A stretch of 64,000 nt of DNA from positions 186,001 through 250,000 of the forward strand of contig JAIOYF010000005.1 of assembly GCA_021741245.1 (NCBI GenBank). The letters run 5' to 3'. The notes under the pieces were generated by a model. The model had not been told where the DNA came from, made no database searches, and saw nothing but the letters and a program-made list of their open reading frames with translations. The DNA is from Paracoccaceae bacterium (GTDB taxonomy: Bacteria; Pseudomonadota; Alphaproteobacteria; Rhodobacterales; Rhodobacteraceae). Below, in pieces: positions 1-64,000 of the stretch. The translations under genes were made by a program, and so were the position numbers. The number at the start of each line of letters is the position of its first letter. Position 1 is the stretch's first letter.

Positions 1-17
1 AAGCGCTAAGGGCGCTT
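1..17 (+). terminator. Hairpin at window edge
   Basis: AAGCGC and GCGCTT (1-6 and 12-17) form a 6-bp stem with a TAAGG loop, followed by a moderately T-rich stretch. It could be the terminator of a gene lying left of the window. The left side is cut off, so the full stem cannot be judged. Confidence 0.3.
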
Positions 18-36
18 TGCTGTTTGGGTTGGGTGG

Positions 37-223
37 CGGGCCCGCAGCGACCGTGGGCGGCGTTATTTTCCCGAGAGCCTGAGTTCTCAGGTGGGCGCCA
101 GGTAGCAAGACCAGGATCTTGCCAGAGCCAGCATCCGTTCGGGTGCTTATCGGCCACTGGAAAAGAGCCCCGCACGTGAGGAGCAGCACCCGCCAAGACA
201 GAACATAGGCTTCTGCGGGCCTC
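37..223 (+). ncRNA. ssrS: Candidate 6S RNA (SsrS)
   Basis: No protein-coding frame fits here, but the segment folds well on paper. GGCCCGCAG at 39-47 is the exact reverse complement of CTGCGGGCC at 213-221, which closes a domain of about 185 nt. Inside are a CCTGAG/CTCAGG hairpin near 78-91, a GCAAGA/TCTTGC hairpin near 105-123, and an apical GCATCC/GGGTGC hairpin near 131-146 carried on an irregular stem (CCAG with CTGG). A long closing stem, a central open region and an apical hairpin at 160-190 nt is the architecture of 6S RNA, which sequesters sigma-70 RNA polymerase. The identification is from shape and length only. Another structured RNA is possible. Confidence 0.5.
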
Positions 224-268
224 ACCGCAAGACTGGACAGATGTTCAATTTTTGTTCATGTTTTGAAA

Positions 269-733
269 ATGGACCAAACGCCTGATATCTTGCCCCAAAT
301 GCCCGGCCAACGGCTTGCCCGTGGGGTGGCGCGGGCGCTGCGGGCGATGGATTTTGTCAGCGTCGAAGAGTTTGTGCCCACCCCCGGCCTGCGAGTCGAC
401 GTGCTGGCCCTTGGCCCAAAGGGCGAGATTTGGGTGATCGAGTGCAAATCCAGCCGGGCCGATTATTTGGCCGACCAGAAATGGACCGGGTATCTGGAGT
501 GGTGTGATCGGTTCTTTTGGGCGGTGGATGCCGATTTTCCGACGGAGCTTTTGCCTGACGGGTCCGGGCTTATTCTCGCCGATGCCTATGGTGCGGAAAT
601 CATTCGCATGTCACCCGATACGCCGCTTGCGCCTGCCCGCCGCAAGGTGATGGTGCAAAAATTCGCACGCCACGCGGCCAGCAGGTTGCAGGGGTTGCGC
701 GACCCGACGGCGCTTATCTCCGCTTGGGTTTAG
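269..733 (+). CDS. mmcB: MmcB family DNA repair protein
   Basis: A 154-residue protein of the MmcB-like family, known in Caulobacter as an SOS-regulated gene needed for mitomycin C resistance. It has a PD-(D/E)XK nuclease-like core: Asp in LRVDVLAL near residue 50, then the E-x-K signature in VIECKSSRADY, and a following aromatic-rich WTGYLEWCDRFFWAV strand/helix. These are the metal-binding residues expected for a nuclease fold, though the biochemical activity of the family is not settled. The ATG at 269 is preferred over an in-frame TTG at 263. The gene is tail-to-tail with the DUF6324 gene and overlaps it by about 20 bp. No obvious LexA box was recognised upstream. Confidence 0.85.
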   Translation: MDQTPDILPQMPGQRLARGVARALRAMDFVSVEEFVPTPGLRVDVLALGPKGEIWVIECKSSRADYLADQKWTGYLEWCDRFFWAVDADFPTELLPDGSGLILADAYGAEIIRMSPDTPLAPARRKVMVQKFARHAASRLQGLRDPTALISAWV

Positions 734-932
734 GCTTGTTGCCCGCCGACATGGCCCGCGCGGTTTCTGCCGCGGCGCGCAGCTCTTCGGCGATTTCCTC
801 GGCCTCGTCAGGATCAAAATCAAGGGGCAGTTCAATGCCGCCCTGTGCCGCGACATAGATGCGCACCATCCCCGCATCGGTCGGCCCGATCTGAATATCT
901 GCGGCAATGTCACTTTGCTTGTCGATGCCCAT
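714..932 (-). CDS. DUF6324 family protein
   Basis: A 72-residue protein of unknown function that I recognise as DUF6324-like, a small family often found beside mmcB in Rhodobacterales. It starts MGIDKQSDIAADIQIG, has a central strand-rich segment (DAGMVRIYVAAQGGIELPLDF), then an acidic helix (DPDEAEEIAEELRAAAE) and a basic C-terminus ending KPKPKRR. No signal peptide, membrane segment or catalytic motif is visible. It ends inside the last codons of mmcB on the other strand, so transcripts of the two genes overlap. Confidence 0.7.
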   Translation of the reverse strand: MGIDKQSDIAADIQIGPTDAGMVRIYVAAQGGIELPLDFDPDEAEEIAEELRAAAETARAMSAGNKPKPKRR

Positions 933-1036
933 GGTCTGTGGCCCCCTTTATGATGCCCCCACGGCCTAGCGCCGATTTTCGCGCCGTGCAAGATCACTGG
1001 GGCTTGCCCGCCGCGGCAGACATGGTTTGATGCGGC

Positions 1037-1525
1037 ATGGACATCGACCTTCGCCCCTTTACAGCCGCTGATTCTGACTGGCTGGTTGAACGACACGGCA
1101 CCTTGTATGGCCGGGACGATGGCTTTGACGACAGTTTCTCCATCCTTGTTCGCGGCATTATTGACGATTTCCTGACCCAGAGCGACCCAAGATGTGAGGC
1201 AGGCTGGGTCGCGTGGCGGGGTGCCGACAGGCTTGGGTCGATCTTTTGTGTCCGTGAGGGGGCGGCCACCCCGCAGATTGCCAAATTGCGCCTGTTCCTT
1301 GTGCAGCCTGAGGCGCGGGGCACGGGATTGGCTCAGCATTTGCTGGACACCTGCCTTGGGTTCGCCAAAGGGGCGGGCTATCTGCAAATGCGGTTATGGA
1401 CACATGAAAGCCACCGGGCCGCGGGGCGGATCTACGCGCGCAACGGCTTTGCCATTCTATCGGCGCGGCCCGTGCATTCTTTTGGCCAAGATCTGGTCGA
1501 ACAAATCTGGCAGCGCGATCTCTAG
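1037..1525 (+). CDS. GNAT family N-acetyltransferase
   Basis: A 162-residue single-domain GNAT acetyltransferase. The acetyl-CoA binding motif A is clear: LRLFLVQPEARGTGLAQHLL, matching the R/Q-x-x-G-x-G/A loop. It is followed by a cysteine-containing helix and the motif B region RLWTHESHRAAGRIYARNGF, where Y-x-x-x-G-F closes the fold. Length and motif order are typical for the stand-alone family, and some homologues occur fused to MarR regulators; here there is no DNA-binding part. The substrate cannot be inferred. The gene stands alone between DUF6324 and tRNA-His on the plus strand. Confidence 0.85.
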   Translation: MDIDLRPFTAADSDWLVERHGTLYGRDDGFDDSFSILVRGIIDDFLTQSDPRCEAGWVAWRGADRLGSIFCVREGAATPQIAKLRLFLVQPEARGTGLAQHLLDTCLGFAKGAGYLQMRLWTHESHRAAGRIYARNGFAILSARPVHSFGQDLVEQIWQRDL

Positions 1526-1576
1526 TCGCAAAGCCACTTGCATTCGCGGGGCAGGGCAGTTAGATCGCCCTCGAGT

Positions 1577-1653
1577 GCCGACGTAGCTCAGTTGGTTAGA
1601 GCACTAGATTGTGGATCTAGGGGTCCCCCGTTCGAGCCGGGGCGTCGGTACCA
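1577..1653 (+). tRNA. tRNA-His (GTG anticodon)
   Basis: A complete cloverleaf: acceptor stem GCCGACG pairs with CGTCGGT, the anticodon arm is CTAGA-TTGTGGA-TCTAG with anticodon GTG, and a canonical TTCGAGC T-arm and encoded CCA (1651-1653) follow. The first pair is G1:U72 and the discriminator is A73 (1650). The base before the acceptor stem is T, so no G-1 is encoded. This is the reported unusual identity set of alphaproteobacterial tRNA-His, unlike the G-1:C73 of most bacteria. A GC-rich CCACC/GGTGG hairpin near 1685-1701 may end the transcript. Confidence 0.97.
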
Positions 1654-1825
1654 TCACTCATCCTAACGCGCAAAACTTGTAGCACCACCTTTCGGGGTGG
1701 GTGGCGGTCGCTCAAACGCTTGGCACAACTACATCCTTTTGGATGTCTATATATCCCAAAGTTTACGACTTATCCTCATTGGGATGGGCCGCCCTGCCGG
1801 GCCTGACGAAGTGAAAGTCATTTCA

Positions 1826-2362
1826 ATGGCCGAAGTTTCCTTTTTTATCCTTGGCGCGCTGTTCACATTTGCCCTTGCGGCGGCCCTTTTGGTGCTTTTG
1901 GCCAATGCGATCACCCTTTTGCCTGTCGCAGCGCGGGACCCGCGCAATTTTGAGGGGGCATTTGCCGAAGCCAACCCTACGCCCCGGCCCTCATCGCATA
2001 TGACGGGCACACAGGCGTGGCGGCGCGGTCATCCGGCCCGCAGCGACCGGGCAGGTCGGCGTGCAAAGAGCACGGTGCCCGAGGTGACCTTGGCCACGGC
2101 AGCGCCAGCGGCACGTCAACGCGAAGCCTACCGAATCGCTGCCGCACTGGATGAGGCTGAACGCGCCCTGACCCGGATTGCCAAGGGGCCAGAGGCGGCT
2201 GCGGCAAAGATAGCCTCGCAAACCCTGCGCCGCCTGTCCATGGCAGCAGAGCCGCCCAAGGCCCGGCTGGGGTTTGCGTTCGAGCGGTTGCAATTGTTGT
2301 CCTTGCGGCCCGAGCCTTTGGCCCGTCTTGCCGCACAAGCGGCGCTGCGGGCGATGGCGTAG
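1826..2362 (+). CDS. Hypothetical single-pass membrane protein
   Basis: An unrecognised protein of 178 residues if the ATG at 1826 is used; an in-frame ATG at 1784 would add 14 residues. Residues 1-30 (MAEVSFFILGALF onward) form one hydrophobic segment, then comes a polar, Ala/Arg/Pro-rich linker and a C-terminal helical region rich in Ala, Arg and Leu with the look of a coiled or helical bundle (LDEAERALTRIAKG). No family motif was found. The frame is open downstream of tRNA-His and ends 78 bp before tex on the same strand. Antisense frames here look like shadows. It is a plausible but unproven gene. Confidence 0.45.
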   Translation: MAEVSFFILGALFTFALAAALLVLLANAITLLPVAARDPRNFEGAFAEANPTPRPSSHMTGTQAWRRGHPARSDRAGRRAKSTVPEVTLATAAPAARQREAYRIAAALDEAERALTRIAKGPEAAAAKIASQTLRRLSMAAEPPKARLGFAFERLQLLSLRPEPLARLAAQAALRAMA

Positions 2363-2440
2363 TCTGCGCGGCCCTGCACCCTTTCCCTTCGCCTGCGCCT
2401 TGGCTATGGTCAGCCTCCCAGCAGAGGGACGATACCGACC

Positions 2441-4765
2441 ATGACGCCAGACACCACCCGCCGCATTGCCCAGACCATCGCCACCGAGATTGCCGCCGCC
2501 GCGACCCAAGTGGCCGCCGCCGTGGCCCTGCTGGATGAGGGCGCGACCGTCCCCTTTATCGCGCGCTATCGCAAAGAGGTGACAGGCGGCTTGGACGATT
2601 CGCAACTGCGCACCCTGGCCGAGCGTCTGACCTATCTGCGCGAGATGGAGGCGCGGCGTGCCGCCATCGCCTCGTCCATCACCGATCAGGGCAAGATGAC
2701 CGATGCACTCGGTCTGTCGATTGCCAAGGCGACAACCAAGGCTGAGCTTGAAGATATATATCTGCCCTATAAACCCAAGCGCCGCACCAAGGCGATGATC
2801 GCCCGTGAAAACGGGCTGCAACCGCTGGTCGATGCGATTCTGGCTGACCGTGCCGCCGATCCGCAGGCCGTTGCGGCGGGATATCTGGGCGAAAACGTCC
2901 CCGATGCCAAAGCTGCATTGGAAGGTGCGCGCGATATCATCGCCGAGGGGCTGGCAGAAAACGCCACACTGTTGGGCCGCTTGCGCGACCATATGAAACG
3001 GGTGGCGAGGCTTTCCGCCAAGGGGATTGAGGGCAAGGAGGCAGAGGGCGCGAAATTCTCGGACTACTTTGCTCATACCGAGGATTGGGCCACCGCCCCC
3101 AGCCACCGTGTGCTGGCGATGCTGCGGGGCCGAAATGAGGGCTTTTTGACCATTGATCTAGAGATTGACACAGATGCCCCCCGTGGCGACAGCCCCGCCG
3201 AACGGGCCTGTGGCGCGACCTTGAACGCGGGCAGCGCGGGCCCCGGTGACAAATGGCTGCGCGAAGCTGCCGCTTGGGCGTGGCGGATCAAGCTGAAAAC
3301 CTCGCTTACCCTTGATCTGATGGGCGAGTTGCGCGACCGGGCCGAGGCCGAGGCGATCAACGTCTTTGCCCGCAACCTCAAAGACCTGCTGTTGGCGGCG
3401 CCTGCGGGCGGCAAGGCCACGATGGGCCTTGATCCGGGCATTCGCACAGGGGTGAAGGTGGCGGTGATCGATGCCACGGGCAAGGTGCTGGCCACCGACA
3501 CTGTCTATCCCTTCCAACCCCGAATGGATCTGCGCGGCGCACAGGTTTCGCTTGCGCGGCTGATCGGGCAGCATGGCGTGAAGCTGATCGCCATCGGCAA
3601 TGGCACCGCCAGCCGTGAGACGGAAAAGCTGGTGACCGACCTTTTGTCGCATCTGCCCACGGGCGCGGAAAAGCCGCTGAAAGTGATCGTAAGCGAGGCG
3701 GGGGCCTCGGTCTATTCCGCGTCAGAACTGGCGTCGAAGGAATTTCCCGATCTGGATGTGTCCTTGCGCGGGGCGGTGTCAATTGCGCGGCGCCTGCAAG
3801 ATCCGCTGGCCGAACTGGTCAAGATCGAACCCAAATCCATCGGCGTGGGGCAGTATCAGCATGACGTTGACCAATCCCGCCTTGGCCGCAGCCTAGAAGC
3901 GGTGGTAGAGGATGCGGTGAACGCGGTGGGGGTGGATCTGAACACTGCGTCCAGCCCGCTTTTGGCCCGTGTCTCGGGCCTTGGGCCGACCTTGGCCGAG
4001 GCGATCGTGGCGCATCGCGATGCAAGCGGCCCCTTTGCCACCCGGCGCGAGTTGCTGAAGGTGGCCCGCCTTGGCCCCAAGGCCTTTGAACAGGCGGCGG
4101 GGTTCTTGCGCATCACGGGGGGCAAGGAGCCGCTTGATGCAAGCTCGGTCCACCCCGAGGCCTATGAGGTCGCGCGCAAGATCGTTGCCGCCTGTGGGCG
4201 CGATATCCGCAGCCTGATGGGCGATGCGGCGGCCCTGCAACGGCTGGACCCGCGCCAGTTCATCGACGACCGCTTTGGTCTGCCCACGGTCAAGGATATC
4301 CTGTTGGAACTTGAAAAACCCGGCCGCGACCCGCGCCCCGGCTTCAAGACCGCCACTTTTGCCGAAGGCATCAATGAAATACGCGACCTCAAACCCGGCA
4401 TGATGCTGGAAGGCACGGTCACCAACGTCGCGGCCTTTGGCGCCTTTGTCGATATCGGGGTGCATCAGGATGGTCTGGTGCATGTCAGCCAGCTTGCCGA
4501 CCGTTTCGTCAAAGACCCGCATGAGGTGGTCAAGGCGGGCGATGTGGTGCAGGTTCGCGTGGTAGAGGTGGATGCCCCCCGCAAACGCATCGGCCTGACC
4601 ATGCGCAAAGACAGCGGCGAGGCCCGTGAGACCGCGCGCGACCGCCAGTCCGAGCGGGAGGCCAAGCCAAAGCCGCTGACCAAATCGCAACCCATGCAAT
4701 CGGCCCCGCAAAGCACGGGCAGCAACGCCTTTGCCGATGCGCTGAAAGGCAAGTTCGGGAAGTAG
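2441..4765 (+). CDS. tex: Tex family transcription accessory protein
   Basis: A 774-residue protein that matches Tex along its whole usual length. It has an N-terminal helical region (VPFIARYRKEVTGGLDD is a family hallmark), a YqgF/RNase H-like domain starting near GLDPGIRTGVKVAVID, a helix-hairpin-helix block (SPLLARVSGLGPTLAEAIVAHRD), and a C-terminal S1 RNA-binding domain (GMMLEGTVTNVAAFGAFVDIGVHQDGLVHVSQL). Tex is a cytoplasmic RNA/nucleic acid-binding protein that associates with transcription and affects expression of virulence or stress genes in several bacteria. The ATG at 2441 gives the canonical N-terminus. The gene appears monocistronic and ends at a strong hairpin. Confidence 0.95.
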   Translation: MTPDTTRRIAQTIATEIAAAATQVAAAVALLDEGATVPFIARYRKEVTGGLDDSQLRTLAERLTYLREMEARRAAIASSITDQGKMTDALGLSIAKATTKAELEDIYLPYKPKRRTKAMIARENGLQPLVDAILADRAADPQAVAAGYLGENVPDAKAALEGARDIIAEGLAENATLLGRLRDHMKRVARLSAKGIEGKEAEGAKFSDYFAHTEDWATAPSHRVLAMLRGRNEGFLTIDLEIDTDAPRGDSPAERACGATLNAGSAGPGDKWLREAAAWAWRIKLKTSLTLDLMGELRDRAEAEAINVFARNLKDLLLAAPAGGKATMGLDPGIRTGVKVAVIDATGKVLATDTVYPFQPRMDLRGAQVSLARLIGQHGVKLIAIGNGTASRETEKLVTDLLSHLPTGAEKPLKVIVSEAGASVYSASELASKEFPDLDVSLRGAVSIARRLQDPLAELVKIEPKSIGVGQYQHDVDQSRLGRSLEAVVEDAVNAVGVDLNTASSPLLARVSGLGPTLAEAIVAHRDASGPFATRRELLKVARLGPKAFEQAAGFLRITGGKEPLDASSVHPEAYEVARKIVAACGRDIRSLMGDAAALQRLDPRQFIDDRFGLPTVKDILLELEKPGRDPRPGFKTATFAEGINEIRDLKPGMMLEGTVTNVAAFGAFVDIGVHQDGLVHVSQLADRFVKDPHEVVKAGDVVQVRVVEVDAPRKRIGLTMRKDSGEARETARDRQSEREAKPKPLTKSQPMQSAPQSTGSNAFADALKGKFGK

Positions 4766-4773
4766 TAAAATGG

Positions 4774-4802
4774 GGGGGGCATCACGGGCGGTGCTGCCCC
4801 CC
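4774..4802. terminator. Hairpin between convergent tex and DUF1178 genes
   Basis: GGGGGGC at 4774-4780 pairs with GCCCCCC at 4796-4802, with an inner CAC/GTG pairing. There is no long T-run on either side. The position between two converging genes suggests a shared terminator. Confidence 0.55.
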
Positions 4803-4838
4803 GGAATTTCCAATGCCGACGGCGGCAACTGTGCCGCG

Positions 4839-5279
4839 TCAGTTGGCCTTGCGCTTTGGCAAAAACGGCAGAGGGGCCACGGGCACGCCATCTTCGATCA
4901 GTTTGCGGGCCTCTTCGGGTTTGGCCTCGCCATAGATGGAGCGTTCCGGCGCGCCACCCTCATGCATCTTGCGCGCTTCGGCCACGAAATTCATGCCGAC
5001 ATATTCTGAATTCGCCTCAATCTGCGATTTGAGGGCGGCCATGGCCTGTTCAAGGTCATTTGACGGGGTGCTCAGGCTGGGTGCGGGTGTCGCTGCCGCA
5101 ACGGCGGTATTGCGGGCCGGGCGCACGGCAGGGGCCATCAGGATCTTGTCCACGCCCAGATCGCCACAAATCGGGCAGGCGACATGACCGGACCCCTTCA
5201 GCGCATCGAATGCCGAGGCTGATTGGAACCAGCTTTCGAACTCATGCGCGTTTTCACATTTGAGGGTGTAGCGGATCAT
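4839..5279 (-). CDS. DUF1178 family protein
   Basis: A 146-residue protein of the DUF1178 family. The N-terminus is typical: MIRYTLKCENAHEFESWFQSAS, then a zinc-ribbon-like CPICG about 25 residues later, so three cysteines (C8 and the CPIC pair) could bind metal. The middle is a variable Ala/Pro-rich linker, and the C-terminal half carries the conserved VGMNFVAEARKMHEGGAPERSIYGEA block. The last residues are basic. The molecular role is unknown. The gene lies 79 bp downstream of the Nudix gene on the same strand and may be co-transcribed with it. Confidence 0.85.
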   Translation of the reverse strand: MIRYTLKCENAHEFESWFQSASAFDALKGSGHVACPICGDLGVDKILMAPAVRPARNTAVAAATPAPSLSTPSNDLEQAMAALKSQIEANSEYVGMNFVAEARKMHEGGAPERSIYGEAKPEEARKLIEDGVPVAPLPFLPKRKAN

Positions 5280-5358
5280 CAGGGTGCCGATTCTTAACGA
5301 CGCTGCGGTTCTGGCAGCCTATGCCGGGAAACGACAGCTAACATCTCGGCCACGGAAA

Positions 5359-5862
5359 TCAAGCATTGGTCCCGGATTTGCCACCTTGGCCCCGGTCAAA
5401 CAGGTCAAGCCGCTTTGGGTCTGCGTCGAGATCAAGAAACATCGCCCGCAATTCAGGCTCCAGCACCTTGTGGGCGGCTTTTGCGGCCGAAAACCACTTG
5501 CGCCGCCGTTCGCGCCGTTCGGGAAACTTATCGGCCAGACGCGCCACGCGCAGGGCGAAAACACTGACCACGCAGGGCACTGGTGGTTCCGGCAGGCGTT
5601 GCTTGTCATAGGTGTAAAGGCCAATGGGCTCTTGCGAGATCGGACCTTCGACCCCCGCCTCTTCCCAAGCTTCGGTCCGGGCAGCGTCAGCTGCCGTATG
5701 GTCGGCCATGGGCCAGCCCTTTGGGATGATCCAACGGCCGGTTTCGCGGCTGGTGATCAACAAAACCTCGACCCGCCCGCGATGCATGCGCCAACACAAT
5801 GCCCCGCATTGCGAGCGGACATCGGTTTCGTGTTCAGCCAAAATTGTTGCATTGCTATGCAT
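5359..5862 (-). CDS. Nudix hydrolase
   Basis: A 167-residue Nudix protein when started at the ATG at 5862 (MHSNATILAEHE). An upstream in-frame ATG at 5967 would add a 35-residue low-complexity leader that looks non-coding. The Nudix box is GWPMADHTAADAARTEAWEEAGV: Glu16, Glu19, Glu20 and Gly22 of the motif are kept, but the Glu at motif position 7 is His and the usual Arg before Glu16 is Thr. The preceding RWIIPKGWPM segment resembles diphosphoinositol polyphosphate / diadenosine polyphosphate hydrolases. A basic C-terminal helix follows. The substrate is not predictable. Confidence 0.8.
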   Translation of the reverse strand: MHSNATILAEHETDVRSQCGALCWRMHRGRVEVLLITSRETGRWIIPKGWPMADHTAADAARTEAWEEAGVEGPISQEPIGLYTYDKQRLPEPPVPCVVSVFALRVARLADKFPERRERRRKWFSAAKAAHKVLEPELRAMFLDLDADPKRLDLFDRGQGGKSGTNA

Positions 5863-6044
5863 ATCGGTGTCTGGGCCTGTCGTCTTGCTCGTCAAAGTGG
5901 GTTCACGGTTGGAACCGCCCCCGCCTTTTGCTTCTGTGTCCGTCTTGATGAGAAGCGAGTATGACATGAATTGTTACAAAATCCCAATCTTTTCATTTTG
6001 CCGTTTTTGACGCCACCGCTTTGGCGGCCAAATGTCAGCAAACT

Positions 6045-6072
6045 TTGACCTTGGCCAAGTTTGCCCTATCCT
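6045..6072 (+). promoter_or_regulatory. Candidate sigma-70 promoter of the peroxidase gene
   Basis: TTGACC at 6045-6050 and TATCCT at 6067-6072 are separated by 16 bases, about 45 bp upstream of the glutathione peroxidase ATG at 6116. The -35 element is one base from consensus. Confidence 0.4.
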
Positions 6073-6115
6073 TATTAACGAAACGACTATCAACCCTGTG
6101 TAAAGGGGCCCGACA

Positions 6116-6757
6116 ATGCCAAGCATAGACCGTAGTGGAAACAGCCCATTGGTGCGACGCGCGACGCCAAGGGTCGGCTATGCGGCCCTTGTGGCGCTGA
6201 TCATGGGGGCGGGGTCCGGTTTTGCGGCCACGCCCGACACGGGTTTGGCTGGTGCCTCGGGTTCTGCCACGGGGGCACCTGCGGCGTCAGCCTCCGCGCA
6301 TCAGTTTTCCTTTGCGGCCATCGACGGGGGCAGCATCAATCTTGCCGATCATCTGGGGCACCCTGTTCTTGTGGTCAACACAGCGTCACTTTGTGGTTTC
6401 ACGCCGCAATATGATGACCTGCAGGCGCTGCACGATCAGTATTCTGCGCAAGGCTTGCTGGTTCTGGCGGTGCCGTCGGACGATTTCAATCAAGAGTTGT
6501 CGAGTGCAGAGGCGGTGAAAGAGTTTTGTTCGGTCAACTTTGATCTGACACTTCCGATGACCGACATCACCCCGGTGCGGGGCGCCGCGGCGCACCCGTT
6601 CTATCAATGGCTGGCCCGCGAGCATGGGTTTACGCCGGGCTGGAACTTCAACAAGGTGCTGATTGGCCCAAAAGGTGAGGTGGTTGGCACTTGGGGGTCT
6701 ACCGTCAAGCCGATGTCACAGGCCATCGTTTCACGGATCGAGCCCTTTCTGAAGTGA
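6116..6757 (+). CDS. Glutathione peroxidase, exported form
   Basis: A 213-residue glutathione peroxidase-like protein. The catalytic core starts near residue 63 (HQFSFAAIDGGSINLADHLGH). The peroxidatic residue is Cys93 in NTASLCGFTPQYDDL, so it is a cysteine and not a selenocysteine enzyme. The C-terminal FNKVLIGPKGEVVGTWGSTVKP strand is typical. Unlike the usual cytosolic enzyme of about 160 residues, it has a basic N-terminus, a hydrophobic segment at about residues 21-38 and an Ala/Ser/Thr-rich linker to about 62. It is therefore probably exported to the periplasm or anchored in the membrane, where it would reduce peroxides using thioredoxin-like or glutathione donors. The next gene starts inside its stop codon. 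Confidence 0.88.
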   Translation: MPSIDRSGNSPLVRRATPRVGYAALVALIMGAGSGFAATPDTGLAGASGSATGAPAASASAHQFSFAAIDGGSINLADHLGHPVLVVNTASLCGFTPQYDDLQALHDQYSAQGLLVLAVPSDDFNQELSSAEAVKEFCSVNFDLTLPMTDITPVRGAAAHPFYQWLAREHGFTPGWNFNKVLIGPKGEVVGTWGSTVKPMSQAIVSRIEPFLK

Positions 6758-7878
6758 TCGCACAACGTCCTGCGGCTGTTTTCATCGGGTCAGAGGTTTA
6801 TCGCGGCTCCAGCTATGGGGCCGTGCATCCGCTGCGCGTGCCGCGTGTCTCAACGGTGATGGATCTTGGCCGGGCCTTGGGATGGTTGCCAGCGCATCAG
6901 TATCGGATCAGCCCAAGGGCAAAGCCCGCTGCCCTGACCGTTTGGCACTTGCCCGCGTATATCGCGGCGCTGCAGGCGGCTGAGGCGGGGGCAGAGGTGG
7001 GCGCGGAGATCCGCGCACGCCACCATATCGGAACCGCCGCCAACCCGATTTTTCCGCAAATATTTTCCCGTCCTGCGACCGGGGCAGGCGGGGTCATGCT
7101 GGCCGCTGATTTGCTGGCCGCGCATAGTGGCCCGCTTGCCGTTCACGTGCCGGGCGGCGGCACGCATCATGGCCTGCCAGACCGCGCCAACGGGTTTTGC
7201 TATCTGAACGATCCGGTTCTGGCGATGCTGGCCTTTCGCCGCCTTGGCCTGCAGCGGATTGCCTATGTCGACATTGATGCCCATCATTGTGATGGGGTCC
7301 AGCATGGGTTTGCGGGCGATCCCGAGGCGCTGTTGATTTCCACCCATGAAGAAAACCGTTGGCCCTTTACCGGTGCGCTGTCGGATGATGGCGGCGGAAA
7401 TGCCTTTAACCTGCCCTTGCCAAGGGGGATGAATGACAGTGAGATGCGGGTTGTCTTGGATCAGTTGATCGTGCCCCGCGTGGCGGCCTTTGCGCCCGAT
7501 GTGATCATCTTGCAATGTGGGGCGGATGCGCTGGACGAGGACCCGCTGTCGCGGCTGTCACTGTCCAACAACGCGCATATGGCCGTGCTTGCGGCCCTGC
7601 GCCCGCTTTGCCCGCGATTTCTGCTGCTGGGTGGCGGCGGGTATAACCCGTGGAGCGTGGGGCGGTGCTGGACCGCGCTTTGGGCGGTGCTGGCGGGCCA
7701 TGACATCCCCGATCATCTGCCCGACGCAGCGCAAGACGTGTTGCGCGCCCTGTCATGGAATGGTGGGGGCCGACCGCAACCGGCAGAGGCGATGCTGACC
7801 ACCCTGCGCGATGCCCCGCGCGAAGGGCCGATCCGCGCAGAGATCAGGGACAGGCTGGCGGTGCTGGCCCGGCGTTAG
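6754..7878 (+). CDS. Histone deacetylase family protein (AcuC-like)
   Basis: A 374-residue zinc-dependent deacetylase of the HDAC/acetoin-utilisation superfamily. Active-site features are visible: the His pair in VPGGGTHHGLPDRANGFCYLND (about residues 138-139), the metal-binding YVDIDAHHCDGVQ (Asp173, Asp175, His177) and the Tyr in LLLGGGGYNPW. Bacterial members deacetylate small molecules, polyamines or protein lysines; the substrate here is unknown. I chose the GTG at 6754, which overlaps the stop of the peroxidase gene (GTGA), since upstream starts would run deep into that gene. The pair is probably translationally coupled. It converges with the amidase gene and overlaps it by 4 bp. Confidence 0.85.
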   Translation: MIAQRPAAVFIGSEVYRGSSYGAVHPLRVPRVSTVMDLGRALGWLPAHQYRISPRAKPAALTVWHLPAYIAALQAAEAGAEVGAEIRARHHIGTAANPIFPQIFSRPATGAGGVMLAADLLAAHSGPLAVHVPGGGTHHGLPDRANGFCYLNDPVLAMLAFRRLGLQRIAYVDIDAHHCDGVQHGFAGDPEALLISTHEENRWPFTGALSDDGGGNAFNLPLPRGMNDSEMRVVLDQLIVPRVAAFAPDVIILQCGADALDEDPLSRLSLSNNAHMAVLAALRPLCPRFLLLGGGGYNPWSVGRCWTALWAVLAGHDIPDHLPDAAQDVLRALSWNGGGRPQPAEAMLTTLRDAPREGPIRAEIRDRLAVLARR

Positions 7879-9284
7879 CGCAGCGCGGGCCTGCGGCCCG
7901 GCCAATCCGTCGCCGCGTGATAGGCCATTCCCATCGCCAGAATCTGTGCATCATGGCCCGAGCGCCCGATCAACTGCATCCCCATCGGCAGGCCGCCTTC
8001 GCCAAAGCCGCAGGGCAGGGCCAGTGCAGGCAGGCCTGCAAGGCTGGCGGGAATGACTACCTCCATCCAGCGGTGATAGGTGTCCATCTTTTGGCCCGCA
8101 ATCTCTTGCGGCCAGCGCCATTCGGCGGGGAAGGGCCAGACCTGCGCCGAGGGCAGAACGATGGCGTCAAAGTGATCAAACAGCTTGGCCGCCCGCGCAT
8201 ACCAGCGCGACCGGATCAGGCTTGCCTCATAAACCGCTGCCGCAGACAGGGTCAGGCCCTGCTCGATCTCCCACTGGCTTTCGGGCTTTAGCTGCGCGCG
8301 CGACTGTTCATTGGCGTAAAGTGCGCCCTTGCCCCCGGCGCTGAGCATGGCGCGCAGGGTGATCCATGCGCGCCACAAATCGGTCGCGGCAAAGGGGGCG
8401 GCCAGTGGCTCGACGATGGCCCCCATCTCGGCAAAGCGGGCAAGGCCGGCCTCAACCAAGGCAAGGATTCCCGGCTCCATCGGATAGGCCCCACCCCAAT
8501 CGCCCAGCCAGCCGATGCGCTTGCCACGCATCTGCGCCGGGGACAGATCGCCAAAGGGGCCCCCTGCCGCCGGAAACGGTGTTGCCGGGTTTTCACCCGC
8601 CAGCACATCCAAGAACCGCGCCAGATCCTCGACCGTGCGGGCCATGGGGCCATCGGTGGCCAGCGTGGCCAGATGCGTCTCCCCCAAAGCATCCTGCGGC
8701 ACCAGGCCCCAGGTCGGGCGAAAGCCATAGACGTTGCAAAACGCCGCCGGATTGCGCAGCGATCCCATCATGTCGGACCCGTCCGCCAAGGGCACCATCC
8801 CCGTGGCCAAGCCTGCCGCCGCCCCGCCCGAGGACCCCCCGGCCGTGCGCGTCAGGTCATAGGGATTGCGCGTCACCCCATGCACCGGGTTGAACGAATG
8901 TGAGCCCTGTCCCCATTCGGGCGTGTTGGTCTTGCCAATAAAGATCGCCCCCGCCGCGCGCATCCGCCGGGCCAGCAGATCATCGGCCGGTGGGATGAAA
9001 TCGGCAAAAAGCGGCGAGCCATAGGTGGTGCGGATTCCCTTGACCGCGACCAGATCCTTGACCGCCATGGGCAGGCCATGCAGCCAGCCCTTGGGCTGTG
9101 CATCATCTGCCGCGCGGGCCTGCGCCATCAGATCGTCGCGCGCAACCGGGGCGACGATGGCGTTGACGGGCCCGTTGACGGCGTCGATCCGGTCCAGATG
9201 GGCTGCCATCACCTCTGACGGGGCGATGCGACGCGCCGCCATGCCCCGTGCCAGATCACTGGCCGACATCTGCCAAAGTTCCAT
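7875..9284 (-). CDS. Amidase (amidase signature family)
   Basis: A 469-residue amidase signature enzyme with the complete Ser-cisSer-Lys triad: Lys76 in LPMAVKDL, the cis-Ser151 in TAGGSSGGAAAG and the nucleophile Ser175 in DMMGSLRNPA. The spacing of 75 and 24 residues equals that of well-studied members such as FAAH. There is no GatB partner nearby and no GatA-like context, so it is more likely a stand-alone hydrolase of a small amide than a tRNA amidotransferase subunit. There is no signal peptide, so it should be cytoplasmic. It is divergent from the cobalamin operon, with the riboswitch promoter about 160 bp upstream of its start. Confidence 0.88.
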   Translation of the reverse strand: MELWQMSASDLARGMAARRIAPSEVMAAHLDRIDAVNGPVNAIVAPVARDDLMAQARAADDAQPKGWLHGLPMAVKDLVAVKGIRTTYGSPLFADFIPPADDLLARRMRAAGAIFIGKTNTPEWGQGSHSFNPVHGVTRNPYDLTRTAGGSSGGAAAGLATGMVPLADGSDMMGSLRNPAAFCNVYGFRPTWGLVPQDALGETHLATLATDGPMARTVEDLARFLDVLAGENPATPFPAAGGPFGDLSPAQMRGKRIGWLGDWGGAYPMEPGILALVEAGLARFAEMGAIVEPLAAPFAATDLWRAWITLRAMLSAGGKGALYANEQSRAQLKPESQWEIEQGLTLSAAAVYEASLIRSRWYARAAKLFDHFDAIVLPSAQVWPFPAEWRWPQEIAGQKMDTYHRWMEVVIPASLAGLPALALPCGFGEGGLPMGMQLIGRSGHDAQILAMGMAYHAATDWPGRRPALR

Positions 9285-9440
9285 TTCGCCCCCTGCTCTG
9301 CGCCGCCGCGCCCTTTGAAAAAGGTTGTCACATGAATGGAAGCCGGAAAGAAGATGGGAAAGCGCTGTCTTTCTTTGAATGCCTCGGCCTGTCTGCGACA
9401 GGCTGCACCATAAAGGCGACTTGGGGTGCCAAGCACATGC

Positions 9441-9468
9441 TTGACATGCGCGGCGGCTGCGCTAAGCA
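9441..9468 (+). promoter_or_regulatory. Candidate promoter of the corrinoid operon
   Basis: A perfect TTGACA at 9441-9446 is followed after 16 bases by a weak TAAGCA at 9463-9468. The position, just upstream of the riboswitch, is right for its transcription start. The -10 element is poor. Confidence 0.45.
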
Positions 9469-9471
9469 GAT

Positions 9472-9646
9472 CGGGCCTTCGGTTCCGGTGTCGCAGCCGG
9501 ATGAAAAGGGAACGTGGTGCGGGGCGCAAGTTCCAACTCCACGGCTGCCCCCGCAACTGTAAGCGGCGAGAGACGGCGGAACATGCCACTGGGGAAACCC
9601 GGGAAGGCCCGCCCGATTGACGACCCGCGAGCCAGGAGACCTGCCA
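9472..9646 (+). promoter_or_regulatory. Cobalamin (AdoCbl) riboswitch
   Basis: The conserved cobalamin riboswitch elements occur in order: GGTTCCGGTG near 9481, GATGAAAAGGGAA near 9500, GGCTGCCCCCGCAACTGTAAGCGG near 9543, GCCACTGGGGAAACCCGGGAAGGC near 9584, and the B12 box AGCCAGGAGACCTGCC at 9630-9645. In this class, binding of adenosylcobalamin lowers expression of downstream transport or synthesis genes. Here it precedes an outer membrane corrinoid receptor and a whole ABC uptake set, so uptake should be switched off when cobalamin is plentiful. Confidence 0.96.
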
Positions 9647-9686
9647 AGGTGATCACCCTTTCCGGGGCGCGGGGCGCGCATCGGCA

Positions 9687-9718
9687 GGCGGCCTTCCGCC
9701 AGAGGTGACGAATTCACC
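9687..9718 (+). promoter_or_regulatory. Hairpins in the riboswitch expression platform
   Basis: Two small hairpins follow the B12 box: GGCGG-CCTT-CCGCC at 9687-9700 and GGTGA-CGAAT-TCACC at 9704-9718. No T-run follows. A translational or Rho-dependent mode therefore seems more likely than intrinsic termination. The receptor start lies 80 bp further on. Confidence 0.35.
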
Positions 9719-9799
9719 GTCGGCGGAGGGGGCATCGGCCTTTTCCCAAGACTTGACCATTTGTCGGGGCATCCTTGCCCAAAGTCGAAGGACCACATC

Positions 9800-11815
9800 A
9801 TGAAACGGCTTAGTATTTCCACAATTGCCCTGCTTGCGGCCCTGCCAGCCACGGCACAAGACATCGCGCTGGATGAGATCATCGTTTCGGCCAACCGCGA
9901 AGAGACGACCGCGGGACGGACGGGCGCAAGTGTCGTTGTGCTGACGGCTGAGGATTTGGCGAAGTCGGGCGAAAGAAGTGTGGCGAATTATTTTCGCAGC
10001 ATCGCCGGGGTCACCATTCAGACGCGGGGCACAATCGGCCAGCAGTCCACATTCCTGATCCGTGGGGCGTCGCAGAACTATATCGGGTCTTATGTTGACG
10101 GCATTGATGTCACCGACCCATCCGGCACACAGGTGGCTTTCGATCTGGGCCAGATGACGACGATTGGCCTTGGGCGGATTGAAATCCTCAAAGGCAGTCA
10201 ATCGGCCTTGTATGGTGCCGGTGCAGTTGGTGGCGTTGTCTCATTCACCACAGCCCGCCCGGAAGAGGATGGGTTCCATCAATCGGCGCAGGTAGAAGCC
10301 GGAAGTTTCAACACCCAATCCGCAGCTTATACCGCCACCTTTCGTGACCATAAGACCGAAGCGGCGCTGACGCTTGGCCGTATGCGGACGGATGGGTTTT
10401 CCAATGCCTCAGCCCGCCTTGGCAACCCCGAGGCTGATGGCTTTGAAAGCACGCGCTTGTCCTTCTATGCGGCGCGCACTTTGGAAAGCGGCGCAAAGAT
10501 TGGCGTGAACGGCTTTTGGGAAGAAAGTGCCGCCGCCTATGATCCCGCCTATTATCTTGACGGTGCCCTGCTTGGGACGCGCATCTTGGCAACTGCGGTC
10601 GATTTCGTGGGCACGGATGACATCTTGATCCCCTTGGGCGACGGGTCTTCGCCGGACGAAGAGCTTGCACGTCGGACCTTTGGCTTGCGGGGATTTGCAG
10701 AGTTTAGCACAGGCGCCGTGGATCACAAACTGGGGCTGTCAACCTTCAGCACCAAGCGGCGCTTTTATGAAAGCGAGCTTGCGCCTGATTATGGCGATTA
10801 CAGTGACAACGGCACCCCGCTGGATTTCAGCGATGATACCTATGGCACCATCGTGCAAACGACCGACGCCACCTATGTGGGACGTCGGCTAAAGGCCGAT
10901 TGGGCAGCGGCCTTTGATCTGGGCCGTGGCCGGATGAATGTTGGTGCGGAATGGGCAAAGGAGTCGCTGGTTCAGTTTGGCAGCTATGGCAGCGCGGATA
11001 ACGCGACCTTTACGAAAAGCCTGTTTGCCGAATACACCGCGCAGATCGGGACGCAGACGGATGTCGCCCTTTCGGGCCGGGTCGATCGGCATTCCTTGTT
11101 CGGCAATCTTGGCTCTGTCCGGTTTGCCATGGCTCACAGGCTTGGGGACGATACCGTTTTGCGGCTGCAAGCGGGCACAGGCTTTCGCGCGCCGTCAAAC
11201 TTTGAACTCTTCAGCTTTTATGGCACAACCACGCTTAAGCCCGAGGAAAGCACCAACCTCGATTTCGGGATCGAGCACAGCTATGCCTCTGGTGCCCGTG
11301 TTAAGGCCACAGCATTCTATTTGGATGCGACCAATCTGATCGATTATGACTTTGCCGCAACCGGTTGTCCGGCCGCTGCCCTGTATGGGCCGGGTTGCTA
11401 TGCGCAGGTGACGGGGCATTCGATCAGAAAGGGGCTGGAGCTTGAGGGCAAGGCCGTTGTCCTTGGTGACCTGAGTGTCAGCGGTGCCTATACTTACACC
11501 GACAGCCGCCAGAATGCGTCCACCTCATGGGCGCAGGTGGCACAGCATCGTGTGTCGGTTTCGGTTGAAAAACCCTTGGCGCCCAATTTGGTCGGGCGTC
11601 TTGGTGTGGTGTCTGAATTCGATCGCCCGGATTGGAGTGATGGCACCCCTGCAAAAGATTACGCCATTGCCAATGCCATGCTGGAGTATGATTTTGGCAA
11701 TGCCACGGTTGGTTATCTGCGGGTCGAAAACCTGTTGGACGAAGACTATGAGCTGTCAAAGAACTACGGCACGGCGGGTCGGTCTGTTTATCTTGGCATC
11801 AATGCCAAGTTCTAA
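9800..11815 (+). CDS. btuB: TonB-dependent receptor, BtuB-like
   Basis: A 671-residue outer membrane receptor. Residues 1-19 are a signal peptide (MKRLSISTIALLAALPATA). A TonB-box-like DEIIVSA lies near residue 25, the plug domain covers about 45-150 (VLTAEDLAKSG, FLIRGASQNYIGSYVDGID, IEILKGSQSALYGAGAVGGVV), and a beta-barrel runs to a C-terminal Phe (YLGINAKF). The ATG at 9800 with GAAGGA upstream gives the signal peptide; an earlier start at 9761 would not. Placement directly behind a cobalamin riboswitch and before BtuFCD-like genes marks corrinoids as the ligand, taken up with TonB energy. The next gene starts 14 bp before its end. Confidence 0.92.
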   Translation: MKRLSISTIALLAALPATAQDIALDEIIVSANREETTAGRTGASVVVLTAEDLAKSGERSVANYFRSIAGVTIQTRGTIGQQSTFLIRGASQNYIGSYVDGIDVTDPSGTQVAFDLGQMTTIGLGRIEILKGSQSALYGAGAVGGVVSFTTARPEEDGFHQSAQVEAGSFNTQSAAYTATFRDHKTEAALTLGRMRTDGFSNASARLGNPEADGFESTRLSFYAARTLESGAKIGVNGFWEESAAAYDPAYYLDGALLGTRILATAVDFVGTDDILIPLGDGSSPDEELARRTFGLRGFAEFSTGAVDHKLGLSTFSTKRRFYESELAPDYGDYSDNGTPLDFSDDTYGTIVQTTDATYVGRRLKADWAAAFDLGRGRMNVGAEWAKESLVQFGSYGSADNATFTKSLFAEYTAQIGTQTDVALSGRVDRHSLFGNLGSVRFAMAHRLGDDTVLRLQAGTGFRAPSNFELFSFYGTTTLKPEESTNLDFGIEHSYASGARVKATAFYLDATNLIDYDFAATGCPAAALYGPGCYAQVTGHSIRKGLELEGKAVVLGDLSVSGAYTYTDSRQNASTSWAQVAQHRVSVSVEKPLAPNLVGRLGVVSEFDRPDWSDGTPAKDYAIANAMLEYDFGNATVGYLRVENLLDEDYELSKNYGTAGRSVYLGINAKF

Positions 11816-12629
11816 CGCCCTTGCCCTTGCCCTGACCGTTTTGGTCGGGGCACTGCCCGCATGGGCAGAGGCGCCGCAGCGGGTGGTTTCCATCAACCTG
11901 TGCACCGATCAGTTGGCGATGATGCTGGCTGCACCGGGGCAGTTGATTTCGGTCAGCCATCTGGCCTTTGATCCGCTGTCATCAAGCATGGTGGAGGAGG
12001 CGGCGGCCTATCTTGCCAATCGGGGTGGGGCGGAACAGGTGTTCTTGATGCACCCTGATCTGGTGCTGGCGGGCAGCTATACATCGCGGGCGACGCTTGA
12101 TCTGCTGCGCGGGCTGGGGGTCAGGGTGGTGCAGGTTCCCATTGTGGACTCGATTGCGGGGGTGACCGAGGGGATCCGTCTGGTCGGGGCCGCCATGGGG
12201 CGCGAGGCCGTGGCCGAGCGTTTGGCCTTGGCATTCGAGGCCGATGTGGCGGCCCTTTCCCGCCCGGAGCGCAGCGCCACAGCGGCGATGTATTACCCCA
12301 ATGGTTACACCTCAGGGGCGGGCACCCTGAGCAATGAGGTGCTTGAACGCGCAGGGTTTCGCAATATCGGGGCCGAGGCCGGGCTGACCGGGGGCGGGAC
12401 CTTGCCGCTGGAGCGTCTGGTGATGGCCGCGCCGGAAATGATTGTGACCTCAACACCCTATCCCGGCGCGTCAAGGTCCGAGGAAATCTTGCAGCACCCG
12501 GCGCTTTCCGCCCTGACACAGGTGGCGGGGGGGGCCCGTGTGAATGATGCGGATTGGGTCTGCGGCACCCCGCATGTCTTGCGCGCGATCCAGCAGATGG
12601 CGCAAGCCCGGCAAGAGTTGGGCGAATGA
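11802..12629 (+). CDS. btuF: Corrinoid ABC transporter periplasmic binding protein
   Basis: A 275-residue class III periplasmic binding protein of the BtuF/FecB type. It starts with a signal peptide (about residues 1-22, SNALALALTVLVGALPAWA) and then RVVSINLCTDQLAMML, the usual beginning of these proteins. The two lobes would be joined by a long helix near the middle, and the C-terminal ADWVCGTPHVLRAIQQMA is family-like. It captures corrinoid in the periplasm and hands it to the permease. The ATG at 11802 overlaps the receptor gene by 14 bp. The following permease start overlaps its stop (ATGA). Confidence 0.88.
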   Translation: MPSSNALALALTVLVGALPAWAEAPQRVVSINLCTDQLAMMLAAPGQLISVSHLAFDPLSSSMVEEAAAYLANRGGAEQVFLMHPDLVLAGSYTSRATLDLLRGLGVRVVQVPIVDSIAGVTEGIRLVGAAMGREAVAERLALAFEADVAALSRPERSATAAMYYPNGYTSGAGTLSNEVLERAGFRNIGAEAGLTGGGTLPLERLVMAAPEMIVTSTPYPGASRSEEILQHPALSALTQVAGGARVNDADWVCGTPHVLRAIQQMAQARQELGE

Positions 12630-13612
12630 GGCGCGGGATCTGGCCCCTTTTGATTGCGCTGGTGGCCGTGCTTTTCATGGCCTCTTTGTTGATCGGCCCG
12701 GCGGGTCTTGGGCTGGGCCAATCGCTGCGGGCCTTGATTCAGGGGCAGGGCGAGGCGGTCGTTCTGGTCATGCGTGAAATCCGTTTGCCGCGTGCGCTTT
12801 TGGGGCTGGGCGTCGGGGCGGCGCTTGGGCTTTCGGGGGCGGCGATGCAGGGGTTCTTGCGCAATCCCTTGGCCGAACCCGGCCTGATCGGGGTGTCTTC
12901 AACAGCGGCCCTTGGGGCGGTTTTGTCGTTGCAAACCGGCTTGGCGGCGACGTTTGCCTTGGCGCTGCCGCTTGCGGCTTTGGCGGGGGCGGCCCTTTCG
13001 GTGTTGCTGATCATGCTGATGGCTGGCCCACGGGGCGGGGCACTTGCGCTTATCCTTGCTGGCATCGCGATTTCCGCCCTTGCGGGAGCGGCGACATCGC
13101 TGGTGCTGAACCTGTCGCCCAACCCTTTTGCCGCGATGGAGATTGTGTTTTGGATGATGGGCAGCCTTGCCGACCGGTCGATGACCCATGTCTGGCTGGC
13201 CTTTCCGTTCATCGCCATCGGTTCCGCCCTGCTTTTGTCTACGGGGCGGGGGCTTGATGCGCTGACCCTTGGCGAGGATGTGGCGCAATCGATGGGACTG
13301 AACCTTGTGCGGTTGCGGTGGATGATCGTTCTGGGCACGGCTTTTGTCATCGGGGCCTCGGTCGCGGTGGCAGGGGCAGTGGGGTTTGTGGGGCTTGTGG
13401 TGCCGCATCTGCTGCGGCCTGTGGTGGGCGCGCGGCCATCGAGGCTTTTGCCGGCATCCGCGCTTGGCGGGGCGGCGATGGTCTTGGCGGCTGACATTGC
13501 CGTGCGTGTCGTGGCCCCGGATCAAGACCTGAAGCTGGGGGTTCTGACCGCCCTTGTCGGCGCGCCGTTCTTTTTGCATCTGATCTGGCGCATGCGGAGG
13601 GTGGAGGCATGA
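12626..13612 (+). CDS. btuC: FecCD-family ABC permease, BtuC-like
   Basis: A 328-residue polytopic membrane protein of the FecCD/BtuC family, with about ten hydrophobic segments beginning at GIWPLLIALVAVLFMASLL. Family landmarks are REIRLPRALLGLGVGAALGLSGAAMQGFLRNPLAEPGLIGVSS and the EAA-like cytoplasmic loop GAVGFVGLVVPHLLRPVVG that contacts the ATPase. Two copies would form the inner membrane channel for corrinoids. The start at 12626 overlaps the btuF stop as ATGA; a longer frame upstream from 12554 reads through the btuF coding sequence and is rejected. Its own stop overlaps the start of the ATPase gene. Confidence 0.92.
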   Translation: MRRGIWPLLIALVAVLFMASLLIGPAGLGLGQSLRALIQGQGEAVVLVMREIRLPRALLGLGVGAALGLSGAAMQGFLRNPLAEPGLIGVSSTAALGAVLSLQTGLAATFALALPLAALAGAALSVLLIMLMAGPRGGALALILAGIAISALAGAATSLVLNLSPNPFAAMEIVFWMMGSLADRSMTHVWLAFPFIAIGSALLLSTGRGLDALTLGEDVAQSMGLNLVRLRWMIVLGTAFVIGASVAVAGAVGFVGLVVPHLLRPVVGARPSRLLPASALGGAAMVLAADIAVRVVAPDQDLKLGVLTALVGAPFFLHLIWRMRRVEA

Positions 13613-14331
13613 GTTTGCTGCACCTGACAAACCTGACGGTCCGCCGGGGCGAATGCCCTGTGGTGGATGATGTCAGCCTGACCGTCAAAGCTGGGGAGTT
13701 CGTGGGCCTGCTTGGCCCCAATGGCGCGGGCAAGACCACGCTTTTGCGGGCCTGCCTTGGACTGATCCCGCATGAGGGGAAATCGAACCTGTCGGCACTG
13801 CCTGCCAGAACGCGGGCGCGGGCCGTCGCCTTTTTGCCGCAGGGCCGCGAGATTGCATGGCCTGTGGCGGTGGGGGAACTGGTTGCCCTTGCAGGCCGGG
13901 GACAGGGTGCAACCGACCGGGCGATGGCGCGGATGGGTCTTGCGGCCTATCGGGACCGAAGCGCCACCGCCCTGTCGGGGGGGGAACAGGCGCGGGTGCT
14001 GATCGCGCGCGCCTTGGCGCAAGACACGCCCTTGTTGCTGGCCGATGAGCCTGCGGCGGGGCTGGACCCCGAGGCACAGATCCGTACCTGCAAAGTGTTT
14101 CAGGACCTTGCGTCCGAAGGGCGGGGGGTGGTGGCCTCGCTTCACGATCTGGGCTTGGCCGCGCGTCATTGCACAAGGCTGGTGCTGATGGCACGGGGGC
14201 GGCTGGTTGCCGATGGGCCGCCGCGCGAGGTGCTGTCAGAGACGAATTTGGCCGAGGTGTTCGGCGTCCGGGGCTTTCACGCGGAAACGCCTCTGGGCCC
14301 GGTGTTCCAGCCGATGGATGTGATCCGGTGA
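13609..14331 (+). CDS. btuD: Corrinoid ABC transporter ATPase, BtuD-like
   Basis: A 240-residue ABC ATPase with Walker A GPNGAGKTT at residues 36-44, signature LSGGEQARV, Walker B LLLADEPAAGLD and a switch His in VVASLHDLGLAARH. It resembles the BtuD/FhuC group, which works with FecCD permeases. It energises uptake of corrinoid by the preceding permease. Start and stop both overlap neighbours by 4 bp (ATGA upstream, GTGA downstream), so translation is very probably coupled through the whole operon. Confidence 0.93.
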   Translation: MSLLHLTNLTVRRGECPVVDDVSLTVKAGEFVGLLGPNGAGKTTLLRACLGLIPHEGKSNLSALPARTRARAVAFLPQGREIAWPVAVGELVALAGRGQGATDRAMARMGLAAYRDRSATALSGGEQARVLIARALAQDTPLLLADEPAAGLDPEAQIRTCKVFQDLASEGRGVVASLHDLGLAARHCTRLVLMARGRLVADGPPREVLSETNLAEVFGVRGFHAETPLGPVFQPMDVIR

Positions 14332-14990
14332 TCGCGGTCCGCCTGACCCGGCCTTGGCTGATCGCGGCGTTGCGCCGCTCGATGCGGGTGCTGAGCTGGG
14401 CCCCCGTCGGCGCGGGCTATACCATGGCCGATCATGTGGTCTGGCGTGAGGTCAGGAATGCCGATTTGCCCATCGGATTTGATGTTGAACGCTGGTTTGC
14501 GGATGAAATGGCGGCAACATATCCGGGGGCCATTGGCATGCTGACCTCTCGCGATATCGGCACCTTTGCCCAAGGCGCGGCCTGCGTCGAGGGGGTGTCG
14601 GCCCAGTGTGTGGCGACCGTAGGCCTGACCAATGGCGAGGCGGTGGGCGAACGGAGGCCATGGGGGCCGCGTGATTTTGGCACCATCAATATCGTCGTGG
14701 CCACCGATGCCGCCCTGACCAAGGCCGCACAACTGGAGGCCCTGAGCATCGCCGTTCAAGCCCGGACTTCCGCCGTGCTGGCCACGGGCGTCAGCTTTGA
14801 AACCGGCCCGGTCACCGGCACGGGAACCGATTGCCTTGCGCTTGCCTGTGTGCCGGGCAGGCTGCGCTATGCGGGGTTGCATACCCCGGTGGGCGAGGCG
14901 ATCGGGGCGGCGGTGAAGGCCGCCGTGACCACGGGCGCGGAAAGCTGGATGCAATGGTATCAATCGGCACGCCAAGGGGCGGGGGGATGA
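14328..14990 (+). CDS. cbiZ: Adenosylcobinamide amidohydrolase CbiZ
   Basis: A 220-residue CbiZ family protein. Recognisable blocks are WAPVGAGY near the start, QCVATVGLTNGEAVGER, FGTINIVVATDA and GTGTDCLALACVPG, which define the family. CbiZ hydrolyses the amide bond in adenosylcobinamide or pseudocobalamin to give adenosylcobyric acid. It lets cells salvage incomplete or foreign corrinoids and rebuild them with their preferred lower ligand; this has been studied in Rhodobacter sphaeroides. The GTG at 14328, overlapping the btuD stop, is the only start that keeps family length. Its location inside the riboswitch operon supports import followed by remodelling. Confidence 0.9.
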   Translation: MIAVRLTRPWLIAALRRSMRVLSWAPVGAGYTMADHVVWREVRNADLPIGFDVERWFADEMAATYPGAIGMLTSRDIGTFAQGAACVEGVSAQCVATVGLTNGEAVGERRPWGPRDFGTINIVVATDAALTKAAQLEALSIAVQARTSAVLATGVSFETGPVTGTGTDCLALACVPGRLRYAGLHTPVGEAIGAAVKAAVTTGAESWMQWYQSARQGAGG

Positions 14991-15790
14991 GCTATCAGCG
15001 GATCGTGTGCCTGACCGAAGAAACCGTCGAGACCCTGTATTTGCTGGGGCAAGAGGCGCGGATTGTCGGCGTGACCGGCTATGCCGTGCGTCCCGCCCGG
15101 GTGCGCCGCGAAAAGCCACGGGTTGGGGCCTTTACCTCGGCGGATGTGCCAAAGATCATGGCGCTGCGGCCCGATCTTGTGCTGACCTTTTCCGATCTTC
15201 AGGCCGATATCGCGGCAAGCCTGATCCGTGAGGGGATCGAGGTTCATGCCTTTAATCAACGCTCGGTCGCGGGAATTTTGGCGATGATCCGGCGTCTTGG
15301 GGCAATGGTGGGCGCGGCAGAGCAGGCCGAGGTTTTGGCGGCGGGCTATGAGGCGCGGTTGGCGGGGCTTGCCGCTGTCGTGCGTGACCACCGCCCCCGG
15401 GTGTGGTTCGAGGAATGGGATGAGCCGCTGATTTCTGGCATTGGCTGGGTTTCGGAACTGATCGGCATTGCCGGGGGGCAAGATATCTTTGCCGACAAAG
15501 CGCGCGAGCAAGGGGCCAAGAACCGCATCGTTTCGCCCGATGAGGTGGTGGCAAGGTCACCCGAGGTGATCATCGCCTCATGGTGTGGGAAAAAGGTTGT
15601 GCCCGCCCGCATATTGGCGCGGCCCGGTTGGCAAGACCTGCCCGCGATCAAGGCGGGGCGGGTGCATGAGGTGAAATCGCCCTTGCTGTTGCAACCCGGT
15701 CCGGCAGCCCTTGGCGACGGGCTGGATGCCCTGCTGGCCGCGATCTGGCCCGATGAGGCCCCGCGCACGCCGTCGGTGGCGCGCGGCTGA
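14987..15790 (+). CDS. Second BtuF-like cobalamin-binding protein, no signal peptide
   Basis: A 267-residue protein with the class III binding-protein fold (RIVCLTEETVETLYLLGQEARIVGVTGY, then VPKIMALRPDLVLTFSDLQADIA, and a C-terminal lobe with GGQDIF and GRVHEVKSPLLLQPGPAALGDGLD). It begins directly MSYQRIVCLTEE with no hydrophobic leader, so it should stay in the cytoplasm, unlike the first binding protein of the operon. Such signal-less homologues are often annotated as cobalamin-binding protein. A plausible job is to hold corrinoid for CbiZ or for later assembly enzymes, but that is inference. The ATG overlaps the cbiZ stop (ATGA), and it is the last gene of the operon. Confidence 0.8.
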   Translation: MSYQRIVCLTEETVETLYLLGQEARIVGVTGYAVRPARVRREKPRVGAFTSADVPKIMALRPDLVLTFSDLQADIAASLIREGIEVHAFNQRSVAGILAMIRRLGAMVGAAEQAEVLAAGYEARLAGLAAVVRDHRPRVWFEEWDEPLISGIGWVSELIGIAGGQDIFADKAREQGAKNRIVSPDEVVARSPEVIIASWCGKKVVPARILARPGWQDLPAIKAGRVHEVKSPLLLQPGPAALGDGLDALLAAIWPDEAPRTPSVARG

Positions 15791-15811
15791 TCGCGCGGGC
15801 TCTGGCCGCGC
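15781..15811 (+). terminator. Hairpin at the end of the corrinoid operon
   Basis: GCGCGGC at 15781-15787 pairs with GCCGCGC at 15805-15811 across the stop codon of the last gene. It is GC-rich and lacks a T-run, so it is only a tentative terminator. Confidence 0.35.
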
Positions 15812-15944
15812 TTGGCAGGGGCATTCGGGATCACCCCATCCATCCGCGCCACAAAACGGCGGCCACCCCATCGACCACATTTCAAAGTGCCCTGCCGGCC
15901 CACATGGCCCATGCGCCGCGATCGCGGTCGGGGCCGATTGCGCC

Positions 15945-16250
15945 CTATCGCGGTGCGATCACAACCTCTTGGCGCAGGCGGCCATCAGGGTTGAAGATCA
16001 AGATCCGGTCGTCGTCGGTCACGACGGCAATCCAGCTTTCGCCCAATGTAACAGCCCTCGGTTGGGTACCTGCGGGCAGATCAAGACCCTCGGGCACGAT
16101 CAGCTTTGGCGCAGGCCCCGGCATACGGGTGACAAGCAGCCCAACCACGGTTATGACACCCACAATCATCGTGGCTGTCAGAATGATCACCAGCCATTTC
16201 AGAAAACGTAACGAGGGCGGCAGGCCTTCTGTGTCGGGAGACGTGTCCAT
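15945..16250 (-). CDS. DUF6476 family membrane protein
   Basis: A 101-residue protein that I recognise as DUF6476-like, common next to the RluA gene in Rhodobacterales. A short polar N-terminus (MDTSPDTEGLPPSLRFLK) precedes one transmembrane helix (WLVIILTATMIVGVITVVGLLV). A periplasmic domain of about 50 residues follows, with strands such as AVTLGESWIAVVTDDDRILIFNPDG. The function is unknown. The start codon at 16250 overlaps the start codon of the divergent RluA gene, so no space is left between the two coding regions. Confidence 0.75.
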   Translation of the reverse strand: MDTSPDTEGLPPSLRFLKWLVIILTATMIVGVITVVGLLVTRMPGPAPKLIVPEGLDLPAGTQPRAVTLGESWIAVVTDDDRILIFNPDGRLRQEVVIAPR

Positions 16251-17319
16251 GGCAGAGCCCTTTTGCGAACAAGAAGATGACGGCGAAACGGTGTTGAGCG
16301 TCATCATCGCTGATGGCCCGACCGACCGCATTGATAAGGCGCTTGCCCGCTCGGTGCCAGAGGAAGCGTCACTGTCGCGCACCCGCTTGATGCGGATGAT
16401 TGCGCAAGGCGCCGTGTTGATCGCAGGTCAGGCCGTGACAGACCCCAAGACAAAGGTCAGCGCCGGGGACGCGGTCTTGTTGATCCTTGAGCCGCCGACA
16501 GATGTGGAAACCCTCGCCGAAGATATCCCGCTGACGGTGATGTATGAAGATGACGATCTGATCGTGATCGACAAACCGGCGGGCATGGTGGTGCATCCGG
16601 CACCCGGCACGCCAAATGGCACCTTGGTCAACGCATTGCTGGCCCATTGCGGCGAAACGCTGTCGGGCATCGGGGGCGAGCGCAGGCCCGGCATCGTGCA
16701 CCGGATCGACAAGGAAACCACGGGTCTTTTGGTGGTGGCCAAGTCGGACAAGGCCCACCACGGTTTGGCGGCGCAATTTGAAAAGCACACGGTGAACCGC
16801 CGCTATCTGGCGCTGGTCCATGCCGTGCCCAATGCCGCCGATCCGCGTCTGCGCGGGGTAAAGGGTGTTACCTTTGAAACGGGGGGCATCATCAGGATCG
16901 CAACCCTTCTGGCGCGGCACAAGACCGACCGCCAGCGTCAGGCGGTGGTCTGGCATGATGGTCGCCATGCCGTCACCCGCGTGCGGGTGCTGGAGGCCTT
17001 TGCCGATCAGGCGGCGCTGGTGGAATGCTGGTTGGAAACCGGGCGCACGCACCAGATCCGGGTGCATATGACCTATGCCGGGCACAGCCTTTTGGGCGAT
17101 CAGACCTATGGGGGCAAGCGCAAGCTGTCACCCAAGGCGGTGGGGGAGGGGCCTGCCGCCCTTGGCAATGGGTTTGCCCGTCAGGCACTGCATGCGGCAA
17201 CCTTGGGCTTTACCCATCCGGTCAGTGGCGAGTGGCTGGAATTCACGTCGCAATTGCCCGAGGATATGGCACATCTTCTTGCGGCGCTGCGGGCGGGCAA
17301 AGAGGCCCCTGCGGAATAA
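16249..17319 (+). CDS. RluA family pseudouridine synthase (RluD-like)
   Basis: A 356-residue pseudouridine synthase. It has an N-terminal S4-like RNA-binding domain (about residues 25-85, SRTRLMRMIAQGAVLIAGQAV), then the catalytic domain with IVHRIDKETTGLLVVAKSD, whose Asp is the nucleophile, and GRTHQIRVHM near the C-terminus. The start of the domain, DDLIVIDKPAGMVVHPAPG, is typical for RluA/RluD. It would modify uridines in 23S rRNA, most likely the helix 69 sites if it is RluD. The start ATG at 16249 shares bases with the divergent DUF6476 start; an internal GTG near 16291 would be a shorter alternative. Confidence 0.9.
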   Translation: MAEPFCEQEDDGETVLSVIIADGPTDRIDKALARSVPEEASLSRTRLMRMIAQGAVLIAGQAVTDPKTKVSAGDAVLLILEPPTDVETLAEDIPLTVMYEDDDLIVIDKPAGMVVHPAPGTPNGTLVNALLAHCGETLSGIGGERRPGIVHRIDKETTGLLVVAKSDKAHHGLAAQFEKHTVNRRYLALVHAVPNAADPRLRGVKGVTFETGGIIRIATLLARHKTDRQRQAVVWHDGRHAVTRVRVLEAFADQAALVECWLETGRTHQIRVHMTYAGHSLLGDQTYGGKRKLSPKAVGEGPAALGNGFARQALHAATLGFTHPVSGEWLEFTSQLPEDMAHLLAALRAGKEAPAE

Positions 17320-17360
17320 GAGCGGCCCGTTGGGCCCTGACCATGAATGGTGCCAATCGC

Positions 17361-17387
17361 CCCGTGCCGCGCATGCCATGGCACGGG
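17361..17387. terminator. Hairpin between convergent RluA and cbpM genes
   Basis: CCCGTGCC at 17361-17368 and GGCACGGG at 17380-17387 form a perfect 8-bp stem. It lies in the 100-bp gap between two converging genes and could serve both directions. Confidence 0.45.
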
Positions 17388-17419
17388 TGACCGATGCGGC
17401 GCAGGTGCAGGGCCGCGTG

Positions 17420-17749
17420 TTACGGGCGTTCCAAGGCCGCAAGGATGGTGTGGCGCACCTCGCTTGGAACGGTGGTCATCGCATGGGTTACGGCCGCCAG
17501 ATCGCTGCGCGCCGCATGCAATTGATCCAACAGGTTCAACACGATGCCAAGGGCCGCCTCATCCAGATCAAGGTCATGGGACAGGTCACACAACAGCTCC
17601 AGCCTTGCGATATCGATGCGGCGAAAGATGTATCCCCGCGCCGAGTGTTGCGGCCTGATCAGTTCAAACTCCACGAACCGGACAAGTTGGCTTTGGCTCA
17701 GCCGCGACACGGTGGCAAGAATGTCGTCTTCCGTGAAATAGTCGGTCAT
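17420..17749 (-). CDS. cbpM: Chaperone modulator CbpM
   Basis: A 109-residue CbpM-like protein (MTDYFTEDDILATVSRLSQSQLVRFVEFELIRPQ). Its N-terminal part resembles a MerR-like winged helix (YIFRRIDIARLELLCDL), followed by a helical C-terminus with LNLLDQLHAARSDL. CbpM binds the J-domain of CbpA and restrains it. The ATG at 17749 overlaps the stop of the cbpA-like gene upstream (ATGA), so modulator and co-chaperone are produced together. An upstream in-frame start at 17806 lies inside cbpA and is rejected. Confidence 0.85.
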   Translation of the reverse strand: MTDYFTEDDILATVSRLSQSQLVRFVEFELIRPQHSARGYIFRRIDIARLELLCDLSHDLDLDEAALGIVLNLLDQLHAARSDLAAVTHAMTTVPSEVRHTILAALERP

Positions 17750-18696
17750 GCACTTGCCCCTTTCAAGATGTCCATGCGGGGATCGAACGCATGGGTTTTG
17801 CGCCATTCGGTCATGAACTGGGTAAGGCTGTCATCCATCTCGGGTGGCAAGACGATGCGCAGCTCAACCTTTTGGTCGCCCTTTTCGCCACCTGCCCTGC
17901 TGGCAACCCCGCGCCCGCGCAGGCGCAAGATGCGGCCGGAACTGGCACCCTTTGGAATGGTCAGGCCAACCGGGCCATCGATCGTGGGGGCCGTGACCTT
18001 GCCGCCCAACACCGCCTCGTCCACCGTGATGGGAAGCGTCAGCAAGATGTCATCGCCTTCGCGTCGAAACACCGGGTGGGGGCGCACGGTTAGGGTGATC
18101 AGCGCATCCCCCGCCGGGCCGCCGCCAAAGCCGGGCGATCCCTTGCCGCGCAGCCGCAGGGTTTGACCATCTTCGGTGCCTTGCGGGATCTTGACCGCAA
18201 GGGTGTGACCATCAGGCAAGGTGATGCGGGTTTCGGCGCCGCGCACGGCGTCCAGAAACCCCACCTCCAACGTATAGCGCAGATCAGGCCCGGCTGAGGC
18301 AAAACCCTGCCCACCAAACGGATCCCCACCCGAGGCCCGGCCCCGGTTGCGCAAGATCTCGGCAAAGATATCGGATGGGTCGACACCGGGCCCAAAGCCC
18401 CGTCTTTGTTGATAGGCATTGTCAGAGGTTTCGGCAAAATCGCGGTAATACTGCCGGGGTGGCCGTTCCGCGCCCAAGCCATCAATCTCGCCCGCGTCAA
18501 ACCGGGCGCGGGTTTCGGGATTGCCGAGCACCTCATGGGCCGCAGAAATGGCTTTGAAACGCGCCTCGGCGCCGGGATCATCGGGATGCAGATCCGGGTG
18601 ACTGGTGCGGACCAGCTTGCGGTAGGCTTTCTTGATCTCCTCCGCCGAGGCTGTTTTCGAAAGGCCCAAGGCCTCATAGGGATCATGGATCATCAC
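17746..18696 (-). CDS. cbpA: DnaJ-class co-chaperone CbpA
   Basis: A 316-residue type II Hsp40. The J-domain occupies residues 1-70 (DPYEALGLSKTASAEEIKKAYRKLV, with HPD in TSHPDLHPDD). A Gly/Phe-rich linker follows (RRGFGPGVDPSDIFAE, GGDPFGGQGF), and there are two C-terminal substrate-binding domains (LEVGFLDAVRGAETRITLPDG, DDILLTLPITVDEAVLGGKVTAPTIDGPVGLTIP). There is no DnaJ zinc centre, as expected for CbpA. It stimulates DnaK and can act on misfolded protein under stress. The second of two adjacent ATG codons (18693) is also possible. An Fnr-like dyad lies 90 bp upstream. Confidence 0.9.
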   Translation of the reverse strand: MMIHDPYEALGLSKTASAEEIKKAYRKLVRTSHPDLHPDDPGAEARFKAISAAHEVLGNPETRARFDAGEIDGLGAERPPRQYYRDFAETSDNAYQQRRGFGPGVDPSDIFAEILRNRGRASGGDPFGGQGFASAGPDLRYTLEVGFLDAVRGAETRITLPDGHTLAVKIPQGTEDGQTLRLRGKGSPGFGGGPAGDALITLTVRPHPVFRREGDDILLTLPITVDEAVLGGKVTAPTIDGPVGLTIPKGASSGRILRLRGRGVASRAGGEKGDQKVELRIVLPPEMDDSLTQFMTEWRKTHAFDPRMDILKGASA

Positions 18697-18785
18697 GCAG
18701 CCAATCGCTTTTCTTGCCCCATAGGTGGGCTTTGACCTGCCAAGAGGGTTCGACGGAATATCCCATGCGCACCAAGGGCCTGTCG

Positions 18786-18799
18786 CTGATCCAGATCAA
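18786..18799. promoter_or_regulatory. Fnr/FnrL-like dyad between cbpA and efflux genes
   Basis: CTGAT-CCAG-ATCAA matches TTGAT-N4-ATCAA at nine of ten positions. It is 90 bp upstream of cbpA and about 100 bp upstream of the efflux adaptor, so it could serve either. No clear promoter elements were placed around it. Confidence 0.4.
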
Positions 18800-18898
18800 C
18801 GTGGATCCAGCCGCGCTCACCTAAAGTTCCGTCACAGGTGTCGGTCCGGCCGTTTGGTCGGGGTGATCATGATTGCATAATGGGATTCAGCATCGCCG

Positions 18899-20089
18899 AT
18901 GACGGAAAAGGTGTCTGCAATTGAAGAAGAAACTGGTCCCGGCACGGTAAAGGCTGCGGCACCGGAGAAAGACACGCATCCGGTCCCTGCCTTGCGGCAA
19001 AAGGCACAGGCCACGGCCCCGGAGGCAAAGACCAAGACCCGCCGCCTGTGGTTAGGGGCGTTGGGTGCTGTCTTGGTCATGGCGGCTGGATTGGCATTGT
19101 ATGTCCAGCCATGGGTTGCCAAGGCAACGGCGGTGACGGTGGAGACGGTGACCCTTGCCCCTGTCACGCGGGTTTTGGCGGTGAATGGCCGGATTGCGGC
19201 AGAACGCTCGGTCGATGTGCGCCCCTTGGTCAGCGGCACCTTGGCCGAGGTTTTTGTGGCTGAGGGCGATGAGGTTCAGTTGGGCACGGAACTGGCCCGC
19301 ATTGACCCCACAGCGCAGCAAGCGGTCTTGCGTCAGGCCGTCGCAGGGCTGGATGCGGCGCTTGTCGCGCAAGAGGGCGCGCGGGCCACCTATACGCGGA
19401 CCTTGGCCTTGGGGGCGAATGCGGCCCGCACCACACTCGACTCCGCAGAACGTGCGGTGCAATCGGCGGCACAGGAGGTGGCACGGGGCACGGCCTTGGT
19501 TGATCAGGCGCAAATCCAGTTGAGCCGCTTTACCATCGGCGCGCCCTTGGGCGGAACGGTGTTGGTGTTGAACGTCGATCCGGGGCAGGTCGTCGATCCG
19601 TCGACTAACCTGCTGACCTTGGCGGATCTGAGCGCACTGGTGGTGGAAACGGATGTGGATGAGGCCTATGCCACCCAGATTCGCAAGGGGCAGGACGCCA
19701 GCCTGCAGCTTGCTGGCGAGGCAGAGGTGCGGGCAGGGCATGTCAGCTTTGTGTCGCAACGGGTGGATGCAGCGACGGGGGGCTTGGCCCTGAAACTCAC
19801 GCTTGAAGACCCGCTTTCGGCGCCCATTGGCCTGACGGTCACCGCCAATATCGTGGTGGACAGCCGCGCTGCGGCCATCACCGTGCCCCGTGCGGCCATT
19901 GTCACCGATGCCCAAGGCACGGCTGTGTTTGTGGTTGAAGAGGGCGTCGCCCGGCGTAGGGCAGTCGAGGTGATTGATTGGCCAGCGGCCCGTTTGATCG
20001 TGACGGATGGGTTGGACCCCGGCGTTTCACTGATCGCAGATGCCACCGGACTTGCCGATGGGCAGGCCGTGTCAGAGGTTCTGCCCTGA
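18899..20089 (+). CDS. MacA/HlyD-like efflux adaptor protein
   Basis: A 396-residue periplasmic adaptor (membrane fusion protein). It has an unusually long polar N-terminus of about 48 residues, rich in Lys, Glu and Ala, before its single membrane segment (LWLGALGAVLVMAAGLALYV). Then follow a lipoyl-like half (VDVRPLVSGTLAEVFVAEGDEVQLGTELARID), an alpha-helical hairpin (about residues 140-200), the second lipoyl half (IGAPLGGTVLVLNVDPGQVVD) and beta-barrel domains. With the next two genes it forms a MacAB-like tripartite ABC exporter for an unknown substrate. A later in-frame start is conceivable because the N-terminus is atypical, but the 18899 ATG is kept. The next gene begins at its stop codon (TGATG). 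Confidence 0.85.
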   Translation: MTEKVSAIEEETGPGTVKAAAPEKDTHPVPALRQKAQATAPEAKTKTRRLWLGALGAVLVMAAGLALYVQPWVAKATAVTVETVTLAPVTRVLAVNGRIAAERSVDVRPLVSGTLAEVFVAEGDEVQLGTELARIDPTAQQAVLRQAVAGLDAALVAQEGARATYTRTLALGANAARTTLDSAERAVQSAAQEVARGTALVDQAQIQLSRFTIGAPLGGTVLVLNVDPGQVVDPSTNLLTLADLSALVVETDVDEAYATQIRKGQDASLQLAGEAEVRAGHVSFVSQRVDAATGGLALKLTLEDPLSAPIGLTVTANIVVDSRAAAITVPRAAIVTDAQGTAVFVVEEGVARRRAVEVIDWPAARLIVTDGLDPGVSLIADATGLADGQAVSEVLP

Positions 20090-21294
20090 TGCTCTATGCG
20101 CTCAAGATCGCCACGCGTTACCTGACCGCCAGCAAGGCCCAGACCGCTTTGCTGGTGCTTGGGGTCGCGGTTGGGGTGTTCATCTTCATTTTCATGTCCG
20201 CGCTGATTGGCGGGCTGGCCGAGTTCATCTTGTCACGCACGGTCGGGGACATCAGCCACATCACCATCGAGGCCGAGGATCCCGACCCGGCCATCCTGAT
20301 CGCCCCCGAAGGTCAGCTTCTGTCGGTGATCGAAAAGGGCCGCGCGCGCGCCGCCATACTGTCAGATGCCGCAACCTTCATCCCGCTGATCGAGGCGGTT
20401 CCGGGGGTAAAGGCGGTCTCGCCCCAGATCACAGGGGCGGGGTTCATGATGCGTGGGTCGCTGGTGTCACAGGTCACCGTCAAAGGGGTGGAGCCGGGCC
20501 GGGAATCCGCGATCCTGAACCTTGACAGTTACCTGACCCAAGGCTCCGCCCGTGTTGGATCGGGGCTGGTCGTGCTTGGTGAACGGCTGGCCGATGATCT
20601 GACCCTGCGTTTGGGCCAGACGGTGCGTCTGCAATCGTCGGCCGGGGTATCGACGGTTCTGACCCTCAGCGGCATCTACAAGACCGGAAACGGCATGATG
20701 GACGGCAGCAGCATTTTTGTCAGCCTGTCCACCGCCCGCACCCTGTTTTCCCTGCCGCAAGGCGTGACCCGTATCGAGATAAAGCTGACGGACCTGAACG
20801 CCGCGGATGACACCGCCCTGCGGATCAGGGCCTTGACGGGTCTGGACGCAGTGCCATGGACCGATGGGGCCGAACAACTGATGGAGGCGTTGAACGCACA
20901 GGCCCAGACGGGCTATTTTCTGAAAAGCTTTGCGCTGATCACCATCGTGATCGGCGTCGCCTCGGCCTTGTTGCTGTCAACCTATCGCCGCCGCCCCGAG
21001 ATCGGGATCATGCGGGCGATGGGGGCGGGGCGCGGCTTTGTGATCTTTGTCTTTGTCACCCAAGGCGCGCTTGTCGGGTTGATGGGCGGGCTTGTGGGCG
21101 CAGGCCTTGGCTATCTGGCCTTGCTGCCCTTTCCCTCGCGGGAGGCGTTTCGGTCGGGCACTTTGCCGATGGACATCACCCAAGGCTCTTACGGCCTTGC
21201 CATCACCCTGACCGTCATCGGGGCGATCCTTGCGTCGATCTTGCCCGCGCGCGCTGCGGCGCGGGTCGATCCGGTCACGGCCATCGGTCAATGA
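20089..21294 (+). CDS. MacB/FtsX-type ABC permease
   Basis: A 401-residue permease of the FtsX/MacB type: an N-terminal transmembrane helix (TALLVLGVAVGVFIFIFMSALIGG), a large periplasmic domain (about residues 45-270) and three C-terminal helices, the first at FALITIVIGVASALLLSTY. The cytoplasmic loop RRRPEIGIMRAMGAG after the first of these is the family coupling signature. The C-terminus ARAAARVDPVTAIGQ is also typical. The ATPase is a separate gene, as in LolCDE-like and many MacB-like systems. The start at 20089 overlaps the adaptor stop, and its stop overlaps the ATPase start (ATGA). Confidence 0.88.
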   Translation: MLYALKIATRYLTASKAQTALLVLGVAVGVFIFIFMSALIGGLAEFILSRTVGDISHITIEAEDPDPAILIAPEGQLLSVIEKGRARAAILSDAATFIPLIEAVPGVKAVSPQITGAGFMMRGSLVSQVTVKGVEPGRESAILNLDSYLTQGSARVGSGLVVLGERLADDLTLRLGQTVRLQSSAGVSTVLTLSGIYKTGNGMMDGSSIFVSLSTARTLFSLPQGVTRIEIKLTDLNAADDTALRIRALTGLDAVPWTDGAEQLMEALNAQAQTGYFLKSFALITIVIGVASALLLSTYRRRPEIGIMRAMGAGRGFVIFVFVTQGALVGLMGGLVGAGLGYLALLPFPSREAFRSGTLPMDITQGSYGLAITLTVIGAILASILPARAAARVDPVTAIGQ

Positions 21295-21968
21295 GCGCGC
21301 TGTTGCAGGTCAGCGATCTGGTCAAGACCTATGGCACGGGCGGGGCCGCCACCCATGTGCTGCGCGGGCTTTCGCTGGAACTGGTGGCGGGGGAGATGGC
21401 CGCCCTTCTTGGCCCCTCGGGGTCGGGGAAAAGCACGCTTTTGACCATTCTGGGCACGCTGATGCAGCCGACATCAGGCCGCTATTCGATGCTGGGGCAG
21501 GATCTGGTTGTGGCTGATGAAGCGGATCTGACCACGTTTCGCAATCTGCACATCGGCTTTGTGTTTCAGTTTCACAACCTGCTGCCGGATTTTACCGCGC
21601 TTGAGAATGTGATCTTTCCCACCGCTGTCCGTGAGGGGCGCGAAACAGCCAGCGCACGGGCGCGCGGGCGCGACTTGCTGACGCGCATGGGACTGGCGGA
21701 TCGGATCAACTTTCCCTCGGCCAACCTGTCGGGCGGGCAAAAACAGCGTGTGGCGGTGGCCCGCGCCTTGATGAACCAGCCCGAACTTGTGCTTGCGGAT
21801 GAGCCGACGGGGAACCTTGATCGCGAGTCCGCAGCCCAGGTGATGGAGTTGATCGCCGAGATCAACCGTGATGAGGGGACGACTTTTCTGATCTCGACCC
21901 ATGATGAAAAGATCGCAGCCCTGTGCCGCCGTCAGATCGTCGTGGGGGATGGGGTCGTCACAGGCTAG
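21291..21968 (+). CDS. MacB/LolD-type ABC ATPase
   Basis: A 225-residue ATPase: Walker A GPSGSGKST near residue 43, Q-loop GFVFQFHNLLPDFTALENV (a hallmark of the LolD/MacB group), signature LSGGQKQRV, Walker B LVLADEPTGNLD and the switch His in FLISTHDEKIA. It powers mechanotransmission through the preceding permease and adaptor to export or extract a substrate. The 4-bp overlap with the permease gene defines the start. The three genes form one operon; a TetR-type regulator follows 216 bp downstream on the same strand. Confidence 0.92.
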   Translation: MSALLQVSDLVKTYGTGGAATHVLRGLSLELVAGEMAALLGPSGSGKSTLLTILGTLMQPTSGRYSMLGQDLVVADEADLTTFRNLHIGFVFQFHNLLPDFTALENVIFPTAVREGRETASARARGRDLLTRMGLADRINFPSANLSGGQKQRVAVARALMNQPELVLADEPTGNLDRESAAQVMELIAEINRDEGTTFLISTHDEKIAALCRRQIVVGDGVVTG

Positions 21969-22184
21969 GGCTGCGCGGTGATGCGGCAAAGTGGCCAAGC
22001 CGCCGCTGACGAATCATGTCCTTTCGCAGAGATTTCGCAAAAGCCAAACCCACGAGATCCTTTGGGAGTTGAGCGCGATTCGCCGAAAGTGGCTGAATGT
22101 TCCCTTCTGTTCCTGCTCTGCCCCTGTTGCCACAAAGGTGTATTTCCGGATTGCTTTAAGGGGTGTGGAAAAGGTGTGTATCGT

Positions 22185-22808
22185 ATGGATGGGTCCAAGG
22201 AGCAGAAAAGACAGATTCTGGAAGGGACAAGGGCGCTACTGCAGGCACAGGGTCCGCCATTTCCGTCCTATGGCCAGATCGCCGAATCTGGAAACCTGTC
22301 GCGCCAATTGATCCGCTACTATTTCGACAATCCCGAAGACATGATGTGTCAGGTCTGTGACCTGCTGGCCGAGGCCTACAGGATGGCCTTGGTCAAGGGG
22401 GTTGAAACACTCAAGGGGCCAAAGCGGCTGGCGTTCATCTTTGATTTCTACTTTGATCTGGCCGAGGATATTCGCAAACCCCGCGATGATCAGGCCTATG
22501 ATGCGGCCATGGCTTTCGCGGCCGGCTCTGATCGGATCAGAACCAACCTGCGGGGCCAATACACGCTTTTGGGGCAGGTTCTGCAGCTTGAAATCAAGAT
22601 GCTGCATCCCGCCCTGAGCATGGAGGACTGCGCCGAGATCAGCTATCTGTTTGTCTGTGTGATGTATGGCCATTGGAAACTGGTCGTATCCCTTGGCGTG
22701 TCGGAAAATCACAAGCTGATTGCGCGCCGTTCGATTGACAGAATCATCCAGTCCTATGCGAACAATGATTTGGCAAAGCTGGGAAATGTCCGGGTTTGGG
22801 ACACATGA
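22185..22808 (+). CDS. TetR-like transcriptional regulator
   Basis: A 207-residue regulator with a TetR-type helix-turn-helix in residues 1-50: KRQILEGTRALLQ, then SYGQIAESGNLSRQLIRYYFDNPEDM, where the recognition helix ends in the usual Y-Y-F. The ligand domain is helical with no recognised sub-family. The ATG at 22185 is chosen because the frame upstream reads as non-coding. It may control the efflux genes just upstream or the VPLPA-CTERM gene just downstream. An AT-rich perfect hairpin follows the stop codon directly. Confidence 0.75.
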   Translation: MDGSKEQKRQILEGTRALLQAQGPPFPSYGQIAESGNLSRQLIRYYFDNPEDMMCQVCDLLAEAYRMALVKGVETLKGPKRLAFIFDFYFDLAEDIRKPRDDQAYDAAMAFAAGSDRIRTNLRGQYTLLGQVLQLEIKMLHPALSMEDCAEISYLFVCVMYGHWKLVVSLGVSENHKLIARRSIDRIIQSYANNDLAKLGNVRVWDT

Positions 22809-22811
22809 TTG

Positions 22812-22833
22812 ATTTTTCGGATCGAAAAATTTT
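22812..22833 (+). terminator. Terminator of the TetR-like gene
   Basis: ATTTTTCG-GAT-CGAAAAAT is a perfect 8-bp stem at 22812-22830, followed by TTT. It starts a few bases after the stop codon. The stem is AT-rich, so it would be weak. Confidence 0.55.
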
Positions 22834-22997
22834 GCCCTCCCAAGACGCCCTCAAAACAGGGAAAATTGAAAATCACCTGTAAGAACACGGTTTTCCAACC
22901 GAAAAACGGGCATCAACAACGTTGACTCAGGTTTAATCGCAACCGTTCCTCAAAGGATATTGGGGTCATTTCGACCTTGTTTTGTTGGGGCTGTCTC

Positions 22998-23687
22998 ATG
23001 AAGAATTCAATTTCTGCGGTTTTGACCGCCACTTGCTTTGGCTTTTTTGCACCTGCCGTTTCGGCGGCGACAATAAATCTGATCACGGTTGCCGATGGAT
23101 CCGTTCAAGATACCAGCGGGCCGGTTATTGCAATCGACGACGCAGCAAGCGTAACGGCCTCGAATGTAAACGGCTTTGTCTCCAGCCGTGCTGTTTTTGA
23201 GTTCGATTTGTCGGGCATTTTGGATACCTCGACAATCAGCGCGGCCACCTTTGGGTTTACCGCCAGCGGCCCAACCTCTGCCATCGACGGGGTGGTTGAA
23301 TTCACGGTTGATGCCTATCTGGGCAATGGCGTGATTGATGTTGATGATTTCACGGCAATCGGCACCGAGGTGATCAGCGCGTCGCTTGGCGTGCCAACCG
23401 CGACAGGCACGATGTTTTCCTTTGCGCTGTCAACTTTGCTTCCTCTGCAAAATGCGCTAGCGGGGGATCTGCTGACGATGCGCCTGTCTGTGACCGAGCC
23501 GTTCGAACAAATCCGGATCGGTTTCTTGGAAAGTGCGGTCACATCCGCGCCCTACGCACCCGCATTCCTGACGGTGGAGGCAACGCCGATTGTGGTTGCG
23601 CCCCCGGCTGTTCCTCTGCCCGCCGGATTGCCGCTTTTGCTGGCAGGTTTGGGGGCACTTGGCTTTGTACGTCGCAAAAAGCGCTGA
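22998..23687 (+). CDS. VPLPA-CTERM sorting-domain protein
   Basis: A 229-residue exported protein. It has a signal peptide (MKNSISAVLTATCFGFFAPAVSA), a body rich in Ser, Thr, Val and Asp that looks all-beta (ASVTASNVNGFVSSRAVFEFDLSG and similar), and a C-terminal tripartite sorting tail: the VPLPA motif, a transmembrane helix (GLPLLLAGLGALGFV) and the basic RRKKR. Such tails are the sign for exosortase-mediated processing and surface display or release with extracellular polysaccharide. No exosortase gene is in the window. The first ATG at 22977 is less likely than 22998, which begins the signal peptide. Composition is less GC-rich than the neighbourhood. Confidence 0.88.
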   Translation: MKNSISAVLTATCFGFFAPAVSAATINLITVADGSVQDTSGPVIAIDDAASVTASNVNGFVSSRAVFEFDLSGILDTSTISAATFGFTASGPTSAIDGVVEFTVDAYLGNGVIDVDDFTAIGTEVISASLGVPTATGTMFSFALSTLLPLQNALAGDLLTMRLSVTEPFEQIRIGFLESAVTSAPYAPAFLTVEATPIVVAPPAVPLPAGLPLLLAGLGALGFVRRKKR

Positions 23688-23695
23688 CGCTGTGA

Positions 23696-23722
23696 TGGCT
23701 GCCCGTGGGTCAGGGGCGGCCA
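23696..23722 (+). terminator. Hairpin after the VPLPA-CTERM gene
   Basis: TGGCTGCCC at 23696-23704 pairs with GGGCGGCCA at 23714-23722 (one G-T pair), 9 bp after the stop codon and followed by TTTG. It is a likely terminator. Confidence 0.5.
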
Positions 23723-23762
23723 TTTGCCTTGCCTGTTGGGTCGGTCTCTTGTGAAAACAATC

Positions 23763-23776
23763 CTGATTTGGATCAG
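23763..23776. promoter_or_regulatory. Crp/Fnr-like dyad
   Basis: CTGAT-TTGG-ATCAG is a perfect 5-bp dyad with 4-base spacer, resembling an Fnr-type site with the outer base changed. It is 111 bp upstream of the next gene (23887). Confidence 0.35.
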
Positions 23777-23886
23777 CATGCGCACGGATGGTTTAAGGCA
23801 AACTGACGGCAACCGAAGGCCCATGTATCGCCATTGAACGCCATCGGCATTGGTCACTTTGACCAAGTTGGCGATCGCGCGACAGG

Positions 23887-24315
23887 ATGTCAAAAATGGC
23901 AAGATCCCTATCAGACCTTGGGCAGGACCCGGCCTTTGAGCTTTTTCTGGGCGCATTGGTCGGCACGGACGTCCCGGGGGCAAATGTCTCTGTCATGTCG
24001 ATGCTGTCGCGGCTGGGGCTTGATCCTTGGGACGAAGCCACGGACCTTGCCCGGATGCCAAAGGCGCCTGCGCAGCAAAGATTGAATTCCTTGATGGAGC
24101 AATTTTCTGACGTGCCGTCGCTTGCCGCTGGGTATGGCGAGGTGACGGGCCGTCTGGTGGCCCTTTTGCCTGTCAAACCCGCGCCCCGCATCACATTGGG
24201 GACGCAGAGCTATGGGCCAAGACTGGCCTTGCCGCAGATGGGACTTGGGGCCTATTCGCTTGGGGCGCTGGCGGTGCTACTGGTCTATATCGGGTATCTT
24301 GCAAGTGGAAACTGA
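23887..24315 (+). CDS. Hypothetical protein with C-terminal membrane segment
   Basis: An unrecognised 142-residue protein. The first 110 residues are soluble and mostly helical (MARSLSDLGQDPAFELFLGAL, DPWDEATDLARMPKAPAQQRLNSLMEQF), and residues about 118-138 form a hydrophobic segment (LGAYSLGALAVLLVYIGYLA), so it may be tail-anchored with the N-terminus in the cytoplasm. No family motif was found. A second ATG three codons in (23896) is equally possible. It is translationally linked with the next gene, which starts 11 bp before its end. Confidence 0.6.
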   Translation: MSKMARSLSDLGQDPAFELFLGALVGTDVPGANVSVMSMLSRLGLDPWDEATDLARMPKAPAQQRLNSLMEQFSDVPSLAAGYGEVTGRLVALLPVKPAPRITLGTQSYGPRLALPQMGLGAYSLGALAVLLVYIGYLASGN

Positions 24316-24718
24316 TATCCCCACCCCTTCGGCCAGTCTGCGCACGCAGCAGGGCCCCCAACAAGACCACAAGACGGTCGATGATACCCTTTGGGCGCTG
24401 GAAGAGCGGTTCTGGACGCAAGGTGCGGACAGTGCGCGCCACATGACGACAAAGGACGCCGTCTTTGTCTTTCCCTACCCTTCCGGCATTTTGCAGGGCG
24501 AGGCGCTGTGGCGCGACGCGGGTGTGGAACAGCGCTGGCGTTCGGTTGTGATGCAGGAGCGCCATATCTCGCACAAACAGGCCATTGCCGTTTTGGCCTA
24601 TCGCGTTTCGGCTGAACGCCAAGGCACCCCGATCTATGAGGCGCTGTGCACCTCGACCTACCTTTGGGATGATGACGCATGGTTGCGCATGACCCACCAA
24701 GAGACTCCCGTTTCGTAA
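24305..24718 (+). CDS. NTF2-like / DUF4440-like protein
   Basis: A 137-residue protein resembling the NTF2-like superfamily: TVDDTLWALEERFWTQGADSARHMTTKDAVFVFPYPSG gives the long first helix and the cone-forming strand, followed by strands VMQERHISHKQAIAVLAYRVSAER and YEALCTSTYLWDDDAWLRMTHQ. Members bind small ligands or catalyse diverse reactions, so no activity can be assigned. The GTG at 24305 overlaps the previous gene. An ATG further in at about 24440 would remove the first helix and is less likely. Confidence 0.6.
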   Translation: METDIPTPSASLRTQQGPQQDHKTVDDTLWALEERFWTQGADSARHMTTKDAVFVFPYPSGILQGEALWRDAGVEQRWRSVVMQERHISHKQAIAVLAYRVSAERQGTPIYEALCTSTYLWDDDAWLRMTHQETPVS

Positions 24719-24762
24719 ACGATCCGGCGGCATAGGCGTCGCTTTGCAGGAATATCGCCCAT

Positions 24763-24797
24763 CAAACCTGCATTCGTGGATATGGGCAAACCTGCAT
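24763..24797. repeat. 11-bp direct repeat upstream of csbD
   Basis: CAAACCTGCAT occurs at 24763-24773 and again at 24787-24797, a 24-bp period, about 100 bp before the CsbD start. Direct repeats at near two-turn spacing in a promoter region often bind a dimeric regulator. No consensus was recognised. Confidence 0.45.
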
Positions 24798-24892
24798 CAG
24801 TCTGGGCCATTCAAGGCGGTGCAATACTCTCAAGAGGCCAATGACCGAGGCCAAATGTTCTTAATGGTCGGAACCGCCAAAGGAAAAATCTG

Positions 24893-25066
24893 ATGGATAA
24901 AGATCGTGCAATCGGATCCGCAAAAGTCGTCAAGGGCAAGCTGAAGGTCGCTGTCGGCAAAGTCATCGGCGACGCAAAACTCCGCTCGGAGGGCGAGGCA
25001 GACAAGGTCGAAGGCAAGGTCCAGAATGCCATCGGCGGGGTGAAGGATACGCTGCGCGGGGCTTAG
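24893..25066 (+). CDS. CsbD family stress protein
   Basis: A 57-residue protein that was missed by longer-ORF methods. It reads MDKDRAIGSAKVVKGKLKV and continues with VGKVIGDAKLRSEGEADKVEGKVQNAIGG, ending KDTLRGA. This is the CsbD-like pattern: a small charged helical protein with G-K-x-K and G-K-V-Q-N-A-I-G motifs. CsbD proteins are induced in the general stress response of many bacteria; their molecular role is unclear. A purine-rich AAAGGAAAAATC precedes the ATG. It stands in a group of small stress-type genes. Confidence 0.88.
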   Translation: MDKDRAIGSAKVVKGKLKVAVGKVIGDAKLRSEGEADKVEGKVQNAIGGVKDTLRGA

Positions 25067-25171
25067 GGTCGCGCCAGAGTGCCGCGAAAGACCGGGCGCA
25101 ACACGCCGTCCTTGGAATGATGAACTGCAGGCGATTTGCCCCAACTGGTGGGTGCCCAACTCTCAAATCCT

Positions 25172-25199
25172 AGGCACCGCTGCCAGACAGGCGGTGCCT
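25172..25199. terminator. Strong hairpin between csbD and DUF3309 genes
   Basis: AGGCACCGC (25172-25180) and GCGGTGCCT (25191-25199) form a perfect 9-bp stem with a 10-base loop, 106 bp after csbD and 19 bp before the next ATG. There is no T-run. It may end csbD transcription or shape the leader of the DUF3309 mRNA. Confidence 0.4.
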
Positions 25200-25218
25200 G
25201 ATCAAGAAAGATAATGCT

Positions 25219-25383
25219 ATGTCAATTGGAACAATTCTTGTCGTCTTGCTGATCATTTTTCTGGTTGGCGGGTTTAGTGGCCGGTTCGGCGGATATGGCT
25301 ATGGTTATGGCCATGCGGGCACCGGTCTGCTTGGCACTGTGTTGATCATCGTGGTCGTGCTGATACTGCTCGGCCGCATTTAA
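25219..25383 (+). CDS. DUF3309 family small membrane protein
   Basis: A 54-residue protein, too short for usual gene finding. Two hydrophobic helices (GTILVVLLIIFLVGG and LLGTVLIIVVVLILLG) flank a Gly/Tyr-rich loop (FGGYGYGYGH), and the end LLGRI is typical for DUF3309. The function is unknown; homologues often occur with CsbD and other stress genes in alphaproteobacteria. An AAGAAAGATAAT stretch lies before the ATG at 25219. The convergent Crp/Fnr gene ends 24 bp downstream. Confidence 0.85.
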   Translation: MSIGTILVVLLIIFLVGGFSGRFGGYGYGYGHAGTGLLGTVLIIVVVLILLGRI

Positions 25384-25407
25384 AATGGGTGACCGCTGCT
25401 TGCGAGA

Positions 25408-26133
25408 TCAGGCAAGCAGCGGCCCTCCGTGATCCAGATAGGCTTCGTCAAACCCTGCAAAATCAACCAACTTATTATAGTTTTCAAAGACGACCAATCC
25501 GTCCCGGAAACTGACCATCCCCTCTTCACGCAACTGCCGCAAAACCCGGTTGACGTGAACCGCACTCAGGCCAAGCGCATCGGCCATCAGGTATTGCGTC
25601 AGCGGACATTGGTATCCGCTTTTGTTGCCCATGCCCACAAGGGCAAGGCGCGACCCGAGTTCCAGCAAAAAATGTGCCATCCGCTCTATCGCCGTGCGCC
25701 GCCCGATGTCGACCAGATGCTCGACCACCATCGCTTCGTCACGCGATGCCGCCCATAAAACGGCCATCGCCAGCCGGGGTGTTTTGCCAAAGGCGTCCAG
25801 CAGATCGCCGACCATGACCTCTGACACCTCGATATCGGTGATGGGTTCGATGCTGTGATCGGACATATGCAAAAGCACGCTGCGCAGCCCAAGAAAATCG
25901 CCGGGAATCTGGAAGTCGATGATCTGGCGCTCGCCATCTGGCAAGATCTTGTAGGAGCAGGCCCAACCCGAGGCGAGGATATAGGCCGCCTGATCTGACT
26001 GCCCCTGATGCACAAGATCGCGGCCCGCAACAAAGGTGCGGCGACGCTTGTGCAGCGTTTCAATGACAGAAAGTTCAACATCCGACAGGGCAACGAAAGT
26101 GCCCAATTTGCGGACCAGTGGCGTGTTCTTCAT
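25408..26133 (-). CDS. Crp/Fnr family transcriptional regulator
   Basis: A 241-residue regulator. The cyclic-nucleotide-binding-like domain covers about residues 15-130 (RRTFVAGRDLVHQGQSDQAAYILASGWACSYKILPDGERQIIDFQIPGDFLGL). A dimerisation helix follows, and then a C-terminal winged helix (CPLTQYLMADALGLSAVHVNRVLRQLREEGMVSF). There are no Fnr-type N-terminal iron-sulfur cysteines, so it is not an oxygen sensor of that type. This group in Rhizobiales and Rhodobacterales is often linked to stress genes. It could regulate the small genes around it; a 6-bp dyad lies upstream of its own start. Confidence 0.9.
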   Translation of the reverse strand: MKNTPLVRKLGTFVALSDVELSVIETLHKRRRTFVAGRDLVHQGQSDQAAYILASGWACSYKILPDGERQIIDFQIPGDFLGLRSVLLHMSDHSIEPITDIEVSEVMVGDLLDAFGKTPRLAMAVLWAASRDEAMVVEHLVDIGRRTAIERMAHFLLELGSRLALVGMGNKSGYQCPLTQYLMADALGLSAVHVNRVLRQLREEGMVSFRDGLVVFENYNKLVDFAGFDEAYLDHGGPLLA

Positions 26134-26187
26134 GGGGCTCTGTTTCTATGGGCAAAGGACAACGCTTACCAAAGACTTCGGGCCTTA

Positions 26188-26205
26188 GACTGACTTCGAT
26201 CAGTC
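26188..26205. promoter_or_regulatory. Dyad upstream of the Crp/Fnr gene
   Basis: GACTGA at 26188-26193 and TCAGTC at 26200-26205 are perfect inverted halves. The core reads CTGAC-TTCG-ATCAG, close to the other two Fnr-like dyads in this region. It lies 55 bp before the regulator start and about 100 bp before the gene at 26307, so autoregulation is plausible. Confidence 0.45.
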
Positions 26206-26306
26206 CACCCTATCAGTTTTCGTGAAACTCTTCGCCTACAAACCGGCAAACGCGTCAAAAGCGCCTGACAATCGCCTACCGCCCTTAAATGAGAAGCAGT
26301 TCCTAA

Positions 26307-26543
26307 ATGCCCGAACATAACACCTATGCTGGAATGGCCGCCCTCTCTATCTGCGAGGCGCTTTTGCTTGCGCTCAATGATCGCAACATCCTGCCCGAAA
26401 GCGAGATCATGGGGATCATGGAAGATGCGGCGGCAGCCCATGAAAACGCCGTCGGGTTGGATGCGGATATGAATGCACACAAGGCGGTCGCGGCCTTGAT
26501 CAAACGCATCATCACCGGCGGGAACTCGGTCCGCAGGACCTGA
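26307..26543 (+). CDS. Hypothetical small helical protein
   Basis: A 78-residue protein not recognised as a named family. It reads as two or three helices: MAALSICEALLLALNDRNILPESEIMGIMEDAAAAHENA, then MNAHKAVAALIKRIITGG. The first part is amphipathic and the second basic. There is no signal peptide or cysteine. It is divergent from the Crp/Fnr gene with a shared 173-bp intergenic region containing the dyad at 26188. Codon pattern and a good ATG support a real gene. Confidence 0.6.
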   Translation: MPEHNTYAGMAALSICEALLLALNDRNILPESEIMGIMEDAAAAHENAVGLDADMNAHKAVAALIKRIITGGNSVRRT

Positions 26544-26901
26544 GGCCGCCTACAATGCAGTCCTGACCCGAAGACCCATTGCCAAACACGGGTTGGCATC
26601 TGCGCTAGGGCAGGCTTTTTGGCCAAATAGTGCTTGGTCTGCGACGTATTCAGCCCGGGCCTTTGGTGTTTCATGATGGCCAAGGTGGTCTTGCCCCTGC
26701 CCGCCGAAGATCGGTCCCAAACCCGTCATTTTCGGCCCCGGCGCAGTTTGTTGCCGCTTCAGTGGCGAAATCCTGCGACGAAACCCACCATCCCCGAAAC
26801 TTTGGCGGTTCCATTCGGCCCCTTTGTCCTTACAGTTTTGCCATCCCGTGAGGAGACGGGGCAAAGCGCGGGCTTGCCCGCACCACCTGAAGGAGGATTC
26901 C
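26544..26901 (+). other. 358-bp non-coding region / TAXI operon leader
   Basis: No convincing gene is seen in this stretch on either strand. Near its right end two hairpins precede the Shine-Dalgarno sequence AAGGAGGA (26890-26897): an imperfect one at 26838-26865 (TTGCC-CCCGT with ACGGG-GCAA) and a perfect GCGGGC-TT-GCCCGC at 26868-26881. A weak sigma-54-like pattern, TGG at 26686-26688 and GC at 26699-26700 with the right 10-base gap, is also present, but the remaining bases fit poorly. Confidence 0.5.
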
Positions 26902-27873
26902 ATGACCAAGACCGTAACGCGCAGCCTACGTGGGCTCGTGGCGGGTGCCACGATCGCGACGGCATCCGTAACCGCACCTATGGCCGCACAGGCCGAAGAA
27001 TTCATCAACATCCTGACGGGCGGCACCTCTGGCGTCTACTACCCGATTGGCGTTGGCCTTTCCAAAATCTTCGCGGATGGCATTTCCGGTGCCCGGACAC
27101 AGGTGCAATCCACCAAAGCCAGCGTGGAGAACCTGAACCTGTTGCAACAGGGCAAGGGTGAGTTTGCCATCGCGCTGGGCGATTCCGTGAAATACGCGTG
27201 GGAGGGCAATGCCGACGTGGGCTTTGCGGCCCCGCTGGACAAGATCCGGGGCATTTCGGCGGCCTATCCGAACTATATTCAGGTCGCGGCCTCGGCTGAC
27301 AGCGGCATCACCACGATTGCCGATTTCAAGGGCAAGGCCATTTCCGTGGGCGCGCCCAAGTCAGGCACCGAACTGAACGCCCGCGCGATCATGGCCGCGA
27401 TGGGCATGAGCTATGAGGATTTCTCCAAAACCGAATATCTGCCGTTCGCGGAATCGGTAGAGCTGATGAAGAACCGCCAGTTGGATGCCACGCTGCAATC
27501 TGCGGGTCTTGGGGTTGCGTCGCTGAAGGATCTGGCGACCTCGGTTCCGACGACCATTGTGGCCATTCCGGCAGATGTGGCCGAAAAACTGGGCGCACCC
27601 TATCTGGCGGCAACCATCCCGGCTGGCACCTATGAGGGGCAGACAGCCGATATCCCGACACTGGCCGTTGGCAACTTTTTCCTGACCCATGCCGATGTGT
27701 CGGAAGAAACCGTCTATCAGATGACCAAGCTGATGTTTGAAAACCTGCCCGAACTGGTTGCGGCACATAAGGCCGCCACAGCGATCACGCTGGAAACCGC
27801 GCTCAACGGCATGCCCGTGCCGCTGCATCCGGGGGCCGAGCGGTATTACCGCGAAGTCGGTCTGATCAAGTAA
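26902..27873 (+). CDS. TAXI family TRAP transporter substrate-binding protein
   Basis: A 323-residue periplasmic protein of the TAXI type. After a signal peptide (about residues 1-31, ending PMAAQA) comes the mature start EEFINILTGGTSGVYYPIGVGLSKI, the hallmark of the family. Other blocks are TKASVENLNLLQQGKGEFAIALGDS and KGKAISVGAPKSGTELNARAIM. TAXI proteins feed TRAP permeases with fused small and large subunits; known ligands include glutamate, 2-oxoglutarate-like acids and glutamine. A strong AAGGAGGA sits 5 bases before the ATG at 26902. Abundant expression compared with the permease is expected from the hairpin that follows. Confidence 0.93.
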   Translation: MTKTVTRSLRGLVAGATIATASVTAPMAAQAEEFINILTGGTSGVYYPIGVGLSKIFADGISGARTQVQSTKASVENLNLLQQGKGEFAIALGDSVKYAWEGNADVGFAAPLDKIRGISAAYPNYIQVAASADSGITTIADFKGKAISVGAPKSGTELNARAIMAAMGMSYEDFSKTEYLPFAESVELMKNRQLDATLQSAGLGVASLKDLATSVPTTIVAIPADVAEKLGAPYLAATIPAGTYEGQTADIPTLAVGNFFLTHADVSEETVYQMTKLMFENLPELVAAHKAATAITLETALNGMPVPLHPGAERYYREVGLIK

Positions 27874-27893
27874 ACCCGCGTCAAAGACGGGAG

Positions 27894-27915
27894 GGGCGGG
27901 CCAGACGGCCCGCCC
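27894..27915 (+). repeat. Intercistronic hairpin between binding protein and permease genes
   Basis: GGGCGGGCC at 27894-27902 and GGCCCGCCC at 27907-27915 form a perfect 9-bp stem with loop AGAC. Hairpins of this kind protect the upstream part of an mRNA or attenuate the downstream part, so the binding protein is made in excess. Confidence 0.65.
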
Positions 27916-27937
27916 GATTGAGATAAGGGAGGGCAAG

Positions 27938-30013
27938 ATGACACACGCCGCAACCACGGCCCCAAATCCGCATGATCCGCTGGCCGCAGGCTTTCCGCCG
28001 GGGTGGGAGGGGCGCGCCCTGTTCTGGATTGCGGTTGCCTTTTCGGTCTTTCAGATTTTGACCGCAGCCCATCTGGTCGACTTCGCCTCGCAGGTCACGC
28101 GGGCGTTTCACGTGGGCTTTCTGATGCTTCTGGGCTTTCCCATTCTGGCGCTGATGCGCGGGGCAGGGGGGCAGGTCCGGGCCCTCGCTTGGGCCGCCGC
28201 ATCGGTGGGCGTTGTGATTGCCCTTTACCAATGGTGGGATTTCGTGCCGCTTTTGATGCGGGCGGGCGATCCCTTGCCGCGCGACATTGCCTTTGGCGTG
28301 GCGGCGCTTGTGCTGGTCTTTGCCGCTGCTTGGGCGATGATGGGGCCAGCTTTGCCGATCATCGCGGGCAGCTTTCTGGCCTATTGCCTCTGGGGGGAAT
28401 ACCTGCCCAGCCCGCTGAACCATCGCGGCTACGATTTTTCGCAAGTTATAGACCACATGGCCTATGGCACCGAGGGGATTTACGGGATTCCGACCTATGT
28501 TTCCTCGACCTTCATCTTCTTGTTCATCCTGTTTGGGGCCTTTTTGGAAAAGGCGGGGATGATCAAGCTGTTCACCGATGTCTCGATGGGCCTTGTCGGC
28601 CACAGGCAGGGCGGGCCTGCCAAGGTTTCCGTCCTGTCTTCGGGGCTGATGGGCACGATCTCGGGCTCGGGTGTGGCCAATGTGGTGACGACGGGGCAAT
28701 TCACCATCCCGCTGATGAAGCGTTTCGGCTATAGCCCGGCCTTTGCGGGCGGGGTGGAGGCAACGGCCAGCATGGGCGGGCAGTTGATGCCGCCCGTGAT
28801 GGGGGCGGTTGCCTTTATCATGGCCGAGACTTTGGGCGTAGAATATGTCGAGGTGGTTCAGGCCGCCGTGATCCCCGCGATCTTATATTTCGCCGCAGCC
28901 TTCTGGATGGTGCACCTTGAGGCGGGCCGAATGGGGCTGAAAGGCCTGAGCAAGGCGGAACTGCCTTCGCCCAAGGCCGCGCTCAAAGAGGGCTGGCACC
29001 TGATCTTGCCGCTGGGCGTTTTGGTCTGGCTGTTGTTTTCGGGCTATACGCCGCTGTTTGCGGGCACCATCGGCCTTGGGCTGACGGTGATGCTGATCCT
29101 TGGGGCCAGCGTGGCGCTGGGCCTGCCTGCAGGCGTGATCCGCTATATCTTCTGGATCGGGCTGGGCCTTACCGCCGGGGCCTTCTTGCAATTCGGCATC
29201 TGGGTCGTAGTCGGCGCGATTGCGCTGCTGATCGCGGCCAATGCCATCAGCAAAGGCGGGCGCGCGACGCTGCTGATTTGCCGCGATGCCCTCGCAGATG
29301 GCGCGAAAACCGCCCTTCCAGTGGGGATTGCCTGCGCGCTGGTGGGGGTGATCATCGGCACGATGACTCTGACCGGGGCCGCCAATACCTTTGGCCAGTT
29401 CATTGTGGGCGTGGGCGAGAAAAGCCTGTTCTTGTCGCTGATCCTGACGATGATCACCTGCATCGTCTTGGGGATGGGCATCCCGACAATCCCCAATTAC
29501 ATCATCACCTCGTCCATCGCGGGGCCCGCGCTGTTGGAGTTGGGCGTGCCGCTGATCATCAGCCATATGTTCGTGTTCTATTTCGGCATTCTCGCGGATC
29601 TGACGCCGCCTGTGGCGCTGGCCTGTTTTGCCGCCGCCCCGATTGCCAAGGAACGCGGGCTGACCATCTCCATTCAGGCGGTCAAGGTGGCGGCGGCGGG
29701 GTTCGTGATCCCCTTCATGGCGGTCTATACGCCCGCCCTGATGCTGCAAGATGGTGGGCCTTTGGCGCAGTCTATCGGCTATGTTCCGGCAGTGGTTTAC
29801 ATCGTGGTCAAGGCGGCGCTGGCGATTGGTCTGTGGGGCGTGGCGGTGATCGGCTGGCTTGGGCGGCCGCTGGCGTTGTGGCAACGCGGGCTTGCGGTCG
29901 CCGCCGCAGGTACCCTCATCGCCGCCCTGCCGATCACGGATGAGCTGGGCTTTGCCCTTGTCGCAGCCTTTGCCGGGTCGGTCTGGTGGCAACGCCGGCG
30001 GGCCCTTGCATGA
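27938..30013 (+). CDS. TRAP transporter permease, fused DctQM (TAXI type)
   Basis: A 691-residue integral membrane protein. The first part, with about four helices, corresponds to the small DctQ subunit, and the large part is the DctM transport domain. Landmarks are YDFSQVIDHMAYGTEGIYGIPTYVSSTFIFLFILFGAFLEKAGMI, GLMGTISGSGVANVVTTGQFTIPLMK, FAGGVEATASMGGQLMPPVMGAVAF and GMGIPTIPNYI. These are the conserved sodium/substrate motifs of TAXI-TRAP permeases. It imports an organic acid together with sodium ions, using the binding protein encoded just upstream. The next gene overlaps its stop by 4 bp. Confidence 0.94.
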   Translation: MTHAATTAPNPHDPLAAGFPPGWEGRALFWIAVAFSVFQILTAAHLVDFASQVTRAFHVGFLMLLGFPILALMRGAGGQVRALAWAAASVGVVIALYQWWDFVPLLMRAGDPLPRDIAFGVAALVLVFAAAWAMMGPALPIIAGSFLAYCLWGEYLPSPLNHRGYDFSQVIDHMAYGTEGIYGIPTYVSSTFIFLFILFGAFLEKAGMIKLFTDVSMGLVGHRQGGPAKVSVLSSGLMGTISGSGVANVVTTGQFTIPLMKRFGYSPAFAGGVEATASMGGQLMPPVMGAVAFIMAETLGVEYVEVVQAAVIPAILYFAAAFWMVHLEAGRMGLKGLSKAELPSPKAALKEGWHLILPLGVLVWLLFSGYTPLFAGTIGLGLTVMLILGASVALGLPAGVIRYIFWIGLGLTAGAFLQFGIWVVVGAIALLIAANAISKGGRATLLICRDALADGAKTALPVGIACALVGVIIGTMTLTGAANTFGQFIVGVGEKSLFLSLILTMITCIVLGMGIPTIPNYIITSSIAGPALLELGVPLIISHMFVFYFGILADLTPPVALACFAAAPIAKERGLTISIQAVKVAAAGFVIPFMAVYTPALMLQDGGPLAQSIGYVPAVVYIVVKAALAIGLWGVAVIGWLGRPLALWQRGLAVAAAGTLIAALPITDELGFALVAAFAGSVWWQRRRALA

Positions 30014-30369
30014 CGACCTGTCTGATGGCCGGGGCCATGGTGCTTGCCCTGTCAAACCCCGGCTTTTCGCTGCACTGGACCCATTCGGTGGAAAAGGTAG
30101 AATGGGCCGAGGATTGGGCGGTAGAGGGCACAACCCTGCGCCTGACCCGCGCGCGGGTAAAGGGGTCGGGCGCGGGGATGGAACCGGGCGAGGGGGCCGT
30201 TTTGCAAGGCGGCTGGTGGGTCTGGTCGCCCGATCTGTCGGTGCCGTCGCTTTTGCTGGCGGCCTCGGGGGCCACGGGCGCGGGCTGGCAATTGTGCGAT
30301 GGGGCCCTCTGCCATGAGCTGGGTGCCAATCCGGGGGAGGCGCTGTTGATCGCGCCCTGCGCGCCATGA
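30010..30369 (+). CDS. DUF1850 family protein
   Basis: A 119-residue protein of DUF1850, a family almost always encoded beside TAXI-type TRAP permeases. It starts with a short hydrophobic leader (MTTCLMAGAMVLALS) and then the conserved FSLHWTHSVEKVEWAEDWAVEGTTLRLTRARVKGSGAGMEPGEGA block. The Cys pair in QLCDGALCHEL could form a disulfide if exported. It may assist the permease, but no function is known. ATGA overlaps with both neighbours support one transcript. Its start at 30010 was chosen for the overlap. Confidence 0.87.
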   Translation: MTTCLMAGAMVLALSNPGFSLHWTHSVEKVEWAEDWAVEGTTLRLTRARVKGSGAGMEPGEGAVLQGGWWVWSPDLSVPSLLLAASGATGAGWQLCDGALCHELGANPGEALLIAPCAP

Positions 30370-31562
30370 TCACGGCGGATGTGGCCATCATCGGGGGCGG
30401 GATCGTCGGCCTTGCCACCGCGCTGGAGGTGCAGCGCCGCCAGCCCGGCGCAAAGGTGCTGGTGCTGGAGAAAGAGCCCGCCGTCGCCCTGCATCAGACG
30501 GGACGCAATTCGGGGGTGATCCACGCCGGGGTCTATTACCCGCCGGGCAGCCTGAAGGCGCGGTTTTGCCGTGACGGGGCGGCGGCCACGCGGGCCTTTT
30601 GTGACGCCCATGCCATCCCCTATGAGAATTGCGGCAAGCTGATCGTGGCGACGCATGCGGATGAAGTGCCCCGGATGGCCGCACTTTATGATCGGGCTGT
30701 GGCGAATGGGATTGCGATTGAACAGGTCTCTGGCCCCGATGCCCGCGGGTGGGAGCCGAACATCGCCGCAATCGGTGCCCTGTGGTCGCCCAACACAGGG
30801 ATCGTCGACTATGGGGCGGTGGCGCGCAAGATGGCAGAGCTTTTCATCGAACGGGGTGGCGTGATCCAGACTGGCGTGACCGTGACCGGGGGCGCGGAAG
30901 ATGCCTCTGGCATCTTGATCCGCGCTCTGCGCGAACAGATCAGCGTCGGAAAGGCGGTCTTTTGTGCAGGCCTGCACGCGGACCGCATGGCACAGGCCTT
31001 TGGCTTGCAGCCTGACTTTCGCATCATCCCTTTTCGGGGCGAGTATTTCGCCATTGCCCATCAGCCCCCCGATCTGGTGACGCGGCTGATTTATCCCGTG
31101 CCAGACCCCGAAAGACCCTTTCTTGGCGTCCATCTGACGCGCAAGTTCGGCGGGGGATTCACCGTGGGGCCAAATGCCGTGCTGGCTTTGAGGCGTGAAG
31201 GCTATGCCAAGACCGACTTTTCGGCCCGCGATCTGGGGGCTTCGGTCGCATGGCCGGGCTTTTGGCGCATGCTGGGGCGTAATCTTGGCCCGGCGGCCTC
31301 GGAACTGGCGGCCTCGGTCAGTCGGCCCCTTTATCTGAAAAAGGTGCAGCGCTATTGCCCGCAGATCGGGCTGGGGGATCTGAAACCCTACCGCGCCGGG
31401 GTGCGCGCGCAGGCGGTGGCGCGGGATGGGCGATTGATCGACGACTTCTTGTTCTTGCAAGGCCGGCACAGCCTGCATGTGTGCAACGCGCCGTCCCCGG
31501 CCGCCACCGCAGCGATCCCCATCGCCGCCCATATCGTTGACGAACTGCTGGGGCCGCGATGA
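30366..31562 (+). CDS. lhgO: L-2-hydroxyglutarate oxidase
   Basis: A 398-residue FAD-dependent oxidase of the LhgO family. The dinucleotide-binding motif is at the start (VAIIGGGIVGLATALEVQRR), then HQTGRNSGVIHAGVYYPPGSLKARFC, which is a strong LhgO signature, and IPYENCGKLIVAT. The C-terminal half has FLGVHLTRKFGGGFTVGPNAVLA and HVCNAPSPAATAAIPIA. The enzyme oxidises L-2-hydroxyglutarate to 2-oxoglutarate and passes electrons to the quinone pool at the inner membrane. It is embedded between transporter and two-component genes by 4-bp overlaps, which suggests that the imported acid is its substrate or is converted to it. Confidence 0.92.
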   Translation: MITADVAIIGGGIVGLATALEVQRRQPGAKVLVLEKEPAVALHQTGRNSGVIHAGVYYPPGSLKARFCRDGAAATRAFCDAHAIPYENCGKLIVATHADEVPRMAALYDRAVANGIAIEQVSGPDARGWEPNIAAIGALWSPNTGIVDYGAVARKMAELFIERGGVIQTGVTVTGGAEDASGILIRALREQISVGKAVFCAGLHADRMAQAFGLQPDFRIIPFRGEYFAIAHQPPDLVTRLIYPVPDPERPFLGVHLTRKFGGGFTVGPNAVLALRREGYAKTDFSARDLGASVAWPGFWRMLGRNLGPAASELAASVSRPLYLKKVQRYCPQIGLGDLKPYRAGVRAQAVARDGRLIDDFLFLQGRHSLHVCNAPSPAATAAIPIAAHIVDELLGPR

Positions 31563-33304
31563 CCCTGTGGCACCGCGCCGTTCTTCCCCTTTTGGCGGCG
31601 CTGATCGCGGCGCTTTTGGCCTATGTCATGGCCGAGCGGATCGCCCAATCTGCGGTGACGGCGCGGCTTGACCAATCGCTGTTGCTGACCTCGCGCGCGG
31701 TCATGGCCGAGATCGACCGCTTTCGTGCGCTGCCCGATGTGGCGGGCGAGGATGCCCGCATCCGCGCAGCCCTTGCCGATCCGCGCGCGGTCGAGGCCGC
31801 CAACCGCTATCTTGAAACGGTGGCTGCCCATGCGGGTGCGGCGGAACTGTTCTTGATCAATGCCCAAGGCATCACCATCGCCTCGTCCAATTGGGCGCGA
31901 GAGGGGTCCTTTGTCGGGCAGGACTACAGCTTTCGCCCCTATTTCACCCAAGCCATGCAGGCAGGCCGGGGGCAGTTTTATGCGATTGGCGTGACCACAG
32001 GGGTGCCGGGGTATTTTCTGGCCACCCGCATCACCTCGGGCATGGTGCGCGGGGTCTTGGTGGTCAAGGTCGATCTGCGCCCGCTGGAAGCGACATGGCG
32101 CAAGGCGGGGTTGATGACGGCCTTGGCCGATGGCGATGGGGTGATCTTTCTGTCCGGCCCGGAAGACTGGCTTTACCGTCCGCTGCGCCCGCTTTTGCCC
32201 ATGGCTTTGTCACGTCTGGCCGAAGAACGGACCTATGTTGGTATTGATCTTGGCACAGCCCCGCCGCTTTTGACCGGACCCACCTTGGCGAAGGGTGCGC
32301 TATGGGCAGGTGGAGTGGCGCGGTTGGCCGATCTGCCGGACCCCGATTGGCAGTTGTTGGCCGCCGCCCCCACGGGCCCGGTGACGGCGGTTGCACTGGC
32401 ATGGGCGCTGGGGGCAGCGGCCTTGGCCCTTGTGCTGGCGGGCATGGTCAAGGCGTGGGATCAGCGTCGCCAGATCATCGCCCTGCGCCTGAGCCAGTCG
32501 GAAAAGCTGGAGGCGATGGTCACCGCCCGCACCTTTGATCTGGCGCGTGAGGTCGAGGCCCGCAGACAGGCCGAAACCGATCTGCGCGCCGCGCAAGAGC
32601 ATCTGATCCATGCCGAAAAGATGGCCGCCCTTGGCCGCATGTCGACGGCCATCGTGCATGAAATCAGCCAACCCCTTGCCGCGATGGAGGCAACCCTGAC
32701 CGCCGCCGAAATGACCCTTGCCCCCGATGAAACCCGGATCATGGCGCGTCTGGCCACCGCAAAGGGCCTGATCCGCCGGATGCAGCGCACGACCAAACAC
32801 CTCAAGAGCTTTGGTCGCAAAGAGGCCGGGGCGCTGTCGTTGATCGACCTTGGGCCTGTCGTCACCTCGGCCATCGAATTGGTCACGCCGCGCGCCCGCA
32901 CGGTGGGGGTGGCCCCGTCCTTTGCCGGGGGCCATGCGCAGGTGATGGCAGGGGCGGTCAGGATGGAACAGGTTCTGGTCAATCTGCTGATCAATGCGCT
33001 TGATGCGGTTGAGGGGCGCGGGGATGCGCAGATTGCCGTGACGCTGGAGGTGGCGGGCGGCAAGGCCCATCTGCGGGTGACCGACACAGGCCACGGGATT
33101 GCCCCCGATGATCTGGCCCGCGTGACCGAGCCGTTCTTTTCGACCAAGATCAGCGGTGAGGGGCTTGGCCTTGGCCTGTCGATCAGCCGGGCCATTCTGG
33201 CCGAGTTTGGCGGCGATCTGTCCGTCGCCTCGACCCAAGGGCAGGGCACTTGCGTCACCGTCAGCCTGCCCTTGGCCGAGGCGCAGATGGAGGCCGCACA
33301 ATGA
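31559..33304 (+). CDS. DctB-like sensor histidine kinase
   Basis: A 581-residue membrane kinase. It has a first transmembrane helix (residues about 8-24), a periplasmic double-PAS domain with the DctB-type segment SSNWAREGSFVGQDYSFRPYF and GQFYAIGVTTGVPGYFLA (residues about 110-155) that in DctB surrounds the dicarboxylate site, and a second helix near 277-297. Then follow a coiled linker, the phosphoacceptor His367 in AIVHEISQPLAAME, and an ATPase domain (QVLVNLLINALDAVEGR, VTDTGHGIAPDDL, GEGLGLGLSIS). It should sense an extracellular organic acid and phosphorylate the next gene product. ATGA overlaps join it to lhgO and to the regulator. Confidence 0.92.
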   Translation: MTLWHRAVLPLLAALIAALLAYVMAERIAQSAVTARLDQSLLLTSRAVMAEIDRFRALPDVAGEDARIRAALADPRAVEAANRYLETVAAHAGAAELFLINAQGITIASSNWAREGSFVGQDYSFRPYFTQAMQAGRGQFYAIGVTTGVPGYFLATRITSGMVRGVLVVKVDLRPLEATWRKAGLMTALADGDGVIFLSGPEDWLYRPLRPLLPMALSRLAEERTYVGIDLGTAPPLLTGPTLAKGALWAGGVARLADLPDPDWQLLAAAPTGPVTAVALAWALGAAALALVLAGMVKAWDQRRQIIALRLSQSEKLEAMVTARTFDLAREVEARRQAETDLRAAQEHLIHAEKMAALGRMSTAIVHEISQPLAAMEATLTAAEMTLAPDETRIMARLATAKGLIRRMQRTTKHLKSFGRKEAGALSLIDLGPVVTSAIELVTPRARTVGVAPSFAGGHAQVMAGAVRMEQVLVNLLINALDAVEGRGDAQIAVTLEVAGGKAHLRVTDTGHGIAPDDLARVTEPFFSTKISGEGLGLGLSISRAILAEFGGDLSVASTQGQGTCVTVSLPLAEAQMEAAQ

Positions 33305-34620
33305 CCGCGCGGGTGTTCGTGGTGGATGATGATGCCGACCATCTGGCCGCCGTCTGTGATCTGATGGGGGCGGCGGGCCATGCGGTGCAAGGCTTTTGTG
33401 CCGCCAGCGATGCCCTGAGCGCGCTGCAAGAGGCGGCCCCGGACCTGATCCTGACCGATCTGCGCATGCCGGGGATGGACGGGATGGGTTTGCTTGTGGC
33501 CCTGCGCGCGCGGGACCATGACCTGCCGGTGATCATGCTGACCGGGCATGGCGATGTGGTGCATGCCGTGCAGGCCATTCGCGCCGGCGCCGAGGATTTT
33601 CTGGAAAAGCCCTATGATGCCGCCCATCTCTTGATGGTCGTGGCCCGCGCCCTTGCCGCCCGTGCGACAAGGGCCGAGGTGGGCCGCTTGCAAGCCGTGC
33701 TGGCCGAAGGGGCGCAGGCCACCTTGCTTGGTCAAAGCCGCGCCATCGGTGCCCTGCGCGACCGGATCGCGGCGCTGGCCCCGCTGGATGTGGATGTGGT
33801 GATCACGGGAGAGACAGGCACGGGCAAGGAACTGGCGGCGCGGGCCTTGCACGCCGCCAGCCCCCGCGCCCCCGGCCCCTATGTGGCGATCAATTGTGCG
33901 GCCCTGCCGGAAATGATGTTTGAAACCCTGATGTTTGGCCATGCCGAGGGCGCATTTCCCGGCGCGGGCCCGGCACGGGCTGGCAAGATCGAGGCGGCAA
34001 TGGGCGGCACCTTGATGCTGGATGAGGTGGAGGCAATGCCGCTGCCCCTGCAGGCCAAGCTGTTGCGGGTGCTGCATGAGCGTCAGGTGGAACGGCTGGG
34101 CGATCACGACCTGCGCCCCGTTGATCTGCGGGTGATTGCCACCTCTAAAACCGATTTGCGATTGGCCAGCGCAGAGGGGCGCTTTCGCGCCGATCTGTTC
34201 TATCGCCTTGCCGGGGCCGAGCTTTCCACGCCACCCTTGCGCGACACCGGGGCCGATATCGCGCTGATCTTTGCCCATTATGCGCAGCTTGCTGCACGGC
34301 GCTATGGCCGCCCGGACCCTGACCTGCCCTATGGGCTTGCCCGGCAATTGGCGCGGCGTCCTTGGCCGGGGAACATGCGCGAACTCAAGGCCGCAGCCGA
34401 GGCGCATGCGCTGGGCCTCTTGGACATGCCCCGGCCCGATACACCTGCACTGCCCGATGCGCCCCTTGCAGACCGCGTGGCGGCGTTCGAGGCGCGCGAG
34501 ATTGCCGCCGTGCTGGACCGCCACCGGGGCAACACCATCCGCGCCGCCGAAACCCTTGGCCTGCCGCGCCGCACCCTGAACGACAAGATGCGCCGCTATG
34601 GCCTAAAGGCTGATCCGTAA
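33301..34620 (+). CDS. DctD-like sigma-54 response regulator
   Basis: A 439-residue NtrC-family regulator. The receiver domain has phosphoacceptor Asp53 (LILTDLRMPGMDG) and Lys103 (FLEKPYD). The AAA+ domain has Walker A GETGTGKE (170-177), Walker B LMLDEV (238-243) and an R-finger region after GRFRADLFYRL. The C-terminal Fis-like helix-turn-helix is DRHRGNTIRAAETLGLPRRTLNDKMRRYG. The sigma-54 contact loop reads GAFPGA at 217-222, where GAFTGA is usual. Expected targets are sigma-54 promoters of the transporter operon. The gene overlaps the tail of convergent putR by 25 bp. Confidence 0.92.
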   Translation: MTARVFVVDDDADHLAAVCDLMGAAGHAVQGFCAASDALSALQEAAPDLILTDLRMPGMDGMGLLVALRARDHDLPVIMLTGHGDVVHAVQAIRAGAEDFLEKPYDAAHLLMVVARALAARATRAEVGRLQAVLAEGAQATLLGQSRAIGALRDRIAALAPLDVDVVITGETGTGKELAARALHAASPRAPGPYVAINCAALPEMMFETLMFGHAEGAFPGAGPARAGKIEAAMGGTLMLDEVEAMPLPLQAKLLRVLHERQVERLGDHDLRPVDLRVIATSKTDLRLASAEGRFRADLFYRLAGAELSTPPLRDTGADIALIFAHYAQLAARRYGRPDPDLPYGLARQLARRPWPGNMRELKAAAEAHALGLLDMPRPDTPALPDAPLADRVAAFEAREIAAVLDRHRGNTIRAAETLGLPRRTLNDKMRRYGLKADP

Positions 34621-35075
34621 ACCTCTTTCACCGCCTCCATCGCCACATAGGTCGAGGTGCTGGCGACATGGGGCAGGGCGCTGATCTGTTCGGCCAGAAC
34701 GCGGCGATAGTCCTGAATGTCGCCTGTGCGCACCTTCAGCAGATAGTCAAAGCGGCTGGCGATCATGTGGCATTGCTCCACCTCCGGCACGGCCAGCACG
34801 GCCTTGTTAAAGGCCTGAAGGGCGGCCTCACGTGTGTCAGACAGCTTCACCTCGACAAAAGCCACATGCGCAAGGCCCATCCGGATCGGGTCCAGCCCGG
34901 CGCGGTAGCCGGTGATCACACCCGCCTCTTCCAGCCGTTTCATCCGGGCTTGGGTGGGGGATTTTGACAGGCCGATGCGGCGGGCAAGCTCGGTCGCGCT
35001 GATCCGCCCTTCGGTGGCAAGCACGCGCAAAATCGCGGTGTCAAAACGGTCAAGGTCGCTGGGTTGATCTGACAT
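34596..35075 (-). CDS. putR: Lrp/AsnC family regulator, PutR-like
   Basis: A 159-residue Lrp-type regulator. The N-terminal helix-turn-helix is LDRFDTAILRVLATEGRISATELARRIGLSKSPTQARMKRLEEAGVITGY, and the ligand-binding RAM domain includes HVAFVEVKLSDTREAALQAF, VEQCHMIASRFDYLLKVRTGD and LPHVASTSTYVAMEAVKE. Its position, divergent from putA with 101 bp between, matches PutR, which activates putA in response to proline in Rhodobacter and Agrobacterium. The ATG at 35075 gives the full family length. A TTCCC-N7-GGGAA dyad lies in the shared promoter region. Confidence 0.9.
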   Translation of the reverse strand: MSDQPSDLDRFDTAILRVLATEGRISATELARRIGLSKSPTQARMKRLEEAGVITGYRAGLDPIRMGLAHVAFVEVKLSDTREAALQAFNKAVLAVPEVEQCHMIASRFDYLLKVRTGDIQDYRRVLAEQISALPHVASTSTYVAMEAVKEVYGSAFRP

Positions 35076-35112
35076 GCAAAATCCCCTTTTTTCAGGCGTC
35101 TGGGCTGGCAAC

Positions 35113-35129
35113 TTCCCTTTAATCGGGAA
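35113..35129. promoter_or_regulatory. Candidate PutR operator
   Basis: TTCCC-TTTAATC-GGGAA is a perfect 5-bp dyad with an AT-rich centre, roughly in the middle between putR and putA. Lrp-type proteins prefer such sites. It is a guess from position and symmetry. Confidence 0.4.
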
Positions 35130-35176
35130 AACAGCCTGTGACCAGCGGTGTATCATGGCCCAAACAGGAGTTCCCC

Positions 35177-38100
35177 ATGTCCGCCGATTCCCCCGATTTC
35201 CCATGGTCCATCATTCAATCCGGCGCGCTGCGCGATGAGGCGGCCTTGGTCGCTGACCTGATCCATCAGGCGGCCCTGCCCATGGCTGCGCGGGCCGCCA
35301 TTTCGGCGCAGGGGGCCGATCTGGTCACACGCATCCGGCAAGTGGCCCGTCCGGGCTTGATGGAGGTTTTTCTGGCCGAATACGGCCTGTCCACGCATGA
35401 GGGCATCGCGCTGATGTGTCTGGCAGAGGCGCTGTTGCGTGTGCCCGATGCCGAAACGATGGATGCCCTGATCGAGGACAAGATCGCGCCATCCGATTGG
35501 GGGCGGCATCTGGGCCAGTCTTCCTCCAGCCTTGTCAATGCCTCGACCTGGGCGCTGATGCTGACGGGCCGCGTGTTGGAGGACCGCGATCCGGGCGTGG
35601 TGGGCCATTTGCGCGCGGCGGTAAAGCGGCTGGGCGAACCTGTGATCCGCACCGCCGTGTCGCGTGCGATGAAAGAGATGGGGCGGCAGTTCGTTCTGGG
35701 CGAGACGATTGACAAGGCGATGACCCGCGCCCGCGAGCTGGAGAGCAAGGGCTATACCTATAGCTACGACATGCTGGGCGAGGCGGCCCGTACCGAAGCC
35801 GACGCGCGGCGCTATCACCTCAGCTATTCCCGCGCGATCACTGGGATTGCAGCGGCGGCCAAGGGCAATGACATCCGCGCCAATCCGGGGATTTCGGTCA
35901 AACTTTCGGCGCTGCATCCGCGCTATGAGGTGGCAAAGCGCGCCCGCGTCATGGAAGAACTTGTGCCCCGCGTGCGTGCGCTGGCGGGGTTGGCCAAGGC
36001 GGCGGGCCTTGGCTTCAACATCGACGCCGAAGAGGCGGACCGTCTGGCCCTGTCGCTGGAGGTGATCGAAGAGGTGCTGCGCGACCCCACGTTGAAGGGC
36101 TGGGATGGCTTTGGCGTCGTGGTGCAGGCTTACGGTCGGCGCGCAGGCGCTGTGATCGACTGGTTGCATGCGCTGGCCACGCGGCTCGATCGCCGCATCA
36201 TGGTGCGACTGGTCAAGGGCGCCTATTGGGATGCCGAGATAAAGCGCGCGCAGGTTCTGGGGCTGACCTCCTTCCCGGTCTTTACCCGCAAAGAGGCGAC
36301 GGACGTGTCCTATATCGCCAATGCCCGCAAACTCTTGTCGCGGGCGGACCGCATCTATCCGCAATTTGCCACCCACAACGCCCATACGGTGGCGGCGGTG
36401 CTGCATATGGCGGATGAGATGGGGCTGGACCCGATGGCCTTTGAATTCCAGCGCCTGCACGGCATGGGCGAGCGGTTGCATGACATCGTGCTGACCGATC
36501 GTGGCACGCGCTGCCGGATCTATGCCCCCGTGGGCGCGCATCGCGATTTGTTGGCCTATCTTGTGCGGCGCTTGCTGGAGAATGGGGCCAACAGCAGTTT
36601 CGTGAACCAGATCGTGGACGAAGAGGTGCCCCCCGCCCGTGTGGCGGCCTGCCCGCTGACGGCGATGGGGGGGCTGAGCCTGCCCAACAAGGCGCTGCTG
36701 ACGGGGCCAACCCTGTTCGGGGCGCGGGTCAATGCACGGGGCTGGGATCTGACCGATGCGGTGGATCTGGGCCAGATCGAGGCCGCCCGTGCGCCCTTTG
36801 CCGATACGGTGTTTGAGGCAGCGCCCATGCTGGCGGGCCGGGCGGCAGGTGGGATGCGGCACGAGGTTGCGAACCCCGCCACAGGCGCGCGGGTGGGCTT
36901 TGTCACCTATGCCGCGGAGGTGGATGTGCAAACCGCGCTGCGTCTGGCAGAGCCATGGGCGGCGGCGGCACCAGAGCGGGCCGAGGTCTTGCGCCGGGTG
37001 GCCGATCTTTATGAGGCAGAGTTCGGCCCGATCTTTGCCCTTTTGGCACGTGAGGCGGGCAAGACCCAAGCCGACGCCGTGTCAGAACTGCGCGAGGCGG
37101 TGGATTTCTTGCGTTATTACGCCGACGGGGCGGCAGGGCTTGCCCATCCGGCGCGGGGTGTTTTTGCCTGTATCAGCCCATGGAACTTTCCGTTGGCGAT
37201 TTTCACCGGCCAGATTGCGGCCGCACTGGCGGCGGGCAATGGGGTTCTGGCCAAGCCCGCCGAACAAACCCCGCTGATCGCGGGCCTTGCCGTGGGCCTG
37301 ATGCACCGGGCGGGTGTTCCGCTAAGCGCCTTGCAATTGCTGCCGGGAGATGGCGCGGTAGGGGCGATGCTGACGGCGGATGCGCGGGTGGCGGGGGTGG
37401 CCTTTACCGGCGGCACCGATACGGCGCTCAAAATCCGCGCCAGCATGGCCGAACATCTGGCCCCCGGCGCGCCGCTGATCGCCGAGACGGGGGGCTTGAA
37501 CGCGATGATCGTGGACAGCACGGCCCTGCCCGAACAGGCAGTGCGTGACATCCTTGCCTCCAGCTTTCAATCGGCCGGGCAGCGTTGTTCCGCCCTGCGC
37601 TGCCTCTATCTGCAACAAGATGTGGCAAAGCCGATCACCGAGATGCTGTTTGGCGCGATGGACGATATGGCGCTTGGCGATCCGTGGGATCTGGCCACCG
37701 ATATCGGCCCGGTGATTGACGCCGAGGCGCAGGCGGGCATTGCCGCCTATATCGCGGCGGCAAAAGCCGAAGGGCGGTTGTTTAAAGAAATGCCCGCGCC
37801 AGAAGGGGGCAGTTTTGTCGGGCCGACGGTGATCAAGGTCACGGGGATCGAGCAGATGCCGCGTGAGATCTTTGGCCCCGTGCTGCACATCGCCACCTTC
37901 AAGGCCGCTGCCATCCCCGCCATCGTGCAAGCGATCAACGCCACCGGATACGGGCTGACCTTTGGCCTGCACAGCCGGATCGACGACCGGGTGCAAGAGG
38001 TAGTCGAGGCGGTGCACGCGGGCAATATCTATGTCAACCGCAACCAGATCGGGGCGGTTGTGGGCAGCCAGCCCTTTGGCGGCGAGGGGCTGTCAGGCAC

Positions 38101-38626
38101 CGGGCCAAAGGCAGGCGGACCGCATTACCTGACCCGATTTACCCGGCAAGCCGCACCGACTGTGCCCGACATCGATCCCGCGCGGGATCTGGCCCTGATC
38201 AAGCGGGCCCTGTCTGCCCCACAGGCCCGGTCTGCGGCGCAGGTTATGGATTTGCCCGGCCCCACGGGGGAATCCAACCGCCTGACCTTGGTGCCCCGCG
38301 ATCCGGTCTTGTGCCTTGGGCCAACGCCCGCCCTCGCCTTGCAGCAAGCCGAGGCGATCCGGGCGCTGGGCGGGGTCGCGGTGGAGGCGCTGGGCCTTGC
38401 GCCTGATGCGCTGACGGACCTGCTCGGCTTTTCAGCCGTGATCTTTTGGGGGGATGCGGCGCAGGCCCGCGGCTATGCCCGCGCCCTTGCCCTACGCAAA
38501 GGCCCGATCCTGCCGCTGATCACCGATCATCCCGACCATGGCCACGCGGTTTTGGAGCGTCACACCTGCATTGACACCACCGCGTCGGGCGGCAATGCCC
38601 AGCTGTTGGCCGAGGTTGGCGGCTAG
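35177..38626 (+). CDS. putA: Bifunctional proline dehydrogenase / L-glutamate gamma-semialdehyde dehydrogenase
   Basis: A 1149-residue PutA. The FAD proline dehydrogenase barrel lies in about residues 130-460 (KGYTYSYDMLGEAARTEADARRYHLSY, IDAEEADRLALSLEVIEEVL, VRLVKGAYWDAEIKRAQ, FATHNAHTV, FEFQRLHGMGE). The NAD aldehyde dehydrogenase follows at about 540-1000, with SPWNFPLAIFTGQIAAALAAGN, ETGGLNAMIVDSTAL and the catalytic Cys in SAGQRCSALR. A C-terminal region of about 130 residues resembles the domain that helps close the substrate tunnel. There is no N-terminal ribbon-helix-helix, so it is not self-regulating; putR does this. It converts proline to glutamate. CAGGAG precedes the ATG at 35177. 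Confidence 0.96.
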   Translation: MSADSPDFPWSIIQSGALRDEAALVADLIHQAALPMAARAAISAQGADLVTRIRQVARPGLMEVFLAEYGLSTHEGIALMCLAEALLRVPDAETMDALIEDKIAPSDWGRHLGQSSSSLVNASTWALMLTGRVLEDRDPGVVGHLRAAVKRLGEPVIRTAVSRAMKEMGRQFVLGETIDKAMTRARELESKGYTYSYDMLGEAARTEADARRYHLSYSRAITGIAAAAKGNDIRANPGISVKLSALHPRYEVAKRARVMEELVPRVRALAGLAKAAGLGFNIDAEEADRLALSLEVIEEVLRDPTLKGWDGFGVVVQAYGRRAGAVIDWLHALATRLDRRIMVRLVKGAYWDAEIKRAQVLGLTSFPVFTRKEATDVSYIANARKLLSRADRIYPQFATHNAHTVAAVLHMADEMGLDPMAFEFQRLHGMGERLHDIVLTDRGTRCRIYAPVGAHRDLLAYLVRRLLENGANSSFVNQIVDEEVPPARVAACPLTAMGGLSLPNKALLTGPTLFGARVNARGWDLTDAVDLGQIEAARAPFADTVFEAAPMLAGRAAGGMRHEVANPATGARVGFVTYAAEVDVQTALRLAEPWAAAAPERAEVLRRVADLYEAEFGPIFALLAREAGKTQADAVSELREAVDFLRYYADGAAGLAHPARGVFACISPWNFPLAIFTGQIAAALAAGNGVLAKPAEQTPLIAGLAVGLMHRAGVPLSALQLLPGDGAVGAMLTADARVAGVAFTGGTDTALKIRASMAEHLAPGAPLIAETGGLNAMIVDSTALPEQAVRDILASSFQSAGQRCSALRCLYLQQDVAKPITEMLFGAMDDMALGDPWDLATDIGPVIDAEAQAGIAAYIAAAKAEGRLFKEMPAPEGGSFVGPTVIKVTGIEQMPREIFGPVLHIATFKAAAIPAIVQAINATGYGLTFGLHSRIDDRVQEVVEAVHAGNIYVNRNQIGAVVGSQPFGGEGLSGTGPKAGGPHYLTRFTRQAAPTVPDIDPARDLALIKRALSAPQARSAAQVMDLPGPTGESNRLTLVPRDPVLCLGPTPALALQQAEAIRALGGVAVEALGLAPDALTDLLGFSAVIFWGDAAQARGYARALALRKGPILPLITDHPDHGHAVLERHTCIDTTASGGNAQLLAEVGG

Positions 38627-38627
38627 G

Positions 38628-38665
38628 GGCGGCCTCGGGTGGCATCGAGCCACCCCTCGGCCGCC
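38628..38665 (+). terminator. Terminator of putA
   Basis: A long GC-rich hairpin begins 2 bases after the putA stop: GGCGGCC pairs with GGCCGCC (38628-38634, 38659-38665) and GGGTGGC with GCCACCC (38637-38643, 38649-38655). No T-run follows. Confidence 0.55.
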
Positions 38666-38842
38666 GTGCCCGCCCCCAGTGCCCCCAAGTGCATCGGCGT
38701 AAGCATATGGGGATGGCGGGGCGGACCGTTTGCGTGGCGCTGATCCTGCCTGCAGCACGGATCAGACCCCTTGGCCTGACCAAAGGCGGCCGTTGCGATA
38801 TTCTGGCTTGACCGGGGCTTCGGGATCGGAAAGCGTGTTGCC

Positions 38843-39589
38843 ATGTTTCCGATCCGCGATCACAACCCCTCTGGCCGCACGCCTTATGTGACCTATGCGC
38901 TGATAGTGGCGAATGTGGGCATATTTCTGGCTTATTTCCCGCAACTGAGTGACGTGCAACTGGCCTATTTCTTTTACGATTGGGGCCTTGTGCCGCGTGA
39001 TCTGTCGCAAGGCCGGGGCTGGTCAGGGTTGATCACCCATATGTTCTTGCATGGCGGCTGGATGCACCTGTTTGGCAATATGCTGTTTTTGTACATTTTT
39101 GCCGACAACATGGAAGATCAGCTTGGCCATGTCCGCTTTGGGATCTTTTACCTTTTGTGTGGGCTGGCGGCGGCGGGCCTGCAAGTTCTGGCCTCGCCTT
39201 TTTCGGATGTGCCGATGGTGGGGGCGTCGGGCGCAATTGCCGGGGTGATGGGGGGCTATCTGCTGCTGTTTCCCAAGGCGCGGATCGATGTGCTGATCAT
39301 CATCGTGGTCTTCTTCCGCATCTTTCCCATCCCGGCTTGGACCGTGCTTGGGATTTGGTTCGTGCTGCAACTGTTCAACGGGGCGACTACCCCGACCGAT
39401 GGCGGAGGCGTCGCCTATTGGGCGCATGCGGGGGGCTTTATCGCGGGGGTCGTGCTGTCCTTGCGGCCTTGGCTGGCACTGGGGGGCATTGCCTTTTGGA
39501 ACCGCACCCACGGCGTCCCGCCACACCCTGAGGCGGAATATAGCGTGCAGCGATCCTCGATCCCAAAGATCCCGCGCAGGCCCGATTAA
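38843..39589 (+). CDS. Rhomboid family intramembrane serine protease
   Basis: A 248-residue rhomboid with six predicted transmembrane helices. The conserved HGGWMHLFGNMLFLYIFADNMED block is followed by the catalytic Ser in VGASGAIAGVMGGYLLL (GxSx motif) and the catalytic His in WAHAGGFIAGVVL. The N-terminal region MFPIRDHNPSGRTPYVTYALI is usual in alphaproteobacteria. It cleaves membrane proteins within the bilayer; substrates are unknown. The gene stands alone on the plus strand, 216 bp after putA, and converges with the inositol monophosphatase gene. Confidence 0.93.
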   Translation: MFPIRDHNPSGRTPYVTYALIVANVGIFLAYFPQLSDVQLAYFFYDWGLVPRDLSQGRGWSGLITHMFLHGGWMHLFGNMLFLYIFADNMEDQLGHVRFGIFYLLCGLAAAGLQVLASPFSDVPMVGASGAIAGVMGGYLLLFPKARIDVLIIIVVFFRIFPIPAWTVLGIWFVLQLFNGATTPTDGGGVAYWAHAGGFIAGVVLSLRPWLALGGIAFWNRTHGVPPHPEAEYSVQRSSIPKIPRRPD

Positions 39590-39717
39590 AGCAAATCGCC
39601 TTTGATCAGGTTCCGCTGATCAAAGGCGATACGCCACATTTTCAAAAGGCTTGCCTGTGAAGTGTCGTGTTCAATCTGAAACAGATCGAATCCGATCCCC
39701 GCCAGACCCGCGCCACC

Positions 39718-40512
39718 TTAGCCGTCGTTGCGAATGATCTTGCGGAAGGGTTCAAACAGCCCGTCATTGCCCGCGACCAAGGCGCCGTCTTCGACCGGGT
39801 CTTGGCCGTCGCGCAGGCCGGTGACCATGCCACCGGCTTCGCGCACCAGCAAGATACCGGCGGCCACGTCCCATGGGCTAAGCTCGCGTTCCCAATAGCC
39901 ATCAAAACGGCCAGCCGCGACATAGGCCAGATCAAGCGACGCGGCCCCCCAGCGCCGCACACCTGCGACCACGGGCATCAGGCGGGCCAGATCTTGCAGC
40001 GTCGCGGGCAGGGTCTTTTTGGCGGCAAAGGGAATGCCGGTGGCAAAAACAGCCTCGATCATGCTGCGGCGACCCGAGACACGGATGCGGCGGCTGTCGT
40101 TCAGCCACGCGCCCGAACCCTTTTCGGCCCAGAACATCTCATCCTTGGCGGCGTCAAACACCACGGCCGAGACGATTTCGCCCTTGTGCTCCAACGCGAT
40201 GGAAACCGCCCAATGCGGCATGCCATGCAGATAGTTGGTGGTGCCATCCAACGGATCAACGATCCAGCGGCGGGTCGGGTCTGCCCCGGCACTGGCGCCG
40301 GTTTCCTCGCCCAGCCAGCCATAAGTCGGGCGGCCGCCCATCAGGTCTTCCTTGATCATCCGCTCGGCCTCGCGGTCGGCTTTGGTCACAAAATCCCCCG
40401 GCCCCTTTGACGAGACCTGTAGGTTTTCAACCTCACGAAAGTCCTTCACAAGGCTACGCCCCGCGCGTCTTGCGGCCTTCATCATCAGGTTCAGGTTGGC
40501 GCTGCCTTGCAT
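39718..40512 (-). CDS. Inositol monophosphatase family protein (SuhB-like)
   Basis: A 264-residue member of the IMPase family. The N-terminus is ANLNLMMKAARRAGRSLVKDFREVENLQVSSKGPGDFVTKADREAE. Metal-binding motifs are GWLGEETG (the Glu of motif 1), WIVDPLDGTTNYLHGMPHWAVSIAL (D-P-L-D-G-T) and LSPWDVAAGILLVREAGG (W-D-x-A-A-G). It hydrolyses inositol phosphates or related sugar phosphates with magnesium, and in some bacteria SuhB also takes part in rRNA transcription. The ATG at 40512 is chosen over one at 40563. It follows the receiver-like gene on the same strand. Confidence 0.92.
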   Translation of the reverse strand: MQGSANLNLMMKAARRAGRSLVKDFREVENLQVSSKGPGDFVTKADREAERMIKEDLMGGRPTYGWLGEETGASAGADPTRRWIVDPLDGTTNYLHGMPHWAVSIALEHKGEIVSAVVFDAAKDEMFWAEKGSGAWLNDSRRIRVSGRRSMIEAVFATGIPFAAKKTLPATLQDLARLMPVVAGVRRWGAASLDLAYVAAGRFDGYWERELSPWDVAAGILLVREAGGMVTGLRDGQDPVEDGALVAGNDGLFEPFRKIIRNDG

Positions 40513-40578
40513 CGATATACCCTCTTTTCCAAGCGTGGAACTCCTACACGCGGAAGTCGACAAAGGAAAGAGGGGGGA

Positions 40579-41157
40579 TCAATGTCTGTCGATGTTGCGC
40601 AAAAGCTCATAGGCCATGTGGTTGCTAAAGGCGTTGTCCATCGCCTTTAGGACATCGTCACCGACAAAGTCCCGCGCCAGCGACGCGTCGCAAATCCGCG
40701 AGCGTTCGGCCGAAAAGTCATTTGCCGAAAAGCTCTTTGAGAAAAGGATGATGGGCAGATCAGGATGGTCCTTGCGCAGTTTGGTCGCAAAGGTGATCGG
40801 ATCAACCTGATAAGACAGATAATCATAGTCGATAAAGCAGCTTTGGGCAAAACGCGCAAAGGTGCTGTACCATTGGGCATCAAGCCCGAAAGAGACCGTC
40901 AAATGCAATGGGATATAGGCATTGTTTCTTAGGGTTTCACAGATCAGGTCAGAACAGTCGTCTTGTTGACCGAACACAACCACACGCCGGGCCGGGTCGA
41001 ACATCAACGCGTTCTCGATCGTGGCCGGTTTTGGGTGCCTTTCCAGAAACGTCGTCGACAGAACTTCTCTGAAAACCTCGCTCTGAGATTTGGAGACCGC
41101 GTTGGCCATCTCGTCCGATACCGACCAGTCAGTTTCGTTTGAACAAGAAAAAGCCAT
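40579..41157 (-). CDS. Degenerate receiver-like protein
   Basis: A 192-residue protein not belonging to any family I can name with confidence. From about residue 57 it follows the alternating beta-alpha plan of a response regulator receiver: RRVVVFGQQDD (strand 1 and acidic patch), SCFIDYDYLSYQVDP at the strand-3/phosphoacceptor site, LPIILFSKSF (strand 4) and DASLARDFVGDDVLKAM. The acid pair after strand 1 is shifted and the usual Lys-Pro near the end is absent, so phosphorylation is doubtful. The first 56 residues are unlike known output domains. It is divergent from a GAF-like protein, with 189 bp of AT-richer DNA between. Confidence 0.55.
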   Translation of the reverse strand: MAFSCSNETDWSVSDEMANAVSKSQSEVFREVLSTTFLERHPKPATIENALMFDPARRVVVFGQQDDCSDLICETLRNNAYIPLHLTVSFGLDAQWYSTFARFAQSCFIDYDYLSYQVDPITFATKLRKDHPDLPIILFSKSFSANDFSAERSRICDASLARDFVGDDVLKAMDNAFSNHMAYELLRNIDRH

Positions 41158-41346
41158 GCCTAACACCCCGTTTTGTAGAGCGAACTTGGGTATTGATGGG
41201 GGGCTTGGCAACCGCCCGGATGGGTATCTAAAAAAACCAAAAGTATGGACCATGTCGCATTTCATGGGCATTTATCAGATGATTTATCGCATCTACCTCC
41301 CGTTAAGATAGAACGCCAAAAGGTATTTCGGCTGTATTTGGGGAAA

Positions 41347-41862
41347 ATGCACTTGGAGCAAAGCTGTGACAAAAAGAAGATGCGGAGCCCAATTGGCTGT
41401 GAGATCGTAAGCATGGTCTCGCTGCCTGATACCGTGCTTGACCTGCTGTGCAACGTCGCAAAAGATGCGGTCGGCGCGACATGGACCTTGCTCTATGTGT
41501 TTGAGGGAAGCAACGCCGTTTTGATCGCGTCATCCAATGGCGCGGATCTGAGTCTGTCAAAGCGGATTCCAATCGGCAGTCTTACGTCGCCAGAAAGTGC
41601 CTATCTGGAAAACATGTCCGATTTGCGCCTGCCCAAACAGATGCTGGACGGTACGTATCATTCAACAAAGATATACGGCGATAACGCGGTGATCGGTCAC
41701 TTGGTCGTCGGCTTTGCTCAAACCCCGTTCGACATGTCAGCGGCGCACGCCAATATGCTGCGCAATTTGGCCCAAGTCATATCGTCCAGGCTGAATACAG
41801 AGGTTGTGATGGGCAAGGTGATCCGCAGCTTGCTTGGGGCGATCGAGGCAGACAAGCAGTGA
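41347..41862 (+). CDS. GAF-domain-like protein
   Basis: A 171-residue protein, mostly one GAF-like domain: SLPDTVLDLLCNVAKDAVGATWTLLYVFEGSNAVLIASSNGADL, then HSTKIYGDNAVIGHLVVGFAQTPFDMSAAHANMLRNLAQVISSRL, which are the usual first helix, ligand-pocket strands and last helix. No enzymatic or DNA-binding domain is attached. It may sense a small molecule or light and act on a partner. The start could also be the ATG at 41380 or, less likely, 41245. Divergent from the receiver-like gene, it converges with an L,D-transpeptidase only 6 bp away. Confidence 0.6.
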   Translation: MHLEQSCDKKKMRSPIGCEIVSMVSLPDTVLDLLCNVAKDAVGATWTLLYVFEGSNAVLIASSNGADLSLSKRIPIGSLTSPESAYLENMSDLRLPKQMLDGTYHSTKIYGDNAVIGHLVVGFAQTPFDMSAAHANMLRNLAQVISSRLNTEVVMGKVIRSLLGAIEADKQ

Positions 41863-41868
41863 CCCGCG

Positions 41869-42303
41869 CTATCTGATCACCACGACCTTCAGGTTCTGTT
41901 TGCCCTCATACCGAACCATATCGAACAAGATGCGGGCATTTTCCGTTTGCAGGCGCACACAGCCCGCACTGGCCGGGCGGCCCAGTTTTGAGACCTGATT
42001 GGTGCCGTGAATCGCATAATTGCCGTTGTAAAAGATCGCATAGGGCATGGGCGCGTTGTTATACAGGCTTGATTTGTGGTTCTTTGACAGCCATTGCGCG
42101 CCCAGCCACTGACCAACAGGCGTTACTTTGCCCGCACGGGCGGTCGAGACGGGCCATTCATAGAGCTTTCGCCCCTCATGATAGACCTCCATCATCTGCT
42201 TTGAGATGCTGACGCGGGCAATGATCCGCTCTGCCGCCGCCTCTTGCGCGCCAAGGCACAGGGCAAAGGCTGCAGAGATAAAGGCAATGATAAAATGACG
42301 CAT
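41869..42303 (-). CDS. L,D-transpeptidase (YkuD domain)
   Basis: A 144-residue exported protein: signal peptide (MRHFIIAFISAAFALCLGAQEAAA) and a YkuD catalytic domain with VSISKQMMEVYHEGRKLYEWPVSTARAG and the active site block YAIHGTNQVSKLGRPASAGCVRLQ, where His and Cys are catalytic. It would form 3-3 crosslinks in peptidoglycan or attach proteins to it in the periplasm. The domain is unusually small, with no LysM or extra binding domain. The ATG at 42303 gives the signal peptide; the upstream ATG at 42336 would spoil it. Confidence 0.9.
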   Translation of the reverse strand: MRHFIIAFISAAFALCLGAQEAAAERIIARVSISKQMMEVYHEGRKLYEWPVSTARAGKVTPVGQWLGAQWLSKNHKSSLYNNAPMPYAIFYNGNYAIHGTNQVSKLGRPASAGCVRLQTENARILFDMVRYEGKQNLKVVVIR

Positions 42304-42422
42304 GGCAGTCTCCGACAAGAATGAGCCCCCGCTCAATTGGCAGGTTTCCGCGCATCGGCTTTTGAGTCAATGATTTTCGGGCCTTGGCGGGGTCAGGAAT
42401 TCCCGCCCCCACGGTTGCGTGT

Positions 42423-43337
42423 CTACTTTCGCATCGCGCGTTGCAGTTTCACAGGCTCTGACCGGCTGAGTTTTACAAAATGCGCCATATAGGGGCGGGC
42501 CACGTCAACATCGCGCACAGCGGCATAGAGCCGTTTGGTGACCGGCATGGGGCCTAAGGGGAGTGTCACATAATCCGCGTTGCTGCTGACATCGCGCAAC
42601 ACCCAGTCAGGCAGCACCGCCACACCACGATTGCTGCCCACCAGCATCAAGATCACCGCCGTCATCTCCACCGGGCGTTGCACGCGGGGTTCCACCTTGG
42701 CCGGGGTCAGCACTTCGGTGAACACGTCCAGTTTGTCGCGGCTGACGGGATAGGTCATCAAAACCTGATCGCGGAAATCCTCGGCCTCGATATACGCCTT
42801 GGCGGCAAGCGGGTTCTGCGCTGAGGCCACGAACATCGGGTGATAGTCGAACAGCGGCACAAAGGTCACGCCGGGAATCGGCGTCGGATCGGACGAGATG
42901 ACCAGATCCACCTCTTCGCGGTTCAGGGCGGGCAGGGCGTCAAAGGCAAGGCCCGCCCGGATATCGACATCCACTTCCGGCCAGGCGCGGCGAAACAGTT
43001 CCAACACCTCGAACAACCAGTCAAAACAGGCATGGCATTCCAGCGCGATATGCAGCCGCCCGGTTTTCCCTGAACGCAGGGCGCGAAACTCATCCTCCAT
43101 CAACTCGATCTCGGGCAAGATGCGATCCGCCGCGCGCAGCATCCGCACCCCCGCTGCCGACAGCGTCATCGGCTTTGATCGGCGCACGAACAGTTCCATC
43201 CCGGCCTGATCTTCAAGGCCCTTGACCTGATGCGACAGCGCCGATTGCGTCATGTTCAGCATCTCGGCGGCGCGGGCAAGGCCGCCTGCCTGATGAATGG
43301 CACGGATCGTGCGCAGGTGGCGCAATTCGATGTACAT
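42423..43337 (-). CDS. metR: LysR family regulator MetR
   Basis: A 304-residue LysR-type regulator: winged helix at residues 1-60 (MYIELRHLRTIRAIHQAGGLARAAEMLNMTQSALSHQVKGLEDQAGMELFVRR), then a substrate-binding-like domain (GRLHIALECHACFDWLFEVLELFRRAWPEVDVDI). HACFDW resembles the MetR ligand region for homocysteine. It is divergent from metF, which MetR typically activates in response to homocysteine. The ATG at 43337 is supported by LysR length; a longer frame reaches through the promoter region into metF and is rejected. Confidence 0.9.
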   Translation of the reverse strand: MYIELRHLRTIRAIHQAGGLARAAEMLNMTQSALSHQVKGLEDQAGMELFVRRSKPMTLSAAGVRMLRAADRILPEIELMEDEFRALRSGKTGRLHIALECHACFDWLFEVLELFRRAWPEVDVDIRAGLAFDALPALNREEVDLVISSDPTPIPGVTFVPLFDYHPMFVASAQNPLAAKAYIEAEDFRDQVLMTYPVSRDKLDVFTEVLTPAKVEPRVQRPVEMTAVILMLVGSNRGVAVLPDWVLRDVSSNADYVTLPLGPMPVTKRLYAAVRDVDVARPYMAHFVKLSRSEPVKLQRAMRK

Positions 43338-43359
43338 GAGGTTGACCACATATAGTTGT

Positions 43360-43381
43360 TGAGAATTATGAATTGGTCTCA
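43360..43381. promoter_or_regulatory. Candidate MetR operator between metR and metF
   Basis: TGAGA at 43360-43364 and TCTCA at 43377-43381 form a dyad with a 12-base AT-rich centre, in the 94-bp gap between the divergent genes. It does not match the enterobacterial TGAA-N5-TTCA site closely. Confidence 0.35.
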
Positions 43382-43431
43382 CATCCGCAATTCTGCGACA
43401 AGAGGATAACCGCAAGAAAAGGACGCCCCAA

Positions 43432-44298
43432 ATGGCAACGCCCCGCATCAGCTTTGAATTCTTTCCGCCCCAGACGCTGGACGCGTCGTTCCGGCTGTGG
43501 GAAACCGTGCAGGCGCTGGCCCCGATGCAGCCAGAATTTGTCTCTGTCACGTATGGCGCAGGCGGCACCACGCGCAAACTGACGCATGAGGCGGTGACGA
43601 CCATCGGCCGCAACTACGGGCTGAACGTGGCCGCCCACCTGACCTGCGTTGACGCCACCCGCGCCGAGACGCTGGACATCGCGAAATCCTATGCACAGGC
43701 CGGGGTGCGCGAGATTGTGGCGCTGCGCGGCGATGCGCCCAAGGGGGCCACGCGCTTTACGTCCCACCCCGATGGCTTTGCCTCTTCCGTGGATCTGATC
43801 GAGGCACTGGCCCGCACCGGGGATTTCAAGATCCGCGTCGGCGCCTATCCCGAACCACATCCCGATGCCGCCGATACGCTGGCCGATGTGCGCTGGCTCA
43901 AGCGCAAGGTGGATGCGGGGGCGACCTCTGCCATCACCCAATTCTTCTTTGACGCCGACACCTTCTTCCGCTTCCGTGATCTGTGCGCCAAAGAGGGGAT
44001 CACCGCGCCGATCCTGCCGGGGATTTTGCCGATCACCTCATGGGATGGGGCAAAGCGCTTTGCCAATCGCTGCGGCACCCAAGTTCCGGCCAAGCTGGAT
44101 GAGGCATTCATCACCGCCGCCCGCGACGGCCGCGAAGAGCTTTACGCCCTCGCCCATTGCACGCAGCTTTGCGACAAACTGCTCGAAGGCGGGGTAGAGG
44201 ATCTGCATTTCTACACCCTCAACCGCCCCCATCTGACACGTGAGGTGGTGCGCGCCCTTGGCATCCAGCCGCAAATCATTCTGGAAAACGTGGCCTGA
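43432..44298 (+). CDS. metF: 5,10-methylenetetrahydrofolate reductase
   Basis: A 288-residue MetF. It has the N-terminal ISFEFFPPQTLDASFRLWETV with the catalytic Glu, VSVTYGAGGTTRKLTHEAV, AHLTCVDATRAETLDIAKSYAQAGVREIVALRGDAPKG, and the C-terminal DLHFYTLNRPHLTREVVRALGI. It is a cytoplasmic FAD enzyme that reduces methylene-THF to methyl-THF with NADH and so supplies methyl groups for methionine. Divergent metR supports homocysteine-dependent control. A purine-rich AAGAAAAGGACG is placed before the ATG. An intrinsic terminator follows. Confidence 0.96.
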   Translation: MATPRISFEFFPPQTLDASFRLWETVQALAPMQPEFVSVTYGAGGTTRKLTHEAVTTIGRNYGLNVAAHLTCVDATRAETLDIAKSYAQAGVREIVALRGDAPKGATRFTSHPDGFASSVDLIEALARTGDFKIRVGAYPEPHPDAADTLADVRWLKRKVDAGATSAITQFFFDADTFFRFRDLCAKEGITAPILPGILPITSWDGAKRFANRCGTQVPAKLDEAFITAARDGREELYALAHCTQLCDKLLEGGVEDLHFYTLNRPHLTREVVRALGIQPQIILENVA

Positions 44299-44323
44299 TT
44301 TCAGGCCACAGGTGTCTCCCTGG

Positions 44324-44353
44324 CCCCCATCCTCGGATGCGGGGTCTTTTTTT
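44324..44353 (+). terminator. Rho-independent terminator of metF
   Basis: CCCC-CATCC-TC-GGATG-C-GGGG forms a strong stem with one bulged base at 44324-44344, followed by TCTTTTTTT. A second perfect hairpin, TGGCCTGA-TT-TCAGGCCA, overlaps the metF stop at 44291-44308. Confidence 0.85.
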
Positions 44354-44440
44354 GCCTAAGGGGCAGCCCCCGACCGCAATAAAACCGTTTCCAAGCGCCG
44401 TCCTGCCGCTTTATCCTGTTCCCCAACACAAGGGGACATC

Positions 44441-44881
44441 ATGCCAAAGCCGATCTATATTCTCAACGGTCCGAATCTTAACCTTCTGGGCCTGCGGCAA
44501 CCGGAAATCTATGGAAAGCAAACGCTTGACGACGTGGCCGAGGCCTGCGCCGGATTGGCCGAGGATCTGGGCCTGACCATCCGCTTTCACCAGTCCAACC
44601 ACGAAGGCGCGGTGATCGACTGGATTCATCAGGCCCGCAACGAAGGGGCGGGGATCATCATCAACCCCGGTGCTTTCACCCATACATCCGTGGCGATTCT
44701 GGATGCGCTCAACGCCTTTGATGCCCCGGTGCTGGAGGTGCATATCTCCAACGTGCACAAGCGTGAGGCGTTTCGCCACCATTCCTATGTGTCCCTCAGG
44801 GCCGAAGGGGTGATCGCGGGTTTTGGCACCGAAGGCTATCTCTTGGCCCTGCGCCGGATGAAGACGCTGGTCGGGGCATGA
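44441..44881 (+). CDS. aroQ: Type II 3-dehydroquinate dehydratase
   Basis: A 146-residue AroQ. All hallmarks are visible: [75 protein letters not shown] and [11 protein letters not shown]. The Tyr in PEIYG, the Arg in LGLRQPE and His in EVHISN are active-site residues. It dehydrates 3-dehydroquinate to 3-dehydroshikimate in the shikimate pathway; the native enzyme is a dodecamer in the cytoplasm. The start at 44441 is unambiguous. It is followed by the AMP-ligase gene 23 bp downstream on the same strand. Confidence 0.97.
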
Positions 44882-44904
44882 CCGGGGCTGGGCTGGCCTG
44901 ATCC

Positions 44905-46134
44905 ATGTCTATGGCTCTGGCAACCACAGCCCACGGTGGCGACTGTTTTTGCTGGCATCCGGCGGCGCGTCTGGTGGATGGGGCAGGGCGGACCGTTCCG
45001 CGGGACGCCCGCTTTGTGCCTGAAATTGCCGATCGCCCCTCGGGCCTTGCGCTGGCCACGGCCTTGGCCGGGCAGGGCCGGGCCTTTCGCATCGGCGGGC
45101 AGGGGTCGGTCACTGCGGGCAGGGTAATGTTTGAAACCCTGACCGGGGGAAGCCTTGGCAATGCACGGCGGGTGGTGCGCTCACAGCGCAGCTGGCTGGC
45201 CAGTTTTGCCATCAACGCCGAGCTTTTTGGCCTGTCAACGATCACACGCACAGCCATCCTTGGGCGGTTGTCACATTCCTTGGCACTTTATGGCGCGCTT
45301 GAGGGGCTGTGTCTGGGGTCCGAGGTGCATCTGCTGGATGATCTGCGCCCTGACCGACAACGCGCCGCTTTGGCCGCGCGCGCGATCACCCATCTTTACG
45401 CCACCCCCGCGCAACTGCGCCTTTTGGCCGAGGGGGAGGGCGCGGCCTGCCCGGCCCTGACCCATGTGATCATCGGCGGCTCAAAACTCGGGGCGGCCTT
45501 GCGTCTGTCCGTCACCAAGATGGCCCCAAAGGCCCAGATCCACGAATTCTACGGCGCGGCAGAGAGCAGTTTCATCACCCTTGCCGGGCCGCAAGACGCG
45601 CCCCACACCGTGGGTCATCCCTATCCGGGTGTCCATCTGCGGCTGCTGTCGACCGATGGTCAGGAATGCCCGATGGGGGAACCGGGTGAGGTCTGGGTGC
45701 AAAGCCCTTATCTCTTCGCGGGCTATGCGGGCGAAGATCCGGGCGGCGCGGTGATCCGCGATGGTTGGCTTTCGGTGGGCGAGGTGGCGACGCAGACCCC
45801 CCAAGGCTTGGTGCTGCATGGGCGGGCAGGGCGCATGGTCACCGTGGCCGACCGCAATGTCTTTCCCGAAGAAATCGAGGCCCTGCTGGCCAGCTTTCCC
45901 GGCGTCCGTGCCGTGGCCGTTTTGCCCGTGGCCGATGCGGCGCGGGGGGCGGTGCTGGTGGCGGTGGTGCAGGGCGATCCAAGCTGCTCCGATTCGATCA
46001 TGGCGGCGGCGCGCGCGGCCCTTGGCCCACTGATCGCGCCCAAGCGGTTGATCTGGATCGCGGATTGGCCAAGGCTGCCTTCGGGCAAGACCGACCTTGC
46101 TGCCTTGCGCGAAGGGGCTGGCCCATGGCCGTGA
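44905..46134 (+). CDS. AMP-dependent ligase (acyl-CoA synthetase-like)
   Basis: A 409-residue member of the adenylate-forming enzyme superfamily, about 100 residues shorter than usual because the N-terminal subdomain is reduced. The phosphate-binding loop is aberrant: TGGSLGNARR (80-89) where T-[S/G]-G-[S/T]-T-G-x-P-K is expected. The later motifs are better: IHEFYGAAESS (A5), GWLSVGEVA (A7 with Glu for Asp), VADRNVFPEEIE (A8) and the catalytic Lys in LPSGKTDL (A10). It may activate an acid as acyl-AMP and acyl-CoA. It overlaps the thiolase gene by 10 bp, and both converge on bioMNY, which suggests an acyl-CoA step linked with biotin, but this is inference. Confidence 0.75.
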   Translation: MSMALATTAHGGDCFCWHPAARLVDGAGRTVPRDARFVPEIADRPSGLALATALAGQGRAFRIGGQGSVTAGRVMFETLTGGSLGNARRVVRSQRSWLASFAINAELFGLSTITRTAILGRLSHSLALYGALEGLCLGSEVHLLDDLRPDRQRAALAARAITHLYATPAQLRLLAEGEGAACPALTHVIIGGSKLGAALRLSVTKMAPKAQIHEFYGAAESSFITLAGPQDAPHTVGHPYPGVHLRLLSTDGQECPMGEPGEVWVQSPYLFAGYAGEDPGGAVIRDGWLSVGEVATQTPQGLVLHGRAGRMVTVADRNVFPEEIEALLASFPGVRAVAVLPVADAARGAVLVAVVQGDPSCSDSIMAAARAALGPLIAPKRLIWIADWPRLPSGKTDLAALREGAGPWP

Positions 46135-47198
46135 TCCTTGCCGCCCGTCGCACGGCTGTGGTGCCCAAGGGCGGTGCCTTTGCCCGCCTTTCGCTGGAGG
46201 AACTGGCCGTGCCGGTGATCCGCGCCTGTCTGGCCGATGCCGGGATATCCTCGGTGGATGAGGTGATCTGCGCCAATGCCATCGGCCCCGGCGGCAACCC
46301 TGCGCGCCGGATTGTGCTGGCGTCGGGTCTGCCGCAAACGGTGGCGGGCCTTAGCATTGATCGCCAATGTGCGGGCGGTCTGGATGCCATTTTGCTGGCG
46401 CGGATGATGGTTGACAACGGGATGGCGCAGGTGGTGCTGGCAGGCGGGGTGGAAAGCTTTTCCCGCCGCCCCCTGCGCCTGCACACCGACCCAGATGGCG
46501 GCCCCCCCATCCCCTATGACGAGGCCCCGTTTACCCCATGGCCCGACCGCAACCCCAGCATGGCGGCGGCGGCGGCGGCTTTGGCCAGCCAGCAGCGGAT
46601 CACCCGACAAGAGCAAGACGATTGGGCGGCCCAAAGCCATGCCAAGGCATGTGCCGTGACCGACTGGCCCGAGGTGGTCGTGCTGCGCGGCCAAGCCCAC
46701 GATCCCTTTGCCCGCCGCCTTGGCCCCGCCCTTCTGGCGCGGGCGCGGGTCCTCCACGGCTCTGTCACAGCCGCCACGGCGGCGGTGGCGGCGGATGCGG
46801 CGGCGTTTTGCGTGGTGGCGGCGGATCATCTGGCAACCCGGTCTGCGCTGCGCCTGTTGGGCGGGGCCACGCTTGGCGCAGACCCTGTGCAACCCGGACT
46901 GGCCCCGATCCCCGCGATTGCAGCGGCCTTGGCGCAGGCGGGGCTAAGCGCCCCGGCGATCACCCATGCCGAGGTGATGGAGGCCTATGCCGCCCAAGCC
47001 ATTGCCTGTGTGCGCGGCGCGGGGCTGGACCCGGCAGGGGTGAACCCGGGCGGCGGCGCATTGGCACGTGGCCATCCCATCGGGGCCTCGGGCGCAATTC
47101 TTGCGGTGCGGCTGTTTCACGGCATCGCGCAGGGCACGGGCCTTGCGGCCATCGCCTCGGCCGGGGGGATCGGCTCGGCCCTAGTGGTGGCGCGCTAG
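46125..47198 (+). CDS. Thiolase family protein, atypical active site
   Basis: A 357-residue thiolase homologue, somewhat shorter than typical (about 390). The nucleophile is kept (Cys82 in DRQCAGGLDAI), as is the His317 in GGGALARGHPIGASGAI. The usual Asn of NEAFA is Met285 (VMEAYAAQ), and the second Cys near the C-terminus (CxGGGxG) is replaced in AASAGGIG-like sequence (Ala/Ser 344-345). So only half of the catalytic set remains, and it may act on an unusual substrate or run a partial reaction. Its start at 46125 overlaps the ligase gene, and it ends 4 bp inside the convergent bioY. Confidence 0.75.
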   Translation: MAVILAARRTAVVPKGGAFARLSLEELAVPVIRACLADAGISSVDEVICANAIGPGGNPARRIVLASGLPQTVAGLSIDRQCAGGLDAILLARMMVDNGMAQVVLAGGVESFSRRPLRLHTDPDGGPPIPYDEAPFTPWPDRNPSMAAAAAALASQQRITRQEQDDWAAQSHAKACAVTDWPEVVVLRGQAHDPFARRLGPALLARARVLHGSVTAATAAVAADAAAFCVVAADHLATRSALRLLGGATLGADPVQPGLAPIPAIAAALAQAGLSAPAITHAEVMEAYAAQAIACVRGAGLDPAGVNPGGGALARGHPIGASGAILAVRLFHGIAQGTGLAAIASAGGIGSALVVAR

Positions 47199-47740
47199 CC
47201 TGCGCGCGACAGCAGGGCCGCAGGGCGGGCCGTGGCGATGGATTGTGTGATCAGCCCCGCAAGGCCCGCCTTGACGATATCCCCCGGCAGATAGGCAAGC
47301 GCGATCACCGCCGCCTCAATCAGCGTCTTGTCCAGCATCAGGGCCAAGCCAAGAATGCCAAACAGGCTCAGCACACCAATGCCGCCAATGATCGCGGCAC
47401 CCAGTGCCGCCCACCCGGGGGCCAGTGTCGTGCGCTCCATCACCCAGCCCGCGACAAAGGCCGCAATCGGAAAGCCCACCAGATAGCCGACCGAGGGGCC
47501 GACAAAGACCCCAAGGCCGCCGCGCCCCCCCGCCAGCAACGGCAGGCCAAGCGCCACCAGCAGCAAGAAAAGCAAAACCGCAAGCGCCCCCTTGCGCGCG
47601 CCAAGCACCGTGCCGCACAGCATGATGCCAAGGCTTTGCGCTGTGATCGGCACGCCTGCGGCCAGATCAAGGCGCGGCACAAGGCCCAAGGCCGCGATCA
47701 GGGCGGCGAAAAGCGCGATATGGGTCAGGCTGCGTTCCAT
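47195..47740 (-). CDS. bioY: Biotin transporter substrate-binding subunit BioY
   Basis: A 181-residue membrane protein of the BioY family with about six helices: SLTHIALFAALIAALGLVPRLDLAAGVPITAQSLGIMLCGTVLGARKGALAVLLFLLLVALGLPLLAGGRGG, then VGPSVGYLVGFPIAAFVAGWVMER. It is the high-affinity S component for biotin and works with the two ECF subunits encoded upstream. The ATG at 47740 is preferred over 47746 because AAAGGGG lies about 6 bases before it. There is a short gap of 28 bp to bioN on the same strand. Confidence 0.93.
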   Translation of the reverse strand: MERSLTHIALFAALIAALGLVPRLDLAAGVPITAQSLGIMLCGTVLGARKGALAVLLFLLLVALGLPLLAGGRGGLGVFVGPSVGYLVGFPIAAFVAGWVMERTTLAPGWAALGAAIIGGIGVLSLFGILGLALMLDKTLIEAAVIALAYLPGDIVKAGLAGLITQSIATARPAALLSRAG

Positions 47741-47768
47741 CGACATCCCCTTTGGTCGTGGCGGCCTT

Positions 47769-48371
47769 TTACTCTGCCCCACCCCGCGCCCGCAAGGCCT
47801 GCGCAACATGGTCGGCATCATCCAATGCGGCAAGGGCGGCAGGCCCCAGAATGCGCCACCCCACCTGCCTGCCCGCGCTGCGCGCACGGTAGGCATCGCG
47901 CAGATGCCCCATCCGCTCGGCCAAAACGGGAATAAAACGGATCACCAGCGCAATTGCCAACGCCAGCCTGCGCGGCGGCAGCGCAAAGGCAAAGGGCCGG
48001 GCAAGCCGCTCGATCACCGCGATCATATCGGCCAGACGCGTGGTCATCGTCACCAGATTGGCCGCCGCAATCGCGCACAGCATGCGCAGAACGATCACGC
48101 TGCCCCCCGCCAGATCGCCCAGCCACAGATGCCACAGCCCCACCACCACCACAAAGGGCCAGACCGGCCACAGCATCCGCAGCGCATGGGCGGCAAAGCG
48201 CAGCCCCCCAACCGCGATATGCAGCACACCCAAGGACAGGGCCACGCCGATCAGCGGCAGGGGCGAGGCGATCTGGAACAGCCCCAGCGTCACAAGGGCA
48301 AGCGCCGCCAGCTTGACCCCGGCCCGCACCGGATGCAACCGGGTGTCAATGGGCGAGGTCAGCGTCAGCAT
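47769..48371 (-). CDS. bioN: ECF transporter T component BioN
   Basis: A 200-residue EcfT-type membrane protein. It has helices at LAALALVTLGLF, LIGVALSLGVLHIAV and WPFVVVVGLWHLWL, then the cytoplasmic coupling helices with both Ala-Arg-x motifs: AYRARSAG and ALRARGGAE near the C-terminus. These motifs contact the ATPases. It connects BioY with the BioM ATPase. The gene overlaps the end of bioM by about 26 bp; the start at 48371 was chosen as the ATG giving the family N-terminus MLTLTSPIDTRLHPV. Confidence 0.9.
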   Translation of the reverse strand: MLTLTSPIDTRLHPVRAGVKLAALALVTLGLFQIASPLPLIGVALSLGVLHIAVGGLRFAAHALRMLWPVWPFVVVVGLWHLWLGDLAGGSVIVLRMLCAIAAANLVTMTTRLADMIAVIERLARPFAFALPPRRLALAIALVIRFIPVLAERMGHLRDAYRARSAGRQVGWRILGPAALAALDDADHVAQALRARGGAE

Positions 48372-49074
48372 CTTGTGCCCCCAACCGCGCCATTTCGAAC
48401 GCAAAGGCGGCTGTCACCTCTGCCGCCGCCCCATCCGCCCGCACGCGCCCCGCCTCCAGCCAGATCACCCGGTCTGCTGCCGCCACCGCCGCCGGATCAT
48501 GGGTGATGGTCACCAACCGCTGGGTCAGCCCCTCAAAGGCGCGGGCCAGCCGGGCCTGTGTTGGCAGATCCAGCCCGGCAAGCGGTTCATCCAGCAAGAT
48601 CGTCGCGGGTTCCATCATCAGAACCGATTGCAGGCACAGCCAGTGGCGCTGCCCTTGGCTCAGCGTCGCCACCGCCGCCCCGATCCATTCGGCCCGCCCC
48701 TCGGCCCGCAAACGCGCCTTGGCGCGGTCAAGTGCTGCTTCCTTGGCCAGACCCATCTGGATCAGGCCAAAGGCCAATTCCTCCTCTGGCGTGGGGAACA
48801 GGATCTGATGGTCGGGATTCTGGAACAAGATGCCAAGCCGGGACAGCATCTTTTTCCGTTCCCGCGCGGGGTTCAGGCCATCGACTGTCACCTGCCCATC
48901 CGTGGGGGCAATCAGCCCTGCCATCAGGCGCAACAAGGTGGATTTGCCCGACCCGTTGCGCCCCACGATCCCGATCCGTCTTTCGTGCAGGTGCAGCGAC
49001 AGGCCCGACAGGATGGGTTTGCCAGCCACGGCATAGCTGACACCCTCCAGCATGATCCCGCCCTGATCGGTCAT
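48346..49074 (-). CDS. bioM: ECF transporter ATPase BioM
   Basis: A 242-residue ABC ATPase: Walker A GRNGSGKST, Q-loop ILFQNPDHQILFPTPEEELAFG (the F-P-T-P-E-E motif is characteristic of ECF ATPases), a signature LSQGQRHWLCL in place of LSGGQ, Walker B TILLDEPLAGLD, and the switch His in VTITHDPAA. It powers biotin uptake by BioY/BioN. A second in-frame ATG at 49053 would give a protein starting MLEGVSYAV. It is first in the bioMNY order; no BioR-like TTAT-ATAA box was seen upstream. Confidence 0.92.
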   Translation of the reverse strand: MTDQGGIMLEGVSYAVAGKPILSGLSLHLHERRIGIVGRNGSGKSTLLRLMAGLIAPTDGQVTVDGLNPARERKKMLSRLGILFQNPDHQILFPTPEEELAFGLIQMGLAKEAALDRAKARLRAEGRAEWIGAAVATLSQGQRHWLCLQSVLMMEPATILLDEPLAGLDLPTQARLARAFEGLTQRLVTITHDPAAVAAADRVIWLEAGRVRADGAAAEVTAAFAFEMARLGAQDADADLAH

Positions 49075-49164
49075 CGGCCCCGTCACATCCTTGCACATCT
49101 GCCGCGTGATAGACCCGGCGGGCACCCTTGCCAACTGGCAATGACACCAGCCCTTGGCCATGAA

Positions 49165-49198
49165 AAAGGGGAAAGACCGCGCTTGGCCTTTCCCCTTT
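49165..49198 (-). terminator. Terminator of gabT
   Basis: AAAGGGGAAAG and CTTTCCCCTTT (49165-49175 and 49188-49198) form an 11-bp perfect stem with a 12-base loop. On the minus strand it is followed by a short T-run, and it lies 33 bp after the gabT stop. Confidence 0.75.
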
Positions 49199-49230
49199 CC
49201 CCATGCATGCCCCGCTTTGGGCGGTCAGCC

Positions 49231-50508
49231 TCAGGCCACGCGGGCGGCGGCGACGGCCTCTTCCAGAATATCCATGGCTTCGGCGAAATGGGCATCGGGA
49301 ATGGTGATGGGTGCCAAAAAGCGCACCACATTGCCGTAAACCCCACAGGTCAGCAGGATCAGGCCGCGCTTTTGCGCCTCCATCCTGACGCGATTGGTAA
49401 AGCCCGCGTCGGGCTCATGGTTGCTGGGGTTGGCAAATTCCACCGCCACCATGAAACCGGGGCCACGGATATCGACAATCTCGGGCGTGGTTGAACGGAT
49501 CGATTCCAGCCGTTGCTTCAGACGGCTGCCAAGCTCATTGGCGCGGCCACACAGGTCTTCTTCCTCGATCACGTCCAGCACGGCATTGGCGGCGGCGATG
49601 CCCAAGGGGTTGCCCGCATAGGTGCCGCCCAGACCTCCGGGATTGGCTGCATCCATGATCTCGGCGCGGCCCGTCACAGCGGCCAAAGGCAGACCGCCCG
49701 CCAAGCCCTTGGCCATGGTCGTCAGATCGGCGGCAACGCCATAAGCCTCCATCGCAAACAGCGCACCCGTGCGGGCAAAGCCTGTCTGCACCTCATCGGC
49801 GATCATCACGATGCCATGCTTGTCGCACAGCGCGCGGATGGCGCGGACCAGATCGGCAGGCGCGGGGTAAAAGCCACCCTCACCCTGCACGGGCTCAAAG
49901 ATGATCGCCGCGACGCGGGCCGGGTCCAGATCGGCCTTGAACAGCTTTTCCATCCCCGCCATCGCGTCCTTGGTCGAAATCCCATGCACATCCATCGGGA
50001 AGGGCACGTGATAGACATCGGGCATCATCGACCCGAAGCCCTTTTTATAGGGCTCCACCTTGCCGGTCAGCGACATGCCCATGAAGGTCCGGCCATGGAA
50101 CCCGCCGCCAAAGGCTATCACCGCATTGCGGCCCGTGGCGATACGGGCGATCTTGACCGCATTCTCGCAGGCCTCGGCCCCGGTGGTGACAAAGATCGTC
50201 TTCTTGGTGAAATCGCCCGGCACCAGCGTATTCAGACGCTCGGCCAGACGGATATAGGGCTCATAGGGCATGACCTGATGGCAGGTATGGGTAAAGCGGC
50301 CCATCTGTTCGGTGACGGCGGCCATCACCTTTGGATGGCAATGCCCGGTGTTGACCACAGCGATACCAGCGGCAAAATCGATATAGCGATTGCCCTCGAT
50401 ATCCCAGACTTCGGCGTTCAATGCGCGATCGACATAGATCTGCGTCATCATTCCAACCCCGCGTGAGATCGCATCATCCCGGCGGCGCGCTACATCTGCA
50501 TTCAACAT
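49231..50508 (-). CDS. gabT: 4-aminobutyrate--2-oxoglutarate transaminase
   Basis: A 425-residue class III aminotransferase. It contains WDIEGNRYIDFAAGIAVVNTGHCHP, VTTGAEACENAVKIAR, GGGFHGRTFMGMSLTGKVEPYKKGFG, AAIIFEPVQGEGGFYPAP, GIVMIADEVQTGFARTG and the PLP Lys in LTTMAKGLAGGLPLAAVTGR, all typical for GabT. It transfers the amino group of GABA (or 5-aminovalerate) to 2-oxoglutarate. No gabD is next to it. The ATG at 50508 is the family start; a much longer frame upstream is not coding. It is divergent from dprA with 178 bp between. Confidence 0.92.
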   Translation of the reverse strand: MLNADVARRRDDAISRGVGMMTQIYVDRALNAEVWDIEGNRYIDFAAGIAVVNTGHCHPKVMAAVTEQMGRFTHTCHQVMPYEPYIRLAERLNTLVPGDFTKKTIFVTTGAEACENAVKIARIATGRNAVIAFGGGFHGRTFMGMSLTGKVEPYKKGFGSMMPDVYHVPFPMDVHGISTKDAMAGMEKLFKADLDPARVAAIIFEPVQGEGGFYPAPADLVRAIRALCDKHGIVMIADEVQTGFARTGALFAMEAYGVAADLTTMAKGLAGGLPLAAVTGRAEIMDAANPGGLGGTYAGNPLGIAAANAVLDVIEEEDLCGRANELGSRLKQRLESIRSTTPEIVDIRGPGFMVAVEFANPSNHEPDAGFTNRVRMEAQKRGLILLTCGVYGNVVRFLAPITIPDAHFAEAMDILEEAVAAARVA

Positions 50509-50624
50509 GGTCTGACTCCAAACTGGTCCATCGTTGGGCCTTTTCGTCATTTGATCAAAAACAGTCGGCCAGTGCAATCGGCATAGCGACAGGCTTTGAT
50601 GCGTTTTCGCCCTTTGGTGCCGCG

Positions 50625-50671
50625 ATTCACCTCCTGTTAACCCTGAGCGGTGCAGGGTGGGAGTCGCGAAT
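50625..50671. repeat. Nested inverted repeat upstream of dprA
   Basis: Three nested pairings occur: ATTC/GAAT (50625-28, 50668-71), CTCC/GGAG (50631-34, 50660-63) and ACCCTG/CAGGGT (50640-45, 50653-58). The structure would end 16 bases before the dprA ATG. It may affect the dprA leader or the divergent gabT promoter. Confidence 0.4.
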
Positions 50672-50686
50672 GAGACAAGGGCACAC

Positions 50687-51850
50687 ATGGGACTGACCTC
50701 CAAACCCACACCCCACCACACCCCCCTGGACGATGATCCGTTGGAGTGTCTGCGCCTCATTCGTTCCCGCAGGGTGGGCCCGGTGACATGGCATCGCCTG
50801 ATCGCGGAACATGGCACCGCCAAAGCCGCGCTTGCCGCCCTGCCCGAGATTGCGCGCAGCGCAGGGGTTGAGAATTACGCGATCTGCCCGCTGGAGGTGG
50901 TGCGCCATGAAATGGCGCAGGCCCGTCTGGTGGGGGCGGTGATGCTGGCCCATGGGCAGGCAAGCTATCCGACTTCGCTTTGCGATCTGCCCGACGCGCC
51001 GCCCGTTTTATGGGCCCAAGGCGACGTTACCCTCATGCACCGCCCGATGGTCGCCATGGTGGGCGCCCGCAATGCCTCCAGCCTTGGCCTGCGCATGGCG
51101 CGGCGTCTGGCCGATGGCTTGGGGCAGGCGGGACTGGTCATCGTCTCGGGCCTTGCGCGCGGCATTGATGCCGAGGCGCATCGCGCCGCGATGGCGACAG
51201 GCACCGTGGCGGTGCAGGCGGGCGGGGTGGACGTGCCTTACCCCGAAGAAAACGCCGAACTGGCCGAGGAGATTCGCGCCAAGGGCTGCCGCATTTCCGA
51301 ACAACCCATGGGGATGCAACCGCAGGCCCGGCATTTCCCGCTGCGCAATCGCATCGTCTCTGGCCTGTCGCGCGCCGTTGTGGTGGTGGAGGCGGCGGCG
51401 CGATCCGGGTCCTTGATCACCGCGAAAACCGCGCTGGATCAGGGGCGCGATGTGCTGGCCGTGCCGGGCCATCCCTTTGATGCGCGCGCCTCGGGCTGCA
51501 ACATGCTGCTGCGCGATGGTGCAATCCTCGTGCGCGGCCCGCAAGACGTGCTGGAGGTTGTGGGTGGGCAGGTCCTGACCTTTCCGCAAGCCGTGGCCGA
51601 CCACGCCCCGCCCCAACCGGACCCCCCGCTGCCGGGGCCGGTTCCGGCCCGGCGACCGCTGTCCGATATCGCGCAGATCCACAGCCAGATCCTTGCCCGC
51701 CTTGGCCCCAGCCCCTTGGCCGAGGATCAGCTGATCCGCGACCTTGCCCTTCCCCCCGCAACCGTCGCCCAACAGTTGCTGACACTGGAACTCGAAGGGC
51801 GTGTGCACCGTGCGCCGGGCGGTCTGCTCAGCCGTCTGGATGAGGGCTGA
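50687..51850 (+). CDS. dprA: DNA-processing protein DprA
   Basis: A 387-residue DprA/Smf. It has an N-terminal helical domain (LIRSRRVGPVTWHRLIAEHGTAKAALAALPEI), the Rossmann core (VGARNASSLGLRMARRLADGLGQAGLVIVSGLARGIDAEAHRAAM, TVAVQAGGVDVPYPEEN, FPLRNRIVSGLSRAVVVVEAAARSGSLITA) and a C-terminal winged helix (IHSQILARLGPSPLAEDQLIRDLALPPATVAQQLLTLELEGRV). It binds incoming single-stranded DNA and loads RecA during transformation; in non-competent bacteria its role is less clear. AAGGG stands 6 bases before the ATG. A proline-rich linker joins core and winged helix. Confidence 0.95.
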   Translation: MGLTSKPTPHHTPLDDDPLECLRLIRSRRVGPVTWHRLIAEHGTAKAALAALPEIARSAGVENYAICPLEVVRHEMAQARLVGAVMLAHGQASYPTSLCDLPDAPPVLWAQGDVTLMHRPMVAMVGARNASSLGLRMARRLADGLGQAGLVIVSGLARGIDAEAHRAAMATGTVAVQAGGVDVPYPEENAELAEEIRAKGCRISEQPMGMQPQARHFPLRNRIVSGLSRAVVVVEAAARSGSLITAKTALDQGRDVLAVPGHPFDARASGCNMLLRDGAILVRGPQDVLEVVGGQVLTFPQAVADHAPPQPDPPLPGPVPARRPLSDIAQIHSQILARLGPSPLAEDQLIRDLALPPATVAQQLLTLELEGRVHRAPGGLLSRLDEG

Positions 51851-51880
51851 TCGCGGTTTTCCCCCTGCCATAACCCCGCC

Positions 51881-51902
51881 GTCACCGGGATTCTGCGGTG
51901 AC
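51881..51902 (+). terminator. Hairpin after dprA
   Basis: GTCACCG-GGATTCTG-CGGTGAC is a perfect 7-bp stem 31 bp after the dprA stop, upstream of the candidate topA promoter. Confidence 0.45.
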
Positions 51903-51915
51903 CCAGATTGCTGCA

Positions 51916-51945
51916 TTGACATTCCGGCGTCTTCACCCACATCTT
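51916..51945 (+). promoter_or_regulatory. Candidate topA promoter
   Basis: A perfect TTGACA lies at 51916-51921. With an 18-base spacer the -10 would be CATCTT at 51940-51945, a weak match, leaving a leader of about 30 bases before the topA ATG. Confidence 0.35.
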
Positions 51946-51982
51946 GCCGCGCCTCTTGGGGCTTTGTGGAAAAGGGATATTC

Positions 51983-54709
51983 ATGGCTGTCGTTGTTGTC
52001 GAATCTCCGGCCAAGGCCAAGACAATTAACAAATATTTGGGCTCCGATTATACGGTCCTTGCCTCCTATGGCCATGTCCGCGATCTGCCACCAAAGGATG
52101 GCTCGGTCGATACCGACAACGATTTTGAGATGAAATGGGAGGTCGCGGCCGACAGCAAAAAGCACATCCGTGCCATCGCCGAGGCGCTGAAGACCGACGA
52201 TACCTTGATCCTTGCCACCGACCCTGATCGTGAGGGCGAGGCGATTTCCTGGCACCTGCAAGAGGCGCTCGCCTCCTCCATCAAAAAGGGCAAAAAGGTC
52301 AGCCGCGTCACCTTTAACGCCATCACCAAGGATGCGGTGACGTTGGCGATGAAGAACCCGCGCCAGATCGACACCCCATTGGTGGAGGCTTATCTGGCCC
52401 GCCGCGCGCTGGATTATCTGGTGGGCTTTACCCTGTCGCCCGTGCTTTGGCGCAAATTGCCGGGCGCGAAATCTGCAGGCCGCGTGCAATCGGTCTGTCT
52501 GCGCCTGATCGTGGAGCGCGAACTGGAGATCGAGGCCTTTGACGCCCGCGAATACTGGACCGTAAGCGCCGCCCTGACCACCCCGCGCGGGCAGGACTAT
52601 GAGGCCCGCCTGACCATTCTTGGCGGCAAGAAACTGGATAAATTCGACATTCCCACCGTGGAAGCCGCCGATCTGGCGGTACAGGCTGTCACATCTCGAA
52701 CACTCAGCGTGCTATCGGTCGAATCCAAACCCGCCGCCCGCAACCCGCACCCGCCCTTCATGACCTCGACCCTGCAACAAGAGGCCAGCCGCAAACTCGG
52801 CATGGGCGCGAAACAATGCATGAGCACCGCGCAGCGCCTCTATGAGGCCGGGCACATCACCTATATGCGGACCGACGGCATCGACATGGCCCCCGAGGCC
52901 GTGACCGCCGCCCGCGCCGAAATCACCCGCCGTTTTGGCGCGCCCTATGTTCCCGACACGCCGCGCATCTACAAGAACAAGGCCAAGAATGCGCAAGAAG
53001 CGCATGAATGCATCCGCCCCACCGACATGGCCGCCGCCCCGGAATCGCTGCGCCTGACGGAAAAGGATCAGGCAAATCTGTATGACCTGATCTGGAAACG
53101 CACGATTGCAAGCCAGATGTCGGCGGCGCGAATGGAACGCACCACGGTCGATGTTGGCAGCACCGATGGGCAAGTGGGCCTGCGCGCCACCGGTCAGGTC
53201 GTGATGTTCGATGGCTTTCTCAAGGTCTATGACGAAGGCCGCGATGATGAGGGCGAAGATGACGCCCGCCTGCCCCAGATCATGCAAGGCGAGGCCGCAA
53301 CCCCCCGTGCCGGGGCGTTCAAGGCGGCCTTTGCCAAATCGCGCAACGCCGATCAGGCCGCTGTGCTTGATACGGTCAGCGACACCCGCCACGCCGCAGC
53401 CGTGATCAGCTCCAATGCCGCAATCCTTGCCAGCCAAAGCTTTACCCAACCGCCGCCGCGCTATACCGAGGCCACGCTTGTCAAGCGGATGGAAGAACTA
53501 GGGATCGGTCGCCCCTCCACCTATGCCAGCGTTTTGTCCACGATTCAGGATCGCGAATATGTCCGCAAGGACAAGAACCGCCTGATCCCTGAAGACAAGG
53601 GGCGCTTGGTCACGGCCTTTTTGACCAACTTCTTCCGCCGCTATGTCGAGTATGACTTCACCGCCGATCTTGAGACGCAGCTTGATGATGTCTCGGCGGG
53701 TGAGCGGGATTACAAAGAGGTTCTCAGCCGCTTCTGGCGCGATTTTTCCGCGGCCATTGCCGAAACGGCCGAGCTTCGTATTACCGAAGTGCTGGACAAG
53801 ATTGACGAATTCCTGTCCCCCCACCTCTACCCGCTGCGGGCAGACGGGTCTGATCCACGGGTCTGCCCAACCTGCGGCAATGGGCAGCTTCACCTCAAGA
53901 CAGCGCGCTCTGGGAGCGCCTTCATCGGCTGCGGCAATTACCCCGAATGCCGCTATACCCGCCCGCTTTCAGGCGGAGGAGAGGGTGGCAGCGCCGATGG
54001 CCGTATCCTTGGCGTGGACGAGGCGGGGCTGGAAATCAGCCTGCGCGCGGGCCGCTTTGGCCCCTATGTGCAACGTGGTGAGGCCACCGAAGAAAAGCCC
54101 AAGCCTGACCGCGCCAGCCTGCCCAAGGGCTGGGGTGCCGATAGCCTGACGCTGGACCGGGCCTTGGATTTGCTGGGCCTGCCCCGCCTGATCGGCCCGC
54201 ACCCCGAAGACAGCCAACCGGTGGAGGCCGGGATCGGCCGCTATGGACCGTTCATCAAGCATGGCAGCGTCTATGCCAATATCCCCGAGGTTGAAGAGGT
54301 TTTCATCATCGGGATGAACCGCGCCATGGAAGTCCTCGCCCAAAAGGCCAGCCGTGGCCGCGGGGCCAGCGCCCCGGCAGAGCCGATAAAGGCGCTTGGG
54401 CCGCACCCCGATGGCGGTGAGATTCAGGTGATGCCGGGCCGCTATGGGCCTTATGTCAAATGGGAAAAGGTCAACGCGACCCTTCCCAAGGATATCGCTC
54501 CTGAAGATGTGACGCTGGAACAGGCGCTGGAGTTGATTGCCGCCAAGGGCGGGACCAAGAAAAAAGCCGCGGCCAAGAAAGCCCCCGCCAAAAAGGCAGC
54601 TCCTGCCAAAAAAGCGGCGGCCAAGCCAGCGGCGGCAAAGCCTGCAGCGGCCAAGAAACCGGCAGCAAAGGCCGCCACCGCCAAAAAACCAACCAAGCCA
54701 AAGGACTAG
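51983..54709 (+). CDS. topA: DNA topoisomerase I
   Basis: A 908-residue type IA topoisomerase. The Toprim domain is N-terminal (VVVESPAKAKTINKYLG, LATDPDREGEAISWHL), and the active-site Tyr is in HITYMRTDGIDM. Central domains follow (VEAYLARRALDYLVGFTLSPVLWRKL). One zinc-ribbon element (CPTCGNGQ... GCGNYPECRYT) and repeated glycine-rich C-terminal modules (RFGPYVQRGE, RYGPFIKHGS, RYGPYVKWEKV) come next. The last about 45 residues are a Lys/Ala/Pro-rich tail of K-K-A-A-A-K-like repeats, which probably binds DNA nonspecifically. It relaxes negative supercoils and is expected to be essential. The dprA-topA order is common. Confidence 0.97.
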   Translation: MAVVVVESPAKAKTINKYLGSDYTVLASYGHVRDLPPKDGSVDTDNDFEMKWEVAADSKKHIRAIAEALKTDDTLILATDPDREGEAISWHLQEALASSIKKGKKVSRVTFNAITKDAVTLAMKNPRQIDTPLVEAYLARRALDYLVGFTLSPVLWRKLPGAKSAGRVQSVCLRLIVERELEIEAFDAREYWTVSAALTTPRGQDYEARLTILGGKKLDKFDIPTVEAADLAVQAVTSRTLSVLSVESKPAARNPHPPFMTSTLQQEASRKLGMGAKQCMSTAQRLYEAGHITYMRTDGIDMAPEAVTAARAEITRRFGAPYVPDTPRIYKNKAKNAQEAHECIRPTDMAAAPESLRLTEKDQANLYDLIWKRTIASQMSAARMERTTVDVGSTDGQVGLRATGQVVMFDGFLKVYDEGRDDEGEDDARLPQIMQGEAATPRAGAFKAAFAKSRNADQAAVLDTVSDTRHAAAVISSNAAILASQSFTQPPPRYTEATLVKRMEELGIGRPSTYASVLSTIQDREYVRKDKNRLIPEDKGRLVTAFLTNFFRRYVEYDFTADLETQLDDVSAGERDYKEVLSRFWRDFSAAIAETAELRITEVLDKIDEFLSPHLYPLRADGSDPRVCPTCGNGQLHLKTARSGSAFIGCGNYPECRYTRPLSGGGEGGSADGRILGVDEAGLEISLRAGRFGPYVQRGEATEEKPKPDRASLPKGWGADSLTLDRALDLLGLPRLIGPHPEDSQPVEAGIGRYGPFIKHGSVYANIPEVEEVFIIGMNRAMEVLAQKASRGRGASAPAEPIKALGPHPDGGEIQVMPGRYGPYVKWEKVNATLPKDIAPEDVTLEQALELIAAKGGTKKKAAAKKAPAKKAAPAKKAAAKPAAAKPAAAKKPAAKAATAKKPTKPKD

Positions 54710-54725
54710 GGCCGCCCGGCCCTAG
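54706..54725. terminator. Terminator between topA and the peroxidase-like gene
   Basis: CTAGGGCC and GGCCCTAG (54706-54713, 54718-54725) form a perfect 8-bp stem with loop GCCC that includes the topA stop codon. It sits between convergent genes and can serve both. Confidence 0.6.
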
Positions 54726-54737
54726 GCACCACCCGCA

Positions 54738-55328
54738 CTACGCTTTCGCGGGCAACGGGCTGCGCCCCATCAGGTAAAACGCCTCATTCGGGCGAACCGA
54801 GGCCATGTTGGCAATCCTGTTGGACATGCCAAAAAACGCGCTGATCGCCCCGATGTCCCAAATCTCGTCTTGGGTAAAGCCAGCGGCGGCCAGCGCCGCG
54901 TGATCCTCTGGCCCCACCTCCTGCGCCTGCAGGGCAATCTTGACGGCATAGGCCAGCATGGCCCGTTCGCGCGGGGTCAGATCGGCCTTGCGCCAATTGA
55001 CCGCCACCTGATCGGCAATCAGCGGGTTGCGCGCCCGGATGCGCAAAATGGCCCCATGGGCCACAACGCAATATTGGCAACTGTTCTCGGCGCTGGTCGC
55101 CACCACGATCATCTCGCGCTCGGCCTTGGTCAGGCCACCGGGCCGCTCCATCAAGGCGTCATGGTAATCCATAAAGGCGCGCAATTCCTCGGGCCGATGC
55201 GCCATGGCCAGAAAGACATTGGGCACAAAGCCTGATTTGTCGGAAATCAGGGTGATGCGGCCGCGCAGATCCTCGGGCAAATCGGCGAGATCGGCCAAAG
55301 GAAAGCTGCTGATGGGGTGATCGCTCAT
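54738..55328 (-). CDS. Peroxidase-related (AhpD/CMD-like) protein
   Basis: A 196-residue protein of the carboxymuconolactone decarboxylase / AhpD superfamily, the type called uncharacterised peroxidase-related enzyme. The active site motif is SAENSCQYCVVAHGAILR with the C-x-x-C pair and His, as in AhpD, and the C-terminus DEIWDIGAISAFFGMSNRIANM is typical. It could act in thiol-dependent peroxide reduction. Its ATG at 55328 overlaps the stop of choV, so it is the last gene of the choline ABC operon, which is an unusual place for it. Confidence 0.85.
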   Translation of the reverse strand: MSDHPISSFPLADLADLPEDLRGRITLISDKSGFVPNVFLAMAHRPEELRAFMDYHDALMERPGGLTKAEREMIVVATSAENSCQYCVVAHGAILRIRARNPLIADQVAVNWRKADLTPRERAMLAYAVKIALQAQEVGPEDHAALAAAGFTQDEIWDIGAISAFFGMSNRIANMASVRPNEAFYLMGRSPLPAKA

Positions 55329-56359
55329 GCCTGCCGCTCCCCGCGCGGATTGATCAGCCGCCCCATGACAGCGCCTGCACGCAACACACCAATCTGGGTG
55401 CCATTTTCGGTCACCGCAATTTCCGCCGCCCCATCGCGCATGGCGGCCATGATCTCCTTGACCGGCGTTTCGGCCTCCACCGCGAGCGATCCGGTCGAGG
55501 TGCCCGGCACCATCACATCCCGCGCCGTCAGCACCGACAGCGGGTTCATATGGGCCACGAATTCCGCCACATATTCCGACACCGGATTGGCGATGATCTC
55601 CCGCGCCGTGCCAATCTGCACAATGCGCCCCCCCTCCATCAAGGCGATGCGATTGCCGATCTTGAACGCCTCATCCAGATCGTGGCTGACAAAGATGATG
55701 GTGCGCTTCAACTTGGCCTGCAGGTCTAGCAGCTCGTCTTGCAACCGCGCCCGGATCAGCGGATCCAGCGCGCTAAAGGGCTCATCCATCAACAGGATCG
55801 GCGCTTCGGTCGCAAAGGCGCGGGCAAGGCCCACCCGCTGCTGCATCCCGCCCGAAAGCTCCCCCACCCGCCGCTCGGCCCATTGCGACAGGTTCACCAA
55901 GGCCAGTTGCTGATCCACCCGCTGCTTGCGCTCGGCCACCGACATCCCCGCCAGTTCCAGCCCAAGCCCTACATTCTCGCGCACGCTGCGCCATGGCAGC
56001 AGACCAAATTGCTGAAACACCATGGCAATCCGGCTCAGCCGCAGGCGGCGCAGCGTGGCCGGATCGGCCTGGGTGACAGAGATCATCTTGGCCCCGTCAT
56101 GCACCCGCACCTCGCCGCGCACCACCGGGTTCAACGCATTCACCCCGCGCAACAGCGTGGATTTGCCCGATCCCGACAGCCCCATCAGCACAAGGATCTC
56201 CCCTTCGGCCACCGTCAGCGAACAGTCATGCACCCCCAGAACCTGCCCGCAGGCGCTTTGCACCTCGGCGCGGGACTTGCCCTGATCCATCAGCGGCAGC
56301 GCGCGGTCCGGGGCATCGCCAAAAACAATGCTGACCCGGTCAAACTCCACAACATTCAT
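55325..56359 (-). CDS. choV: Choline ABC transporter ATP-binding protein ChoV
   Basis: A 344-residue ATPase of the ProV/OpuAA/ChoV group: Walker A GLSGSGKST, Q-loop MVFQQFGLLPWRSVRENVGLGLELAG, signature LSGGMQQRVGLARA, Walker B ILLMDEPFSALDPLIR, switch His in VSHDLDEAFKIGNRIAL, and a C-terminal CBS-like domain (TPVKEIMAAMRDGAAEIAVTENGTQIGVLRAG). It hydrolyses ATP for the choline/betaine permease. The start overlaps the choW stop by 4 bp and its stop overlaps the peroxidase-like gene by 4 bp. Confidence 0.92.
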   Translation of the reverse strand: MNVVEFDRVSIVFGDAPDRALPLMDQGKSRAEVQSACGQVLGVHDCSLTVAEGEILVLMGLSGSGKSTLLRGVNALNPVVRGEVRVHDGAKMISVTQADPATLRRLRLSRIAMVFQQFGLLPWRSVRENVGLGLELAGMSVAERKQRVDQQLALVNLSQWAERRVGELSGGMQQRVGLARAFATEAPILLMDEPFSALDPLIRARLQDELLDLQAKLKRTIIFVSHDLDEAFKIGNRIALMEGGRIVQIGTAREIIANPVSEYVAEFVAHMNPLSVLTARDVMVPGTSTGSLAVEAETPVKEIMAAMRDGAAEIAVTENGTQIGVLRAGAVMGRLINPRGERQA

Positions 56360-57195
56360 CGGCTTACCCTCAGCATCCGGTCCAGCAAGATGGCCACGAC
56401 AACGATGATGAACCCCGATTCAAAGCCAAGCGCCGTGTTGACACTGTTCAGCGCCCGCACCACCGGCACCCCCAGCCCATTCGCGCCCACAAGGGCCGCG
56501 ATCACCACCATCGACAGCGACAGCATGATGGTCTGGTTCAGCCCCGCCATGATCTGGGGAAAGGCATAGGGCAATTCCACCTTCCACAGCCGCTGGCTCG
56601 GTGTCGCGCCAAAGGCGGTTGCGGCCTCCAACAGCGCCGTCGGGGTCGAGGATACCCCCAGATGCGTCAGACGGATCGGCGCGGGCAGCACGAAAATCAC
56701 CGTGGCAATCAGACCCGGCACCGCGCCCAGGCCAAAGAACACGATCGCCGGAATCAGATAGACAAAGGTCGGCAAGGTCTGCATCAGGTCGAGCACCGGA
56801 ACCATGGCGCTGTAAAGCCGCGGCCGATGCGCCGCGGCAATGCCAATCGGCACCCCCAGCCCCATGCAGACCACACAAGACGACAAGATCAAGGTCAGGC
56901 TTTCGGTGGTGGGCTTCCAATAACCTTGGTTCAGAATGAACAAAAACCCCACAAAGACGCCAAGACAAACCTTCCAATTGCGCTGCAATGCCCAGGTCAG
57001 CCCCACGAAAAACGCAATGATCACAAGGGGGTGGGGGGTCTGCAACAGCCACAGGATGCCAGCGATCAACCCTTCCATCATGGCCGATATGGCATCAAAC
57101 AGCGGGCCAAGGTTTTCGTTCATCCAGCCAAAGACGGCCTTGGCGGCCTTGCCGACGGGAATTTTGTGATCGGTCAGCCAGTCCAGCACAGCCAT
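56356..57195 (-). CDS. choW: Choline ABC transporter permease ChoW
   Basis: A 279-residue ProW/ChoW-like permease with about six transmembrane helices (ILWLLQTPHPLVIIAFFVGL onward). It carries the EAA motif region ALLEAATAFGATPSQRLWKVELPYAFPQIMAGLNQTIMLSLSMVVIAALVGANGLG, where it contacts ChoV. MDQ-like PVLDLMQTLPTFVYLIPAIVFFGLG is characteristic of the betaine/choline group. It forms the inner membrane channel for choline. It follows choX after an 82-bp gap with a strong hairpin. Confidence 0.93.
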   Translation of the reverse strand: MAVLDWLTDHKIPVGKAAKAVFGWMNENLGPLFDAISAMMEGLIAGILWLLQTPHPLVIIAFFVGLTWALQRNWKVCLGVFVGFLFILNQGYWKPTTESLTLILSSCVVCMGLGVPIGIAAAHRPRLYSAMVPVLDLMQTLPTFVYLIPAIVFFGLGAVPGLIATVIFVLPAPIRLTHLGVSSTPTALLEAATAFGATPSQRLWKVELPYAFPQIMAGLNQTIMLSLSMVVIAALVGANGLGVPVVRALNSVNTALGFESGFIIVVVAILLDRMLRVSR

Positions 57196-57231
57196 GCCCC
57201 TTCATCTGTTCATAAATACCCCACGGGGGGT

Positions 57232-57254
57232 CCGGGGGGTGTGAAACCCCCCGG
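57232..57254 (-). repeat. Intercistronic hairpin between choX and choW
   Basis: CCGGGGGGT at 57232-57240 and ACCCCCCGG at 57246-57254 form a perfect 9-bp stem with a 5-base loop. Such structures between a binding protein and its permease gene usually stabilise the upstream mRNA. Confidence 0.65.
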
Positions 57255-57277
57255 TCCTGCCCGCAGCCATCAAGACA

Positions 57278-58198
57278 TCAGTTCAGGGCAGCAGAAACAG
57301 CCGCCTTGGCATCGCCACCATCTTTTGTGGTCACGCCCTCCAGCCAGCCTTCCCAAGTCGCCGGATTGGCGGCAAGCCAGGCCTTGGCGGCCTCTGTCGG
57401 ATCTGCACCATCGTTCAGGATCGCGCCCATGATCTCGTTTTCCATGGCCAGCGTGAAGCTCAGGTTGGTCAGCAGCTTGCCGGTGTTGGGGCATTCGGCG
57501 ACAAGGCCTGCACGGGTGTTGGTGAAGACGCTGCCCTCGGCCCCGAACCACTCTTCGCCGCCGCTCAGATAGGTCAACTCCATCGCCGCATTCATCGGAT
57601 GGGGGGCCCAGCCAAGGAACACAACCGGCTTGCCGTCTCCATCCAGATTGGCCGCCTGCGCCAGCATCCCGGCCTCGGAGCTTTCCACCAGTTCAAAGGC
57701 ACCCATGCCGAAATCATCGGCCGCGATCCGGTCAAGGATCAGACGGTTGCCATCATTGCCCGCCTCGATGCCATAGATCTTGCCTTCCAGCGCATCCTTG
57801 TTGGCGGCAAGGTCGGCAAAGCTCTTGATGCCAAGCGCGGCCCCGGCGGCATTGGTGGCAAGGGTATATTGCGTGCCCTTCAGGTTCTCGGCCACGACAT
57901 CAACGGTCTTTGCCTCGCGATAGGGGGCGATATCGGCCTCCATCGTCGGCATCCAGTTGCCAAGGAACACGTCAACATCGCCGCTGGCAAGGCCGGTATA
58001 GGTGACGGGCACGGACAAAAGCTTGGTTTCCGTCTCATAGCCAAGGGCGTTCAGCACAAGGCTGGTCGCCGCCGTGGTGGCCGTGATGTCGGTCCAGCCC
58101 ACATCCGAAAAGATGATCTTGTCACAGCCTTCGGCAAAGGCACTGCCCGCAAGGGCGAAGGTGACGGTGGTGGCAAGTAGTGTGGAACGAAGGGTCAT
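57278..58198 (-). CDS. choX: Choline ABC transporter substrate-binding protein ChoX
   Basis: A 306-residue periplasmic binding protein. The signal peptide is residues 1-22 ([22 protein letters not shown]), then [65 protein letters not shown], which contains the aromatic/acidic residues of the choline site in ChoX. Further blocks are [12 protein letters not shown] and [11 protein letters not shown]. The ATG at 58198 gives the signal peptide; an upstream ATG at 58261 would spoil it and run through the operator. It delivers choline to ChoW/ChoV. Transcription likely starts in the BetI-operator region shared with betI. Confidence 0.94.
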
Positions 58199-58220
58199 GA
58201 TTGCTCCCTGTTTTTTGTTG

Positions 58221-58234
58221 ATTGACGAGTCAAT
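58221..58234. promoter_or_regulatory. BetI-type operator
   Basis: ATTGAC-GA-GTCAAT is a perfect dyad, extended to TTGATTGACGAGTCAATAAA-like sequence, and resembles the known BetI site of E. coli. It lies between divergent choX and betI, 22 bp from the choX start, and should control both directions. Confidence 0.75.
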
Positions 58235-58284
58235 AAACTTCAAGCTAGCACAGAAAAGCAAGCATATTTTGGGAATCCGTGCAG

Positions 58285-58869
58285 ATGCCGAAGCTTGGGA
58301 TGGAGCCTATCCGAAAGGAAGCGCTGGTCAAAGCCACGATCGTCGAGATCGGGAAAACTGGGTCTTTGGATGTGACGGTCAGCCAGATCGCCAAGCGTGC
58401 GGGCATGTCTTCGGCGCTGGCACATCACTACTTTGGCTCCAAGGAGGGGATGTTTCTGGCCGCCATGCGCCACATCCTGACCCTGTACGGCGCCGAGGTG
58501 CGCGGCGCCCTTGCCGCCGCCGAAAGCCCCGAGGCCCGGCTCAAGGCGATCCTCTATGCCTCGTTCAGCCCGGGGAACTTCCGGCGCGAGGCGGTCAGTG
58601 CCTGGCTCAACTTCTGGGTTCTGGCCCAGACCGTGCCCGAGGCGCGGCGTCTTCTGGCGATCTATCAGGGGCGTCTGCGCTCAAACCTTCTGTCGTGCCT
58701 GCGCCCCATTGCCGGGCCAAGGGCGGAAGAGGTGGCAGGCGGTCTGGGCGCGCTGATCGACGGGCTCTATTTGCGCGAAGTGCTGAAATCCGGCGCGCCC
58801 GACGGGCTCGCGGCGGTGCGTGTCGCACTCGATTATCTGGACAGTCAAACAGAAAGGGGGCGCGGATGA
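58285..58869 (+). CDS. betI: Transcriptional repressor BetI
   Basis: A 194-residue TetR-family regulator. The helix-turn-helix is [52 protein letters not shown], which matches BetI closely; C-terminal [33 protein letters not shown] is also typical. BetI represses the glycine betaine synthesis genes and is released by choline. The ATG at 58285 gives [14 protein letters not shown]; a GTG two codons earlier is less likely. Its stop overlaps the start of betB (ATGA). Confidence 0.92.
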
Positions 58870-60320
58870 AAGCGCAGCCAACAGCCAGCCATTTCATCGA
58901 TGGGGCCTATGTTGAAGATGCGGCGGGCGATCTGATCGAGGTGATCTATCCCGCCACGGGTGAGGTGATCGCGGTCTTGCATGCCGCCACCCCCGCGCTG
59001 ATCGACCGCGCCTTGGCCAGTGCCACCCGTGCCCAAGCCGATTGGGCCACATGGCGCCCGGTTGACCGGGCGCGTATCTTGCGCCGGGCCGCCGATCTGA
59101 TCCGCGACCGCAACCCCGACCTTGCCCGTCTGGAAACCCTTGATACCGGCAAACCGCTGCAAGAAACGCTGGTCGCCGATTGGCCCTCGGGGGCCGATGC
59201 GATCGAGTATTTCGCGGGGCTTGCCCCGACGGTGGTGGGCGAAACCATCCCCTTGGGCCGTGATTTCGTCTATACGCTGCGCGAACCTTTGGGGGTTTGC
59301 GTGGGCATTGGCGCGTGGAATTACCCTAGCCAGATCGCTTGCTGGAAATCCGCGCCCGCCCTCGCGCTTGGCAATGCGATGGTGTTCAAACCCTCGGAAG
59401 TGACGCCGCTTGGCGCGCTGAAACTGGCCGAGATCTATATCGAGGCGGGCCTGCCCGCAGGCCTGTTCAATGTGGTGCAGGGGCGCGGCCCCGTGGGTGC
59501 TGCGCTGGCAACGGATGCGCGGGTGGCCAAGGTCTCGCTGACAGGGTCCGTGCCGACGGGGCGCAAGGTCTATGCGGCGGCGGCGGCGGGCGTGCGCCAT
59601 GTGACGATGGAATTGGGCGGCAAATCCCCGCTGATCGTCTTTGATGACGCCAGTGTGGAAGATGCGGTTGGGGCCGCGATGTTGGGGAACTTCTATTCCA
59701 CCGGACAGGTCTGCAGCAATGGCACACGGGTGTTCGTGCAAAAGGGGATCAAGGATCGCTTCCTTGCCTCGCTCCGGGCGCGGTCAGAAAAGATCGTGCT
59801 GGGCGACCCGCTGGATGAGGCGACGCAGATGGGCCCCTTGGTCAGTGCGGTGCAACTCGACAAGGTGATGGGCTATATCGAGGGGGCCAAGGCCGAGGGC
59901 GCGCGGCTGATCACAGGCGGCGCGCGGGGCCCGGCCAACGACGGCTATTTCGTGCAGCCCACGGTTTTTGCCGATGTGACCGATGCAATGACGCTGGCGC
60001 GTGAGGAAGTGTTCGGCCCGGTCATGGCCGTGCTGGATTTCGAGGACGAGGCCGAGGTGATCGCCCGCGCCAATGACACCGAATTTGGTCTGGCGGCGGG
60101 GGTGTTCACCGCCGATCTTGCCCGCGCGCACCGGGTTGTGGGGCAGTTGCAGGCCGGCACGACATGGATCAACGCCTATAACCTGACCCCGGTCGAGGCC
60201 CCCTTTGGCGGGGTCAAGCAATCCGGGGTCGGGCGCGAAAACGGCCATGCGGCGGTGGAGCATTATACCCAAGTCAAAAGCGTTTATGTGGGGATGGGCC
60301 CGGTCGACGCGCCCTATTGA
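58866..60320 (+). CDS. betB: Betaine aldehyde dehydrogenase
   Basis: A 484-residue aldehyde dehydrogenase. It has [31 protein letters not shown], the [13 protein letters not shown] nucleotide loop, catalytic Glu in [15 protein letters not shown] and catalytic Cys in [15 protein letters not shown], where the C-S-N-G-T-R-V signature separates BetB from other ALDHs. It oxidises betaine aldehyde to glycine betaine with NAD, the second step of choline oxidation. ATGA overlap with betI sets the start. A 90-bp gap leads to betA. Confidence 0.95.
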
Positions 60321-60410
60321 TCCGCGCCCCCGGCGGGCCCCACCCACCCGCCCGCCGGGCGCGCTGGCGTGGTGTGGAATGACGATGTGAAGAAAGAAAA
60401 AGGCCAAGGC

Positions 60411-62060
60411 ATGTATGCGGATTATGTGATCATCGGGGCGGGATCAGCGGGCTGTGCCATGGCTTACCGTCTGGCCGAGGCCGGGCGTCGTGTGACGGTG
60501 ATCGAATTTGGCGGATCAGACGCCGGACCGTTCATCCAGATGCCAGCGGCACTGTCCTATCCGATGAACATGTCGCGCTATGACTGGGGGATGCACTCCG
60601 AGCCAGAGCCGCATCTGGGCAACCGCCAGTTGGTCACGCCCCGTGGCAAGGTGATCGGCGGATCGTCCAGCATCAACGGCATGGTCTATGTGCGCGGCCA
60701 TGCCCGCGACTTTGACACTTGGGCCGGGATGGGGGCGGATGGCTGGGCCTATGCCGATGTGCTGCCCTATTTCAAGCGGATGGAAAGTTCGCATGGCGGA
60801 TCGGGCGCAGAGTTTCGCGGCACGGATGGCCCCCTGCACATCACCCGAGGCCCGCGCTCGAACCCGCTGTTCAACGCCTTTATCGAGGCCGGGCGCGAGG
60901 CGGGTTATCCCGTTACCCCCGATTACAACGGTCAGGCGCAAGAGGGCTTTGGCCCGATGGAGGCCACGATCTGGAAAGGGCGGCGCTGGTCGGCGGCCAA
61001 TGCCTATCTCAAACCCGCGCAGGCCAGTGGCAATGTGCAGGTCGTGCGCGGCCTTGCCCGCCGGATCGTGATCGAAAACGGCCGGGCTACGGGGGTCGAG
61101 GTCGATCAGGGCGGCGCACCTTTCGTGATCCGGGCCGGGCGCGAGGTGATCCTTGCCGCCTCCAGCCTCAACAGCCCCAAGTTGTTGATGCTGTCGGGCA
61201 TCGGCCCTGCGGCGCATCTGGCCGAACATGGCATCGCACTGGTCGCCGACCGCCCCGGTGTGGGCGCAAATCTGCAAGACCACCTTGAAATCTATATGCA
61301 ATTTGCGGCCAAGCAGCCCATCAGCCTGTACAAATACTGGAACCTCTGGGGCAAGGCCGCGATTGGCGCGCAATGGTTGTTCACGGGCAAGGGGCTGGGG
61401 GCCAGCAACCAGTTTGAGGCCTGCGGATTCATCCGCTCAAAGGCCGGGGTGGAATATCCCGACATCCAGTATCACTTCTTGCCCATTGCCGTGCGTTATG
61501 ATGGCAAGGTCGCCGCCGAAGGGCATGGCTTTCAGGTGCATACCGGGCCCATGCGCTCGCGGTCTCGCGGTGCGGTTACGCTGCGGTCAGCTGATCCGAA
61601 TGACGCCCCGGTGATCCGCTTCAACTATATGTCCGACCCGACCGATTGGCAGGATTTCCGCGCCGCCGTGCGCCTGACGCGCGAGATTTTCGATCAATCC
61701 GCCATGCGCCCCTTTGTAAAGCATGAGATTCAGCCCGGCGCAGCCGTGCAGAGTGACGCCGAGATTGATGCCTTCATCCGTGACCACGCCGAAAGCGCCT
61801 ATCACCCCTGCGGCACGGCCCGGATGGGGCGCCGGAATGATCCGATGGCGGTGGTGGACCCCGAATGTAGGGTGATCGGGGTCGATGGCCTGCGGCTTGC
61901 CGACAGTTCGGTCTTTCCGCAAATCACCAATGGCAACCTTAACGGCCCGTCGATCATGGTGGGCGAAAAGGCTGCCGATCATATCCTTGGCCGCGCGCCC
62001 CTTGCCGCCTCCAACCAAGAGCCGTGGATCAATCCCGCGTGGCGGACCTCCCAACGATAG
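60411..62060 (+). CDS. betA: Choline dehydrogenase
   Basis: A 549-residue GMC-type flavoprotein. The FAD motif is [21 protein letters not shown], followed by [32 protein letters not shown] (GMC signature 1), [25 protein letters not shown] (signature 2), and the C-terminal catalytic region [12 protein letters not shown] with His, plus [33 protein letters not shown]. It oxidises choline to betaine aldehyde and passes electrons to the respiratory chain at the inner membrane. The ATG at 60411 is the family start, preceded by AAGGCC. It ends the betIBA operon. Confidence 0.95.
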
Positions 62061-62143
62061 GGGAAAACCCCTCACCGTGGCCGCGTTAACGAATTCTTAA
62101 CTTTTTGCTTGATCCGCCGCAGCGTTCGCGGCACTCACAGGGC

Positions 62144-62797
62144 ATGTTAAGGATTTGTTCCGTTCTTGTTCTGGTGCTGAGTCTGGCCGCGAGTCTCTCG
62201 CAGGCGGCAGAACCCGAGGTGCGGGTGATCGACGGCGATACGATTGATCTTGCAGGCCAACGCATCCGCCTCTTTGGCATCGACGCCCCGGAAAAGGGCC
62301 AGATCTGCGATGAACGCGGGCAGGTGCGCGATTGTGGCGCGTGGTCGGCCATGATGCTGCAACAGGCCATCGCCAGCTTTGATGTGCAATGCTCCACCGT
62401 TGACCGCGACCGCTATGGCCGCCTTGTGTCGATCTGCACCGCCAATGGCGTCGATCTGGGGGCGGTCATGGTGCAAAACGGGGCGGCCACCGCCTATACG
62501 CGCTATTCCCGCCGCTATGCCAAGGATGAACAGGCCGCAAAGGCGCTGGGCCTTGGCATTTGGGCGGGCAAGATGGTCGCCCCGGAAACCTATCGCCACC
62601 CCGCACCCGCCACCCCGGCCGTCGAGACGGGCGATTGCGCGATCAAGGGCAACGTCGGCGCGTCCGGCAAGCACATCTATCACCTGCCGGGCCAGCGCGA
62701 CTATGCCGCCACCCGCATCTCGCCCACCAAGGGCGAGGCATGGTTTTGCACCGAGGCTGAGGCGCAGCGCGCAGGCTTTCGCAAAGCCCGTCGCTGA
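62144..62797 (+). CDS. Secreted thermonuclease family protein
   Basis: A 217-residue exported nuclease. The signal peptide is residues 1-21 ([21 protein letters not shown]), followed by the staphylococcal-nuclease-like domain: [28 protein letters not shown], where the first Arg-containing motif RLFGIDAPE is diagnostic, then [57 protein letters not shown]. The C-terminal 60 residues ([51 protein letters not shown]) form a second small domain often seen after SNase-like domains. It likely degrades nucleic acid outside the cell or in the periplasm. The ATG at 62144 gives the signal peptide. Confidence 0.9.
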
Positions 62798-62869
62798 GTT
62801 GATCGAGGTCAAGGTCCGCCGCAGGATCACAGGCTAACCTTTGCGTGCAATCACGAAAGGCACCTAAAA

Positions 62870-63115
62870 ATGACCCATACCCCCCATGACATCGCCCAAG
62901 ATTTCCCGGATCAAGCTGCGGCAATCGCCGACCTGAAGGCAACGGATGCCCATTTTGCAAACCTGCTTGAGGCATATCACGTGGCCAACCGTGCCGTGCA
63001 CCGGGCCGAAACCCGGGTGGAGCCGATGTCAGATCAGGCCGAGGCTGATTTGCGCCGCGAAAGGGCAAAGCTGAAAGATCAGATCGCCCGCGCCTTGGCC
63101 CCGACCGCAGGTTAA
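62870..63115 (+). CDS. YdcH family (DUF465) protein
   Basis: An 81-residue helical protein matching YdcH: AIADLKATDAHFANLLEAYHVANRAVHRAETRVEPMSDQAEADLRRERAKLKDQIARAL. It should form a coiled-coil hairpin; the conserved tail L-K-D-Q-I is typical. The molecular role is unknown. There is a GAAAGG ahead of the ATG. It is convergent with the next gene and overlaps it by 4 bp. Confidence 0.85.
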   Translation: MTHTPHDIAQDFPDQAAAIADLKATDAHFANLLEAYHVANRAVHRAETRVEPMSDQAEADLRRERAKLKDQIARALAPTAG

Positions 63116-64000
63116 GGCACGATTTCATAGGGCAAGACAGTGCGGCGGTTGGGGTCCACGCTCAGCCGCCGTTCCAAGGGGGGCACGGATCTTTGGTGGC
63201 AATCGGCCCGTTCGCAGATCCGGCATGAAATCCCGATGGGTTCAAAATGCCCTTTCAGATCAAGGCCGTCGGCATAAACCAGCGCCGCCGCATGGCGCAC
63301 CTCGCAGCCCAGTCCAATCGCATAGCGCCGCGTGGGCGCATGATAGGACCCACCCGGTTTGCTGACATCGCGGGCAAGGCACAGATAGCGCACCCCGTCG
63401 GGCGTTTCGGCCAATTGCCGCAAGAACCGCCCCGGTGTCTCAAACGCGCGGTGCACATTCCACAGCGGGCAGGCCCCGCCAAAGCGCGCAAATTGCAACC
63501 GCGTGGCGGAATGGCGCTTGGTGATCGTGCCCGCCTGATCGACGCGCACAAAGAAAAACGGAATCCCCTTTGCCCCCGGCCGTTGCAGGGTGGAAAGCCG
63601 GTGCGCCACCTGCTCGATCGAGGCGCCAAAGATATCGGCCAGCCGCTCCAGATCATGCCGCGTCTCCTGCGCGGCCGCCATGAAGGCGCGATAGGGCATC
63701 AGCGCCGCCCCGGCAAAGTAATTGGCCAAGCCCATCTTGGCGATATCGCGCGCCTCGGGCGTGTGGAACCGCGCCAGATCAAGGGTGGCTTCCAACAGCG
63801 CGTTTTGCGTGATCAGCGCCACTTGCAACAGCAGTTGAAACCGCTGCGTCGGGCCCGCACTGCGCGCCGACACATCCAGCCGCTTGGCCGCGTGATCCAT
63901 CTGCCGCATCACGGCCGAGTCGGAAAAGTACAGGCTTATACCGCGCTGCGCCAACGCCTCTTTGGCGGCAGAAATCACGTCTTTTCGGCCCTTTGGCCCG
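63112..64000 (-). CDS. Short-chain fatty acyl-CoA regulator (ScfR-like), partial
   Basis: The C-terminal 295 residues of a larger regulator; the open frame continues to the window edge, so the start and any N-terminal HTH are missing. The visible part has the central domain (QTRHDLERLADIFGASIEQVAHRLSTLQRPGAKGIPFFFVRVDQAG) and the C-terminal domain with GGACPLWNVHRAFETPGRFLRQLAETPDG and the cysteine motif ISCRICERADCHQRSVPPLERRL. Both are characteristic of the RamB/ScfR family that controls short-chain acyl-CoA or propionate metabolism. Bases 63979-64000 are in frame without stop, supporting the truncation. The GTG at 63978 is not likely the true start. Confidence 0.85.
   Translation of the reverse strand, partial: GPKGRKDVISAAKEALAQRGISLYFSDSAVMRQMDHAAKRLDVSARSAGPTQRFQLLLQVALITQNALLEATLDLARFHTPEARDIAKMGLANYFAGAALMPYRAFMAAAQETRHDLERLADIFGASIEQVAHRLSTLQRPGAKGIPFFFVRVDQAGTITKRHSATRLQFARFGGACPLWNVHRAFETPGRFLRQLAETPDGVRYLCLARDVSKPGGSYHAPTRRYAIGLGCEVRHAAALVYADGLDLKGHFEPIGISCRICERADCHQRSVPPLERRLSVDPNRRTVLPYEIVP

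Follow-up and report, generated by a model that had tools for sequence, protein, structure and literature searches.

The operon and its genes

The window, a stretch of 64,000 nucleotides from a Paracoccaceae bacterium, carries six consecutive genes on the forward strand. The first (26902..27873) encodes a TAXI-type solute-binding protein whose N-terminus resembles a signal peptide (PF16868; TIGR02122, 372 bits against a TRAP_TAXI cut-off of 84). After a gap of 64 bases it is followed by the gene for a fused TRAP membrane component, QM (27938..30013; PF06808; TIGR02123, 668 bits against a TRAP_fused cut-off of 321), so that a TAXI-family binding protein and a single fused membrane component are encoded side by side, as in TAXI transporters. 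Next come genes for a DUF1850 protein (30010..30369; PF08905, 78.5 bits), the FAD-dependent L-2-hydroxyglutarate oxidase LhgO (30366..31562), a DctB-like sensor histidine kinase (31559..33304) and a DctD-like response regulator (33301..34620). These are joined by four 4-base ATGA overlaps (30010-30013, 30366-30369, 31559-31562 and 33301-33304). The first-pass annotation had called the same six genes and four junctions, and all are borne out by the sequence and its translations. From gene order and overlaps, we predict that the set is a genuine operon. The overlap between LhgO and dctB recurs in all five other LhgO-containing members of the module described below, with start codons picked by similarity to the window's, and the coupling of these two genes is therefore conserved.

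The window LhgO exceeds the cut-off of the curated L-2-hydroxyglutarate oxidase model (NF008726, 549 bits against 299), and its best relative in the PDB is the L2HGDH of Drosophila (8w75, E=9.9e-91). Active-site roles have been described for Ser88, His92 and Tyr289 of the Drosophila enzyme (PMC10726252); transferred by motif, they fall into the intact segments NSGVIH (48-53) and IYPVPDP (242-248) of the window protein. Both motifs are kept in six of six LhgO-containing members, two of which (G026, G771) have the variant IYPIPDP. Together, the curated model and the Ser/His/Tyr motifs identify the protein as a predicted L-2-hydroxyglutarate oxidase. The DUF1850 protein is predicted to be all-β from its AlphaFold model (mean pLDDT 87.7), for which no PDB fold matched at E<=0.001, and it is possibly exported.

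Conservation of the module

At all 28 DctB-ortholog loci examined, we found a module of TAXI binding protein, permease, usually DUF1850, DctB and DctD. LhgO is an optional insert, present at 4 of the 28 loci and in two named genomes besides. The complete operon is found in Pseudotabrizicola alkalilacus, a member that can be cultured. The window operon is thus a variant of a conserved TAXI-DctBD module. Two close members without LhgO in the module, G104 and G175, had no LhgO match in their genomes either (six of the 198 genomes had one).

Downstream, the operon is adjoined by an Lrp/AsnC gene (34596-35075, reverse strand) and by putA (35177-38626, forward strand), a neighborhood that the first-pass annotation had noted as putR/putA. 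We looked for PutA-like sequences in the stretches surrounding the other 29 module loci, with flanks of a few kb that are shorter at contig ends, and obtained no match. The putA neighbor therefore looks incidental, and we rejected a proline/glutamate link via putRA.

The binding-protein pocket

Since VcGluP and TtGluBP are TAXI proteins that bind glutamate (PMC11574862), the transporter and sensor could serve glutamate or C4-dicarboxylates, LhgO having been acquired by chance; the adjacent putA would also suggest proline or glutamate use, although, as shown above, its position is not conserved. The window protein belongs to the same family, and its pocket, aligned in VcGluP numbering (type I: Y45, S75, L93, N125, Q200, S201), shares Y45 and S75 of the glutamate set (Y45, S75, Q93, E125). 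It differs, however, in having leucine for Q93, asparagine for E125 and glutamine for Y200. All 29 module binding proteins compared have this leucine, and loss of Q93 is reported to cost VcGluP 990-fold, which argues against glutamate as the ligand. E125 is present in 16 of 20 control TAXIs, drawn from LhgO-containing genomes, and in the three sequences that we aligned out of the seven PDB sequences matched by the window protein; two of these three are known glutamate binders. N125 is a marker, not proof, because the E125A exchange reportedly lowers the affinity of VcGluP only 1.3-fold.

A counterpart with N125 comes from Proteus mirabilis, whose TAXI-TRAP transporter (Roden et al. 2023) is reported to be specific for 2-oxoglutarate and 2-hydroxyglutarate (PMC12344293); it is the only TAXI transporter for which we found such a report on 2-hydroxyglutarate. 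As in the window, its locus encodes a TAXI binding protein and a fused permease followed by LhgO (gene order TAXI-QM-GntR-LhgO, with LhgO in the same direction). The two binding proteins are nevertheless only 31% identical and represent different pocket subtypes: the P. mirabilis protein has Q93, L95, W123 and P201, and the window protein, while sharing N125, lies outside this type II signature at positions 93, 95, 123, 200 and 201. Further, the N-terminus of the P. mirabilis protein resembles an uncleaved membrane anchor rather than a signal peptide, the locus has no DUF1850 match, and its regulator is of the GntR/FCD type in place of DctB/DctD. Genome G000 yielded no type II TAXI match at E<=1e-80.

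All binding-protein pocket positions compared are identical in members with and without LhgO, which indicates that the transported ligand does not depend on LhgO.

The DctB-like kinase

The window kinase combines a dCache sensor, at about residues 25-275, with a histidine-kinase core, as in DctB. Pfam assigns dCache_1 and HATPase_c, the latter above its cut-off; the HisKA match stays below its own cut-off (20.4 of 26.9 bits). The closest PDB relatives of the sensor are those of C4-sensing DctB (2zbb, 3e4o and 3by9, at 8e-30 to 2e-32; 2zbb at E=1.6e-32), which would fit a C4-dicarboxylate ligand, and equivalents of the carboxylate clamp Y149/R152/K197 (S. meliloti DctB numbering) are present. 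We take residues 149, 152, 171, 173 and 197 to be the ligand contacts of DctB; PMC8694187 depicts them in a figure. Unlike the DctBs of S. meliloti and V. cholerae, which have S173 and Y179, all 30 module kinases have T173 and F179, and so does KguS, the sole C5 sensor in this comparison. At these two positions the sensor thus departs from both C4 DctBs.

KguSR (PMC3694859) and MifSR (PMC4482717) are described as DctB/DctD-type two-component systems for α-ketoglutarate, and in serving a C5 acid with such a pair they are among the nearest known parallels; they work with other transporters, and the kgu stretch examined carries no LhgO annotation. C5 sensing by DctBD pairs is therefore already known from these reports, at least for α-ketoglutarate. 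The first-pass annotation had raised dedicated sensing of hydroxyglutarate by such a pair, which it held to be little described. This is not supported, because the sensor positions compared are nearly identical, and those of the binding protein identical, in members that lack LhgO, for which 2-oxoglutarate would be a sufficient explanation.

The same observation fits a scenario of metabolite repair, in which 2-oxoglutarate is the only compound that the operon takes up and senses, a side reaction of malate dehydrogenase and similar enzymes forms L-2-hydroxyglutarate under heavy influx, and LhgO restores 2-oxoglutarate. Malate dehydrogenases are reported to form L-2-hydroxyglutarate from 2-oxoglutarate (PMC10726252), and the close members G104 and G175 manage without any LhgO match genome-wide. 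Against this stand the reported uptake of 2-hydroxyglutarate by the P. mirabilis transporter (PMC12344293), which makes direct uptake plausible, and the occurrence of LhgO next to TAXI genes in seven families (see below). We consider repair as the sole role of LhgO unlikely.

The regulator and its proposed operator

The DctD-like protein has the receiver, AAA+ and Fis-type HTH domains of DctD (Pfam Response_reg, Sigma54_activat, HTH_8), which agrees with its first description as a sigma-54 activator. Its sigma-54 contact loop does not: the window protein reads GAFPGA, KguR has GAFTGA, and GAFTGA occurs in none of 29 module members. Upstream of the window operon, the best -24/-12 score was 10.5 of 15, a value reached by 155 of 200 shuffled sequences, and a promoter of this type conserved in the window's group was rejected as well, since the best of 29 module upstream regions (G710) was equaled by 15 of 200 shuffles. 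In six type II counterparts that have DctBD, the corresponding scores were 13-13.5, values that 0-4 of 500 shuffles attained. A role as sigma-54 activator is thus doubtful on the sequence evidence, and the window regulator probably no longer works with sigma-54, its usual partner. NtrC proteins of Rhodobacter capsulatus and Caulobacter, also enhancer-binding-type regulators without the contact loop, are reported to be active at sigma-70 promoters (PMC10274813). The window regulator differs from them in being of the DctD type and in having an altered rather than a deleted loop.

An alignment of eight upstream regions, the window's included, revealed a tandem dyad (26741..26782, forward strand) as candidate binding site of the DctD-like protein. 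It consists of two 16-base dyads whose starts are 22 bases apart, about 160 bases 5' of the binding-protein start codon. The consensus from the best-match sites of 24 members is tGGCgGAattCtGCCaCgg.ccTGGCGg...ctTGCcagGAA. Scored with a matrix from which the window's site had been withheld, the operator ranked first of ~127,900 window positions, though narrowly (21.8 bits, next 20.6), and only the matrix excluded the window, as the consensus used for picking sites came from the alignment that included it. The first dyad of the window is weak, and a fixed operator pattern with one mismatch misses the window's copy. The second repeat contains GG-N9-GC, which is one base under the usual sigma-54 spacing, and the element as a whole is a dyad; we rejected it as a promoter. 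The tandem dyad occupies the place where the type II counterparts have their -24/-12 promoter. One kind of module, existing in GAFTGA/sigma-54 versions and in GAFTGA-less versions with a different operator, offers a good opportunity to follow how regulators of the enhancer-binding type become independent of sigma-54.

Recurrence of LhgO beside TAXI transporters

LhgO adjoins TAXI genes (same strand, <=3 kb) in 12 of 58 LhgO genomes, against a chance expectation of 0.09 that treats gene order as random and genomes as independent and is uncorrected for relatedness. Without G679 and G771, which came into the genome set via the DctB search, the count is 10 of 56. The pairs span seven families and two distant TAXI types. 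This recurrence, far over chance, also speaks against a fortuitous acquisition of LhgO by a glutamate or C4-dicarboxylate system, which together with the pocket and sensor residues we regard as quite improbable. ORF picking favored wrong frames in GC-rich DNA, which hid neighbors in L194 and L200 and left L032-L034, counted as LhgO without TAXI, largely unannotated.

By genome, LhgO is found in 11 of 18 with a type II TAXI and in 34 of 380 without. For type I, the window's own, there was no significant association in the phylum sample (5/28 with LhgO vs 4/52 without, p=0.26), where the 28 are only the high-scoring LhgO genomes without the window's, the LhgO-less side is about one in seven and contains many small MAGs, with sample membership read from handle numbers, and the type I threshold (>430 bits, next 263) was fixed after the scores had been seen.

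The combination TAXI-QM-LhgO with another DctB/DctD pair, outside the window's family, occurs in G1038, G929, G991 and V. campbellii, with dctB divergent in G929 and G991. Gene combinations that look suited to sensing, import and oxidation thus recur in distant relatives. The kinases of G1038 and of G929/G991 lack the clamp, so such modules do not all sense alike. A narrow search found no published report of the LhgO-TAXI pairing; Roden et al. 2023 may remark on the LhgO gene next to the P. mirabilis transporter.

A probable C5-acid uptake and oxidation system

The first-pass proposal of an import-sense-oxidise module for a C5 acid is the best reading of the locus, given the repeated placement of LhgO beside TAXI genes and the reported binding of 2-hydroxyglutarate by the P. 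mirabilis protein (PMC12344293). It had also named glutarate as a possible substrate. Glutarate would have to be taken up and hydroxylated first, leaving the oxidation to LhgO, which acts second in the CsiD-LhgO route known from E. coli and from P. putida (PMC6265302, PMC5974017). CsiD was recognized in the E. coli control but gave no match in any of 12 genomes, among them that of the window; we therefore rejected glutarate via CsiD, and this substrate is very improbable.

We favor, as fairly probable, a system for high-affinity uptake and oxidation of C5 2-oxo/2-hydroxy-dicarboxylic acids, with 2-oxoglutarate and L-2-hydroxyglutarate as the likely ligands judging by sequence and analogy. The dCache domain of the kinase would bind a C5 acid, most likely 2-oxoglutarate and perhaps also L-2-hydroxyglutarate, and the kinase would phosphorylate the DctD-like regulator. 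The latter would then bind the upstream tandem dyad and switch on the operon, probably via the housekeeping polymerase and not via its sigma-54 form. The TAXI protein would capture 2-oxoglutarate or L-2-hydroxyglutarate and the fused permease import it, the coupling ion probably being the proton, as it reportedly is in P. mirabilis, after which LhgO would convert L-2-hydroxyglutarate to 2-oxoglutarate and pass the electrons to the respiratory chain.

More broadly, Pseudomonadota may have repeatedly assembled systems of TAXI and LhgO dedicated to scavenging external L-2-hydroxyglutarate, in several lineages with a DctB/DctD-type pair reading C5 hydroxy/oxo acids directly, the DctD of the window's group having left sigma-54 for the tandem dyad and the housekeeping polymerase; we offer this generalization tentatively and with considerable doubt. 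L-2-hydroxyglutarate is familiar chiefly as an undesired by-product and as an oncometabolite, and widespread uptake, if true, would make it a real environmental nutrient. N125 of the binding protein and T173/F179 of the kinase provide testable ligand rules for unassigned TAXI proteins and DctB-type kinases.

Control of LhgO by a regulator tuned to its pathway is described for Pseudomonas putida W619, where it is under LhgR (PMC8206213). A likeness to this arrangement is that GntR/FCD genes also border on LhgO-TAXI loci, namely those of P. mirabilis, G168 and G1114; LhgR, however, is a cytoplasmic GntR repressor, whereas the window encodes a membrane kinase.

Conservation of the operon as a transporter–sensor module

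The six genes of the operon and their four 4-base overlaps match the first-pass annotation exactly, in sequence and in translation, and family models bear out the gene names given there. The gene of the TAXI binding protein lies 64 bases upstream of that of the fused TRAP permease (QM), with no overlap between the two. Among 394 genomes of the family, 28 have an ortholog of the window DctB at a threshold of E≤1e-110, and none was found in the sole congener sampled (G135). Gene order in other genomes, proposed earlier as a check, upholds the core: TAXI binding protein, fused permease, DctB and DctD are together at all 28 loci, one of which is cut by a contig end. DUF1850 was detected at 21 loci, and five have the order flipped, with DctB-DctD ahead of the transporter. 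The module is thus real and conserved. The adjoining putR (Lrp/AsnC) and putA genes, which follow the operon in the window and had been linked to it, are not part of what is kept, as the sequence retrieved on either side of the other 29 module loci (26 loci plus L015, L016 and L031) gave no PutA-like match.

The predicted model of the window DUF1850 protein (30010-30369) is all-β and confident (pLDDT 87.7). A fold search of the PDB gave no match at E≤0.001, so the protein may represent a new fold, of small size, that goes with TAXI permeases. Elsewhere in the window, HlyD-type and ABC transporter genes precede the gene of a protein that carries a weak PEP-CTERM sorting motif (18899-21968 and 22977-23687), a Crp/Fnr-type regulator gene (25408-26133, minus strand) lies upstream of the operon on the opposite strand, and a Rhomboid-family protease gene (38843-39589) lies downstream of putA. 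On a 169-kb plasmid of Fuscovulum ytuae (L108), an LhgO-less module adjoins hydrogenase-type genes (HupU, HypF, hydrogenase subunits).

LhgO as an optional insert

L-2-hydroxyglutarate oxidase (LhgO) is located between DUF1850 and DctB at four of the 28 loci (window, G026, G679, G771) and occupies the same slot in Pseudotabrizicola alkalilacus and in a Rhodobacteraceae MAG, where DUF1850 was unmatched. The 4-base LhgO/dctB overlap recurs in all five other LhgO-containing members. Because the core is present at every locus and LhgO at few, transporter and sensor form the core and LhgO is an optional insert. On a tree built from the binding proteins, permeases and DctBs of 29 members, its presence needs four changes. 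In the LhgO tree, the window, Pseudotabrizicola and MAG sequences group together, and those of G026 and G771 share a fork with two LhgO genes that do not belong to the module. One gain of LhgO with several losses and some moves would suit both trees, as a yet unproven scenario.

LhgO is rare, occurring in 6/198 genomes of the family, 9/385 of the class and 45/398 of the phylum. We searched all 56 LhgO genomes from these searches, together with G679 and G771, for TAXI genes. TAXI proteins over the cut-off were present in 44 of the 58, and in 12, spread over seven families, LhgO lay within 3 kb of a TAXI gene on the same strand, where random placement expects 0.09 (10/56 without the two added genomes). 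The 12 included none of the LhgO genomes with low scores (17 genomes, about 305-350 bits). The pairs involve two distant TAXI types, about 31% identical: type I, that of the window and also of G1114, and type II (G168, G418, G1038, G929, G991, G1031, G950). Of the 398 phylum genomes, 18 have type II (E≤1e-80); LhgO is present in 11 of these 18 (five adjacent) versus 34 of the 380 others (Fisher 2e-7, counting genomes as independent). Either type is found in 15/28 high-scoring LhgO genomes versus 4/52 LhgO-less ones (9e-6, likewise counting genomes as independent); for type I alone, 5/28 versus 4/52 is not significant. Within the family, window-type DctB module and LhgO coincide (3/18 versus 3/180 genomes, p=0.011, kinship ignored).

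Ligand pockets

A Proteus mirabilis TAXI transporter is reported to be specific for 2-oxoglutarate and 2-hydroxyglutarate (PMC12344293) and is elsewhere called α-ketoglutarate specific and proton driven (PMC11574862). A chromosome-sized P. mirabilis record contained a single match to the G1031 binding protein (77.5% identical), a type II TAXI whose N-terminus resembles an uncleaved anchor, followed by permease, GntR and LhgO genes; this is presumably the protein that was characterised.

In the glutamate TAXI VcGluP, Y45 and Q93 weigh most (213- and 990-fold) and E125A just 1.3-fold. All 29 module binding proteins (24 close and 5 more distant) have Y45, S75, Leu93 and Asn125. Q93 and E125 occur in all three PDB sequences aligned, and E125 in 16 of 20 control TAXIs, 15 of them with Q93; the rest comprise three type I proteins and one of type II. 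N125 is common to window-type and P. mirabilis-type proteins. The clamp of the sensor, in S. meliloti DctB numbering, is also conserved: R152 and K197 in 30/30 module kinases, Y149 in 29/30 (Phe in G771). All 30 have T173 and F179, a pair shared with the α-ketoglutarate sensor KguS and with the kinases that accompany type II transporters in G810 and G1104; the DctB proteins of S. meliloti and V. cholerae have S173/Y179 instead. No clamp is present in the kinases of G1038 and G929/G991, which are longer.

The pockets do not differ between members that have LhgO and members that lack it. The main ligand is therefore probably usable by LhgO-less members too, with 2-oxoglutarate as the first candidate, and the dedicated hydroxyglutarate sensing suggested earlier is not borne out. 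The proposal of an import-sense-oxidise module largely holds for C5 oxo and hydroxy acids, with 2-oxoglutarate and L-2-hydroxyglutarate as the best candidate ligands.

The window genome has a second DctB-DctD-TAXI-permease cluster (contig C22, about 162578-169035; L036 9663-16036), without LhgO, with a C4-like S173/Y179 sensor and again GAFPGA in DctD.

Regulation

The DctD-like protein had been labelled a σ54 activator, and the genome does contain RpoN and four enhancer-binding-type regulators (bEBPs) with an intact σ54 contact loop. This loop, GAFTGA, is intact in S. meliloti DctD and KguR but occurs in none of the 29 module DctD proteins; 14 read GAFPGA or AAFPGA and 15 are more degenerate. 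Nor did the upstream regions scanned in the window's group contain a −24/−12 site. Instead, they carry a tandem dyad of two 16-base repeats whose starts are spaced by 22 bases; it lies 136-188 bases ahead of the start codon (best-match sites in 24 members sharing the window gene order, including five with a TAXI only ~40% identical). Scored with held-out matrices, 19 of 25 other loci have the chosen site in first place, as does, narrowly, the window; in three further loci the top hit is the same place on the opposite strand, and in G620 it lies 43 bases from the first pick. No site was evident in two flipped-order members, and the dyad was absent from four TAXI loci that are not part of the module. 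Given the altered loop, the absent −24/−12 site, the dyad in its place and the report of NtrC proteins without GAFTGA acting at σ70 promoters (PMC10274813), the σ54 label appears doubtful for the window's group. The protein families involved are already known; a narrow literature search found no description of the module-LhgO combination, its recurrence or the loss of the σ54 signature.

DctB/DctD also adjoin type II transporters: in G1038 (order DctB-DctD-TAXI-QM-LhgO), in G929 and G991 (dctB divergent), in G810, G1104 and G779 (no LhgO adjoining) and in V. campbellii (LhgO from tblastn and an open frame). Their DctDs have GAFTGA, except for GAFTHA in G1038, and the six such modules scanned have upstream −24/−12 sites scoring 13-13.5 of 15 (0-4/500 shuffles). 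The two LhgO-TAXI loci that lack DctBD, those of G950 and P. mirabilis, had no good site upstream. A GntR/FCD regulator takes the place of DctB/DctD as the neighbour in P. mirabilis, G168 and G1114.

The window genome has three rpoN-like genes, one over the cut-off, and nine bEBP-like proteins: four with GAFTGA or GSFTGA, two with GAFPGA, including the window's, and three with the loop lost; three further weak matches resemble other AAA proteins. In Isoptericola (L026 2599-11179), an actinobacterial response regulator and kinase adjoin a TAXI gene and LhgO follows ~4 kb downstream, which may be the same arrangement under another regulator.
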